Positions 1 through 64,000 of a DNA stretch of 64,000 nucleotides are shown in pieces. The stretch covers positions 14,522,931-14,586,930 of the forward strand of contig CAIIXF020000003.1 of NCBI GenBank assembly GCA_903813345.2, read 5' to 3'. The stretch comes from Owenia fusiformis (taxonomy: Eukaryota > Annelida > Polychaeta > Sabellida > Oweniidae). How positions within the stretch are numbered: position 1 is the stretch's first letter; each line of letters starts with the position of its first letter. The notes under the pieces were generated by a model, which was given only the letters and a program-made list of their open reading frames with translations, ran no database searches and was not told the DNA's origin. The position numbers were made by a program, and so were the translations under genes.

Positions 1-1373
1 TCAGCAATAAATAAATTTATTTTTTATGAGTTTATTGCTTGGTTTAATATCATTGACAATAATTTTCAGATATTTCTGGACACAATTGTTCATTAGAATT
101 ATCAAGTAGTGTTAAGTACTGTTGTGACTGTTTCCTGTACAAATTACAATACAAAAAGTATAAATTTTTTCATGATTTAATTGTGATAGACGTTTAACAT
201 TTTTTGTATCATAGTGCCTTTGATGTAAAGTTTATAAGCCTTAAAGTCCCCGTCTAAAGTTTGAAAATATTTTTTTATCATTCATTTACTATTTGTCATG
301 ACTTAAAAAGTGATTTCAGAGCTTTTTGAACAAAAAAAATTTTGGAAAAAAAAGTTGTGAGCATTTCATTTCTCAAATATTCAAATTTCCCGCCATTTTT
401 CAAAAAAAGTTTAAATTTCTAAATCATCAAATATTTCTTAATGCATTTCAAAAAAGATTATCTTTTTAACACCAATGCAAAGATTGAACAAAGGACACAC
501 TATTTCAATAATAAAATGCCATATTTAATGGGCCACTTCAATGTTTTAGCATATCAAAAATATTTTGAAACATTAGTGATGTCACTAAGGTACCAAAAAC
601 TTTTTGAAAAAAATTGAAATTTCTTTTTCGATGTCAATCTTTTCTAAATATGTTAGACTTTCATAAAAAACCAATGTTGATTGTCTAACCAGGTTAAAAG
701 GAAGAATAAATTATGTTTTAGATATCATTGTACAATTGGTTTCTATGAGAACTAAAATTTTGAAATGCATTTTTCTCAGAACCATTTTCATGCACTGATA
801 AGTTCATTTCTCGCTTATTTATGAACCGATTTTCTTAATTTTTTCGGCAAAAGCATGAGAGGATGAATGCTATGCATTGGTATGAATTCTGGCTAATTAG
901 AAGATATGAGTGACCTCTAAAAGTTGGTTTTAAATAAATTCACAAATTTTGGAACAAAAAGTCTATCAAAAACCACTTTTTGAAATTAAAAAAAAAAGTT
1001 TCACATATCACACTTTGATAACATTGGGTAAGACTACAATATAAGCCAAAGTGGTTTAAACTTTATATGGGGCCTTTAAGGTTTCATCAATAGAGTGTGT
1101 ATACGTAGCCTTGTAGAAGAATCCTCTCTACGGACCTATACACTCTATTAATAAAACCGCGACCTATGGTTATAAATTCTATCGATGATCCACACTATAT
1201 ATTGATAAGCTATGGAGGATAGGTCTATGGTGGACCATTCATAAAAAAACACTCTGTATATCCTTAATCTATTTTATTGTTTGTGAAATGTATTTCAAAT
1301 ATCCCATGGTAACTCTTGGTTCATTACTGCACTCTTGGTCTTGCTACTCAACGTTCTATGATACGGCATTTAT
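1..1373. other. Gene-poor AT-rich flank
   Basis: I see no coding exon here. Many A and T runs occur. A hairpin-like inverted repeat at about 1088-1154 pairs AATAGAGTGTGTA with TACACTCTATTAA and may be a small foldback element. On the minus strand an AATAAA hexamer (plus-strand TTTATT at 1273-1278) lies beyond the minisatellite and could serve as the LRRC69 polyadenylation signal, in which case the whole 64-bp array would be 3' UTR. That is inference. Confidence 0.5.
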
Positions 1374-2198
1374 ATATTCTTTGACTGACACTTTAAGCAA
1401 TGCAATACCATAATAGTCATGTTTTGTATCATTAAATACTGTCTGACCAACACTTTAAGGGAATGCGACTCCATGATATTCATCTCCTGAAGCACTGAAA
1501 TATTGTTTGACTGACACTTTAAGGGAATGCAACTCCATGATATTCATGTCTTGAAGCATTGAAATATTGTTTGACTGACACTTTAAGGGAATGCAACTCC
1601 ATGATATTCATGTCTTGAAGCATTGAAATATTGTTTGACTGACACTTTAACGGAATGCAACTCCATGATATTCATGTCTTGAAGCATTGAAATATTGTTT
1701 GACTGACACTTTAAGGGAATGCAACTCCATGATATTCATGTCCTGAAGCACTGAAATATTGTTTATGCAAATCCATGATTTTCATATCCCGAAGCACTGA
1801 AATATTGTTTGACTGACACTCTAGGGGAATGCATCTCCATGATATTCATGTCCTGAAGCACTGAAATATTGTTTGACTGACACTTTAAGGGAATGCAACT
1901 CCATAATATTCATGTCTTGAATCACTGAAATATTGTTTGACTGACATTTTAAAGGAATGCAACTCCATGATATTCATGTCTTGTAGCATTAAAATACTGT
2001 CTGACTAACACTTTAAGGGAATGCGACTCCATGATATTCATGCCATGTCCCTGAAGCACTGAAATATTGTTTGACTGACACTTTAAGGGAATGCAACTCC
2101 ATGATATTCATGTCTTGTTGCATTAAAATACTGTTTGACTAACACTTTAAGGGAATGCAACTCCATAATATTCATGTCCCGGAGCATTGAAACATTTG
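1374..2198. repeat. 64-bp minisatellite overlapping the end of LRRC69
   Basis: About 12-13 head-to-tail copies of a 64-bp unit, recognisable by GGGAATGCAACTCCATGATA, then TTCATGTCTTGAAGCATTGA, then TTGTTTGACTGACACTTTAA. One internal copy near 1765 is shortened. Read on the minus strand, the copy at about 2147-2198 is the end of the LRRC69 coding sequence including its TAA stop. The other copies lie downstream, probably in the 3' UTR. The unit length is not a multiple of three, so it is not a coding expansion. Confidence 0.93.
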
Positions 2199-5100
2199 TA
2201 TGAGCACAACAGAGCTCTCACAGGTATTGTCCCACATGCATTGCTCGTCTTCAGTAACTGAAATAAAAGAATACAATGCTACTTTAAACCCTAATTTGTT
2301 AAAATTGTTGACAAGTATTTTAATGGATAGGAGTACGAAATTGTCGAACTGATTTTGAGATTGTCTTAAAGGTTTGCACTTTTTGGAAATGTGAACTTTT
2401 TCAAGTAAAAATGATTTTTACACTTTTTAACCCCACTTGGGTAGCGCAACGCAATATAATGAGATGTAGTTTATTTGAAAGAATGTTTGGTTGTATCAAA
2501 AGAAAAGTACATTCTTTTTCTATTGTTTTTAAAGAATGGAAATCAAATTTTACACTGTGCCTGGCCTGTAACATGCAGTGCACTGAAGCTGAACTAATCA
2601 TAGCCCATTCACTCTCTTACACTCACTCACAATACCTCCACTTGAATAGTCAATAAAAAATCAATTTTCCCAGATTGGATCATGGACCATTTACCTTTCA
2701 TAAGAGTCAGTGTGGTGTTTAAGTTAGATAATCAATTCATTCTTAATCTTAGGAAAATAATACCCAAGACTCAATTTTTATCCATTACAGAATTTCATTT
2801 AGTGCGAAATACATAAAAAGGCACCTTACCTTATGTGCATCTATGAATGTGACACATTCTAGCCATGTGTTCAAGAATGATTCTCCACAAACAGAGCATT
2901 TACTTGACTGCGCCAACATCTCCTTCACCGAGGGGTAGTGGCGTATTGCACGTCTTAGGTATGACCACCTAAAATATTTTAACGCAAATGTGTTGTAGGG
3001 AGACAACAAAGAGAAATTGAAAATCATTTTTTGAAAAAAAAATTTTATATCATTTTATCTTCAGTGTCTACGATATTGATTTATTTTTACGAAAAAAATG
3101 TTCATGAATAGGCAGAGGATTCGTTGAAATGAAAGATATCCTCTGCACAATGCCTCAAATTATGGGAAGGAATTAGAGCTCACCTATCTTTTAATTCTCT
3201 CATGATAAATCGAGCAACCAACTCCTGCAAAAGACAGAAAATGTATTTTACAATTTCAACAATCATGATGACAATGATGAGAGACACTACAAAGATGACA
3301 AAATAATACAATGATGATAAAAAAATGTTACTTTTACAATGCATGCTCCCAACAATATGTTTGAAATGTTTTTATTCTTATCTTGAAACAGCACCGAATT
3401 GCTTCAACACAGAGAGAGGCATTGCACTATATTTTGCACTTTATCAAATGAATCCCATATCTTCAACTTAAATAGAAAAGTGCTAAAAGGTTCATGGTAG
3501 ATTGTAAGAGTAACGATCTAAAATACTTTCTTTGAGATTTCCATACCTTCATAGCAAAAATGTTCTATTTTCTGTAAAAGATATAAATATATTTCTTAAA
3601 ACATGGCCATACCTTCAGAGCTAGGACTTCTTCCTCTTGTACTGAATGTACAGGGACATACTGTAACAATGGATTCTGCTCGCAATACAATTCTTTCAGA
3701 GGAAGTGCTCCAATCTACAACAGGCCAATTATGTATTCAGTTATGGTTGGTTTTCCTGTGTATGTACACTTATACTGTATCTTAGTAACCATGCGTTATA
3801 AAATATAGAAAAAATAACCTTGTAAATATCTATGGGTAAAATGTGATTTGATTGTTTATAAAAAAAACAGCAGTGAGTTTTTTGTTGAATCTAGTCGTGC
3901 ATCACAGGACCACAGATTTGATGCAAGACTCAGTTAGTGGAAAGACAAAGAAAGACTAGAGACAAGTCAATTTTTTTATTCTATTTTTTTTATTTTTTCT
4001 ATGTTTAACTTGTAATGTTCAATATCAAGCTTTTTTCTAAAAAGTCAAATATTTCTAGCTTTTTTCATACAAATTTTATCTTTGATCAGATATCTATTCT
4101 ATGATTGTAAGGGACACACTGATTTGCTGACACACTAACATGCTGACACACTGATATGCTTTATGAAGAGAGAGCTTCCAACATTTTACATTCTTTGCTG
4201 CCATCTATTCTTTGACTTTAAATCCCGAGATGATCTGTGGTTAATATTATAATGAAACAATAAAATTATATAAAATAGTTTCTATTTATGTTCATGCAAC
4301 ACACAACAAAATAAAACATTGTCCTCCAACTTACAAGTGTAATTATCATTATAAAGCTGAAGAGACCAGGGACTGACCTTATATAGCATGTCAAAACATT
4401 GAAATATTGAATTCAAAAAATAAATAAAATTTGACTCATTTTTTAGTAAAAGACTCATCACTTTTATACAAGTAAATATTCCTTACCTCTGTTGGAAATA
4501 TCCTCAACTCATTTGCAGCAATATCCAAAACACGAAGTTTGTAACATTTCCCTAAACTCTGGAAAAGTAAAGAATAGCTTAAATCAACTCCAAGACAAAT
4601 GTGCACAAAATACAAGTGAATATGCACAGTCAGGCCGGTATCCAGAATTTTCCAAGGGGGTTCACTTTTCCCAAAAATTCTAGGGGGGTTCACTTTGGCA
4701 AATTTGGCCAAAAATCACTCAAAAAATAGTCAGAATGGTGAAAAACTGCATGATTTTGAAAGAAATTTTGGCCAGAGGGGGTTCGCCCAAACCCCCCTGG
4801 CTATGGGCCTGTCAACAGTAACATCCAAAACATGTTCAGTTTGTAACACTTCTCTAAACTCTGGAAAAGTAAAAGATTAGTGAATTTCAATTTGGTTGTG
4901 CACAAAAAACAAGTGACTATGATGATCGATACAAAATCTTGTTCTTACATCTTGATTCACAAGGTTTCATTTGTCCAACCTTGTGTCATAAAAACCACCT
5001 TGGAAGTCGAAGATGGAGTTTTTCACAAAATGAAAATGAAGCCATTTCTCAAACAATCATAAACAAAACCAATGTAAAGTTTAAGTCAATGCATTACAAA

Positions 5101-7624
5101 TGAGCATTTTTGCTATATTTTGCAATAAAAAAATTTTGTCCACAAAACAGCAATACGTTGCAAACAAAATGCCTCTGTCCCAAATGAATTTGTGATTCAA
5201 TAATTTTTTCTTAAATTGAGCTATTGCATTGACTTAGACTTTAGTATTCTCCTTACCTCTGGTAATTCTTTAATTTTATTCTTCTGTAAATATAGCTTTT
5301 CAATATTAATAAGGAAGCCCATCTCCAGTGGGAGTCCAGCAAGGTGGTTGCCAGCAGCATGGAGTTCTTGTAGGTTTGTAAGGGCACACATCTCAAATGG
5401 AAGATCCATAAGTAAATTGTTGTCCATACTTAAATGTTGTAGACTTGCTAATCTGAAGATATGAAAAGTTGATTTAATGTCGTAACACGTGCATTGTTAA
5501 TTTTTTTACGCAAGATGTTTCGCTTACACAGTTTCAAATGTCTGATTGCCATGTGACTTAACATGAAGGCCTCAAGTCTTGGGATTTCCCTCACTTATTT
5601 TAAATGCTATAATCTGGTTTGTGAAGTTTAAAAATGTATACAACTGTACTTCAAATTGGATAAAACTGATATCCTTCACACTCATATAAAATTCTATGGA
5701 TGAATAGCACCACTTTAGAATGAAAATGCATGACGTTAGACATTAAAATATTATTATTGAAATCAACTACAGATAATATATATTTATTTCAGGATTAAAT
5801 TAACTCTTACGTACTTGCATATCTCTGGTGGAAGTCTTCTTATTTTATTGTTATTTAGATTAAGGAATGTCAAGTTTCTCATATGATCTGCAACAAAGAA
5901 AATGAAAACATTTAGTACATGTACATGTACATTGTATATGTAATTTAAGAGCTGTATTTAGACTGCGGTTATTTAATTCATTCCATAGTTATTGTGACAT
6001 TCATAAGATATCATGTTAAAATAAAGGTTTTAGTCAAATTTTTACTTAACAATATAATACATGTACAGCTTTTATACCATGAGATAAAGTGTGCCTCTAT
6101 CTTATCGTTCACAAAATTTTGCTAATTGACTCAATGGAAGGTTGACTAACAATGAGTGATCAGTCTTTTGGAAAGGTTGATTTTAATCATTTAATAATCA
6201 TAGGTTAATAACATACCAAGCACCCTTTACATCTATATGGAATAAAAGAGGATCATATGATTTATTCAGGAAATTATTTTTATCCACTCATGGATATTGA
6301 TATCTGCACTTTCTTGGTACACTCATTCAATCTAAATAATCAAAGCAGGCAAATATTGAAATGAACAAAAAAGTATGTCAGAAACATAAGGACAAAATGT
6401 TTTTTCCAGTCCATCTTTGATAATAACATGTTCAAAAACTCCCTTTAAGATACTGTGAATTTTGTCTGAATACCGGTATGTTTTTGTCAATACTCAAACC
6501 CAGAATACCATAACTGGAAAATGTTAGGTCCCTCGGCCCAAAAACCAATCGAATGATCATACCACTGATGATACTTACATAAAATAGAGGGTGCCAATAT
6601 CTTTACTCTATTGTTGAACAAATGCAGTTTTAAAAGTGAGGAGAGATATTTCAAGGCATCGGGTAATTCTTCAAATATGTTGTTTCCTAGATTCAGGATC
6701 TCTAACTGAAAACATAAAGTATACACATGTATAACAGTATAACACTATAAGGCTGCATGAGACCATTAAATATGCCAGTCTTCGATGGACTTAGTTAGGA
6801 ATTCTTAATTTTACAAAAATTCTGTTGATCAATGGCCACCTGAATTTTATAACGAGTACTCAGATATAAACGAAACATGTACCAGATTTTAGATACATCA
6901 TGTAGTGTGATACAAATATAGAATGAAAGGAACCCTTTTTTCACCCAAAATTTTTGCTTGTATAGATCCAACAACATTAAATTCTCCCCAATGCAGCGCT
7001 TGCCAAACACTTCAAATCTAAAGGATGTCGTAACTACACATTCAAATGCCGCCATTTTGAATATTTTTCCCGCTTCAGATTTTAAATTGCAAGGTTTGGT
7101 CTTATTCCATAACTAAAAAAATCAAAACACATAACAGGGGATTGGGATACAAATATAAACCTTTCGATAGTATGGATTATGAACTTATTGCCAGTTGTAA
7201 TGTCAGGAGTGAATAACGACATCCCAGAGCGGAGCCAGTTTTTATTGGTATAAAGATGCAATGTCAAAAGGGTGTCATCAGAGAACCATTTTTAATTTAG
7301 ATTTAATCGAAAGTTAAATCAGAGAGCTTTTCACATATGATCGACATATACCACATATTTTGCTAGCCTACTAGTATAGCCGAGCTCGCATTTTTTGAAC
7401 AAAATTAGCCTATTTTGAAAAAATTTTTTTGAAAAAGGCTCACAAACCTGTGTCAATTTCCCAAACTCTGGTGGCAATTCAGCGATCGAATTATTCTTCA
7501 ATCGAATCTGCAATACATCTGTTAGATTTCCTATTATGCTTGGTACCCGATCTAAATGGCTATTATTCAAATTAACCACTTTTGGTTGAGATTTCAAAGC
7601 TTTCAGTAGAAGTGTGTCCGCCAT
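2147..7624 (-). CDS. LRRC69: Leucine-rich repeat protein, LRRC69 orthologue (9 exons)
   Basis: Coding exons in transcript order: 7624-7448, 6705-6579, 5887-5815, 5452-5257, 4558-4487, 3714-3613, 3224-3184, 2968-2830, 2257-2147. All have AG acceptors and GT donors and consistent phases, and together encode 345 aa (vertebrate LRRC69 is about 347). Residues 1-59 open MADTLLLKALKSQPKVV, matching the family start. Residues 20 to about 235 carry consecutive LRRs (LxxLxLxxN, e.g. LEILNLGNN and LTFLNLNNN). The C-terminus has the family's cysteine-rich tail: CSVC at 287-290, LEC at 299-301 and CSYKC at 327-331, possibly metal binding. The molecular function is unknown; LRRs usually bind proteins. The last 12 or so codons lie inside a minisatellite unit, and exon 5 has a broken partial duplicate upstream. 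Identification rests on remembered family sequence. Confidence 0.93.
4629..4808. mobile_element. MITE-like element, 'CCCATAGCCAGGGGG' family
   Basis: A roughly 180-bp unit in LRRC69 intron 4 with G/C-run ends. The right end reads CCCCCCTGGCTATGGGCCT and the left end is a decayed inverse. Related copies occur at about 34741-34925 and 51762-51835. It has no coding capacity. It sits between LRRC69 exon 5 and the relic duplicate of that exon. The superfamily cannot be told. Confidence 0.6.
4812..4920 (-). pseudogene. Broken partial duplicate of LRRC69 exon 5 with its acceptor
   Basis: On the minus strand the sequence around 4862-4812 repeats the exon 5 acceptor and start (ACTTTTCCAG then AGTTTAG) and about 50 nt of exon. 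The duplication extends into the upstream intron (GTGCACAAAAAACAAGTGA here against GTGCACAAAATACAAGTGA near 4600). A small insertion after the TGTTACAAACT segment shifts the frame, and no donor is evident. It is a relic and probably not spliced. Confidence 0.7.
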
Positions 7625-8274
7625 CTTTGTTGTCAATGACGCCAATGGACGAATACATGGACTCACGAAATAGAGTATGAGACCATGCCCAGTCATAACA
7701 TGAGGCCATAATACTTAATATTTCAGGAGAGAGAGCGCATGCGCAAAGTGTAAGACGGAAAAATTGAGCTCCGAAAAATAACTTTATTTTTGTGTATTTA
7801 CAGCTAGTCTGAACATTCTACATAACTACACAGACCGCCTATAACTCGCTGGAGGTGCCAAGAATCCAACGCGACCCTTCAACGGACTAAAACCACCGGG
7901 AAAGTTGGAATACGTGACCAACAAGATCCACCTCGTGTCCGCCATTGCAGCCATTTTGCCCGGGAAATTTCCATTGGAAATTCGTTTGTCACGGGAACCT
8001 GAGGACCCAGTGTGTGCCCAGCTTTGTGTGCCCAGCTGTTTCTTATAATCTTAGTTGGAGGTATAGATCCTCCGGATCTTTTAATATATATTTTTATCTT
8101 TTTTGACCAATACAAATATTTCTTAAAAAACCTAGTGACTGTCTAGTAAAAAGCAGGTTTTGATATTTTTATCTGTAAGTTATACAGTAGCCTACTCAAT
8201 AATCATTCCACGCTACAGCTAACTTTGATACTATTTACCTAAGAAGTATAATTCAAGCAACTTTATTGCATTTC
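7625..8274 (-). promoter_or_regulatory. LRRC69 upstream region
   Basis: Sequence 5' of the LRRC69 start codon, between the gene and the retrotransposon. It is less AT-rich than its surroundings at 7820-8000 and includes CCATTGC and GCCATTTTG words resembling YY1-type core-promoter motifs. No exon of another gene could be supported; a 78-codon minus-strand reading frame here matches nothing I know. The promoter role is inferred from position. Confidence 0.4.
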
Positions 8275-8826
8275 TGGGGCGTCGCCCGCCACTGCATGGT
8301 CACCTCTCTGGTGCCATTTTGTTTTCGTTTTTGATAAGTCTATGCGACATTGTTTCAGCTAAATTAGACGAGTGGTGTACAGCATTTAGAAGCTAATGAT
8401 TTCCTAGATAAAGTAAGAATTTTTTCCTATGAGTTAGCTGTGTACCACCTGCTTTTAGTGTAGTTAGTGCTTTACCTGCTTTCCCTGCTTTGCGTGCTGC
8501 ACTGTGTTTATTTTACTGCAACATTGCTAGAGTAGGACTAATTATCCAGTAGGGCAAGGTTCGTAGTGTATCTAGTAACTAATAAGGATATACCATTGTA
8601 TGATTTGTTGTGGCCGATTTAGATTGGCACATTTTAGTTATTTTTATATGTGTTAGGATTGAAAAGTCTATTTTTACAGAGTCTATTTTTACAAAGCTTT
8701 CTTTTTTATATAAACCTTTTTATAAATATATATATATACACATAGAGTATTTTTATCTTTGCCAAATAACCAACTCACTTGGTAACTGTACAGGTACATG
8801 TTAAACCAGCTTCCAGACAGCTTGGA

Positions 8827-9915
8827 ATGCCTGTAAAATCTAAGTCAAAAGCTAAAAAGGCTACCATTCTCAAATCAAAGGAAAAGGACTCCTGTCCATG
8901 TAATAAAGATTTAGATAGTATATTTCTGAACTGCTCAAATTGTGAGCAATGGTGGCATTCTAACTGTCTGGGTCTAGGTAATAGCGAGGAAGACTGCCCG
9001 TTACTCAAATTATATGCGCAAGAAGAGACTGTCTTCAACTGCCCTTACTGCATACTCAACAGCATCAATGCTGATATAAAGCTTAAGCCTCAGAACACGG
9101 TCTCTCCTTCGGATAAGCAAAACAAACTGGCTAATAATTTGAGTCCACCTAAGATTTCTCAAGCTAAACATAGTAGCAAGAGTGCTATAAATAGCACTGT
9201 GAGTCAAAATCTACCAAAGAACATTTTAATCATCGACAACTTGAAAAACCCAGGCCTATTCAAGGATAGTGATAAAATCAAAAAAGAAATTTTCAAACAT
9301 AAATCCCAAGTTAAAATAACCCACACTTATCAGCTTTGCAGAGGAGGAATTGCAATTCACTACGCTGACCCAGAACAAAAGGAACTCCTCAGCAGGGACT
9401 GGCCTGAATCAGCGTTTGGAGGAAGTGGCAAACAACTTGACATACACGACACTACCCCCACCTCCCGTTGTATCATAAGGAACGTCCCTACAAGTATAAA
9501 TCCAGAAGAACTGAAACAAGTAGTTGAGCAACAATCAGGTATAAGTGTATCTATAAGAAGATTCAAATACAGGGATACTGGTAAGGGCATGCCTATAGTG
9601 GCTGCCACATGTAGTAATCATACTGATCTGTCTATCTTATTCAAAACAAAATTAACTATTGGTAATAAAATTTTGTTAGTGGAAGCAATCAACACAGCCA
9701 AGCACAAAGTAACCCGGTGCTTCCGTTGCCAATTTTACGGGCACGTGGCGAAGGCTTGCACTAACAAAGCTAAGTGCGAAAACTGTGGTGGTGCACATAA
9801 GAATAAGTGTACCAATTCAACTAAGTGTAACAACTGTGGAGAAAACCACAAAGCTAGCTCCAATAAGTGCATTTATTATATTGATTTAAAGCTCAAAAGG
9901 AGCACTAATGTATAG
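8827..9915 (+). CDS. Retrotransposon ORF1: PHD finger plus CCHC zinc knuckles
   Basis: A 362-aa nucleic-acid-binding protein that would package element RNA. The first in-frame ATG is at 8827 (MPVKSKSKAKK); the same frame is open a little further upstream without an ATG. Near the N-terminus (about residues 22-76) is a PHD-type zinc finger: CPC, CSNC, WWHSNC, CPYC. A lysine-rich middle follows, then an RRM-like segment near 210-290 (CIIRNVP ... FKYRDTGKG). Three zinc knuckles end the protein: CFRCQFYGHVAKAC, CENCGGAHKNKC and CNNCGENHKASSNKC. The stop (TAG at 9913-9915) overlaps the ORF2 start. RRM plus CCHC is the usual I/Jockey ORF1 plan; the PHD finger is less common. Confidence 0.9.
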   Translation: MPVKSKSKAKKATILKSKEKDSCPCNKDLDSIFLNCSNCEQWWHSNCLGLGNSEEDCPLLKLYAQEETVFNCPYCILNSINADIKLKPQNTVSPSDKQNKLANNLSPPKISQAKHSSKSAINSTVSQNLPKNILIIDNLKNPGLFKDSDKIKKEIFKHKSQVKITHTYQLCRGGIAIHYADPEQKELLSRDWPESAFGGSGKQLDIHDTTPTSRCIIRNVPTSINPEELKQVVEQQSGISVSIRRFKYRDTGKGMPIVAATCSNHTDLSILFKTKLTIGNKILLVEAINTAKHKVTRCFRCQFYGHVAKACTNKAKCENCGGAHKNKCTNSTKCNNCGENHKASSNKCIYYIDLKLKRSTNV

Positions 9916-12900
9916 TAACTCCATAACTATAGTGGCTGCTACTCTCTTACTTTCTCTGCTAGTGACAATGAAAATATTCCAAGCTAACATACGTTCTATC
10001 AACACCTCGGCTAAATACATCAAACATATCTCTCCTGAAGCATCTATATTTTGCATTACAGAAATCTGGCACCCTACAGCTGAATCAATCCAAAGAGCCG
10101 GTCTAAAAGACTGGACTTGGATTTCCTCTATCAGACAAGGCAGGGAGGGGGGCGGGGCAGCCATTATAGCATCATCAGACACAAAGGTGGTAAAAAGAAA
10201 TGATCTCATGAGAAATGACATAGAGGCAGCTTGGGCAAATGTCTATTGTAAAGACCTCGCTTTTCTTCTATGTTCAGTTTATATACCCCCAGGAAACATT
10301 GAATCATGGGATAAATTTTCTAGAGTGGCAACCTCTGCTTTACATAGCAAGCTTCCAGTACTTTTTACAGGGGATTTTAATGGGAGACATCCCTTATGGA
10401 ATGACTGTTCTATTAACAAATTGGGAAGCACTATTGCAGAGTTTGCCATGATCCATGACTTACACATTTTCAACAACCATCAGTTCACTAGAAATGAAAC
10501 TATCATCGATTTAACCATCGGCTCCGGCTCACTGACATCCAAGATCTCGGAGTGGGCGGTGCGGGATGAGATCTATTTGAAATCAGATCACAAACTTATC
10601 TCATTCAGCGTCGGCCAGGCCGGGAAGGAGGAAGTCAGGGAATATTATGATTTGAAAAATGCAAATTGGGAAAAATTTGTTTCTGAAATGGAAAAACTTT
10701 GTCTTAACTGGCAACAAAACGTTATTGCTGCCAATGTTGAAGAAGCTTACACCTCCCTATGCTCGATAATGCTCAAAGTCATAAACGACATCATACCTAA
10801 GAAAAAAATTTGTTCTAAGAGCAAAGGGTGGTGGAACGACAATTTAAATCAACAAGTTAAAGCTCTGAGAAGGGCAAAACGCCGTTATAACAAGCGCAGT
10901 GACCCTCATAATTGGGAAACCTATACCAGGCTCGCAGAAGAGTTCGCAGAGAGTGCACATAAAGCTGAATCTAGCTATTGGGATGATCTCTTCGAAGAGC
11001 TTGATCTGGGTAACCCAAATATGATATGGAAAACTGTAATGAAAACTCAAACCAAAAAGGGTAAGAAAATAGTCCAACCAATTATAGATGGAAATGGTAA
11101 CATTCATCATACCGATGAGGACATTGCAGAAACTATGGTTAAGCAATATGGCAAGCAACATCTGCCAGTACAGCGGTATGATGAATGGTACAACTTTGTT
11201 GTGAGAAAGGCCAAAGAATCTGTCCAACTTGAAAAAATCAAAATTAAAAACACTAATTACAATCAGACTTGCGAACCTTTTAACAAGGACATAGAATTTG
11301 ATGAAATAATAGCAGCTATTGAGAAAACACCAGCTAAAACTGCTCCTAGTCCTAGGGAAAAAATTTTGAGTATTTTTATCAAAAAAGGGGGGATCACACT
11401 ACATAAATCAATTTGGCTTCTCTCACAGAAATGCTGGGCGGAAGGTCAGCTTCCCCAGGAATTTAGAATTGATCCAAAGATTATGCTAGGTAAACCTAAC
11501 AAAAATAACTATAATTCAGACAGATCCTATCGCCCTATAACACTTGAAGCTCAAGTTGGGAAAATCCTACAAAGGGTAGTCAGCCCAAGGTTATCATGGA
11601 TAAGCGAGACTACATCCTCTTACTGTGCCTTCCAGGATGCTTACAGGGAACATAGATCCTGTTCACAGACTGTGATTAGATTGGTGCAGTCCATCCAGGA
11701 GGCGTGGAATAGAGGAGAATATGTCATCGCAGCAGTATTAGATTACGAGAGCTGTTTTGAACGGGTGTTTAGGGAGGGGCTCATCTACAAACTAGCCCAG
11801 AAGGGAATCAATGGACGCCTGTTAGTGTACATCAGTGAATACTTAACTAATAGGCAATTCTCTATATCTGTCAACAACCACACTACTCCCCTACTGCCAT
11901 CAGTGGTGGGCATCCCTCAGGGGTCCGTGTTGTCTCCGCTTCTCTGTAATCTCTACACGGCAGACTCCATGGACAACATAGGGTCGGAGAAGGCTGGCTT
12001 TGCAGATGACAACACAATATGGGCATGTGGAGCTGACTTGAAAGAGATAGAGAAACTCATCAACACGGACTTGAATCAATTAACCAACAAATGGTGCAAA
12101 AGATGGAACATGGAGATCGCCCCTGAAAAAACCGAGGTAATGGTCTTCAGTCCACCTGGTATCACTAGCCCCGATATTAATATCTTTATCGACGGCCGGA
12201 AACTCCAGGTGGTGTCCCACAAGAAGATTCTTGGATGCACCATAGATAACGAACTTAAATTTAATCTACATATCGAAAATAAGAAAAAATCTGCATTCGG
12301 TGCTCTTGCGGGCATAAACAATTTCACTTCCAGCAAATCGGGCTGTAGCCAAGAGGTATTCACCATGCTGTACAAAGCGTTGGTGATACCGCACTTCGAA
12401 ACCAGCATTAGTGCTCTGGCTGCAGTTACCGAGAAAGCTGTTTCTGCCTATGCACCAGTCCAGAGGGCAGCACTACTTAGAGCAACCGGATGCCTCAACT
12501 CAACTAGCACTGACTCATTAGAAGTACTGGCTGGTGTACTACCGCTTGATATTTTACTAAGAAGCAGGCAGGCTCAAGAGGGTGTGAGAATAGCTACCCA
12601 CACTGAGTCAGACCCCATTGCCAGGGAATTTTTGAGATGGGGTGGGTCATCTCAAACTGAGAAGACCCCCTCCTGCTTTAATATCATAACAGCCAGACTG
12701 AGACTTCATAGATGCCCCACACAACCTAACAATTATATACAGCACTATTACCATCACCAGGATGTAGACATCTTCCAACCTACGAAGGCAACCATCCATA
12801 ACGAAGATTTTGCCAACACAAAGTCCGCCCAAAGTGTTCGAATAAGCTCAGTGCTTAGTGAACAGCCGGACGGTAGGACTATAGTCTTCACAGACGGGTC

Positions 12901-13795
12901 AGCCTATGGTAATCCTGGTCCTTCGGGAGCTGCTGCAGTGGTTTATGTGGGTGGACTTAAATCTACACCTATATGTCTTGAGCAACCAGTCTCCCTCATA
13001 GGTAACAACTATTATGGGGAAGTGGTAGCAATAAAGATGGCGGTAGAATATCTGACAACCATAAAGACTAGCAGCAACATCCTGCTCTTGTCAGACTGCC
13101 AACCCGCTATAACAGCATCTTTTATTACTACCAAGTGTAAAAGCATCACAGAGGACATTATTGACACAAGGAAAGCCTGCAAACTGCTATCTTTACAGAA
13201 CAAAACCTTAGAAGTCTACTGGGTCCCAGGTCACCAAGGGACAGAAGGGAATGAAGTTGCGGATAAAACTGCCAAGAAAGCAGCATTGGCAGCCAAATCT
13301 CTCACTGACTGTAAAACATCTAAGTCTGTAGCTTATAATAATATCAAATGTAACGCTTTAGAGAAATGGCAAAATAGGTATAACAACTCCACCAAGGTGA
13401 ACTTTGTTCAGGAATTAATTCCTAAGGTTAAATTGAAAAGTCCAATTGTAAAGACAGGAACTAGGTATTATAGAAATATATGTAACCAAATTATTTCTGG
13501 GCACACCCGTTTACATGGCCATCACCATAGAATTAACCCCGATATTTTATCTCCCAACTGTGACCACTGTAACATACCAGAGACAGTTGAACATTACATC
13601 TTTGCTTGCTCTAAGTTCCAGGAAGAGAGGGAGATTCTATTGGCCAAAGTGCAACAGATACTACTAGGAGCTAAATACAATCCAGCTCTAGACCTACAAA
13701 CAATCACAGGACTCAACACAAGCCTGGACCATAAGTTAAATAAAGAAATTATGAAATGCCTGCAGGCATTTATACAGAAATCCAAGAGATTTTAA
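9908..13795 (+). CDS. Retrotransposon ORF2: endonuclease, reverse transcriptase, RNase H
   Basis: A 1295-aa replicase. An APE-type endonuclease occupies about residues 21-235 (QANIRSIN, ITEIWH, TGDFNGRHPLW, SDHKLISF). Reverse transcriptase lies at about 510-790 (SYRPITLEAQVGKILQRV, AVLDYESCFE, GIPQGSVLSPLLCNLY, catalytic FADD near 697, KILGCTID). RNase H lies at about 990-1120 (VFTDGSAYGNPGPSGAA, YGEVVAIKMA, LLLSDCQPA, GHQGTEGNEVADKTAKKA). A C-terminal cysteine-histidine cluster follows (CDHCNIPETVEHYIFAC, about 1217). All catalytic acidic residues I looked for are present. The ATG at 9908 overlaps the ORF1 stop; a second ATG at 9968, just before the endonuclease, is an alternative start. Confidence 0.95.
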   Translation: MYSNSITIVAATLLLSLLVTMKIFQANIRSINTSAKYIKHISPEASIFCITEIWHPTAESIQRAGLKDWTWISSIRQGREGGGAAIIASSDTKVVKRNDLMRNDIEAAWANVYCKDLAFLLCSVYIPPGNIESWDKFSRVATSALHSKLPVLFTGDFNGRHPLWNDCSINKLGSTIAEFAMIHDLHIFNNHQFTRNETIIDLTIGSGSLTSKISEWAVRDEIYLKSDHKLISFSVGQAGKEEVREYYDLKNANWEKFVSEMEKLCLNWQQNVIAANVEEAYTSLCSIMLKVINDIIPKKKICSKSKGWWNDNLNQQVKALRRAKRRYNKRSDPHNWETYTRLAEEFAESAHKAESSYWDDLFEELDLGNPNMIWKTVMKTQTKKGKKIVQPIIDGNGNIHHTDEDIAETMVKQYGKQHLPVQRYDEWYNFVVRKAKESVQLEKIKIKNTNYNQTCEPFNKDIEFDEIIAAIEKTPAKTAPSPREKILSIFIKKGGITLHKSIWLLSQKCWAEGQLPQEFRIDPKIMLGKPNKNNYNSDRSYRPITLEAQVGKILQRVVSPRLSWISETTSSYCAFQDAYREHRSCSQTVIRLVQSIQEAWNRGEYVIAAVLDYESCFERVFREGLIYKLAQKGINGRLLVYISEYLTNRQFSISVNNHTTPLLPSVVGIPQGSVLSPLLCNLYTADSMDNIGSEKAGFADDNTIWACGADLKEIEKLINTDLNQLTNKWCKRWNMEIAPEKTEVMVFSPPGITSPDINIFIDGRKLQVVSHKKILGCTIDNELKFNLHIENKKKSAFGALAGINNFTSSKSGCSQEVFTMLYKALVIPHFETSISALAAVTEKAVSAYAPVQRAALLRATGCLNSTSTDSLEVLAGVLPLDILLRSRQAQEGVRIATHTESDPIAREFLRWGGSSQTEKTPSCFNIITARLRLHRCPTQPNNYIQHYYHHQDVDIFQPTKATIHNEDFANTKSAQSVRISSVLSEQPDGRTIVFTDGSAYGNPGPSGAAAVVYVGGLKSTPICLEQPVSLIGNNYYGEVVAIKMAVEYLTTIKTSSNILLLSDCQPAITASFITTKCKSITEDIIDTRKACKLLSLQNKTLEVYWVPGHQGTEGNEVADKTAKKAALAAKSLTDCKTSKSVAYNNIKCNALEKWQNRYNNSTKVNFVQELIPKVKLKSPIVKTGTRYYRNICNQIISGHTRLHGHHHRINPDILSPNCDHCNIPETVEHYIFACSKFQEEREILLAKVQQILLGAKYNPALDLQTITGLNTSLDHKLNKEIMKCLQAFIQKSKRF

Positions 13796-14067
13796 TAACT
13801 TATTTTTAACTCGAGTGAGATAGTGACTCTATTTTAACATCTCATTTTAATGGAAAAACACTTGCATTTTAGACTATGTTAGATAACAAGTTTTAGCGCT
13901 CTCTCTCCCAACAGAAGTAAAATAAGCACAAGTGAAAAGTACAAGTGATATTTTTAGTACATGAGTTTTAAAAACAGCAACAAGTGATCAAAGGCAGCAT
14001 AATAATGCCAAAGTGATCCCGGAACACCTTATAAGGAACACTGAAAAGGACTAAGAAGAAGAAGATT

Positions 14068-14379
14068 TCATTTTATAGAATAAAGATATGCATTGCGTTG
14101 TACAACATCGTAAAGTTCTGAATTTATTGAAAATTGACTGAAAACATGTAGACTGAATCCTAGGAAGAGTCAGTCTGTTGGATACAAACTAGGCTAGTCA
14201 TTGAGTATTGAATAAAACAAGAGAAGTATCAAGTCTATGTCTATGTCAATAATCTGCAAAAGGCTGATAAGCCCATATAAAGCAGATGTATAATTTAACA
14301 GCGATAATATTTGAATATAAAATAATTTAAAACCTGTTGTGTCCTAAGTGCCCTGTTGCATTGATTGTACTCAGGTCCC
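14068..14379. other. Intergenic spacer
   Basis: This lies directly after the GAA-type tail of the retrotransposon, starting ATTTCATTTTATAG. I see no exon or structured repeat. It ends where the roughly 36-bp degenerate array begins. Confidence 0.5.
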
Positions 14380-15035
14380 TTAAGGTATTGAGGTTTCTCA
14401 GCGTGTAAATTATTTCTGAGGTTTCAAGTATCCTGGAATATCAATTGTAACTAAGGTTCAAGTATCCTCAATTGTACTGAGGTTTATCCCAGAGTATCAA
14501 CTGTATTGAGATTCAAGTATCCTAGAGTATCAAATAAATAATATCTGAAATTCAAGTATCCTATAGTAGCAATTGTAGAGGTTTCAAGTATTCTGGAGTA
14601 TCAATTGTACTAAGGTTTATTCTATAGTATCAATTGTACGGAGGTTTTAAATATCCTAGCCTTGCCCAAATCGGTCTCTTTTAATTATCTTGATTTCATG
14701 GTAATAATTCAAGATCAGATAAAAAATACTGACTTGGGGCAAGGCCCCAGAGTAGTATCAATTATACCGAGGTTCAAGTATCCTATAGTATCAATTGTAT
14801 TGAGGTATACCCTGCAGGATCAATTATACTGAGGTTCAAGTAACCTGGAAACGTCAAAGTATCATAGTATCAATTGTACAGGGATTCAGGTTTCCTGGAG
14901 TATCAATTGAACCTAGTTTCAAGTATCCTGGAGTATCGATTGTATTGAGGTTCAAGCAGTATCCTGGTGTATCAATTGTACTATACTGAGGTTCCATGTG
15001 TTCCGGAGTCTCAAGAAATACATTCAAGGAGTCAA
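14380..15035. repeat. Degenerate tandem array, about 36-bp unit
   Basis: Some 15 or more diverged copies built from GGTTCAAGTATCCT and GGAGTATCAATTGTACTGA. Unit length varies and many copies carry indels, so the array is old. A short palindromic transposon remnant has inserted at 14657-14745. It lies between the retrotransposon and the 3' end of VAPB. No function is apparent. Confidence 0.85.
14657..14745. mobile_element. Miniature of the 'TAGCCTTGCCCAAGTCGG' DNA transposon family
   Basis: A nearly perfect palindrome of about 89 bp: a left arm TAGCCTTGCCCAAATCGGT and a right arm whose inverse reads GCCTTGCCCCAAGTCAGT. It consists of little more than two terminal inverted repeats joined together. 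The 822-bp element at 36087-36908 has the same ends. It interrupts the tandem array around it. Confidence 0.75.
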
Positions 15036-16244
15036 ATAAGTCCTGCCCCCCCTCTAAAGCCAAAACCAAAAAGTGATTCATTTTTTGAGGCACCTCTTAT
15101 ATCATTATACTTCAAATAATTAATCTTAAAGTCCCCGATAAATCGGGCTACGTATACCGCCGTGTTTACATTAGGGGATTAGAAGAGTTTATTTTTTATT
15201 TAGGTATGCACGCTACGTATATCAATATTAGGCCTTCATTCATGTACTCGTGTGCATGTAATCAGCATGCCCTTCAATATTATGTAAACCAGGCTATTCA
15301 AGTACTGTATAATGTACACTATTTATGTGTGTGCTACATACAATACAATTCCCTTGGAAACAAAACACAAATACTTTTTATATGTTCAAAATGAGCCATT
15401 TGATTGATGCAAACACTAAATAGCTTCATAAATAACATCTACAAAGTATATCTAATAGTAATTTTCAATTTCAATGGTGAAACGCCTGCGCAGTTTTAAA
15501 CTTTGGCGCACACTTTAAGAACTAACAATCTTTCATTTATATTTCTCAGAGATGTATATAGTTTTTATTATACCATAATGATATCGAAAATCTTACATTT
15601 TTTATACGAGCAACTTTCAACTACACTATTAACAAATTGTGAACATATTTTGGTAACTTGGATATTAAAATGAAATAATAATTACACATCCTTTCTCAAC
15701 TTAATGTTTTTACATACAGTACAAGGGGTCTATCTACCATTTTTAGACCCCTTAAACTAAGCACAAATTGCACTTGATCAAGATTGATTTTTAGAGTACA
15801 GATCTTCATGAAAGTGACTATTAAGTGAGTACATTAGATTCTACATTATGCACACAAAATATTTTCAAATGATTTCATGATATAGATTTTAAACTAATTA
15901 AATATGCATAATAAAATGACTGTTTGTCATACCCATGGTATGTAGGATTGTTCTATGAAAAATTTCAAAGGTTTGTTTTAATCAGTAGTATAGAGCTGCA
16001 TGACACTTCGTCAAATGTCATGGTAGCTATGTTTATAAAATGAGTGCAAAAAATGAGTGTAAGAGTGGAATTAGCAAGAAAAATTTTAACAAACATATAC
16101 AGTATTGACAACATTCTAAATGGTATGAGAAGGCAGCAGAAATATTAAAAGTTCAAAACTCCAGCAGAATCTCAATTCACAACTAGGAAAATTACATTAG
16201 GGTAGTCTAGTGGTACTTTGGTGGGACAAAATCACACATAAAAG
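15036..16244. other. Intergenic, no gene seen
   Basis: AT-rich sequence with short open frames of skewed composition and no recognisable domain, RNA or long repeat. Confidence 0.5.
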
Positions 16245-16535
16245 ACACAAGTGAGTTACATACGGAAAATGTTCCTAACAAGTGAGTTACATACTGAAAA
16301 TGTTCCTCACAGGTGAGCTATACTCTGAAAATGTTCCTCACAGGTGAGTTACACACTGAAAATGTTCCTCACAGGTGAGTTACACACTGAAAATGTTCCT
16401 CACAGGTGAGTTACACACTGAAAATGTTCCTCACAAGTGAGAAATACTCTGAAAATGTTTCTCACAAGTGAGTAACATACTGAAAATGTTCCACACAAGT
16501 GAGTTATACTCTGAAAATGTTCCTTACAAGTAATA
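16245..16535. repeat. 31-bp minisatellite
   Basis: About nine copies of a 31-bp unit, AGGTGAGTTACACACTGAAA followed by ATGTTCCTCAC. Central copies are nearly identical and outer copies diverge. Each central unit carries CACAGGTGAGT on the plus strand, which fits a 5' splice-site consensus, though no gene is known on that strand here. Confidence 0.92.
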
Positions 16536-18014
16536 AACTGGTAACATGAAAAGCCTTACCACATCAGTATTCACATACAGTATCTGCTATCTGTATATAC
16601 TTCATTGAAGTTTTACCTCAATATCTGCATATAGCATTTACACTTAAGAAAAAACGCTGACGAACACGCTTAAAATTTTACCTTTCGCACAACCTTAAGC
16701 TTTTGTGTATTCATATACACCACAGCAACAATTGAAGATTGAAATCTACCTATCTAGTTATTGTTTTAAGTTATATCTACGATCTGTACTTTGTTGAAGT
16801 CACTAAAGTTCATGTACTAACATCATACCATACATGTATTTATTAATAAATTAAAGCACTCACTACATCTCCATTGTATAATATGCTCTTTCTATCTATA
16901 ATTGTCCTAGACCTTCATTATACAGAGAACAACCTTCCCCCGACTACACACCCCCATTTCTCTCTTAGATACCCCTTATCAGGGTGTGAGACTATCACTA
17001 GTACGTTGGAAGGGTATTCAACGAATACTACATTTAAAGGCCTTATCTCTGTAATAAACTAAATTTCTAAAATTTTCAACATTTTGATTTTCACAAATCT
17101 GACTTAATCTAGGACCGGAAATAGGCACAGGGCCACATTAAGTTTAGAATCATTTTAGCATGTCTTTGAAAAGCCCAGTAAATCTGAATCCTTTAGACAC
17201 ACCCAGCTTTAATTGTTCTCTATCCTCAGTTCAGGAAAAGGGAGTTGTATAAGGGGGATACATTTACACGAGGAGTTGTACTTATATTGCAATTCATGTT
17301 GGCAATCTTTGAAACACATCTTTGATACACTGCCCTACTAATATTTAATACATCATGGATAGTCTTGCATCTAGTCTCTCTCCCATAAACTTTACAAGGG
17401 ATTTACGCAAGACTATTATCACTGACTCATGGGTCATGCTCTAAGGCATTAGAACATGTTTGAATATAAATTGACAATGTTACTAGTAAATAGGTGCAGT
17501 TTTTTACTAAATATTACGATTCGAAAGTTCCCAACCAAGTTTTATCGAATCGTGTGAGCTAGATAACTTCGCAGAGATATTGCGATAATATGATTATAGA
17601 AATTATGTAACACACTATGACATCACAAAACCAGCTTTAAACTGTTAACTTAACACGTCATAATTTACTGTACACAAGGACTTACAGTATGCTTAAAACA
17701 GGTATTTATAGCCAGCCAAATGGATAAAAATTCATCATGGTCATGTTCCAAAACGCAAAATTCTGTGAAAAATTCTGGAAAAAGCAAGGAATAATGTACA
17801 CAGACATGTAGCCAACACCCCAAATTGTATGGAAACCTGACAAAAATTCAGTGGTTTATTCAAAATTTAGAGAAAAATAGCATGAAATAAGCATGACCCT
17901 AATGAGATTTTATCCGAGGCGCGAACTGATCATTTACATGTAATTTATCATGTACATGTGATTTCTTAATATTTGTACAGGTTTTGCAGGTCCAACACAC
18001 ACACAGGGGCGAGT
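16536..18014 (-). other. 3' flank and probable 3' UTR of VAPB
   Basis: Non-coding sequence downstream of the VAPB stop. A minus-strand AATAAA at 17860-17855 is the nearest clear polyadenylation hexamer, about 155 bp past the stop. It lies in a dispersed motif (TTTATTCAAAATTTAGAGA) that recurs near 58740, so it may not be used. Confidence 0.4.
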
Positions 18015-21000
18015 CTATAGGATAAATCGTCCAATGATGATTCCCAGTAGAAGCGCAGCTATTAGGTAAATGACTGGAGGGAAGCTGTTGCTTGTTTGTT
18101 GCTGCTGTACAATTTGTCGGGTAGGGGCAGGGGGCGTTGATGATACGGTGTCCGACATTGCTACTTTGCGAAGACGCACACCTTCATCCTGCAAAACAAC
18201 ATTTTCGATTATCGACATGTTTCTCAAAGATCTATTTTCTAATTGGCTTAATACAACTCACATGACAAAAAATATCTTACGATATCTCCCAGTGATATTT
18301 GGTCTTCAGAAAATGTCAATGTGAAAAAGGTGTCTATACACAAGTAATACATTAAATATGATCATATGATCCACAATTTATATATTTACTATCAAATTGC
18401 CTGAAAATTCAAGAAGAATCTCGAGCTTATATTTTAAGAAATACCCTTTGTTGACATTACCAAGACAGTCACCATGGTTACCTTAAGAGATGAATTTTCT
18501 GTCCTTAACAAGTTGATTTCTCGCTGTAGCCTTTGTGTCTCATCAGCCTGTTTCCTAAGCTCAGACTCCAAATTATTTGCCTGGAACATAACATTTCAAA
18601 ACGTCAAAAGATCAACTAAGACATTTAGTAAAGTGATTTAGAAAAAAAGATATGATATTTCTACTTTTTATGTTTTATTTATTTCATCAACATCTTACTA
18701 ATAAATGTATATGTCAGCATATTTTATCGATAAACTATTTGAAAAACCAATCAAATAAAACAGCAAAATCTTTTCCAAACAAAATCTTGCACGTATTTGT
18801 TATAATTCGTACATGCTTTAATTCTATTCTAAATATTTTGCTTCCATAATGAAAAATATAAGGAGGTCACAAATCTGATTAATCTAAACCTGATATGACC
18901 TAATCATAAAGTGACAAGTCCAGCAATGTGACAAGGCATTAACATGCAAAATGTCACCACCTGCCATTTGTTACTGACATTGAACAAAAAACACCAACCG
19001 CCACCATGTGTGGTGGTGACATAATAAACCTAGCTATTCTGCATTAAATCAATTCTTACATAATTTTCACATAGGTCTATAGTTTTACCTTTGGTGATGC
19101 AGTTTTTTCAGGTGATACAGAGCCCTTTGTGTATGCTGGTCTGACATTGTCATCTGTACTAATATTGGCATCTAAGTTATTCTGAAATCAGAAATTTCTT
19201 GTTATTAAAAATCATAAACGATGCAAGAAGTAAAGATGAAGTTTGTTGTCTCATTACAGAATGTTGTCAAATAATCAAATATTCATATTGTAAAATCACA
19301 TATATTTATACAGCATTAGATTTTCCCTTAAATCTTGAATGTTACAGAAATCTTGTTAAATGGAAAAGGTCACTTGTAAGTATTATTATGAATAAAGCTT
19401 AAGAGAACTGATGGCACACTTAAAGTGACAGATCAGCCAGCATGTAGGCAAGAAAATTGATTAGTACCCCCTACAAGGGAATGATTTAAGTGGGCGTAGA
19501 TTGATTCTTCAGTTCAACATCAATTGTGATGTACTGTTACATGGATAGACAATCAGATCTGCTGAAATCTATTTGATTACATTTTAAGACAATTTGAGAC
19601 ATCTCTGCCCGACTCGATCCCTTATATGAGACTTTCATTCATTAACACTAAAATATTTCTTGACTTACAATTGAAGTCCTTCATTTTTGCTACTTTATTT
19701 TTAAAGTTTATTTTATCCATGTTTTCTCCTAGTTTGTAGTTACTTATTAGTTAGATTAGTTTCTTAATCTATCATGCTTTGATACATACCTGTGCAGACT
19801 CTGCAGGAGGTTCAAATACACATTTTAATTTGGAATCCATAAGCTGATCTGGAGTTGCCTCTTTCCACTAAAACATAAAACATATCTTGAGTTATGTTCA
19901 GTTTTTAGTTACACATATTTATTATCTGGAAATACCAAGCTTATTTATATCAAATTTCACATTTACTCTACAGAAACTTAGTATCGCTCGAAATCTTATT
20001 ATAGCACTTTGGTGTATAAAAATGAAATATATTAAATGAATACACATATAGTGGGATTTCACCCGGAATATACAGGATTTAATTTTTAAAATTCTATCAA
20101 GATTTTTGTTATGGACATCAGTCTATAAAAATTCTGGTGAACATTTGATCATTCCTGGTTAGGGACATTCCTGGCGAGTATCTGTTTACAGTTAAACCTG
20201 TAAATTGGAACTCTTCTGTTAGCGGAACACCTTTAAAAGTTAAGTTACTCAAGTAGAACACTATTTTATGGTTACAAAGGTGTTCCATGTGTTTGTAAGT
20301 AGGTGCAATTCTCATTTTCACAATTCAGACAAAAATTTGTCAAATTATGCCCATCTTTTCATTTTCAAGTGGGTGCAAATGGATTTTCAGGTGGGTGCAA
20401 GTCTATTTTCAAAATCTCAGGTGGGTGCTGCGCCCACTTACTCAATTGATGTTGTCAGGATCATTGTGTGCATATTTATACAGCTTAAATTGTTGTTCCA
20501 ATACATTGTGGTAACTGCAGTGATCTCCCAAGCATTAAAGCAAATGGGCGCAGCAATCTATATGCACCCACTTGAAAAAAAAAAACATGAAAAATTGGCA
20601 TATTTTGGCCAATTTTGGTCTGAATTGTGAAAATGAGAATTTTGCACCGACTTGAGAAAAAAAATCCTGCGAAGAACACTGAACTGTGCTATACTACATG
20701 ATAAAAGGTTTTGACTTACCAAGCTATCTGTATTTTCCGAAGCACCATCGGGAGCAAACATTGTCTGAACCATGAATTTGTGTTTATTCTTTTCATTAGG
20801 ATCATAGTCAAATGGTTGAAGCATTACTGAAAATAGAGAAAATAAAAATATTAAATCACAACAGTTTTCAGCTGAGGGGTGTCTATCAAGGTATAAAAAG
20901 AATCCCAAAAAAGAAAATGACTCTAAAAAATCAAATATAAGAATTATGATGCATCATAATTTTGTCAGGTATTATTTCACCTCAGACGAAAAAATCTACA

Positions 21001-24000
21001 GTATTAGTTAGTGCAGCATTTAAAGCAAATAAATAATAAGTCTAGGACTTCATATATCTTTATTGGCAGAAATATCCAATCAAGTTTTAATGAATACTAC
21101 AAGGCAAGAAAACCACTGCTGACAAATAAGAAGGATGTTTTCTTGACACACAAATGTGATTTCAATTTTGTGTTATATCAAAGGATGATAAATCTATGGC
21201 AATGACCTGTTTTCAATGCCTAGGATATTACCGGAAATCAATTTCCCATCATCTCAATAGGTTCTATGTGCGTAGATTTAATATCACGATGGTCTGTCAT
21301 GTCTTGGAAAACAAAATAATATAGACAGTCTGAGAAGATTTAGAGGGATCGTTCGTTAGAGGGATTGTTCGGAAAAATGGGTTAATGTACATAACATTTT
21401 TTGCCAAGAAAAAAATGTTCAGTATTGGTAGGTGTTCACTACAGAGAGGGTAATTTATACAGAAGTTAGTAGTATATGTTTGGAGGAAAAGTGTCTACTA
21501 GAGACAGGTGTTCACTAAGACAGGTTTTACTAAACATTTCAGCTTTTTTTCACACCACCTCCATTTATTCCGACAAAAGCTCAGGTACAAATAAAAACAT
21601 TTTTCTAATTGAATCTCATCCAGGATGTGATTCAGATCACTCCTTCATGTAATTGTAATACTTGATCACAAGTGTATGTTATCTCTTTAAGTAGCAGTCA
21701 ATTTTGGTCACAAATTGAAATTCACATCAAGGCTAAAGTGACAGTTACAAAAAACCTGTCTTAGTGAACACCTCTCCCCAGTGATCATCTGTCTCTCATG
21801 GACACCATTCCTCCAACACACTCTACTGACTTCTGTATAAACTACCCTCTCTGTAGTGAACACCTACCAATACTGACCATTTTTTCTTGGCAAAAAAATG
21901 TTATGCACATTAACCTATTATTCGAGTGTTATTTAATATAAAGTAGAACTTGTCTTAGTGAACACCTGTCTCTAGTGGACACCCTCTTTCTACACATACT
22001 CTACTGACTTCTGTATAAATTACCCTCTCTGTTGTGAACACCTACCAACACTGAATGTTTTTTCTTGGCAAAAAAAAGTTCAATATACAAAAGTTTTACT
22101 TTCATTCAAAACCATATTTATTTGTTTTATTCAGAGGCTACAATATACACGTAATACTAGACTTTTAACCTTAGGGTAAGTGATTGCTGGATCGGATTGT
22201 TTGATTGATTTAGAAAACAAATATTTGATTTTGAAGAGATTGATGTCTTAGATCTAAAATTGAATGTGTCATTTTGACAAATTGAAAAACATATTGCAAG
22301 TTGTCAAGGTGACCTTTATTTCAACAGATTGTTGTCTGCCATATCAAGTAATGCTTTAAGTCGTGGAGAAAACTAGAGTCGACATGATTATGAAAAATTA
22401 AGCAAAGAGTCAACGAAAAAATATGTTTTTTGGTGTCTTTATTTTTGCAAAAAAAAATTTGAAGAAAATTGCTTGAATTCACTTCAAAAACAGTCTATTG
22501 ATGATTTAATTAATGCTTCATCTAGTTTAGATTATATTGTTGCTATTCTTTAAAAAAATAGAATAAACGGCTCGATTTCTCTTTAAGGCCGACATGGTAT
22601 ATTTTCTGTTCAAATCTGAAATTTTGTAATTACTTTCATTAGAATGGCTCAGAACATAGCAAGTCACAACCTATATGGACACTGGAGTCAACACTATTAT
22701 TTGAGACCCTATGCGTCAATAACGCGACTTTAACTATTTACTGTACACCAATTATCAAGCGTATTCCTATCTTTATCAGAATTTGAATTGATGTGAAATT
22801 ATTTGTTAATGTCACTCTCCAATTTCATAAACATAAAATACTGAATTAATACCAATTAAATCCAAAGATACTATCACTTAGAATAGATCGAAGAATAAGT
22901 ACTTTGATTTACAAATAGGCTCAATAAAATATGAATAGAACCGATCACCCCAGACATTTATTTCACCTATATCACTCTGTAGCTCGTGCTCAAAATCTCA
23001 CTTTGACTATTCACTCATTTCTTCTTCATTTTTCTCTAAAATTTGATTGACCGACAAGAATTTTCTGGCAAATTTTTATATAACTACCGAACTCTTCTAC
23101 GTCTATTTTTTCTTTTTTAATCGAACTTTCATTTTGGACCAAAGAAGCGAAATCTCAATTCTATCTACTGTTATTGATTGCTCTGAATGCCGTTATACTT
23201 CTCTTAAACATTAATAATGTGGATTCAGCATTTTATGTTAGCATTTAAGCAGTCGAGATAACCCCAGACTACCATCCCATCAAATATTAAGAAAAAAAGT
23301 AGAAAGGAAAATGTATCAATTTCCACTTTTATGGTGAATGGAACAGTTAAAGTTTGGTCAAAATATATGTCATATATGTTCTTTTTAAAAATATTTTATA
23401 AACAAAGGACCATAGTTAAAGAACACTGAAATGACATTGCGTTTATGAATTGACGAGATGCCCATAATATGACATGGTGCCTTTATGTTAAATTCAATGT
23501 TTAACTGTGCTTACTGGCCACACACTGAGATTCACTCGCAGGAACAAGGCACAAAGAGAACAATATTGTACCTAAATCAAAAAAGGCCATCGAATCAGTT
23601 CCATCATACCAAGTAACATTTCAGGAAAGATAAGTAAAATGCTGACATCAGCCTGTCACCAATCACCAAGATGACGACATTATCATACCTTTTTAAATAC
23701 ACATCGCCTTAACATCCTTGGTGTCCAACTATCAACTTTTGACATGGTTTGACCCTCTTCCCTCATCTAACGAAATTTGAGATGTTGATTAGTCATTCAC
23801 TTGAATATTTTTAAAAAATCAACACTCTAGAAAAAACCTCCACCTAAGAAAATTAGGTTAAGTAGATACTTGTACACCATGCCTTAATGCCCAAATTGTC
23901 TTCACCTGAAACTGTCACTTCTGTATCTGGCTCTATGATACCACTGTTTGGCCGTACGCAGTAGCGTTTGGGGGCTGTGGTCTTCACTTTGAAACATACT

Positions 24001-27000
24001 CGCTTCTCCGAAGGATTCTTTAACTTCAATTCAGCCGTCACTGTATCAGTAAAAGGCCCTGAAAATATATTAAGCAAATACATAACTGTATATCTATTGA
24101 AATATTTTTGAGACTAAATATTTACCTCAAAGTGAATAGTGAATCTTAAAGGCATAGTCAATAAACAAGTTTTAACAATTTGGGAAAGTCGTGATGACCC
24201 CTGAAATACACCAGCTGATTCAAACTTTTCTAATTCCAAAGTATCAAGAAAATTGGCTTGTTAACAATAGAAAATGTCTGTTTATTTATAATTCAGGTGA
24301 AGATGATAACTGAAATGGTGGAAGTCAAATAAAAAGTGAACCACAAAATCTTGTGAGCTAACCTTTTTATTCCCAAAGCATTTTTTCTGAAAATTGGGGC
24401 CTAATTTCATTTTCGCGTATCAAAGCAATTTTTTCTAATCAGATGTGATTTAGAAAGCAAGAGCAGCTGGAGCAAAGGATACTACTATTTCAGTTTTATT
24501 CAAGTGGACCACGCTCTGATCAATGCAGAGATTTGAAAAGTACAGTGATACCTCCATATCCTAACACCTCTCTAATCTAAACACCTCTCAATGTGAACAC
24601 CTTTTCCTCTCATTGACTAACATGTTTATAAAACCTTGATATATGAACATCTTCTAGTCCCAACACTTTTGACAGGTCCAAGAGGTGTTTGGATTACGCT
24701 GTTGAACACCAACCACTGAACACCTACCACCCAAAATCTACCACAAAAAATTGGAGACTATAACAATATGTCACCACTTCTGGTGGTGACATAATAATTA
24801 CTAGCAATCTTATCAGCCTATGTGTCGAAATATTAGCATGAATTTCCAAATGTGTGTGCCTTGGAATGGAATACTATGGATTTACAAGTATTTCTTTTTA
24901 TTGATGTAAATGACATTTCCATCCATCCATCTTTCACATCTTCCTAAATATGACCATTTGAAGTGCAACATGCATTCACCAATATAGAATAAAGAAATAC
25001 TGCCCATTTTTGTTTTCAGTCATTTTTATAATATTGAAGCCTATCTAATTTGGCAGATTGATGTACAACATCACTAAAATAATGACACAAGGTCAGAAGA
25101 CACCTTTCATAAATCGAAACCATAACAGAGCACAAAAAATCATTATACATATCAGCATTCTTGCAGTACGAGTATTACTCTCTTCATATACTTTCATCAC
25201 GGTAAAATTCAATTTGGCGACAATTTCAAATCAGTCAAAGAAAGTTCAAACACAGTATTTGTTTTATTATATCCTTTGGCAGAATAGGAAATATTGATTC
25301 CTAAGAAAGAAAATATCTACCAGCCCTTACCAATCCCATGGATTTTCTAAAATAAGTGAATGAAACAAAGTCCCTTGAAAATTCCATGTGAGTAGTGAAA
25401 ACCCCTGGAGTACTGTGACAGTAGCACATCATAACTGATTAACAAAAGTACCTGTTCATTAAAAAAACGTATGACAAAGAATAATATACTTTCTTGAAAA
25501 ATATTACATTCCATAGGACAAAATGATCCACCCCATCAGACCCATGGATTGTCCTTATTCAGATGAGTTAAGCTATTACTGAAGAGGTACATGTCAATTA
25601 ATGACAAAAGATTTGTTCATCACCATTACTAAATTGGGTGAATGAGAAACTGGATCTCAGACTTTAATCTTCATCAATTCAATAAACGTCTGAGTAACGT
25701 CTGAGTAGTCAAGCTCGAAGACGAAATGGTAAGAAATTTGTTAAGGATAAGGCCCTAGGGTTTCATTAGCAGCAGAAAATAGAAGAAAATAAAAAAGCCC
25801 GTTGTCTTTCCCCAACTTACCTGTTGTTTTGAACAAAGCATTAACATGACAAAATGTGTAACAACTTGCAAGTTATTGCAAACTGTAACAGACACCAAAC
25901 TCTGAATGCCAAACATCACTTCTGGTGGTGACAAAATTAATCTGAGACCCCTAAGGCTCTATGGGGATGATTCAAAAGAAAAATAGTGCTTTCAACAACA
26001 TTTTCAGTAATATGATATCCCAATAAAATAGCTAATTCTCTGGGAAAATGTGCTTCTACATTTAAAATACTGAAAACAAATTACTATAAAGTTAGCTAGT
26101 CAAAATATAAGCAAAGAAGACCTGTCAGTATCAATATGCAATATACATAGACCAATTTTAAAATCCTAATATATATAATCCATGAATTGATTCTCTGTAA
26201 AGAGTATTAATTACATGTCTGTTTACTTTATTCCTTGAAATTTCACCCTATTCCATTCTATTTCGCACGACAACCTTACCTTTAAGGGCAGAAAAATAAA
26301 CTCTATTAAACCTTAAAAATAAGCAATGAAAGAATTGCAATACTATACTGATACAAAACTTTTGTTTCCTGATAAATTAATTTAATTTGCAGTTTAATAA
26401 CCTTTGGCCTCTTGTAAATTAGGGAGTTTTAGCCATAAATAATCTTTTTCAAAAATAACATGCCAGAGAACTCTCAAAACACAAGAGGCTATACCATTCA
26501 ATCCAAAATTACACTTTGCATCTAAAATATGAAAGAATTTTTCCAAATAATATTGCAGTATGGTACTTTGATAGCTTTATTTTTCAGACTTACATTTCCA
26601 TTTCCTCTGACTATATACCCAAACTTAGCCGAAAAACTTACAGTTTTTGAGCACACACAATCGTTTCGCTTTCCGTCCAGGGTTTTGTTTCCATACTGTT
26701 ATTTTCATTTTTCATCCTACCGACCTCCCACGATGTCACATTTTAAATGTTGCTCTATATGTCTTTGAAGCTTCCACATCCTATTAATTATTGCACATAT
26801 TGAAGCTTACTTCAGCTCAGACACTGGCTTTCAAATATTGGGACGGTTCATTTGATATTGACATCCAAGGGCCCTTTCAATGAAGATTAATTCAACATGG
26901 TTTCACATATAAATCTAATTGAAAAACAAGATTTTCTGATTAATTTACTTAACAGTTATGCCCTTTCATATATTACACTAAAGGGCATAAAAATATCAAA

Positions 27001-30000
27001 GTAAAATTGGACATGTCTGACTATAGAAAATATAAATCTGTCAGGAATATTCTTTACTTCTAGGAAAAAAGGTTAATATGACCTTTTGTAGTGATTTTCT
27101 CAAATTTGAAGTGCTACATAGTAAAATAAGTCTTATACATCACAACCAGAAATTGAAAAACTATGAACATTTTTGTTTCAAACTTAGCAAAATGCCCTAA
27201 TTGGTCGATTTAGTCTATTATCGGCAATATTCATAACCTCAAAGGAAAATAAGTCTTATACATATTCACAACCAGAAATGAAAATATTATGAACATTTTT
27301 GTTTCAAACAAGATAGCAAAATGCCCTAACAGGTCGATTTAATCTATTATCGCCAATATTCATAACCTCAAAGTTCAGTCTATCTAAAGTTGATTTACCC
27401 ATCATAGCAGGAGTAAGTTTATTTCATTACTGAGGCCATAGCAAAGGTTTCTAAAAATGGTTACTGAAATACAGTAGCAGTAATTGAGACATGATTTTAT
27501 TATCCAGATCAGTGGTCTAATTGAAGTATTGGGGCAATATTGCCTCACATCCTCACATCCAGATGGAAAGTATTCTACCCTTTTTGATAAATAGTCTGAG
27601 TACAGACGCCACATAGAATAAAAATAATAAAAAAAAGTACTGTAACCTCTGAACAAATTTCATGTAGCAAATAGTCTATTGAAACATTAAGGCAATATTG
27701 TCTCACATCCTCACATCCAGCTGGAAAGTATTCTACCCTTTTTGATAAATAGTCTGAGTACAGACGCCACATAGAATAAAAATAATAAAAAAAAGTACTG
27801 TAACCTCTGAACAAATTTCATGTAGCAAATAGTCTATTGAAACATTAAGGCAATATTGTCTCACACCCTCACATCCAGCTGGAAAGTAGTCTTAACCTTT
27901 TCAATAATAACTCTATAGAGGTAAGCTTCATTTTACAGTTAAGTAGCTCCACATTTGATAGCCATTTTAAACCTAACTAAGAAAACATCCTGAAAGACCA
28001 CGTTTTCCTGCATCATGATAAACCATATCTTCTTATTCCTTCTTAGTTTTGCGATGAAAAATAGGAAGATGTGATAAGAATGACGCAAGGGTTTTATCAA
28101 TCATTTCTGACAAAAGACAAATTATTAACAAGGCATTAACATGAAAAATGTCACTACCTGCCATTCGTTACAGATGGTGAACACCAAACAACAATTGTAA
28201 AAACCATCCACAAATAAAGTTTGAGACTATAAAAATTGAAAAAAACAGCAACTCCGCGAAGAGAACATCTCTCCGAACAACAACATGGGTAGATAGATTT
28301 ATGGATGGGATTGGTGAATGGGATGGATATTATAGAAAAGTTGCACAATTTTTTAAACATGAGAGTATGGTAAAATCATCCCCTGTTGCCAACAGCAAAT
28401 GACATATCGGACATATCTTTATAGTAGGTCATATATATCTTGATATAAAGATATGTACATAACAAGGAGATGATGACCATAAGGGAAGATCCACCAGTCA
28501 AGAATTACATTAATGCTTTGCTAAATATCTGAACTTCTGACATAAATGGGGAACATAGCGAAATACAAATTGGATGATCCACCCCAAGTCAGCCGTACAG
28601 GAAGTGAATAACATCATTACCCATGGATAAAATATTGAGACAGACTCATGGGTTGAAATTGTAATATAAGTTCCAAAAATTAGAAAACCAAAGGAGTTAA
28701 GAATACCACAACCCAATGAACCAAGTATCTAGTTTATAAAAAAATAAAGAAAAAAAATCGATATATATTTTGAATTTCAGACAAAAATATATATAGCAGA
28801 AAATGACTTAATTTGTTTGATTTGTTAAATACAGGAACTGAAGACGCCAAAATATGGAGGCTTATTCTGAATTTTATTCAATGGGAGAATTTAAGACAAT
28901 CACTTGCAAACATTTCCAGTTTAAGCAATTTCATAAAGTTCCATCAAAGGGGAAAATGTCACATTTTCATCTAATTTGACAGATGTTTTACGACTGATAA
29001 GCCGTTTGAAACATTCTCTTCTCATCCTTCTAGAAATAAAATTGTACAGTTGATCCAATTGTACAGTTGATCCTGTCAAATGCGAATGTAACTAGGACCA
29101 GCCTAAAGTATCTTAGGCAGAGGCCTAATAGCAGATTCACCCAAAGCATGAACTCGCAAATTGTCACCACCTACCATTTGTTACAGACACTGACCAACGA
29201 ATGCCGAACACCAGCCACCAACCACTCAAAGCCAGCCCACAAAACAAGTTGGAGACTATAAAAATATGCTTTGACATAAAAAGTTGAATCGAAATATATA
29301 CATTCATATTGAGAGTTGTTCAGATTAGAGAGGTGGTCAGATACAGTACAGTATACAGATTTATATTGAACTAAACATGTAATTTAATCCCATGGTCTAC
29401 TCTAGACCTACAATTATAGATACCAACCAGAAACGAAGAAATATCAATATTGATCCTTCACAGAAAATCTAAGTTAACAACACCTAACCCTCTGGCCATT
29501 AAATAATTTCAATGGAAAGAAAGAACAAACTTAATTGCCGATTAAGTGGAATCCGTTCCTATATTTCATTTGCCACAATTTCCTGACTATTTACCAAAGA
29601 AGTAGATCAAAGTCAGAAAGTAGGCTTATCTTTTTCTGGAAAATTGAACAAAAACTGAATTTATTTGATTGAGCATTTTGAAAGAGAATGTTGATGATAT
29701 TACATGGCTGATAGAAAATCAGCTTATTATTTACCTTGAACCATTAATCCCTAATCCACGCCTTCTTCTATTACCCTAATCAGACTTTTATGACAATTTA
29801 CCAACATGCCATTATGCAAGGTATCTGTTAATTATTTATTTCCTTTGATTAGGGAAAATCTGGTTTCTTATTCAACAGGAAAGGTACATTTATCTTGATC
29901 ACATGACCTAGATTAACCAATTATATTGAGTTTAAGATGTAGACCTACATTCTAGAATATGAAAAATAGATGTCAGACAGTTAGCGAAACTCTTCTCTGA

Positions 30001-32736
30001 ATAATCAAAGTTTTATTGCTGATAAGCTCTTTTTGGAGTTTGAAAACCCGGGTTTGAAATGTAGAATAAAGAGATTAGGGAATACCAAACTGCATAAAGA
30101 CCGATTTTCTGATGACATATTCTCTCTAACTCAAAGACAAGTCTTACAAAAGGAAAAGCAAAAAGTGACATTTTTAATGTGTCACTTTTTCAAAGTGTGA
30201 TGAAAAACAATATCTTCTTTCCACTTTTCATCACAATATGATATGGCGTTTTTCCTAGTGACCTTACTAATTTCTAACTATACTAATCTCACAACATCAT
30301 TTTAGCCAATATTGATTAATTATTACAGAGATGACCATTTAATTAAATTGTAGACAATGATTCATCAATGATCTTAGTAATATCACGCCAATTGTGGTTG
30401 CAACAATTCATGAATGGTAATAATAGAATAGGCCTAAGTGAAATAATGAAGTATAGACGAGAGAGCACATGACATTTTTGGAAGAATCTTATAAAGAATG
30501 AATTTAATTAGACAACTCCGATGACACGTTGTCTTATAAATAACCAACAAGAGAAAGAGCGGGTTAATCTAGCTGAACGAAACAAATTTCATTAAACAAG
30601 GCATTAACACGCAAAATGTCACCACCTGCCATTTGTTACAGATGCAGACCACCAAACACCAACTGCCAAACAACAAATCTGATATATATTTTCCAGGTGA
30701 CCTCCTTTATAAGGAATCAGGTTTAAAACCAAAAGTTTAGAGTCTAGTGTCTTAAACTGAACTTTGTTCTTTGTTCAACTTTACACGTCTAGTTTTATTT
30801 CTCAATTCTCATTTAAAAAGTTTAATTTTCACTGTCACTTTCAAGTATTAAGCAAACATTTGAATTTGAATATATAATAAGGTCTCATATTCATTTCCCC
30901 CCCCCCCAGAAAAATGGTAAGACTAATCATGGTCTTATCGTTAGGGTAAATATGATAACGGACACATTAGTAAAGATAAGATCTGATGTAAAACAAACGA
31001 TTATTAAACTATGAAAGGTGTCCAATAAGTTGGATAATGTGTTGTCTCAATAATCCAATCATACATCACCTGCCAGGGTCAAGATCTGTGATATCATCAG
31101 AATGTATACAAACTTTTAAAAATGGACTTAGTTCGGGTCAAATTATGAATTCTTGCACTTTAATCTTTGAAACACTTTGACATGCTCTAAACAACATTGA
31201 GCATAGAACTGCGATATGTATATTATAAAGAATGTTATTGTTTATGTACAGTGATCTCCCCAGCATTTAAACAAGTGGGTGCAGCACCCAAATGAAATTT
31301 TAAAAACAGGCTTGCACCCACCTGAAATTCTATTTGCATTCACTTGAAAATAACAAAAAATCATGAAAAATGAGCATAGGTGCCAAACAAATACCTAAAT
31401 ATGAAGGAGCTAATATGAAATATGAAATATAAGCTCCAGTCAAAATCAGATATTGAAAGTAGCTTTATGTTACAAAATAAAGACTTCTGATATGTGAAGC
31501 AGGGACCAGGTTCGAGAGTTTGACAACTTATTACCAAAAAATCACATTCAAATGACTACATGAACATATTTTACCACATATACACATCAGGGCTGTCGCT
31601 AGGCTTTTAGACCACCACACCCCTATTGACTATCATGATTGTTTTCATAGTCTAGAATTGACTGAATACATAATAATAGCAAGTGAAAATGTTAAAACAT
31701 GACATACACTGTATATGATTTATCAAGATTCAACAGTAATGCTGAAGATGTTTCCACCCCAACCTAAATATTTCCTGGTGAGAGCCCTGCATATATATTA
31801 CCAGGTATACATAAACATGAATGTGGATTTGCTGAAGTGAGGATTTCCTATGCTAAAAATGAGAGAGTTTTCAAGAGTGGGTGGGATTATACAAAATGTA
31901 AAATATACAAATTTTAAGGGATACGTATCTAGACAATATTGGAAATTATGGGCTTTCAGAGGACCATGGTTAGGAAATGGTGATAGAAAATCCATGAGGT
32001 CGTTTATTTTTGTTCCTAACTGAACTATACATCTTTCAGTTTGGGTGCATAAATAAACAGTATGTGTCTTAGATTATAAGTGCACCAGTGGCTTAGCTAT
32101 TCACATTACTACCCATTCTCATATCTGACTTAGAAACTTGTTTGACAGACTAGGCTAGATCTAGTCGCATACTGTTTCTACTTTACTCTCACCCTGGCTT
32201 TTACAGTTGGGGACATAAATAAATGACAGGTGGATTTGCTGAAGTGAGGATTTCCGATGTTAAAAATAAGAGAATTTACAAGAGGCCATAAATCAGTGGA
32301 TGAGATTATACAAAATGTAAGATATACAAATTTTAAGGGATATGTATCTAGACAATATTTGAAATTATGGGCTTTCAGACCACCATAATTAGGAAATGGT
32401 GATCGAAAATCGACCTGTCATTTATTTTTGTCCCCAACTGTACTGTCCATCAGGACATAAACACAATGTTCTGAATTTGATGCTTGGAGACATGATTGGT
32501 ACAGACGTGAGAAGCACATAAAAGTATGCGAGATAACATTACATAGCAGATACAGATCCACATTTATTCAATGACTGGGAGGATTTCTTGATTTTTCAAA
32601 AAATTACAAAATTTGAGGGGATGGTGAAATTGAAATGCTTCACTTGTGAGCATTGAGTCAAGATTAATGGATACTAACCTTTAAAGTTAAGCTCTACTGG
32701 CGGATCTATGTTCAGCACTTGTTCAGGTTTCGACAT
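18015..32736 (-). CDS. VAPB: VAMP-associated protein A/B (VAP), 7 exons
   Basis: An ER membrane receptor that binds FFAT-motif proteins to build membrane contact sites. Coding exons: 32736-32679, 24058-23906, 20826-20720, 19867-19790, 19181-19089, 18580-18482, 18188-18015. Splice sites and phases agree and the product is 253 aa (human VAPA/B 249/243). The MSP domain spans about residues 7-125. The FFAT-binding pair K87/M89 (in KFMVQT) is present at the human VAPB numbering, and so is P56, the residue altered in human ALS8. Exon 6 (164-196) encodes a heptad-rich coiled coil. Residues 233-253 are a C-terminal membrane anchor ending GIIIGRFIL. Invertebrates often have one VAP for both vertebrate paralogues, so A versus B is not decided. 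Confidence 0.97.
18930..19028 (+). repeat. Family A dispersed repeat, copy 1
   Basis: A short interspersed element in VAPB intron 5. Diagnostic words are GGCATTAACATGCAAAATGT, CACCACCTGCCATTTGTTAC and the end GTGGTGGTGACATAAT. The two ends share an inverted ATGTCACCACC, so a MITE is likely. It has no coding capacity. Confidence 0.8.
20276..20440 (+). mobile_element. Family B MITE, degraded copy
   Basis: Contains CAAGTGGGTGCAAATGGATT and CTCAGGTGGGTGCTGCGCCC, as in the intact copies at 38026 and 61558. The terminal repeats have decayed and no target-site duplication is visible. Confidence 0.7.
20518..20681 (-). mobile_element. Family B MITE with 5-bp target duplication
   Basis: An inverse copy of the neighbouring family B element. 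Ends are CAGTGATCTCCC and the inverse of a decayed equivalent (GAAGAACACTG). Both sides are flanked by AACTG (20513-20517 and 20682-20686), indicating a 5-bp target-site duplication. It lies in VAPB intron 3. Confidence 0.85.
21378..21920. mobile_element. Inverted-repeat (foldback) element, family C
   Basis: Two arms of about 160 bp (21378-21540 and 21750-21920) are inverse copies: AGTATTGGTAGGTGTTCACT against AGTGAACACCTACCAATACT, each next to TTTTTTGCCAAGAAAAAAA or its inverse. The spacer is about 210 bp. Single arms recur at 21942-22095 and 56405-56545. It lies in VAPB intron 2 and has no coding frame. Confidence 0.8.
21942..22095 (-). repeat. Family C single arm
   Basis: CTTAGTGAACACCTGTCTCT, then ACCCTCTCTGTTGTGAACAC, then TTTTTTCTTGGCAAAAAAA. 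It repeats the right arm of the foldback just before it, in the same direction. Confidence 0.78.
22096..23905 (-). other. Remainder of VAPB intron 2
   Basis: AT-rich intron with no exon that keeps the VAP frame and no long repeat that I could pair elsewhere. Confidence 0.45.
24700..24796 (+). repeat. Family A dispersed repeat, copy 2
   Basis: In VAPB intron 1. Shows the right half: ATTGGAGACTATAACAATAT, then GTCACCACTTCTGGTGGTGA. The left half has decayed into a series of AACACC words. Confidence 0.72.
24797..27115 (-). other. VAPB intron 1, middle section
   Basis: Besides the family A copy within it, I see no exon or long structured repeat. Short frames such as 25058-25297 and 26529-26768 have no recognisable domain. 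Confidence 0.4.
25832..25938 (+). repeat. Family A dispersed repeat, copy 3
   Basis: AAGCATTAACATGACAAAAT, a central TGTAACAGACACCAAAC, and CACTTCTGGTGGTGACAAA at the end. It is in VAPB intron 1 in the same orientation as copies 1 and 2. Confidence 0.72.
27118..27372. repeat. Tandem duplication, about 127-bp unit
   Basis: Two adjacent copies, each from AAAATAAGTCTTATACAT through GTCGATTTAGTCTATTATCG to AATATTCATAACCTCAAAG. A few substitutions and short indels separate them. In VAPB intron 1. Confidence 0.88.
27511..27895. repeat. 173-bp tandem repeat, 2.3 copies
   Basis: The unit runs from CAATATTGCCTCACATCCTC through GATAAATAGTCTGAGTACAG to CTGAACAAATTTCATGTAGC. Copies start about 173 bp apart and differ at very few positions, so the duplication is recent. 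Similar minus-strand frames in the copies are a by-product of the repeat. Confidence 0.92.
28128..28242 (+). repeat. Family A dispersed repeat, copy 4
   Basis: AAGGCATTAACATGAAAAAT, CACTACCTGCCATTCGTTAC and GTTTGAGACTATAAAAAT. In VAPB intron 1. Confidence 0.75.
29150..29275 (+). repeat. Family A dispersed repeat, copy 5
   Basis: TGTCACCACCTACCATTTGT, a GAACACCAGCCACCAACCAC core and GTTGGAGACTATAAAAATAT. In VAPB intron 1. Confidence 0.75.
29276..30596 (-). other. VAPB intron 1, no further element seen
   Basis: AT-rich sequence without a supportable exon or repeat. Confidence 0.4.
30597..30682 (+). repeat. Family A dispersed repeat, copy 6
   Basis: ACAAGGCATTAACACGCAAA and TGTCACCACCTGCCATTTGT are well kept; the right half is lost after GCCAAACAAC. 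In VAPB intron 1. Confidence 0.75.
31249..31379 (-). mobile_element. Family B MITE, truncated copy
   Basis: Starts with an intact CAGTGATCTCCCCAGCA end and GTGGGTGCAGCACCC, then decays after about 130 bp. No matching far end, so no target duplication can be read. Confidence 0.75.
31795..32030. mobile_element. Degraded copy of the 32204-32440 element
   Basis: Shares GGATTTGCTGAAGTGAGGAT, ATACAAATTTTAAGGGATA and ATTATGGGCTTTCAGA with the element about 410 bp downstream. The right end (GTTTATTTTTGTTCCTAACTG) is recognisable and the left end has decayed. Confidence 0.75.
32204..32440. mobile_element. Tc1/mariner-type MITE with TA duplication
   Basis: 237 bp with terminal inverted repeats of about 27 bp, CAGTTGGGGACATAAATAAA and the inverse of TTTATTTTTGTCCCCAACTG. 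It is flanked by TA on both sides (32202-32203 and 32441-32442), the Tc1/mariner signature. No coding content. In VAPB intron 1, about 240 bp inside the exon 1 donor. Confidence 0.88.
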
Positions 32737-33127
32737 TGTAACAGTTTGCTCTAGAAAATGTGTCAAAGGTGGAAATATTTAAAAAATAAGTGAAAATGGC
32801 GAATTTTCAGATAGCCTCGTTATGAACCAAGCCACGTGATCAGTTAGTCTAAATATCCAACTTATTCAGAATTAAATAAACTGAAACAGTTTTACCTTTT
32901 GATTATTTGGTATTTTGTCAACACACCAATTTTATATTTGCATTAAAATATATATTCGAGGCAAATTTAAATTAAGTGGTTGGAAAACTTGTAAGTTTTG
33001 GTGGAATATTGTATACATTTTCTAATCCACGTGCAGTTTGAAATATGGATTATCCCGTTGTTTTAAAAACATGAACACATAAAATTCTTCATAATTTCAC
33101 ATATTTGTATCATTTTTAGTCTTCAAA
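32737..33127. promoter_or_regulatory. Divergent VAPB/STX16 promoter interval
   Basis: Only 391 bp separate the two start codons, so the 5' UTRs and core promoters of both genes must lie here. Two CACGTG E-boxes occur at 32833-32838 and 33028-33033. An AAAATGGCG word near 32794 on the plus strand and AAAATGGCAA at the STX16 start resemble YY1 sites of TATA-less promoters. Bidirectional use is inferred from the spacing. Confidence 0.65.
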
Positions 33128-36100
33128 ATGGCAACTAGAAGTTTGACGGAGGTTTACATACTGATGAGAAATAACGCTCTTCAAAATAGACACATATTTT
33201 TGGACCAGGTGAGCTGCAAATGAGACTTTTTGTCCATGATATTTTTCCGGAAGTGATAAAATTGTACACTTGTCAATTTTTAGTTGTCATTCTGCTCTGT
33301 CAGATGTTTGTAACTTACTTAGGTCCAAAGCCTTCTCTATATCCCGGCTTTGAGTGATTGTAACACACGCACAGTTGTCATGGCACAGTTTTATGAAACA
33401 TACCTTTATGAACACATTTGCAGAATATCAGCTTATGTCCCCATTCTGATCGATTGTTAGAGTCAATACGTCCAAATCCAAACAGGGGGGTAAACACGAA
33501 CGGGTTCCAAATAATGGCAAGCAGATCATTGAATTGAATAATAGTACCTCTACTACCTCTACATAATATTTATAGCCTGAAAGATACAATATAATGATGT
33601 ATACCAACAATCTTACAATAAAATAATCAATTATGATGATTTAGGTGTTCGGAATTACCCCCATGCTAGTGTTTGGAATTACCCCCACAAACTCTGTGAG
33701 TTTAAATAAATAGATGTCAGTAATAAATGATTTAAATTTGGGTTTCTTGATATGCAGGGGTGACAGGATCCAGTATCATAAGTTAAGGGTATCATATAAT
33801 GATATACCATCAATCTAATAATTAAAACAATTAAGTTTAGGTTAAGTGTTTGGAATTACCCCCATGCAAGTGTTCGGATTTACCCCCCAAAAAAACTCCT
33901 GTTCGGAATTACCCCCCTAAAATACCTTGTAGTAAAAATGGAATAACCCAGATATTTTTTACAATTTTTCGTAATTTTTTCTGCAAATGCATTCTACAGT
34001 GGATAATACACATAATATATATAGAATCATAGCATAAATGTGCAGTACAGCCAAGCTAACTACATTTTTTGATGGGGGTGTTTGGAAATAGACGTACTGA
34101 CTCTATATATATTTTAATTTATCGAAGTGGAATGTCATCTCTAAATGGCCTCCATTTTTCTGCTGAGTGAGCTTTATAAATGGCGGATCTGTTGAGTCTG
34201 AGGTTTCTTTCCCAAAAGAAATTTTGAAATATCTTGATCCAGCCAAGCAACGCTTCAACTGAAATATAATTATATTCTTATAAATATTTATAAGAATTAT
34301 TAAATAGGGGTTCTAGGTACGTGTGACACTTTTTCTAGATTATATACGAAATCAATGGAGTAACATCTAGCTGTAAGCTAGAGACTCGAGTTAGCTGTAA
34401 CGTCAATCAGCCACCTTTGAATTCCATATCTGAATTCAATAAATTGTTATTGAGAAGTCGAGCATTATGATTTGTGGCTGACAATCGTATCATATTTCAG
34501 TAGGCACTTTGATCAGGGAAAAGCGTGTATAATAATGATGATGAAATGACATGTTTGTCACACAAAAATCTAAATCCACCTCAATTAGCTTAATTATGTA
34601 GGGGTCCTGTGTCAAACTATGACGTGTGTAGTTACTTCCTCATGGAGCTATTATGACCATTGGGCTATTTCAACACATCATGAGCCAATGTAGTCTAGTC
34701 CCAAAAACAAACATGATTGAAATTATAATATTTATTTCAACAGGTACGTAGCCAGGGGGGTTCGATGGGTTCGAGCGAAGCAAACCCCCCCTGGTCAAAA
34801 AATCTTTCAAATAATCATGCAGTTTTACACCATTCTGAGCACTTTTTAAGTAATTTTGGCCATTTTTCAAACAAAATTGTCACAAGTGGAATTTTTCAAA
34901 AGGTGAACCCCCTTGGCCTGTTCAATCACATTTTTTTGAAAATATAAAAAATAAATCAAAATCTCCAATAAGGGTGACCAACTTTGAATACATGTATCTG
35001 GTAGAAAATATAATAACTGTCAGTGATCTCCACAGGATTTTTTCTTAAATGGGTGCTAAATTATCATTTTCACATTTCAGTTCAAAATTGGTCAAAATAT
35101 GCCACACAAAATATTTCATAACACTGACTCATAATTTTTTCTTTAGTTGGCGACTTGGTGAACCACATTTATTATGTCACCACTTCTGATTGTTATAGTT
35201 TCATATTGTTATTTCATATTGTTATCGTTTACATCTTTTTGTGGATAGTGTTTCGCAGTTGGTGTTCGGCATTCTGCATTTCTCATTCATTATTTAGAGA
35301 CTTTATACCTAAATTGAAAATACAAGCACAACATTGAAATATTGTTTTCAACTTTTTTTTACAATAGGGAGTATATTTCAAGATGGCTGCTAGGGTAAAA
35401 GTTTGCAAAGGACGATTCTCGGTTTGGAGAACAGTCTCCTGGGCTAATAATTTTTTTCATGAAAAATATAGAAATATTACCCAAATTAAACTATGAATAT
35501 TCAAAAGAGGACATTTAAATCTACAAGATGTAAAAATAACAAATTGGTCTGAAGCAGGGATAACGATCAATTAGACCGATTCAATAAAATACAAGTCTCG
35601 ATTTGGGGAAAAAAGTTCATAAGTGTACTGCGCTAATATTTTTTTGCGAAAAATCTAGAAATATTACCCAAATTAAATTATGACCATTCAAAAGAAGACC
35701 TTCAACTCTATATTATGTAAAAAAATCAAATTTGTCCGAAGCAGGGATAATGCTCATTTATATTGATGAACTTCGTTCTCCAAACCGAGAATCGTCCTTT
35801 GTTACCTTCCCAGGGTTCTCATCTGAAAACTTTTAGACCCGTTTTTTTCGTGTCATCATGACAAATCCTCAATCGGGTGACTTTAAACTTATACAAAGTT
35901 TGACCTTTGACATCTCAAACTTTGAGACATTGAGATCAGAGATTGGAAATACTGAAGATTATTAATTTAATCACAATGACCATTTCAAAAAAGGTTTGTG
36001 CCTTTCTATTCTTTGTTTGTATCCAGTTCTTATGGCAATGTTATTAAAACCCTGTGCCCATGCGATCACCTGAGACCCTTCGACTAATAGCCTTGCCCAA

Positions 36101-39100
36101 GTCGGTATTTTTTTACTTATCTGATCTTGAATTATTACCGCCTTGTACAATCCAATACATCTCCGCTGTTATTATGCTGAAATATTCAACGGTTTCGAGA
36201 TTTCCATAATACCTACGCTATCAGGGGTATCGCGAAACCTTATTGATTGACAGATATCGCGTGGACACGACGTGTGACTTCAGGCTGAATGACCAATCAA
36301 AACGTTATCAGGCTGCATAAACAAAACAAACTTCCCATCTACAACTTGAAATTCCATGATCTGATCGAGTGTTTCGTTATAGTTACATTAATACAATATA
36401 TTATGTTATTAAATGTACATTGGAAGGTAAGAGTCATTAATATAAATTAAATCATGCGATTCAATGTTGATTTAAAACTGATTTCGCGATGAAAATGCAC
36501 GAAGACCTAGTCCAATGTAGCGGGTCATGTTGTCGTCGATCGGTGATTGAATCTCAGCCTACATGTTCAGCGATCGTTTCAACGTTTCAATTGTTGAAAT
36601 GTGAGAAGATTGCCCCGATGCCCCGGCATCCACTAAACTCTCATTGATATTTATCTGATAAATATTTGTATTTTCATGATGAATTCGTGCTCATATTCGT
36701 GCAAGATTTGTTAGTGAAAAGTCCCGGTGAAAAGTGTACTTGTTTTTGACATTGCATAATAATGAGCTAACGCTACAGGGCCGTCGTTGATTGGTCAAAT
36801 TTTACCGACACCAACAAACTGTCGGTAAAGCACGTGGCTTTCTCTTTGGTACAAGGCGGTCATAATAGAAATCAAGATAAGTAAAAGAGACCGACTTGGG
36901 CAAGGCTATTCGACTAACTGGGTGTCAAGAAATTTTTGAGATGAAATTTTAGAAAAACTCTGTCTACACACTGCATCCTATCAGGCAAAAAATTGTCTAC
37001 ACATATACCAGGGGTTGCATATATTGGCTTAGCAATGGTACCACAAGCGTTCTTCTTCAAGGGTTTTTCTATCGTTCATCTCAAACATTTTGACAGTTGT
37101 TGTAGCAATATAAAATGCATGAATATATTCAATCCGAAGTCTAAAAGCCTAGTGAGAACCCTGCTTAACAATATTTGTACTTTATGATAAGATTTCACTT
37201 TTTTGCTCATATTTTAAAATGTTTGGTGTTTATTTTGTGAATTAATGTTTACTCAAATTAATTTGATATGCCAAAAGCCATTCAGATTCATCAGAGTCTT
37301 ATCTAAAGCATATTTTAATGGATAGAAGACACTGTGGATCTACAAAAACTACGAAAGAGTATATATGGTTGGTCAAAGAATCTGGATGACAACAAATTCC
37401 CTAGTTCTTCAGCGGTTTCACTAGTATTTTTCACAACAGGCTAAATAAATGAAAACAACAGGCAAAATTAATGGAAATCATAAATTTAACAGGAAAAAGT
37501 CCCTAAACGCAACAGGCGATTTTGTGAAAACAACCAGTGAAAAGCAAACGCCTGTTGCCTGCTGCTAATGAAACCCCTGGTTCTGAAATAATATGTCATT
37601 GTTTCTTTTGGATTATCATGCTCAATGTATTATCCCAGATCTTATTCTTTATCTTTGTTTCAAACAAATAAATGAGAACACATTCCATAAGTTATTTCAC
37701 TTGAATGATTTATCACCAACTCACTTTACTGGGCAGCGAATATACATACCTGTTGAGACTATTTAAAGATTGAAAACTACAATAAACCAATAGCTAGCTC
37801 CAATAAACCACCATATTTATAACAATATTAAATCCATTTTCAGGGAAATGATGACAGAGCGTCGCTTATTACAAGCTCGGGTGACCTTGAAATGGGATTT
37901 TCAAAAAGCAATAGACTACCTCCAGAATGGTAAGTGAAGCAAGAGAGTGCCGTTTATTTTAAAAATGAATTGATAAGTAAGCATTTTAAATAGCATATAT
38001 TAAAGCTTATATTAGTTCACTTATAAAGCGATCTCCACAGGATTTTTTTCCAAGTGGGGGCACAATTCAGACAAAATATGCCCATTTTTCATGATTTTTC
38101 TCGTATTCAAGTGGGTGCAAATGGATTTTCAGGTAAGTGCAACGCGAGGCTATTATCAAAATCTCAGGTGGGTGCTGCACCCACTTGCTTTAATGCTGGA
38201 GAGATCACTGTTATAGCCTATTCATGTTTGTTGGAAAGATGTATAATGGTAAATGGATTTGATTTCAAGCCCAAAAATTCTGTAGAATTTCCGTATTCTC
38301 TCTAATGCGCGCACAGTTTCAATGAGCCTACGTGCGACTTTTATGTTGAATATTATAGCAAGAAAACACGAAGTTTAATGCATTAGTTTCAATTATTTAT
38401 ATAACAAGATATTGAAGATGATTATATGGATTCAGATCTAGCAAAAAGTAGTAGTAGTACTAATGACAATGATTGTTTCAGTTTTATAGAATAGAAGAGT
38501 TTTCCCCATGGGAAAATGATATGGGAAACATTGTTTTCCACTTTATCTAAAAGGAATTACTTATTCCTTTAAAGGGGTTAACTATGTGTCAAAATGCAAC
38601 ACCATGCGTGTGATAATCCCACTTGGGGGTCATAGACACTAGAACCTATACATATGTTACATTGACTTTAATTAATAAAAATTGTTTATTCCAATGCAGG
38701 ATAGATGGAGTAGAGGAAATACAGTTTGAGATTACTAGGATTAAGCTGAAAAGTAAGTCATTATAAGCTGAGAAGTAAGTAATCAAGCTGAAAAGTAAGC
38801 TATTAAGCTGAAAAGTAAGTTAGTAAGCTGAAAGTAAGTCACTTATGTGTCTGATAATTATAGAGCTAACAAAAACTAAAAACTGAAAAAGCAAGCCCAA
38901 TGTCCCATTTAAGAATGCCTTCTAACTATTGAAAATGGATTCTAATAATACTATCACACAAGAATCTAACTTATTGAGACTCAATCAACTTGAGTTCTTC
39001 TGTGATATGAGGGAGTTTAAGCTTGCACTGTTTTTCACAACCTAAACGCAAATGTAAGTTATTTAAGTGATGCATTTGTATGGGCGATTGGATTGTATAT

Positions 39101-42100
39101 GGGCGATTGGTCATATGTACAGGTTGGTGTTTCGATTTTATATGCAAGCTTAAACTCTCTATTGAGGATTTCTGCAAGGGTGTATTGACATGAGCCATTG
39201 AATATACACAATTGACTTAAAAGCTGCATATCATCATGTCCTCATGCATGGAGATAGACACAAAATCCTCATGTTCTCAGAAGAACTGAAGTTGATTAAG
39301 TCTCAACAAAAAGATTCATGTGGGAGAGTATTGGATGATTCCGTTTTCAATACTAAGAATAGGGGTTCTTAAACATGACTTAAAGTTAAAACTCAGGCCT
39401 TTTTCAAACTTCGGTTAGCACCAAATTCTTAAACATTAGCCCAGTAATTAAGAATAAAATATTAGTGCAGCAGCTGAAAAACAGTAGCTACAATTTGCAA
39501 ACATGAGCACAAATCTAAGCTTGTATTCACGAACTTTCGGCTATCGCTGACCTAAGTAATGGGTTAATTTGTAGCAATTAATAATGACCTTCAATCTGTT
39601 TGCTAATTTGATCATTTCAGTGGCATAAAAAATCATGGGATCACTGCTCGTCAACTATCAGTTTGTTCGTCAAATAAACTTCAAAATGACGGGTCAATTT
39701 CTGAAAATAGGTTAATCCGGTAGCCGACAGCAGATTCGCGAATGCAAGCTAACATATTAACTCAGCTAATTCTATAAATTGAAATTATTATAGTGCGTGA
39801 CCTGGCGAGCTTACATGACAAACATCTTAATAGACCAACCCTTGATGACAGTATAGATGAGGAGCATGCAATAGAAATACAGACACAAGAAACCACACAG
39901 GTAACGTAATTACACTACATGTACATGTACTTGCATGGTTTATAGGGGTTGTTTGAATTTTCTTTTTGTTCAGTTGTAATATTACATACATTTAATACAA
40001 TATACTATTCAGCTTGATATCCTTCTGGATACATAAAGCATTTAATTACACTATTTTGTTATAAAATAATGGCTTGTTCACTTGTTTACACTTAAAATTT
40101 CCCTGAAAATAAATGACCTATCTAAGAATTTTGCAAAATGCAAGTCAAAAAATACATTTCGGCAGTAAAAATTTGCAAAATAGATTTTAATAAAAAAAAC
40201 TTCATTATTTTGTATTTTTCAACCCCTTTATCCAATACACTGTTGCTCATATATTTGGCATATTTTATAGGACCTGCTACTAAGACTATGTGTTTAAACA
40301 TATTGAAGTTGCAAAGCTGCAAGAATAACATTTTACTCATTTGTGAACATTTTTATATATCTGTGAACATTTTTATATATTTGTGAACATTTTTATGTCA
40401 CCACCACAAGGGATAACATATTGTTATAGTCTCCAACTTTTTTTGTGGATGGTGTTTTGGGGTTGATGTCTGTAACAAATGGCAGGTGGTGACATTTTGC
40501 ATGTTAATGTTTTGCTATACTGTATATTTGTTAACATATGTATATATTTTTTAATATGTATCCATTTGTAAAGATTTGTATATATGTGTTCAGATTTTTA
40601 TTTCAGTTATGATTTTACATCTGAAGTGTACAGCTGACCATAGATGTCACTTGTTCTTAAAACTATCTTAAAGCTAGAAAATTGAATACCCTGTTCATTT
40701 TTTTCAATGAGGCTTTATTCTATAGAGTTTTGTATAAAGAATCTTTGACATCCTTTCTCGATTGTAATGTCAATTATAAGTGATGTGACCCCCCACCTCC
40801 CCCCTACCTGAATAAGACCAAGGCTCTGATTCATCTAGGAAAATACAGCAATTACTTTCAAGTCCACGTATCTCATGCTAACATACTTTTACAGTCTCCA
40901 ACATTTTATTGAATGGTATTTAGTGGTTGGCATTTGGTGTCTGTAACAAATGGTAGGTAGTTACATTTTTCATGTTGATGCCTTGTGTTCATATAAGTTC
41001 TATTTATGATCAGAACTCACTTGAGTTTGGGTGTCTCGTGTCATATTTGCTCTACAGCAACCTTATGGCGACCATAGTTCCCTGAAATTGAGAAATTCCT
41101 GAGGTAACCATATAAAATCTATGGTCGCCTTACAGTTGCCATATAGTCTCCAACTGTTTTGTGGACAGTGTTTGGTCATTGGTGTTCGGTGGTCAGTGTC
41201 TGTAACAAATGGCAGGTGGTGACATTTTACATGTTAATGCTTTGATTAGAGACCATGGAAATCATAACATGGAGTAACAACTTTCATTTCTCTGGTCTTT
41301 AAATAGAAACAAGCCTTGGCCACGCTGCAGGGTTAGACTGCAGGGCACACAGTTGCCATATTGTCAATGTGTGGTTAGAGTATGTTTACCCTGCAGCCAC
41401 CTAGCATCTGCCTTGGTGTTTGTCAAAAACCTGTAGCTGCTGTTCAAAGGCAGTTTATGGCAACCCTAGGATTTTAGCCTAAGATTCCAAGCCAAGAAAC
41501 TCAGTCATGTTAATCCAATATGCTTACATAAGAGACAAAAAAATTGAATAAAGGATCTAGTGCACCCTCCATTATGATCTCCCAATGAACAAAAGTAAGT
41601 TCATCTGATTTTTCAAAATAAATAAACTGCTTTTATTATTATTACATAGTATTTTGTTGACCTATATTCAGCACTGTATTGATGAATGGGCCACTTATTA
41701 GGACCAATATTCAATCATAAAGTGGACAGGGGTAGAGATGCCCAACCAGGAAGTCTTTTTGTGTCTGTCAAAATCCATTTGCATCCTACACATCCCTACA
41801 TCTTATCCAAACATGTTATTAATTAATGAAACATAACAGTATAATCTTTGGATTTACAAAGTTGTATGGGATTTCATAAGTGTAAAAGTTGCTTTTGAAG
41901 CATTTTTCTATAGCCATTTTGTAGGGAAAAAAGTGATGAAAGAAATGTATAAACTTTTAATTTGAAGTATGAATGAATTGCAAACTTTATATTTGCACAT
42001 CTGATCTGATATACCATTTGTGTCATATTGTGAAATTATTTAATTTGCAATCGATTCAGGTCATAGTGTATTTATTTTTGTGAAAATCAATAGAAACCAA

Positions 42101-45100
42101 TGGCCTTCATTGAAATCTGATGATATCCACATGTTAAGTCAATGGAGCACATCCAATGTCAAGCCAATACACCCTTGCTGAACTTAATGACCTCAACCTC
42201 AGCCCATGTGGGTCCAAACGCTTAAATATTTTCCACAGTATTATGTGACATTGTATTCTTTATGTTACACCTAAAAATGATTCATTTTGTTCATGGGGAA
42301 ATCATAATGGAAAGTGCACTAGACCTTTTTATGATATTAATTTCAGCTTTGTGTTTTTTTAATTGCTGTCTACCGTCATATAACATGATTGTGACTGTTC
42401 ATCTGGATTCGTTTTCATATTTCATAAGAGAGAGTCATAATGAAGAACTAATTTTAAACATTTTTCTTAGAACCAAGCAACACCACATAGCGTGTGCCAA
42501 ATCATAAAGTATAAAATTAAGCGAAAAATGGAATTTCACACCTGAGGTGTCGTAACCAAAACCATATATTAAAAAATGATATAACATCAAAGCATTGAAG
42601 TTACAGAGTTCGTTAATTAAGGGTGAGATGAGTAATGGGTTGAGTTGACTTGGAGTTAGGTTGACAAGTAAAAACCCATTCATGGTTCAAGTGTATAAGT
42701 ATTTCACTTCTTTGATTTGAGGAATGAATGACGCCCTTTTAATGAAGGATGGTAAATACCCTTCCAAATGGTTTTTGAGCTTGCTCATATTATTTCTTGT
42801 CATATTTCAGATGTTAATTGTATTATATCAGAAAAAAGTTATAAAGGAGGAGGGAAGTTAGTGCAACAGATTTTGGACAGTCATATGTTTGATTTTGGCC
42901 ATTTCCTGGGGATTTAAACAGGTGCATATGTTAGGCGAATGCATTACCTCCAGGAAAATCACTTCTAGAGATGATAAAATAATTTCGACTTTGAGACAGG
43001 GTAGATGCAAACAACCCACCCACATGTTTTTTCTAACACATTTTCCTGATTTTCAACCCCTTCCATCCCTGCTTTTTTAATTTTTCTTGCATCAATATCA
43101 TTTTGACACACAGATAATCCCTTAAAAGGAATAAATGATTCCTTTTAGATAAAGCATCCTCCGATCACAGGGCTTCAAAATCCAGAATATCTTCTTTCTT
43201 TTTACCCCCTGCTATAACCAAGTTGGACGCGCCCGATTAAACTAAATCACGTGATCTTATTATGCGCCGATGACGTATACATGATTTCTGTCGCAGTGTT
43301 GCGACAGCCAATCAAATTGCGAGTTCTTAATCGGGAAAATGCTAACTGCTTATAGCAGGGGGAAGAAGGAGGTACGGATTCTGGACACCTGCTTAGGAGG
43401 ATGAGATAAAGTGGAAAACAATATTTCCCATGTTATTTTCCCTAAAATGCAACATATAGATGCAAAAAAAATTGAAAAAGCAGGGGTGGAAGGGGTCGAA
43501 AATTAGGAACACATTTCAGAAAAAACATGTGGGTGGGTTTTTTGCATCTACCCTGTCTCAAAGTCGAAATTATTTTATCATCTCTAGAAGTGATTTTCCT
43601 GGAGGTAATGCATTGGCCTAACATATGCAATTGTTTAAATCCTCAGAAAATGGCCAAAATCCAAAATATGACTGTCCAAAATCTGTTGCGCTAATTTCCC
43701 TCCTCCTTTACATGTATTTTTTTGATTTTGCCAAAATGTGAACATCCACAATTATTGTTTGGGAGAAAAGAGGCTTTGTTATCAAGCTTTGAAATCTCAT
43801 CGGAGTCTTGTTTTCAACGAGACTTTAAGATGGACTTACCAGTACATTTTGTTTCTACTTGATGATATCATTAATATACTTTTATACTGGAATAACTTCG
43901 ATTTTCACAGTTTTTTCTATATTTTATTCAATTTTTTATGATTCCAAATTTTCAGAAAGAGATTGTGTCAAGAGAGGATTTTTCTAAGAGTCGTGTGGTG
44001 GCCCATGTAAGATCTCTTCATGTGAAACTTTGTTTTGGATCTGAAACACTTTATTCATAAAGTCCAAACAATGTGACTTTTAAAAATGACAAAATAATCA
44101 CTATAATCAAATTATATCACTATACTTGTAACCATGGCAACAGCTTTATGAAAAAAAGTAAAATGTGTTAAAATTAAGGGATATACAGCGTGTCCAATAA
44201 ATAAGGTGAAAGATATTGTAACTTTCTTAATATTGCACCCATCTTGATGAAATTTTCAGAGTTTGTAGCCCAAACCATTTTACCTTTATTCTGTGAATTT
44301 ATAGCGTCTTCTATTTGATTGGACAGAGTTGTGGTTGCTATAGCAGCCGAAACAACAAAAAGGCAGGGCAAGTTTGTTTACGTCACAACTTTCCAAAACA
44401 TATTTATTCTTTCTGATAGCTTTATTCATACTCCCAGGTCTATTACTACCACAATTATAAGATAAAAGCAGTCCTAAAGTCCCATTGTTATGAAAATAAG
44501 CTATTCAACATAATGTTCATCTCTAGCTATACACTTCTTATGCCTATTCACCCATTCTCTAAACACACTTTCAAACCCATTCTTCCCCATTACCTGAAGT
44601 CTTGCTAAGACACGTGATCTGAGTTCACACACAGCTATGCTCACCAGTAAAACTATTAGGGCACTGGGGCTACCCCTACTTGCACTCTCCATATATCCCA
44701 GATCTGGCACCCGATGACTTTTACTTATATGCAGAACTCAAGCTTGACTTGAGAGGAAATAAATTTGGAAGCACTGATTAAGAGTGGGTGAAGAGCCATA
44801 AGAACTGTATAGCTAGAGATGGACATTATGTTGAATAGCTTATTTTCATAACAATGGGACTTTAGGACTGTTTTAATATTGTATCTGTGGTAGTAATAGA
44901 CCTGGGAGTATGAATAAAGCTAGCAGAAAGAATAAATATATTTTGAGAAGTTGTGACAAAAACAAACTTGCCCCGCCGTTTTGTTGTTTCCGTTGCTATA
45001 GCAACCACAACTCTGGCCAATCAAACAGAAGACGCTTTAAATTCACAGAATAAAGGTAAAAGGCTTGGGCTACAAACTCTGAAAATTTCATCAAGATTGG

Positions 45101-48100
45101 TGCAATATTAAGAAAGTTACAATATCTTTCACCTTATTTATTGGACACCCTGTATGGTCTCATGTGGGAGTAATTAATATTGTAATACGATGCAAATGGT
45201 ATGATTTTAGGCTGAATTTTTGTAATGGTTGCCATGGCAACCACACACCTTTAATAAGGAAAGATGTCATGTCATACAATACAAAAAAATACAAAACAAC
45301 ATTACCTTACCTTGATGTATGTCACAAATCATATTCTTTCCTTTAAAGCAACATAAAAAATCAACTATGAAAAATGCAGATTTTACAGCTTTTGAAAACA
45401 TTTTAGGTTTGATTTTTAGTGAAATTTTTTTAATAAAATTGATTGCTATGGCAATGGAAATAATTGAAGTGAAAATTTTGCTGAAATTCAAAGAGATATT
45501 ATATATACTAAATTATAGTAGAGGTTTTGTGAGATTTCAGAAAATACCATGAAGACGGTTTCACCTGGGTTGTAGAAAAATCTCCTCTTAACTGAAACAA
45601 TATTAGACAGTCTTTAAAAGTTTTTATTGTTATTATCTATTTACATCGCAATACAGAAAATAAGTGATTTTGTTGTAGCCATTGTCAATGTTACAAAATT
45701 ATAAATATACTCATTCATTCTCTTTCAAAAAAGAAAACAAACAACAGATTTACTCTTTTACTCAAATTTTATATGCTGATGCCTAGGGATAAAGGAGCTC
45801 TGCTCAATAAGAAATTTTCAAGATGGTAGCTGAATTTCAAAAAGGCTGCCATTTTTGTAAAAAAACGTAATAATTGATAACCCAAATACCAGTGGATGGA
45901 TTTTCTTCAGATTTTAAATCCTGATACCTATAAGGGACAAAGAAGCTCTGTTCAAGAAATTTTCAAGATGGTGTCTATTTATCAAAATATGCTTTTTCTG
46001 TGGGTTTTGCTACTCCGTGGAGTTGCTGTTTTCTATTTTTATGGTCTAGTGTATGTGTCCACTCTGATCCAGCATTATACACAATAATTACTCTGGATGT
46101 TAAAAAGGTGACTTATATTCCCAACTTGTTTGGAGTTGCTGTTTTCTAGTTTCCTTATGGTCTAGTACATGAGTCCAGCATCATACACAAAAATTACTCT
46201 AAATGTTAAAAAGGTGACTAATATTACCCAACACGCTTGGAGATGATTTTGATCACTGGCTACAGCTTGGGTGATCATGTCATTAGAGCCAAGTTTGATG
46301 ACCTCGTATGTCATGTCTACACTTACTTTTGTGTAAAATTGTTCTAGTTGAGCTATCAAACTGTCCCGCTGCTTTAGTAAGCCCATTTCTAGAGAAGCAA
46401 CCATGACGTCGCTTGGGGCAGTAATGTTGAATTTAAATTTTTCTTTGTAAGTGGAAATAAAACTATCCCAATGACTATATTCTTTATAGATGTAGCCAAC
46501 AGGATTGAAATTTTCTTCAATAATACCCTTCAAAACATTATTTTTATTGTTGTTATTGTTATCTTTATAAATCTTGTCAGTATAGGAACTATTGTAGTTC
46601 AGCATACACACAAGGATCACTTGGACAATGACATTGTCTACGATTGAACACCTAGAGCCCAGTTTTGTGTGATGGGTCGGGCATTCACTTGCAACACATT
46701 GATGTTGGTTTTCATCGCATTGAAATTGAAGATTATCCAGTCCAAAAAGCCCATCTGCCTCTATTTTTATTCCGTATGTATCAGATGGTGCCATTTCTAC
46801 CACTATTGCAAGACTAAAAAGATTGATAGTTTTTGGTTCAGTATTACGTGCAGGAGCAGTCATGCACTTTACATAGTCCCTGCGCACTGCACTTAGATTA
46901 AAGAAACAATGTAGGCAATAAATGTTGTAGAATGGATTGGGAAAAAATTTATAAGTTATAGGATTTTGACCAGCTGTGGCACACTTTTCTGATATTCTTG
47001 AATCCTTGCACTGAGAGTCACAATTGTACTGCATTTTCATACAATGTCGGGCATTTACTGGGGCAGTTATGTCAATGGTACAAGCAGAGTTATTGACTAG
47101 ATCAAGTAAAAGATCAATGCCAGCATGCAGGAACTTTTCCGGGCTGATTTCATCGGATTCGCAACCAATTGAGACATTCCATTGCACAAATGCAGTAACT
47201 CCATGACATATTGCACAGTACTTGTTTCTATAATTTTCCCCGGAGAAGAAATCGATGACTGGTATGAGATTGAGAATTCCATCACGTGCCTGGCATTCTT
47301 TAATCAGTTTGGAATTGTTTTGGTTTGAAGGGCATTTGACAATCATATAGACCATTATGGTAGATTCGGTATCTTCGCTGTCAGAAACTTCTGCACATTC
47401 GTAGAATTCCTTATTACTTTTTCTTAGATCGTTAAACCCATCTCGATCACATATTGTGGTGTAGTCAAGACAACAGTCTCCATATTTGGAGCACTCGGAG
47501 TCACATTGACAGAAAAGTTCTTGCTTTAATTCCCCACATCTGCCGTCACATGATTTCTTAAGACGTTCTTCGGGGTCATCTAGTGAACAGATTTGAATGT
47601 TATTCTCATCAGCTTGACACTCATCTCTCAACACCAAACCAGGACCAGTTGTTGCAAAATCAGAACCAGTTGTTGCAAAATCAGGACCAGTTGTTGCAAA
47701 ATCAGGACCAGTTGTTGCAAAACCAGGACCAGTCGTTGTCATGTGATCAAGTTGTGTTTTGTTCGATGCAGGATCATTGATTTGAAAAACATCAGAGAAA
47801 ATTGGTTGACTCACCAGAAATTCAGTTGACTCATGAGTTGCATTTATCAGTTCTGGAGGAACTTTTTGATGCTGAGTTTCAACATCTTGACCAGTGTGGG
47901 TCATATCATCAGCTCTGCTGTAGTTTGTAGTATCATTGACACTCAGCTCTGAAGTTGTTATCATCATGGTCGCTAAACTCACATAGAGAATCATCCAGAC
48001 ATTATTGTATCTCATTTTCAAACTATACTGTACTACTACTACTACAAGTAGAGTTGCTAACCAGAACTAATAATAACCAATCCAACACAATATGCTGCTC

Positions 48101-51100
48101 TTATATACCGAGGCTTTGTGAAGCAGTTATAAATCATTTTAAAATCACATGTTTTTTTCACGTTTATGTAATCAATTTAGTACCCCTGACATCGAACTGT
48201 GTATCTTCTGCTTTGGTGAATTTGCTTTAAGACTCTTGAATACTAGGAGACAAAGGGTTTAATTCCTCCTAATCTATCACTAATCTAGGATGAAATAATT
48301 TAGGTGCTCTAGAAAATTGAATTCAAGATGTTCATGAGATGCCAAAGACTAGTCCAGAAAACAGACTCTTGATAATTTTGTACTTCAGATGTTCATGAGA
48401 TGCCAAAGACTAGTTCAAAAAACAGACTCTTGATAATTTTGTATTTCAGATGTTCATGAGATGCCAAAGACTCCAGAAAATAGACTCTTGATAATTTTGT
48501 ACTTCAGATGTTCATGAGATGCCAAAGACTAGTTCAGAAAACAGACTCTTGATAATTTTGTATTTCAGATGTTCATGAGATTTCAAAGACTCCAGAAAAT
48601 AGACTCTTGATAATTTTGTACTTCAGATGTTCATGAGATGCCAAAGACTAGTTCAGAAAACAGACTCTTGATAATTTTGTAGTTCAGATGTTCATGAGAT
48701 GCCAAAGACTCCAGAAAATAGACTCTTAATAATTTTGTACTTCAGATGTTCATGAGATGCCAAAGACTAGTTCAGAAGATAATGCTCTCGATATGTTTGA
48801 ATTTAAGATGTTCATGAGATGCCAAAAGACTAGTCCAGAAAACAGACTCATGATAATTTTGTACTTCAGATGTTCATGAGATGCCAAAGACTAGTCCAGA
48901 AGATAAACTCTAGATCAAACCAGGGTACAACACAAGAAAGAAAACTATCACAAAATATTGTGTCCTCATTAGCTAGGACTTTACAAGAACTCTCTACAAA
49001 CTTTAGAAAAAGCCAATCAGCGTATTTACGGAGTAAGTACAGTGTTCTATACAAATATATTACTGTTTCTCAACTCCATGTAGTTACTTTGAAGTAACAG
49101 GTACAATTTAACAAAATGGTGGAACTGCCTATGTTCGAGTTCAGTAAGATTTTTGTTTTCTTGATTTAAACTTTCTTAATAAGTCAAGTTGCAAATTATA
49201 TCACGTTTTAGTCCTTCGCTTCTGTATTGTTGATGGACGTCTTGAATATTGCCTAAGTTACATTATTTTTCTAAAAAATTTGGGTAAAAAATATATTATG
49301 TAGCAATGTTGAAAATGATACGCAACTTAAGTCTTGCTACACTATGGTTGAAACAAATGATTAAATATAAATACATAAAGTTTCACCCAGTTTGAAGATA
49401 ATTAATTAAAGTGTAAAAATAAGAGAAAAAATGTAGTCTCAAATTTTTGTGCAGGGTACTATGTAAATTTTATTCTCTCTCTTGCTGATTATCACAACCA
49501 AAGTGTATATTTATATGGAATCTGAGAGTAAGTATCAAATTTAAAGATAAATATGAAGCCAATTTTATTTTTTAGGTATGTAAGGGAGCATGTCAAAAGT
49601 TCAATGTAGCACAAAAAGCTATATATTATCAGTTAGGTCCCAGACACCCCCCCTCCCCCTCTTAACTAGATATGGAAAATGTTGACACGTATGATTTAAA
49701 AAAAAAGTAAATCATCAAACACCCTTGTTGATGAGTCTTTCATATTCATCAGACGGGGTTTTATATATTGGCTGTGCCATAATAGTGAAAAAGAAGTCAA
49801 AATTTGGAAAACTCTGAAATATTTTCAATTTGGAGGCGTGTAAAGAGAATTGTGGGATGAAAAATGACTGATGCAATTCCACGAGGATCAATGTCGGGGA
49901 AGCTTATTTTCGGGTTTCAGACACCCCCCCCCCTATTATAATAATATATATATATATATAGGTTATTTGACAACATTTTTCTTTTGACATGCTACCTAAA
50001 TGAAAAGAATTGATAAATAAGTACATGTAATCGGTTATGAAGTTTTATTCTATATACAAATGTAATCATATCACAGTCTCACAGAACTTTCTCTAAGTCT
50101 GTGTTCATATGGACTATTTCCATCAAATCTTCTATGTTTACAGGATTAAAAGGCCGTGAGGAAAGATCTAAGCAGTATTTTGACCTGCCTGGGAATTCCA
50201 TGGGGACGTCAGGGTTGGATGATGGTCCTGAGGAAACACTGTTTGACAGGGTATGTGTAACACACCGTGAAGAGTTAGGTATAGTCAGAAAAACAAGAAT
50301 GAATAATGACTTTTGGTCCATCTGTCTTTCTGTCCTTCCATCTGGGCAATAACTCAAATACCCTCTGTCTGATATTCGATACGCATGTGCCCCATGTGAG
50401 TGGGAAGTACAAGTTTTGTTAGAAAGCAGGATTTCAAAATGGCTGCCAGTTTCAAAATGGTGTTTCCTGCTGGAGCTGGAAAAGTAGTACTACAAGTCTA
50501 AAGTGATTTAGTTGATACTTTACATACTTGTATATAGGGCATAAAGCATGGACGTTTAAAATTACAATTTGAAACCCAGTGGTGTCATTATTTTTGTGTT
50601 CTTTATATTGTAACCACAACACATTTTCTTGATAGCTATATCATATATATTGCTTTCAAGGGTTTTAAAATAGATTTAAAATGATTGTCTGTTGCTTTAC
50701 TATTTCATTAGGGTTTTACGGAGGTGCAACTACAAGAAGTGGATGATAACACACAACTTATACAGCAACGAGAACAAGAAATAAACAATGTGGTGAAATC
50801 CATCACTGAACTAAATGACATTTTCCGAGATATGGCTTCTATGATAGTCGACCAGGTGAGAGTTAATCGTCGCAAGGGTATATGTTTTAGAATGCAAATT
50901 AGAGTGGAAAAGCATGGAATTTGTGAGAAATAAAGTAAATAGGCAAAAAGTCAGTGCTTTGAATTGTAAAGAAATTCCAGAAAATGAAACAGTTCAGTCA
51001 AATTTTAGAGAAAAATTAAGTGGAATAAGCATGATGATGAAAGTAAATAAGTGCATTGTATATAGAGATTAAAGGCTAATGTAATTTGATTTTGAATTTA

Positions 51101-51714
51101 TCCTATGCATAGATAGAGATGTCACAGTTTCCCAGTTTTTGACTATATTTTGGTCAAGATGATTCAGTTTGGGACAGAAAGGATTAATATCCGGACATAT
51201 ATTCCTACCTAAAAATGCATAAAAACATAATTAATGGTGAGAAACACCTCAGAATTCATTCTAAATATTCATAATATTTTCGATCACCCTTCTTAGCAAT
51301 ATAAAAGGTGTTAATAGTGGACCTGCAATTTCAAGTTGATGGTAATGGTCCCATCCTGAAAATACCATTATTCCTGATACCAAGACCATTTGTATCTCCA
51401 TCCCTATCACATTTTATGTGGACCGTGACACCTCAAAACATAAGGCATGCAAATATATCAATAACTTAGAATGCAACACATACCATACCTAATTGTAATT
51501 ATAAACTTTAAGTTATTTCTGTTTCCAGGGAACAATATTAGATCGTATAGACTATAATATAGAAAGTACAGCTACTACTGTGGAAAAGGGACTACAACAA
51601 TTACAAAAAGCTGAAAAATATCAAAAGAAAAATAGGAAAATGCTAGTCATAGTTGTACTAGCTGTTGTGATCATAGTTATGTTAATTATTTTAATAGGAG
51701 TCAAATCAAGGTAG
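33128..51714 (+). CDS. STX16: Syntaxin-16, Qa-SNARE (8 exons)
   Basis: A target SNARE for endosome-to-trans-Golgi fusion. Coding exons: 33128-33208, 37844-37929, 38700-38752, 39794-39900, 48870-49032, 50144-50250, 50712-50855, 51529-51714. All splice sites are GT-AG and the phases join into 308 aa (human about 325). The N-terminal peptide [17 protein letters not shown], which in the family binds VPS45, is well kept. A conserved WIDGVEEIQ block is at 56-64 and [17 protein letters not shown] at 76-92. Habc helices run to about 195. The SNARE motif spans about 210-275 with the zero-layer glutamine at Q247, the last codon of exon 7. Residues 285-304 are the C-terminal anchor ([16 protein letters not shown]). 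Tandem copies of its own splice sites flank exons 3 and 5. Confidence 0.97.
33458..34105. mobile_element. Inverted-repeat element with GGAATTACCCCC blocks
   Basis: Ends are TAGAGTCAATACGTCCAAA and the inverse of TTTGGAAATAGACGTACTGACTCTA trimmed to its core. Inside, GTTCGGAATTACCCCC-type words recur four to five times as short internal repeats. No transposase is readable and no clear target duplication was found. In STX16 intron 1. Confidence 0.68.
34741..34925. mobile_element. 'CCCATAGCCAGGGGG' family MITE, copy 2
   Basis: TACGTAGCCAGGGGGGTTCG at one end and GTGAACCCCCTTGGCCTG at the other. The middle matches the 4629-4808 element (CATGCAGTTTTACACCATTCT against its inverse). In STX16 intron 1. 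Confidence 0.65.
35021..35108 (+). mobile_element. Family B MITE, truncated copy
   Basis: CAGTGATCTCCACAGGATTT then CAAAATTGGTCAAAATATGCC in two pieces; the right half is missing. Confidence 0.7.
35160..35285 (-). repeat. Family A dispersed repeat, copy 7
   Basis: Reverse orientation in STX16 intron 1: ATTATGTCACCACTTCTGAT, then GTGGATAGTGTTTCGCAG and TTGGTGTTCGGCATTCTGC. It is interrupted by a short TTTCATATTGTTA duplication. Confidence 0.7.
35407..35800. mobile_element. 394-bp 'AAAGGACGATTCTCGG' element, copy 1
   Basis: Terminal inverted repeats are AAAGGACGATTCTCGGTTTG and its inverse CAAACCGAGAATCGTCCTTT. The interior contains two diverged copies of TAGAAATATTACCCAAATTA. A nearly identical element lies at 54936-55329 and a diverged one at 52859-53120. 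No coding frame. In STX16 intron 1. Confidence 0.85.
36087..36908. mobile_element. 822-bp non-autonomous DNA transposon with 8-bp target duplication
   Basis: Terminal inverted repeats of roughly 75 bp begin TAGCCTTGCCCAAGTCGGT and extend to ACCGCCTTGTAC with one small bulge. The octamer TTCGACTA flanks both sides (36079-36086 and 36909-36916). The interior is richer in CpG than the surrounding intron and has no transposase frame. The boundary could shift by one base because of the shared T. A palindromic miniature of the same family is at 14657-14745. Confidence 0.88.
37410..37580. mobile_element. 'ACAACAGGC' foldback repeat, uninterrupted copy
   Basis: Ends AGCGGTTTCACTAG and CTAATGAAACCCCTGG are inverted repeats, and the interior has several CAACAGGC or GCCTGTTG words. 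The same repeat at 54864-55428 is split by the 394-bp element, so this copy shows the pre-insertion state. In STX16 intron 1. Confidence 0.75.
38026..38210 (+). mobile_element. Family B MITE with 5-bp target duplication
   Basis: A nearly complete 185-bp copy, flanked by TTATA on both sides (38021-38025 and 38211-38215). The right end GAGAGATCACTG is intact and the left end reads AAGCGATCTCC. It lies only about 100 bp after STX16 exon 2. Confidence 0.85.
38743..38842 (+). repeat. 20-22-bp tandem copies of the STX16 exon 3 donor
   Basis: AAGCTGAAAAGTAAGT, the last bases of exon 3 with its 5' splice site, is followed by four more copies starting at 38765, 38785, 38805 and 38825. GT donors stand at 38753 (the productive one), 38775, 38795, 38815 and 38834. 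Reading past the first donor meets an in-frame TAA at 38764-38766. Confidence 0.9.
38892..39385. mobile_element. Foldback element, 'TTGAGACTCAATCAA' family, copy 1
   Basis: Outer arms contain CCCAATGTCCC ... TTGAGACTCAATCAACTTGA on the left and GTTGATTAAGTCTCAACAA ... AATAGGGGTTCTTAAAC on the right. A shorter relative is at 55695-56025 with the same arms. No coding frame. In STX16 intron 3. Confidence 0.7.
40395..40515 (-). repeat. Family A dispersed repeat, copy 8
   Basis: A complete reverse copy: ATGTCACCACCACAAGGGAT, TTGTTATAGTCTCCAACTTT, AACAAATGGCAGGTGGTGAC and TTTTGCATGTTAATG. In STX16 intron 4. Confidence 0.82.
40888..40985 (-). repeat. Family A dispersed repeat, copy 9
   Basis: ACAGTCTCCAACATTTTATT, GTGTCTGTAACAAATGGTAG and TTTCATGTTGATGCCTTG; the outer inverted end is missing. 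In STX16 intron 4. Confidence 0.75.
41138..41246 (-). repeat. Family A dispersed repeat, copy 10
   Basis: ATAGTCTCCAACTGTTTTGT, GTCTGTAACAAATGGCAGGT and TTTACATGTTAATGCTTTG. It lies 150 bp after copy 9 in the same direction. Confidence 0.78.
41247..42841 (+). other. STX16 intron 4, section without assigned element
   Basis: No exon fitting STX16 and no readable gene. Short frames such as 42262-42507 and its antisense partner have no domain. A fragment near 42115-42190 resembles the interior of the 'TTGAGACTCAATCAA' foldback family. Confidence 0.4.
42842..43709. mobile_element. Large foldback element, about 265-bp arms
   Basis: Left arm about 42842-43100 and right arm 43440-43709 are inverse copies: AAAGGAGGAGGGAAGTTAG against CTAATTTCCCTCCTCCTTT, and GACTTTGAGACAGGGTAGAT in both directions. 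The roughly 340-bp spacer holds a smaller inverted pair (GGATTCTGGACACCTGC with an inverse near 43190). Matching mirrored frames in the arms are a by-product. A piece of the spacer recurs near 52070-52145. Confidence 0.85.
44186..45152. mobile_element. Foldback derivative of a mariner-like transposon
   Basis: 967 bp flanked by TA (44184-44185 and 45153-45154). The ends are CAGCGTGTCCAATAAATAAG and the inverse of CTTATTTATTGGACACCCTG. The inverted arms are about 330 bp. Each arm encodes, on opposite strands, the same transposase C-terminus: [18 protein letters not shown] ending at about 44501 (minus) and [18 protein letters not shown] ending at about 44838 (plus). The plus copy is preceded by [16 protein letters not shown] (about 44698), the mariner catalytic-D region. 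A stop breaks the frame, so it is inactive. Confidence 0.85.
45155..46161 (+). other. STX16 intron 4, between mariner relic and nested gene
   Basis: AT-rich with no exon seen. A duplicated word group (GTGGAGTTGCTGTTTTCTA and TATGGTCTAGT at about 46016 and again at about 46131) indicates a short local duplication of about 115 bp. A remaining 3' exon of the minus-strand nested gene could lie here but was not recognised. Confidence 0.35.
46162..48015 (-). CDS. Somatomedin-B / Methuselah-like ectodomain protein, nested in STX16 intron 4
   Basis: A single open frame of 617 aa from the first ATG at 48015. A hydrophobic N-terminus ([16 protein letters not shown]) looks like a signal peptide. A threonine-rich stretch follows with five copies of a 7-aa unit TTGPDFA. 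A somatomedin-B domain with its cysteine pattern ([28 protein letters not shown]) comes next. A long cysteine-rich region then includes [12 protein letters not shown], a motif I associate with ectodomains of Methuselah-type GPCRs in invertebrates. Many NxS/T sites are present. The frame ends in a short hydrophobic tail without seven membrane helices. A possible donor (TTGG then GTAATA, near 46225) lies before that tail, so the true C-terminus may be in an unrecognised exon. The role is unknown. Confidence 0.82.
   Translation of the reverse strand: MRYNNVWMILYVSLATMMITTSELSVNDTTNYSRADDMTHTGQDVETQHQKVPPELINATHESTEFLVSQPIFSDVFQINDPASNKTQLDHMTTTGPGFATTGPDFATTGPDFATTGSDFATTGPGLVLRDECQADENNIQICSLDDPEERLKKSCDGRCGELKQELFCQCDSECSKYGDCCLDYTTICDRDGFNDLRKSNKEFYECAEVSDSEDTESTIMVYMIVKCPSNQNNSKLIKECQARDGILNLIPVIDFFSGENYRNKYCAICHGVTAFVQWNVSIGCESDEISPEKFLHAGIDLLLDLVNNSACTIDITAPVNARHCMKMQYNCDSQCKDSRISEKCATAGQNPITYKFFPNPFYNIYCLHCFFNLSAVRRDYVKCMTAPARNTEPKTINLFSLAIVVEMAPSDTYGIKIEADGLFGLDNLQFQCDENQHQCVASECPTHHTKLGSRCSIVDNVIVQVILVCMLNYNSSYTDKIYKDNNNNNKNNVLKGIIEENFNPVGYIYKEYSHWDSFISTYKEKFKFNITAPSDVMVASLEMGLLKQRDSLIAQLEQFYTKVSVDMTYEVIKLGSNDMITQAVASDQNHLQACWVILVTFLTFRVIFVYDAGLMY
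47638..47742 (-). repeat. 21-bp coding tandem repeat
   Basis: Five copies of a 21-bp unit (plus strand GACCAGTTGTTGCAAAATCA) that encode the TTGPDFA repeats of the nested gene. Being a multiple of three, they keep the frame. Near identity suggests that copy number may vary between alleles. Confidence 0.9.
48325..48905 (+). repeat. About 60-bp minisatellite copied from the STX16 exon 5 acceptor
   Basis: Nine copies of TTTGTACTTCAG then ATGTTCATGAGATGCCAAAG precede the true exon 5, whose ATG is at 48870. Copy ATGs stand at 48328, 48389, 48450, 48508, 48569, 48627, 48688, 48746 and 48808. Spacing alternates 61 and 58 bp in the middle, a 119-bp higher-order unit. Copies 2 to 8 keep an AG acceptor after a T-rich tract. 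Translated copies terminate within about 14 to 24 codons. Confidence 0.95.
49574..49998. mobile_element. Possible inverted-repeat element with C-rich blocks
   Basis: GCATGTCAAAAG at about 49589 is mirrored by CTTTTGACATGC near 49983, and two CAGACACCCCCC blocks lie inside as direct repeats. A short TA microsatellite sits next to the second block. In STX16 intron 5. Tentative. Confidence 0.4.
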
Positions 51715-52550
51715 CATAATCCATAGAAATACAAATGCATGTAGGTTGAATACAGGCCACAGGCCCATAGCCAGGGTTGGGGGTTCAGGGGGTTCGAGTG
51801 AAAAGTGAGCCCCCTTGGCAAATCTTGGCTATGTGCATGAGCCAGGTTGACTCAGGCTCTGTTGGGGTCACATTCTTCAGATCGGATATTCAAATGTTAA
51901 AATAACAACAGGGCCAAATTGAAGTTTAATCACTACCCCTCTGGGCCTCAGGGTCAGTGTGTTCTCAAATATTACGTAATGAACGAACCTGATTTCCTGT
52001 TCTGGAATATAGCCTGACTCCATATCTTATACAGTGCATATGATACATCTATATAGCCTCATCCTCCTAAGCAGGTGTCCAGAATCCATACCTCCTTGGA
52101 AAAAGAAAGAAGTTATTCTGGATTTTGGAGCCCTTCACTCGGAGGATGTATAGCCTAGGCCACAAATAAATTGATTCATAATCCATTGAGCCGGGTCTTT
52201 AACCAAATGAAAGTTAAAATTTGGCCTCACAATTAGGAACATTTTGTCAACTCTTCATGACCAACAGGAAATTTGCATGTCTCAGAAGTGGAGGCCAATA
52301 TGTCCCATAATTCCAAGGGCATAATTCATTAGTCCCATAATCCTCAGTGTCCACCATATTAGTAATGGAGGCCATTTTATCCCAGATAAAATTTTATGTC
52401 ATACAGTAGTTTGAATTTTGTTGTAGCTCATAAAAGCTTGACTTGTAAGTCAGTTTTGGCTTGTATCAGATAAAAAGATCAATTATAATGTTAACAAACA
52501 TAATATTATATTAAATATCTGTATATTTGTTATTTAAACTAATAAAAAAT
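51715..52550 (+). other. STX16 3' UTR and flank
   Basis: AATAAA at 52541-52546 is a plausible polyadenylation signal. At 51762-51835 a remnant of the 'CCCATAGCCAGGGGG' MITE (GGCCCATAGCCAGGGTTGGG) lies inside the probable UTR. At 52070-52145 a fragment matches the spacer of the 42842-43709 foldback. Confidence 0.45.
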
Positions 52551-52858
52551 CACAGCGTGTTGAAATAAGAATCTTCCAGGGGCCTATTTCATAAATAATT
52601 GTACATTTACTATGCATGGAGATTTATTGGAAATATTTAAATTTCTTGCACATTCTTAGACTCTTCATTCTGCAAGTTTGGAGGGAGGGATTTACTTTAT
52701 CTCATCTGTTGCAAAAAATGTATCGCACGTTTTCAATGTGATATATTAATTGTCTTCTCTTGTGCTTCTGGGTTGTCATGTGGGTGGGAGGGTGTCTCAA
52801 AAATCTTGTCAACAAAATTCCTACCTGTTCAATTTTTACAGATTTTGGGCATGTTTGA

Positions 52859-53120
52859 TAAAGGACCATTCTCGGTTTGGAGAAGTTCATAAAGGACCAG
52901 GAGAATGAAGTTCATCGGCTTATTTCGATGTCATCAATGTCGCCAACATTTTCCTCAATATTTGTTTTATGAAATAAAAATATTACCATAATTAAATCTT
53001 AAATATTCAAAACATCACATTTTAATCTACACTATGTAAAAAAATCAAAATTGTTGGCGACATTGACAATGTCGAAATGAGCCAATGAACTTCATTCTCC
53101 AAACTGAGAATGATTCTTTA
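52859..53120. mobile_element. Diverged relative of the 394-bp 'AAAGGACGATTCTCGG' element
   Basis: Ends AAAGGACCATTCTCGGTTTG and CAAACTGAGAATGATTCTTTA are imperfect inverted repeats. An inner pair, AATGTCGCCAACATTTT against AAAATTGTTGGCGACATT, is also inverted. Shorter than the two close copies. Confidence 0.7.
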
Positions 53121-53322
53121 TTTTGGCTAATTTGCATTTTGTGATAAAAAGGGGTGATGTCTCCCTGTGTTTCTTGCTATTTGTCAAAATAATTCATGAA
53201 TTGTAATTCTACAATATTTTTTGAAAAATGGCCCCCAGATCAAATCAAAGCATTCCTCATATTGTGCCATTTGTGTATTAGCAATATGGGACCTTTTAGT
53301 GGAACCATTTTAGTTACTGTAC

Positions 53323-53882
53323 TTGGTAGTTGAACAAGGAGGATTGGCTCCCAGAATGCAATTCCGATATTCTGCCATATATGGGAATCATTGCTGTGTA
53401 CAAAATTCAAAATTTAGTCGCCATTTCTCAATCTTTCTCACTTCAAAATTTGAATCGTGAGTTTTGGTCTTATTACTTAAAAAAATATCAAGATATATAA
53501 GTTCAAATCTTTTGATTACTGATTGTGAATTTATACCAAGACAATGATGACGCTAGCTTTGTTGGAAAATATCGATGTTGCATTCTGGCTGCCAATCCAC
53601 CTTGGTAGTTGAACAAGGAGGATTGGTTCCCAGAATGCAATTCCGATATTCTGCCATATATGGGCATCATTGCCATGTACAAAATTCAAAATTTAAACAG
53701 TCGCTATTTCTCAATCTCTCCCTTCAGGATTTGAATCGCGAGTTTTGGTCTTATTACTTAAAAAAATATCAAGATATATTAGTTCAAATATTTTGATTAC
53801 TGATTGTGAATTTATACCCAGACAATGATGATGCTAGCTTTGTTGGAAAATATCGATGTTGCATTCTGGCTGCCAATCCACC
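53323..53882. repeat. About 280-bp tandem duplication
   Basis: Two copies, starting at 53323 and 53602, plus the first bases of a third at 53883. Shared marks are TTGGTAGTTGAACAAGGAGG, CATATATGGG and TTGCATTCTGGCTGCCAATC. Copies differ mainly by small indels. No gene. Confidence 0.9.
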
Positions 53883-54091
53883 TTGGTAGTTGAAGTTAGT
53901 TATAGACTGTAGATGAATATTTAATAAACCCACAGAGACAAAACAATGCAATTTTATAAATTTGCAATATTACATTGGATCATATTATAAATAATATAAG
54001 AGAATTACAAAGACATAAAGCTGGAACAAATTTTGAAATCTCATACGGAATGATGTTTGTTACGGTTCATGTATGGTTGGTTATGTCAGCA

Positions 54092-54215
54092 TCACAAGTG
54101 GTGACATATTGTTGTAGTCTCCAACTTTTTGTGGACAGTGTTTGACAGTTTGCATTTGGCAGTCGGCATCTGTAACAAATGGCAAGTGGTGACATTTTGC
54201 ATGTTAATGCCTTAT
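54092..54215 (-). repeat. Family A dispersed repeat, copy 11
   Basis: A full copy downstream of STX16: CACAAGTGGTGACATATTGT, GTAGTCTCCAACTTTTTGTG, AACAAATGGCAAGTGGTGAC and TTGCATGTTAATGCC. Confidence 0.8.
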
Positions 54216-54863
54216 TATGTCATTATGGTAATGTATCGATATATGTCTGTATGTAGAAGTAAAGGCAAGATAACATTGGATTTAATGTACTTAAAGTAGA
54301 TACTATTTACTGTATTAATGTGAAAGAGTAGTCATGCATCTAGCCAAATATATATTTCTCAAGTGTTAGTTGATGAGGGGGCAACTAACTTGATGTTTCT
54401 CGTAGGGGTCCTGTTTTTTAAAAGGGTAGTGCAATTCTTCAAAAAAATTATCAAAACAAGATTGAATACTGTAGTCATAAATATTTGCTCAAAGTCATGA
54501 AATGGGCATGATTTTGCAATGATTTTGAGCATGGGGGTATCCGTAGTAACCCCTCCCATATCCCTTCTTGCGAACACATATCCATGTTCACTAAAACCTG
54601 TCTAATTGGAACACAATAGAAACCAACCTTAAGTGTTCTGAGTAGCATGTGTTCAATGTTCTTTTAACATGGAAGTCAATGGGAGATTATTACATAAAAT
54701 ATGAACAGAGAAATAAATAAAAGTCTTCACATTGTGATATGTTCAGATTATACAGATGTTTTGATGTTTTACTGATGTTAAACATAAATGCTCCTTATTC
54801 CAAAGAGAGCTATGATTGTGACTTCAAGTAATGGTAAAACTTGAATATATTAGGAACCCATTA

Positions 54864-55428
54864 CAGGGGTTTCACTAGAATTTCTCACATCAGCCTAAAT
54901 AAATGAAAACAACAGGTAAATTAATGGAAATCATTAAGGACGATTCTCGGTTTGGAGAACAGTCTCCTGGGCTAATAATTTTTTTCATGAAAAATATAGA
55001 AATATTACCCAAATTAAACTATGAATATTCAAAAGAGGAGATTTAAATCTACAAGATGTAAAAATAACAAATTGGTCTGAAGCAGGGATGATGCTCAATT
55101 AGACCGATTCAATAAAATACAAGTCTCGATTTGGGGAAAGAAGTTCATCAGTGTACTGCGCTAATATTTTTTTTCCGAAAAATCTAGAAATATTACCCAA
55201 ATTAAATTATGACTATTCAAAAGAAGACATTCAAATCTTTATTATGTAAAACAATCAAATTTGTCCGAAGCAGGGATAATGCTCATTTAGATTGATGAAC
55301 TTCGTTCTCCAAACCGAGAATCGTCCTTTAACATGGAAAAATTGGAAAGTCCCTAAAAACAACAGGCGATTTTGTGAAAACAACCGGTAAAAATCGCCTG
55401 TTGCCTGCTGCTAATGAATCATTAAGTT
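54864..55428. mobile_element. 'ACAACAGGC' foldback repeat split by another element
   Basis: The left part (CAGGGGTTTCACTAGAATTT to GGAAATCATT) and right part (TAACATGGAAA to GCCTGTTGCCTGCTGCTAAT) together match the uninterrupted copy at 37410-37580. The 394-bp element at 54936-55329 separates them. Confidence 0.8.
54936..55329. mobile_element. 394-bp 'AAGGACGATTCTCGG' element, copy 2 (nested)
   Basis: Nearly identical to 35407-35800 along its length. Here it is flanked by TTAA-containing joints (CATTAAGGACG on the left, CGTCCTTTAACATG on the right), compatible with a TTAA-type target, though copy 1 does not show this. Confidence 0.85.
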
Positions 55429-55694
55429 CAAAGATTTTTTAGTTTTTATGAAATGCAGAAAAGGTAGTATTCACATTTTCCACTATATTTGTATTTCGAA
55501 AGATGACCCCAAGATATTTTGCAAATAGGCAAATTATTATTTGATCCAAGAAGCGAGAAGCTGATCAAGCCCACAAATATATAGTTAACAGTTGTGTAGA
55601 ATATAAATGTAAATAGACCAATAAATTATTATTTGATTATAATTATTACAAAAATAATGTGATTTTTATTCAATATTAGTGTTTAACTGGGTGT

Positions 55695-56025
55695 GCTCAG
55701 ATTGTGTCCTGTTTAGAACCCCTATTCTTACTATTGATACTACCTTGAATACTATCCCACATGGATCTACTTGTAGAGACTCAATCAACTGAGTCCTTCT
55801 GAGAAAATGAGGATTTTTCTCTATCCCCCTGATGATATCCCTATGTTAAGTCAATTAATTGTGTATCCCCATGTTAGTCAATACACCCTTTCTGAAATCC
55901 TCATTATCCCGGAAAAACTCAAATTGATTGAGTCTCAACAAGTAGAATATCGATAGGTAATATTAATAGTAATATGTAAGAAATGGGGTTCTTAAACCTG
56001 TAAACAGGACATTGGGCTTGAGTTT
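55695..56025. mobile_element. Foldback element, 'TTGAGACTCAATCAA' family, copy 2
   Basis: AGAGACTCAATCAACTGAGT on the left is mirrored by TTGATTGAGTCTCAACAAGT on the right. Outer arms hold GAACCCCTATTCTTACTATT and an inverse, AGTAATATGTAAGAAATGGG. It resembles 38892-39385. Confidence 0.75.
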
Positions 56026-56404
56026 TAGAACTTCTTGTTGGCTCCAAAAGAATACCTCATCCACTTGAGATAGCCGAGATATCCCTATCAAGGAGGTGCT
56101 GCCATCTTTATATGCAGTTTTTGGTATTCATGTACAGTATCAGTTCTTAATACGTGCATTGAAACATTTATGCATCATTCAAAGGCTTGCTTGAGATGTT
56201 GACCCCCCTCAATGCAGGGAGGGTCAGGAATTTGACCGGCAGTATTGTTTTAGGGAGTGAGATTTTTACATTTTATTTCATCCCAGGAATGAGAATTTTG
56301 AAATGCAAGTTCCAGATAATAGGAATTTTGACGACAAGGCTATATTTGCTAAGCTATTATTGCTCCCATGGTAAGGAATCGGAAAGACCAATTTTTAATT
56401 TGTA

Positions 56405-56545
56405 TTAGTTCACATCTCCAAGTGAACACCCCTCTCTAGTGGACACCTTTCCTCTACTGACGTTTGTAAAAATTACCCTCTCTGTAGTGAACACCTACCA
56501 ACACTGAATGATTTTTCTCAGCAAAAAAATGTTTTATAGTCTGGT
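56405..56545 (-). repeat. Family C single arm, distal copy
   Basis: AGTGAACACCCCTCTCTAGT, TACCCTCTCTGTAGTGAACA and CAGCAAAAAAATGTTTTATA match the arms of the 21378-21920 foldback. Confidence 0.75.
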
Positions 56546-58144
56546 TTAACTGTATCTGTAGTTCTGAGGCCTATATGAACCGCTTAGATGCTGTAAACGA
56601 ATTGATTGTTATATGATCGATCATAATGTGATGGCCCTTTAATGTGTTTTCTTGTAAAAATTAGAATGCACAAGACAATTGACACTAGATAATGCTGCCC
56701 TCTTTTTGTGCAAATTAAGACTAAAATATGATTGGCGGTTGCCAATAATAGACTGGTGCCATTCGCTAATGGATTATTAACGGCACAATGAACAAATACA
56801 TGAGAGTAAATGAATTAGTTTTCAATGAATTATACTTGTAATTTCTGAATTTGCTAACAACAGCTGTTATATGAAAAACAACATTATCTGCAATCAAAAC
56901 ATTACCTAAACTTAAATCATCCGTATGCCTACACATTTTCAATCATATCTCTCTAAAATTTGAATGAATTGTCTGATTTTCTATCATTTTTGTACAATTG
57001 AGAGCATTGACTATCTACCCGTTTAATTTATTTCTTGTCGATTTCTCTCTTACCCTCTCTATTTCACATTTTAAAACACACCCCATATGTCATTTCAATA
57101 TTTACAAATAATGTTGATATTATGGTAAAACACTTGATTTATGGTTTTATGCTATATTTATTAATTCAATTCTGATAAAATGATTTATAAATAATGTTAT
57201 CTTGACTGGAATGATTACCTTTGTCTGGTATATGTGCAGAGGTTACTAGTATGTGAATGGTGATTGTTTAATATACCAACTCGGAATTTGATTTTTGACC
57301 TGTCAACAGTGAAAATAGACTAATATGATTCCTGTCATGGTTTTTGTCTTGCACTGTGAGGGAGAGTCTATCAGATATCCTTAAGCGTATCTTATTTTTA
57401 GAATGCAATAGACTTTGGGGGCCCTATCTATATTTATCTTAATCTTATTTTGTTGGACCATTTTAGTTGAATATTTCGGCCTAATTCTCAACCTCAATCA
57501 ACTGAGAAAGCAAACATTTAACGCAATGTAATACAGTGAAACACTTCTAAGTGGAACACATTTGTAAGTGGAACACTTTTCGAGTCCCAAGACCAACTGA
57601 CTCAATGTTAAATGAGCCTCTGTAAGTGGAACACCTCCCAAATGAAACACATTTAAGAGGTACCAGATTAAGAGGTACCAAAGACTTAGACAGGTTTATG
57701 TCATATTTATGTTTGCTGTAACTGGTTGTATTGATAATTTACCCTTAGCTCCCTCATGTTAGTCACATTACCCTCTGACTGGCAAATATTTTTACAGGAT
57801 TGAAGCAAATAAAATCTTATTGATCTCAAATAAAGGTTCAATGTGAAATGAATGGCAGCAGCTAGTGTAGTGATTTTTGACATATTGACAATGATGGACT
57901 GACATATATTTTGATTGGTAGGCTCAACTGAAGAATCATTTTTGGTCGAAAGAGTACGCCAGAGAAAGCCAAATAATAAAAGGGTTGCATAATAAATTAT
58001 AGATGTCCTTGTTCATCTTAAGCTCTTAGTGTTATTTGTCATATTGTATTGGATAAAACACAAATATTGCTCCAATCACAAATATTAAATGCCATAATCA
58101 AACTAAATACTGTGCATTCATGTTATCTTTGCAATTAATAATGA
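56546..58144. other. Intergenic
   Basis: No supportable gene. At about 57530-57690 an array of GTGGAACAC / GTTCCAC-type words (AAGTGGAACAC four times) looks like an old transposon end related in style to family C. A motif near 56945-57010 (AAATTTGAATGAATTGTCTG) recurs near 61920. Confidence 0.4.
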
Positions 58145-58310
58145 TTTTGTAACATGGGCTCTATGGAGAATCAATGCGAACTAGAAGTCACAATTTCAAA
58201 AATAATTAAATTTTCAAACTTGATAAACAATTTTCGAAACCATATTTTTAGATGTACTTTTGAATGACGTAAATCAAGATTATTTCTACTCGCATCTAGT
58301 CTATTGTAAA
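58145..58310 (+). repeat. Dispersed repeat pair, copy 1
   Basis: AACATGGGCTCTATGGAGAA through ACTTGATAAACAATTTTCGA to TTTCTACTCGCATCTAGTCT. The partner is at 60375-60590. Confidence 0.75.
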
Positions 58311-59495
58311 TTGAAATGCCACAGAATGTGTCAAATTTCACTCTATTTTGCCTTATAAAACATGATTCCCTATCTATTTTACACCTGGGTCGGAGACAAA
58401 ATCAAATCGACTCCCCATCAGCAGGTAAAAATCATTCATTCATAACTCACAAAAGAAACAACATCCCTGTTACATATGACGTAAAATTAGCATTTGATTA
58501 ATTCAAATATTCCACACAACTGTTATTTCTTTTCATAAAACCAATCGAATTAATCGCAGAATGTTGTTTCACTTTCACTCTAATGATGTACACCCAACTC
58601 ATCATATCCTCGAAAAATTATAAGGGGTCGTGTTATTCTTTTTCAAAATGGAGTGAAAAACAGAGGAAAAGAGAGGAAATAAAGTACATAGATGTAAAAT
58701 TGAGACTCTAAATTGTGTAAAAATGTAAGAAAATCAGGTAGTTTATTCAAATTTAAGAGAGAAAATGTGAAAAATAAGCATGAGTTAATGAGATTTTTAT
58801 GCACCAGCCTATCACTTATTGATGAAACAGAATCTCTTAATGTTCGAATGAAACAAATATGAGACATTAGCCCCTTGCGTCAATTCTCGATCATTCCGAC
58901 AAATAACACAGAAATACAATACACCTGCCAAAAAACATAATTTGTGGGTAAATATATCAAATTTCCAAGTTCTTTTAATTGTTGAATTTTAAAAAATCGG
59001 AAAATATCTTGAATTGGAAACACATCTGCAAGGCAACACTTGAATATGTACCAGACCCCATCTGTCGCAAATATACAATACATAATGGCAATAAATAACA
59101 GCGATCATTGAATTTATGACTGCTATGTATATGAATTGCAATAAATCTTTAGCTTTTGGATTCTGCGTGTCGGCTAAATAGCCATAGAGAGTTTTGAATA
59201 GTGCTGCGGAGTGATTTAAGAGCGAATTGAGGTAATTACAGACTTCCCCGAGATCCAATCAATTCTTGAGTTTCTGGACATGTGTTTGATGGTGGTAACA
59301 TTTTGTAGTCAACCATGTTTAAAGTCATTATCTTGTCATGCATTTTTCACGCATTTTCTCTCTTAAAATGAAATATATAGCAAACACGTACGTATGTATG
59401 AACAACCTTTTAAGGTGAAAATCATGAAATTTGAACAATTTTTGGGTAACATTTACACCCCCCTAAAAAGTTAAGAAATAAGTATCCCACATATT
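58311..59495. other. Intergenic
   Basis: No gene is recognised. A minus-strand frame at 58989-59258 is hydrophobic and unlike any family I know; I do not call it. Confidence 0.4.
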
Positions 59496-59499
59496 AATG

Positions 59500-59645
59500 T
59501 AACGACCCTTGGGCACATCCGTCGGGGAGCTGTTAGTGTACCGAGCCAGATACTAGACTCGAAAGAGAGAGTGCTAAATTCCATGCCCAGTGCGGAATCG
59601 AACCCAGGACCTTCTGCTCTACCCCTGAGCCATAAGGGCTAGCCA
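59500..59645 (-). mobile_element. tRNA-derived SINE-like element
   Basis: On the minus strand the 5' part reads CCCTTATGGCTCAGGGGTAG, then AGCAGAAGGTCCTGGGTTCG and ATTCCGCACTGGGC. TGGCTCAGGGG is an RNA polymerase III A-box and GGTTCGATTCC a B-box. The spacing is too short for a complete tRNA: the anticodon arm is missing. A non-tRNA body follows (TAGCACTCTCTCTTTCGAG). No second copy was found in the window. Confidence 0.6.
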
Positions 59646-60374
59646 CTACAGCTGAGACTGTAGTTATCGAAGGTCATTACATTAACATCCAACATTCCAA
59701 CTTTGTGTTTATTTAATAAAATGGGTGAAAATCATAAATTCATCCTCACACTGGCTAAAGGTGATGCATTACCAGCAATAATCACAGAATAACAAAATCA
59801 AGAAAATAAAATGTTTAACTCTTTTCCATATTTCCATTTTATTCCATGAACTATACAAACAAGAATTTATTTGTAAAGATTTACATTTTATAAAAAGTGG
59901 TGTCTCCTCAAATAAAACATAAACAGGGCCTCCAGGAAGACCAGTTTTGAACTGATAGAGCTACCAAAAGTAAATATAGTTTTCAAATCAAATCAACTCC
60001 CTTTCATTGTTCTATAACTTACATCTCATACCCTTCATAAGAAAGCAAACATATTTCTGAATTATAGATAGCTATTAACTAGCCCATACTAGAATATGCA
60101 GTCGAATAATCATTTCACTAGATTATCTGCTCATTAGTAAGTTCAATTACTCAGATGCGAGTAGGTAGTCACCAGTTTTGCCACCAGGTGGCTGATTCGG
60201 GGGAATAACATGGCAGGGTATTACAAAGTTCCCTTAAACTTGAATATTCATCAGTTTTAGTGGTTCACTTTTCATATTACCCTTATGTATCTGATAGTTA
60301 TACAAATTAAAATATGTCCAGTAAAGGAAAAGGTTATCTGCCCAACACAAGAAAAGATATTTCACTTTTTGTGA
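59646..60374. other. Intergenic
   Basis: No gene or paired repeat seen. Confidence 0.4.
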
Positions 60375-60590
60375 TTTTACAACATGGGGTCTATGGGGAA
60401 TCTCCCCGACCTAGAAGTTACATTTTCAAAGAAAATTTAATTTTCAAAGGTTGATAAACTCTTTTCAAAACCACATCTCTAGATGTAATTTTACATCTAG
60501 ATTCCAAATATGACATCAGTTTGACTGAATTTTGAATTATTAATGAAGTAAATCAAGATAATTTCTACTCGCACCTAGTCTATTCATTTC
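60375..60590 (+). repeat. Dispersed repeat pair, copy 2
   Basis: AACATGGGGTCTATGGGGAA, AAGGTTGATAAACTCTTTTC and TTTCTACTCGCACCTAGTCT, with about 50 bp more interior than copy 1. Confidence 0.75.
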
Positions 60591-60789
60591 ACATTCAAAC
60601 TTGATTATCATTGATAAAGTAAAACTGAAGAAGTCAGCCAACTGTCAGTTGCTGGATTGCATAGCCCTTACACAGTGTGACCTTTTTAGACAATCAACTG
60701 TTACAGTATTGCAAAAGGTTTTCAGTGTCAGTAGAACATCGTTATTGGTCATAACATGTTTGACATTTACAGCATGACAATCAATACAT

Positions 60790-61275
60790 CTTCAAGTGAG
60801 AAATAAATGTCACCAATTTTTCCATACTTATTTTGGAGCTATAATGTATAGATGGTTGATTAACATACTTAGGTACATGTATATACTATTTTCAAGTGAC
60901 GTTGAACAAGGAATAAATTTCACCAATTTTTCCATACTTATTTTGGTGCTAAATGTATAGATGGTTGATTAACATACTTAGGTACATGTATATACTATTT
61001 TCAAGTGACGTAGAACAAGGAATAAATTTCACCAATTTTTCCATACTTATTTTGGTGCTAAATGTATAGATGGTTGATTAACATACTTAGGTACATGTAT
61101 ATACTATTTTCAAGTGACGTAGAACAAGGAATAAATTTCACCAATTTTTCCATACTTATTTTGGTGCTAAATGTATAGATGGTTGATTAACATACTTAGG
61201 TACATGTATATACTATTTTCAAGTGACGTTGAACAAGGAATAAATTTCACCAATTTTTCCATACTTATTTTGGTG
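60790..61275. repeat. 109-bp tandem repeat, about 4.5 copies
   Basis: The unit begins GAACAAGGAATAAATTTCAC and contains ATACTTATTTTGGTGCTAAA and CTTAGGTACATGTATATACT. Starts at 60904, 61013, 61122 and 61231 are exactly 109 bp apart. Inner copies are almost identical, with GTTGAAC/GTAGAAC as the visible variant. This implies very recent amplification. Confidence 0.95.
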
Positions 61276-61557
61276 GCTGTTCTATAATGAATATATGATA
61301 AATAGGTATACTCACTTGTACAATATTATAACCCACTAAATTCTAAAATGTTCATTTCTTAAAATAACTGAGCAGTTCATTTGGATTATTACATGATCTG
61401 TCAGTTTGGTTTCATTTAAAAACTGTTACAAATGTTGGTTCTCTGCCTCACTTGTGATAGCCTCATTAAATGTCAAATCTTCTTGGATTGTCCCAGACTA
61501 AGGACAGTCTGTTTTAGGGAAAATGTTCATATGTTTGGGTGTTTTTCACATACTGTA

Positions 61558-61728
61558 CAGTGTTCTCCACAGAATTTTTTCTCAAGTTGGTGCAAAATCT
61601 CATTTTTACAATTCAGACCGATATTGGTCAAAATATGCCCATTTTTCATGGTTTTTCTATTTTCAAGTGGGTGCAAATGAATTTTCAGGTGAGAACTGCA
61701 CGCCCACTTTAATGCTGGGAGATCACTG
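61558..61728 (+). mobile_element. Family B MITE with 5-bp target duplication
   Basis: CAGTGTTCTCCACAGAATTT at the left, GGGAGATCACTG at the right, flanked by CTGTA on both sides (61553-61557 and 61729-61733). This is the best-preserved copy for defining the ends. Confidence 0.9.
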
Positions 61729-61733
61729 CTGTA

Positions 61734-63754
61734 AAATTACATCTGTATTTTGTATTCAGTCAATACAATTCAGCCTGTCACATTGCAGACAATTAAGCAT
61801 GTACTTTCATGTTATATATGTAATAGCTATGCTGCAGAATATTATTACTAATAGGGCCTACATGTAAGATTTACTTTCTCGGAATTAGAGGGAGTGGTAC
61901 ATGTTTTAGTACATTTCTCTTTAAATTTGAATGAACTGTGTGCATTTCTTGCATTTCTATATATTTTAGAACATTGACTCAATGTCTGTTTAATTAATAA
62001 TTCCACCCATTTTACCTTTATCTTGATATTTTTCATGTGTGATTTTTAAATGAAAGAACAATTGGTTGTCTGTTTGACAGAACTCAGGTGCTAAGACCAA
62101 GTTTAGAGGTTCAATTAAAACAGTGTGAAACGCTATATTAATTTACAATTGGCAAGTCATTGGAGATGACTTTAATAGTTTGAGAGATTAAAGCTCATCT
62201 GTTTTGTTTATTGGATGAGATTGAAAGCAATTTGTATTGAAGCATATCTGAGTTATTTTAATATGATGCAATCTGTGTTATCATTATTGTGATATTCTCT
62301 TGATCAGACATGGAGCATTCTCAATCAGACGATTTCCGTTTGATCTATGATGAATTCGTAAAATTCTCGATAAAAATTGGAAGAGGTGACCAAGATTTTT
62401 GCATTTTTTCACAATTTGAGGTCTAGGCTTTGTACTCCTGTTTGTGATTTTAAGCTGACTTCTTGAATTAATGGAGTATTTTCAATTTAAAAACATGACC
62501 GTTTGAGCAATTTGTGTGAGGGTGATTATGACAAAACGCCTGACCTGACAAGTGAAGTAGGGGTATATCACAAGTAATCATCATTCATCTTCATATAAAA
62601 CAACACAGCACCAGATAAACACTCTTTTACCCCATACTGGCAGTCTTCTGTGAAAATTTACAAGCTGTTGCCGTAGCAACCGCAAGTACAATTGGAACAA
62701 TCTCCCTTAATTACACATTGTGAAAGATTTATGCGCGTTTCAAACCATAAGTCACTCATGTAATTTGAATTTTGGAAAGGTGCCATTCAGACAATATTTT
62801 GTGAGACGCTTTATGCGATAAACGACTATAAATCCATCTAAAAATCTAATATATGAGCATCTGCCTTTTTAAACGAGAGGTCCTATCTTATTTATGACCA
62901 TTAGGGAGATTTTTATAAGGTAATGTGCAATTTTCATTCTAGTCGCGATTTTTCATATGTTTTATGTGTCTCTATAGAGAAAACTGGACAGGGAAACCAA
63001 GCATGACTATTGGTCATTCTACCCGTTGTTATGCCAACAACATCAGATAAATTGAAGATGATTCTATTTTCTGAATGTGTTAATTAAATGTATGTCAATT
63101 ATACTTTTACTTAAGTTCCGGGATATTCATCGAGGTCATTTATGGGGTCATTATGTAAATTGTATAGTTTAGAGTTAAAAGGATGCATCAAACACTCTAG
63201 CAATTGTCATAAACTATTGTTTTGATTCACTTTAGCAAATCAAAAGTGATCATAAATGAGCAACATTCCTTTTAGTCAATCCTCACAAAAGAGTCGTAAA
63301 TTACAAAAATGTCTACCCTTTGCACTCTAAAAGAGAGATTTGTAGTTTAAAACTAGACTCTGCATGAGGGGTAAAAAAAAATTAACAGTCTAAAGCATAA
63401 ATAGGGATTTTTTTATTGATCATTTAAAATTATTATTATTTATTTCATTGATATAGTTTTAAAATACAATTACAATAGCATCCCTAAATCGCCAGAGGGC
63501 ATTATATAGGAATGGTGAGAGGCAGGGGGGTGACAGGCAGACAGGGTCAGAAATAGGGATAAAAGATCTTCACAATAAATCCTGGCTCCATTTGTTTAAT
63601 AAATGAAACTGAGGGGTACATATTATTGACTATATTTATAAGGTCATATTAAATACTCTGCAGTCTGCAATTTTGTAGTTAAAATTGTTAGAAATTAACA
63701 ATAAATTAATCCTACATGAACATATACCCTGAGACTAAAAATGACATCATAACC
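61734..63754. other. Intergenic
   Basis: No gene is supportable. The 61920-61990 stretch repeats a motif seen near 56945-57010. Confidence 0.4.
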
Positions 63755-63887
63755 CAGTGTTCTCCACAGGATTTTTTCTCAAGTGGGTGCAAAATTCTCA
63801 TTTTCAAAATTCAGACTAAAATTGGTCAAAATATGCCGCCCGGCCATGCTGCTGCACCCACTTGCTTTAATGCTAGGGCGAACATTG
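63755..63887 (+). mobile_element. Family B MITE, internally deleted
   Basis: A 133-bp copy with CAGTGTTCTCCACAGGATTT at the left and CTTTAATGCTAGGGCGAACA then TTG at the right. The flanks TAACC and TAACA agree at four of five bases. The central GTGCAAATGG segment seen in longer copies is missing. Confidence 0.8.
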
Positions 63888-64000
63888 TAACAAATAGGTG
63901 GCAGGATTTACTGAATTCGTTTATTTAAGCTCTTCTCTATTAACCCATATAAATGAATGACGGGGGGAGGGGTGTCTCATATTGCTGTCTGCCAAACTGA

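Follow-up and report, generated by a model that had tools for sequence, protein, structure and literature searches.

Mirage minisatellites have been described in amphioxus, in Adh3 and in the globin genes BflGb6 and BflGb9, with Canestro 2002 given as the founding paper in PMC3087553. As set out there, they consist of tandem copies laid over an exon-intron boundary, at acceptors or at donors, with units of 10-72 bp in Adh3 and 150-160 bp in the globins; many copies keep the AG or GT, and the arrays exhibit concerted evolution inside and diverged units at the ends (PMC3087553). Amphioxus arrays of this type were reported not to disturb splicing in PMC3087553 and PMC3902484, the latter also recording imperfect repeats at the 5' and 3' splice sites of PGBD5. 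Among the matches listed in our literature search, mirages were recognised only in these amphioxus reports (PMC3087553, PMC3902484). Earthworm metallothionein genes, with exon-4 duplications that are reported to be missing from the final transcript and with intronic minisatellites, share with our locus an annelid host and tandem repeats in introns, but the available text of their description presents these repeats without mention of their spanning splice sites (PMC12783039).

The locus considered here is an STX16-like gene in a 64,000-nucleotide stretch of DNA from the annelid Owenia fusiformis (the window, to which coordinates refer unless another locus is named). An annelid source also fits four genome matches to PF16915 (best 38.1 bits, cut-off 27), the erythrocruorin linker domain of annelid giant haemoglobins. 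The acceptor of exon 5 and the donor of exon 3 each lie in a tandem array whose repeat units span the exon-intron boundary, are of minisatellite size (58-62 bp in ten copies at exon 5, about 20 bp in five copies at exon 3) and mostly keep the AG or GT, as in the amphioxus mirages; in addition, the exon-5 array has dimers in its interior and a diverged unit towards its end, a trait of concerted evolution. The STX16 arrays thus appear to be mirages, a kind of array already described in amphioxus. They differ from the amphioxus examples in lineage and in that 253 exon matches were surveyed for their frequency; the amphioxus arrays have also been studied for variation in copy number and by RT-PCR, whereas those of STX16 are known from the sequence of one assembly.

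Two splice-spanning arrays in STX16

With a human syntaxin-16 query, tblastn returned a collinear series of exons from 33128 to 51711, and the SNARE domain (PF05739) was found at 51532-51690 with 73.4 bits; it is on this exon series and this domain that the identification as STX16 is based. The peptide joined from exons 3 to 5 had Syntaxin_2 as its sole Pfam match, at 19.2 bits and below the cut-off of 26.5. Exon 3 (38700..38752, plus strand, donor GT at 38753) was placed by its junction with exon 4, which gives an open reading frame, and exon 4 (39794..39900, plus strand), the 5' neighbour of exon 5, by tblastn and junction reading. Beyond intron 4, which is about 9 kb long, exon 5 (48870..49032, plus strand) is bounded by an acceptor AG at 48868-48869 and a donor GT at 49033, and its frame matches syntaxin-16. 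Nested in intron 4 is an opposite-strand ORF (46165..48015, minus strand) that encodes a somatomedin-B domain (34.6 bits) and contains a 21-bp in-frame coding repeat at 47636-47738; its 5' end faces the exon-5 array, with a TATA-like GGTATATAAG upstream at 48100-48109. Elsewhere in the window, a 1295-aa ORF at 9908-13795, which to the eye looks like the polyprotein of a LINE with its reverse transcriptase and RNase H, follows a zinc-knuckle-like ORF (8779-9915).

The exon-5 acceptor, together with about 45 nt of the exon start, is present in ten tandem copies, with exon starts at 48328, 48389, 48450, 48508, 48569, 48627, 48688, 48746, 48808 and 48870 and hence spacings of 61, 61, 58, 61, 58, 61, 58, 62 and 62. 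The genuine acceptor is the tenth and last copy (48870); the other nine are decoys (48328..48869, plus strand), each with the exon-5 start followed by acceptor-like sequence, and the AG is kept in 9 of 9. TRF scored the array at 896 for a period of 61 (9.8 copies) and at 954 for a period of 119 (4.9 copies, 92% matches), placing it far beyond chance given a threshold of 50. An initial sequence-only reading, which had proposed tandem decoy acceptors copied from exon 5 together with the exon start, is thereby borne out, the copied exon start being about 45 nt long vs. the 30 or so that it claimed. In a search with a unit profile (nhmmer, 47901-48327), we found no decayed unit upstream of 48328, and by eye the units carry no strong donor.

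The copies differ from one another by substitutions and small indels, and both TRF and pairwise identity resolve units 2-7 (48389..48745, plus strand) into three tandem 119-bp dimers (61+58): identity is 97-98% among units 2, 4 and 6 and 95-98% among units 3, 5 and 7, vs. 90-95% between the two sets. Unit comparison sets apart the two terminal 62-bp units, 8 and 9 (48746..48869, plus strand), with unit 8 diverged from the others (79-85% identity) and looking by eye like the real exon-5 continuation, and unit 9 having an additional A as well as a T-to-A change that creates CTCAT at -20 of the genuine acceptor. The alternation of 61 and 58 bp described in the sequence-only reading therefore applies to units 2-7 but not to the remaining units. 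Alpha-satellites, to which that reading had likened the array, are built of higher-order repeats; the likeness extends to the local dimeric order but no further, as the STX16 array occupies one locus of about 0.6 kb and matches a coding exon, and the 119-bp dimer, compared with the whole genome in a search that skips very common words, had 6 matches, all within the exon-5 array. Such local dimers are ordinary minisatellite turnover.

The exon-3 donor array consists of five tandem copies of about 20 bp (38740..38839, plus strand; TRF, 20 bp x 4.9) that read AAGCTGAAAA/GTAAGT, with the slash at the exon-intron boundary. The coding donor is the first copy (38753), from which a junction with exon 4 at 39794 would continue the coding match; the decoys are at 38775, 38795 (GTAAGC), 38815 and 38834, three of the four keeping the GT in register and the fourth being one base off. 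Within this one gene, the coding donor is therefore the first of five copies and the coding acceptor the last of ten. Extension of exon 3 to any of the four donor decoys leads to a stop after four codons. Entry at a decoy of exon 5 was expected to destroy the message, and a stop is indeed met from all nine, although the TCT TGA proposed for most copies is found in six, with TCT TAA in one and a stop after 23 codons in copies 8 and 9. As for the view that these acceptors are near-perfect, seven of the nine are good, but the lowest scores belong to the copies at 48328 and 48808, which have AAG as their last three bases. We also observed in the window a 31-bp x 9.2 array (16246-16531), several units of which carry a consensus-like donor (CACAG/GTGAGT); no exon was identified beside this array.

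Frequency of splice-spanning arrays and quality of their decoys

Exons for a frequency estimate were chosen without regard to repeats, from two large conserved families, dynein heavy chain and myosin head. The dynein models yielded 88 (PF08393) and 93 (PF12774) exon matches, of which 160 of 181 were examined within 127.6 kb, and the myosin head model (PF00063) yielded at least 93 matches, with 65 of 210 candidates scored, all 93 being examined within 87.9 kb. These loci were run through TRF and the candidate arrays then read by eye, showing splice-spanning arrays at 6/160 dynein and 4/93 myosin exon matches. This amounts to 10/253 matches, or 10 of 506 exon ends (2.0%, 95% CI 0.95-3.6%), bearing in mind that the ends of HMM matches locate splice sites only roughly and that the matches are not all independent exons. 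Together with the donor array of exon 3, these ten speak against treating the exon-5 array as a peculiarity of STX16.

Among the dynein loci, acceptor arrays were found in L006 (37 bp x 10.5) and L017 (87 bp x 5.9), and donor arrays in L010 (39 bp x 2.4), L012 (121 bp x 2) and, twice, L011 (30 bp x 7.1 and 59 bp x 7.2). The myosin loci contributed one donor array (L033, 34 bp x 4) and three acceptor arrays, in L034 (260 bp x 4.2), L051 (61 bp x 4.5) and L039 (32 bp x 8.2), the last of which reaches the locus edge, so that its decoy count is a minimum. The arrays of L010 (6698-6792, 39 bp) and L012 (7933-8179, 121 bp) belong to dynein paralogues and sit at a seemingly equivalent donor (MVLSSLLSN), apparently independently of each other.

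Several other repeats were considered and not counted. Those at L005 934-1020, L015 182-421, L017 369-414, 5376-5426 and 6100-6234, L018 3056-3084, L033 4133-4220 and L039 432-701 adjoin or lie near a splice site without copying it; L010 6828-6867 lies inside its exon, and L015 661-698 is an A/T-rich repeat downstream of a donor. The repeat at L053 5283-5320 (17 bp x 2.2) spans a probable myosin donor (AATCA/GTAAGT), with a second copy (AATAAGT) that is devoid of GT, and is a possible decayed or nascent mirage. Near exons outside the Pfam models, two 41-bp arrays, likewise uncounted, carry a donor-like CAG/GTATGT in the unit, one beside dynein exons (L014 2758-3265, x 12.4) and the other beside myosin exons (L054 3156-3321, x 4); these are possibly further mirages. 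The sample also revealed, in L027 and L028 (G000:C9:37986009-37994334), a tandem series of twelve matches that cover one and the same part of the myosin head (profile about 18-84) and look like clustered alternative exons, and three close matches to one stretch of dynein AAA_6 (about 56-164) in L016 (G000:C9:7082562-7087388), which are perhaps duplicated alternative exons.

Tandem arrays cover 6.35% of the dynein sample, 8.0% of the myosin sample and 7.1% of the window. We compared their placement at the exon matches with 1000 random rotations. The number of exon ends overlapped by an array was 7 vs. 18.3 by rotation for dynein (P = 0.005) and 5 vs. 12.0 for myosin (P = 0.009), these ends being counted mechanically, whereas the count by hand is 6 and 4; with arrays of three or more copies, the corresponding figures were 4 vs. 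13.5 (P = 0.001) and 5 vs. 10.6 (P = 0.03). Exon ends are thus overlapped by arrays 2-3 times less often than expected at random, which is a depletion and not an enrichment. This depletion implies some selection against arrays that span splice sites, meaning that they are not cost-free, and is more in keeping with tolerated by-products than with a device. A genome-wide enrichment of tandem donors was also sought with a triple AGGTAAGT at 17-47 bp spacing and rejected, with 122+100 matches vs. 189+163 for the reversed motif, in counts where matches overlap and long arrays dominate. Together with the depletion at exon ends, the lack of an excess of tandem donors speaks against a dedicated device.

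To judge the decoys as competitors, we aligned 62 of them, from 12 arrays (the two of STX16 and the ten of the sample), to their own genuine sites. Of the 62, 57 have the GT or AG in register; the remaining five comprise donor 5 of STX16 and the last L011 donor, each with GTAAGT one base off, two L010 decoys whose sole GT is poor and displaced by one base, and one L017 decoy without AG. Scored with weight matrices that were trained on the genome's own exons, the same exons as in the scored sample, 12 decoys were better than their genuine site, 21 tied and 29 worse, i.e. 33/62 score at least as high as their own genuine site, and 49/62 lie at or above the 25th percentile of genuine sites. The range among arrays was wide: six of the nine STX16 decoy acceptors outscore the genuine acceptor, 9/10 decoys of L006 fall below theirs, and so do both decoys of L010. 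Use of a decoy would bring a stop or a frameshift in 56 of the 62, the six that stay in frame being those of the 30-bp-unit array of L011. In the remainder of STX16 intron 4 (39951-48240), 37 of 435 AGs also equal or exceed this 25th percentile, indicating that false acceptors are ordinary there and that the unusual part of the array is the exon start carried along with them.

Choice among the copies

In all 12 arrays, six at donors and six at acceptors, the coding copy is the outermost one on the exon side. Sequence beyond the coding copy gave one weak match, at L017 +131 with 10/27 mismatches and inside the exon, which we take as chance. The script that aligned the decoys assigned genuine status to the outermost exact match, and the alignment alone is therefore not independent proof of this pattern; the genuine site itself was defined by coding homology. 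Moreover, since an array placed on the exon side would disrupt the protein and be lost to selection, the 12/12 pattern is partly one of survivorship. With the coding copy outermost throughout and 33/62 decoys scoring at least as high as their genuine site, it is probably position rather than strength that decides. With the coding donor first and the coding acceptor last, a choice centred on the exon would explain both arrays of STX16, but a one-way scan or a first-come rule only one of them.

Based on these data, we consider it probable that the exon-5 array is a splice-boundary minisatellite, or mirage, in which the copy adjoining the exon body would be the one most likely spliced. We lean, though with limited confidence, towards the broader proposal that about 2% of exon ends lie inside copies of their own splice sites and that the spliceosome would pick the exon-proximal copy regardless of strength. 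As to origin, we surmise that a local tandem duplication chanced to span the intron-4/exon-5 junction, and that slippage or unequal exchange may then have multiplied the copies and homogenised them; the exon-3 donor array and those at about 2% of the sampled exon ends would have arisen in the same way. Exon definition would favour the copy that gives the shortest exon still having a partner site and the rest of the exonic signals, and occasional transcripts spliced at a decoy would be removed by NMD. Rogers in 1989 and Zhuo in 2007, both cited in PMC3087553, are said to have described intron gain by tandem duplication, which shares with these arrays the tandem copies with splice signals; unlike in that process, STX16 showed neither an exon nor an intron that could be identified as new.

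Another way for the spliceosome to settle on the last acceptor of exon 5 would be a better branch point, the CTCAT at -20 that one T-to-A change created, in place of the TTGAT or TTAAT at -17 of most decoys. Predicted pairing with U2 is indeed best for the genuine site, at -3.1 kcal/mol, vs. -2.1 for decoy 1 (CTAAT at -45), -0.4 for decoys 2-7 and +0.6 for decoy 8, with decoy 9 devoid of a branch-point candidate. However, this difference was noticed post hoc and is one change among several; as a general rule it was rejected, since the discrimination that is marked in STX16 is absent from five other acceptor arrays, with the genuine copies of L006, L034, L039 and L051 having no yUnAy candidate and that of L017 equalling 3 of its 7 decoys. 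We consider such local discrimination unlikely. A regulatory role, in which poison acceptors and the exon-3 poison donors would be used in a controlled manner and NMD would set the level of STX16, with copy number as the dose, is decidedly doubtful. Poison exons are known from the NMD-coupled splicing of splicing factors, and a premature stop is likewise what use of the STX16 decoys would bring, be it after any of the nine acceptors or the four donors; that two arrays occur within one gene and that most of the exon-5 decoys outscore the genuine acceptor would also suit a rheostat. Yet arrays are found as well in unrelated dynein and myosin genes, six decoys of one L011 array stay in frame, and a stop or frameshift is so general over all 12 arrays that it is no mark of STX16.

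The exon-5 array begins about 220 bp upstream of the TATA-like GGTATATAAG that precedes the somatomedin-B ORF, and might on that account be taken to act from upstream as a promoter or enhancer of this opposite-strand gene in intron 4. This appears very improbable, given that the units match exon 5 of STX16 and that exon ends of dynein and myosin genes bear arrays built in the same way. An assembly artefact or haplotype collapse is hardly credible: tandem arrays are prone to misassembly, and one amphioxus mirage was judged to be aberrantly assembled in its draft version (PMC3087553), but the copies in our array differ from one another and there are further arrays at many distinct loci. Returning to the splice-boundary minisatellite, we note that the sequence-only reading had left two options, that the spliceosome ignores the decoys or that the array tunes STX16 output, and that the former fits better, because the decoys mostly keep their signals and arrays at exon ends are rarer than random, and also because the amphioxus arrays were reported as harmless to splicing (PMC3087553, PMC3902484). 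For gene annotation, these arrays call for caution, as decoys can mislead predictors.

The choice among near-identical splice sites is usually studied with engineered minigenes. Here, evolution has provided sets of 2-11 similar sites, some at donors and others at acceptors, with one gene having both. If our reading is true, every array would amount to a competition experiment set up by nature, in which the effect of position can be told apart from that of sequence, and exon definition would be measurable directly from ordinary RNA-seq; RNA-seq of Owenia fusiformis could thus weigh exon definition, a first-come rule and the strength of branch points against one another at many loci. Should the sample prove representative, exon ends inside splice-spanning arrays would number in the thousands genome-wide, and our data suggest that splice-boundary minisatellites are more than an amphioxus oddity.
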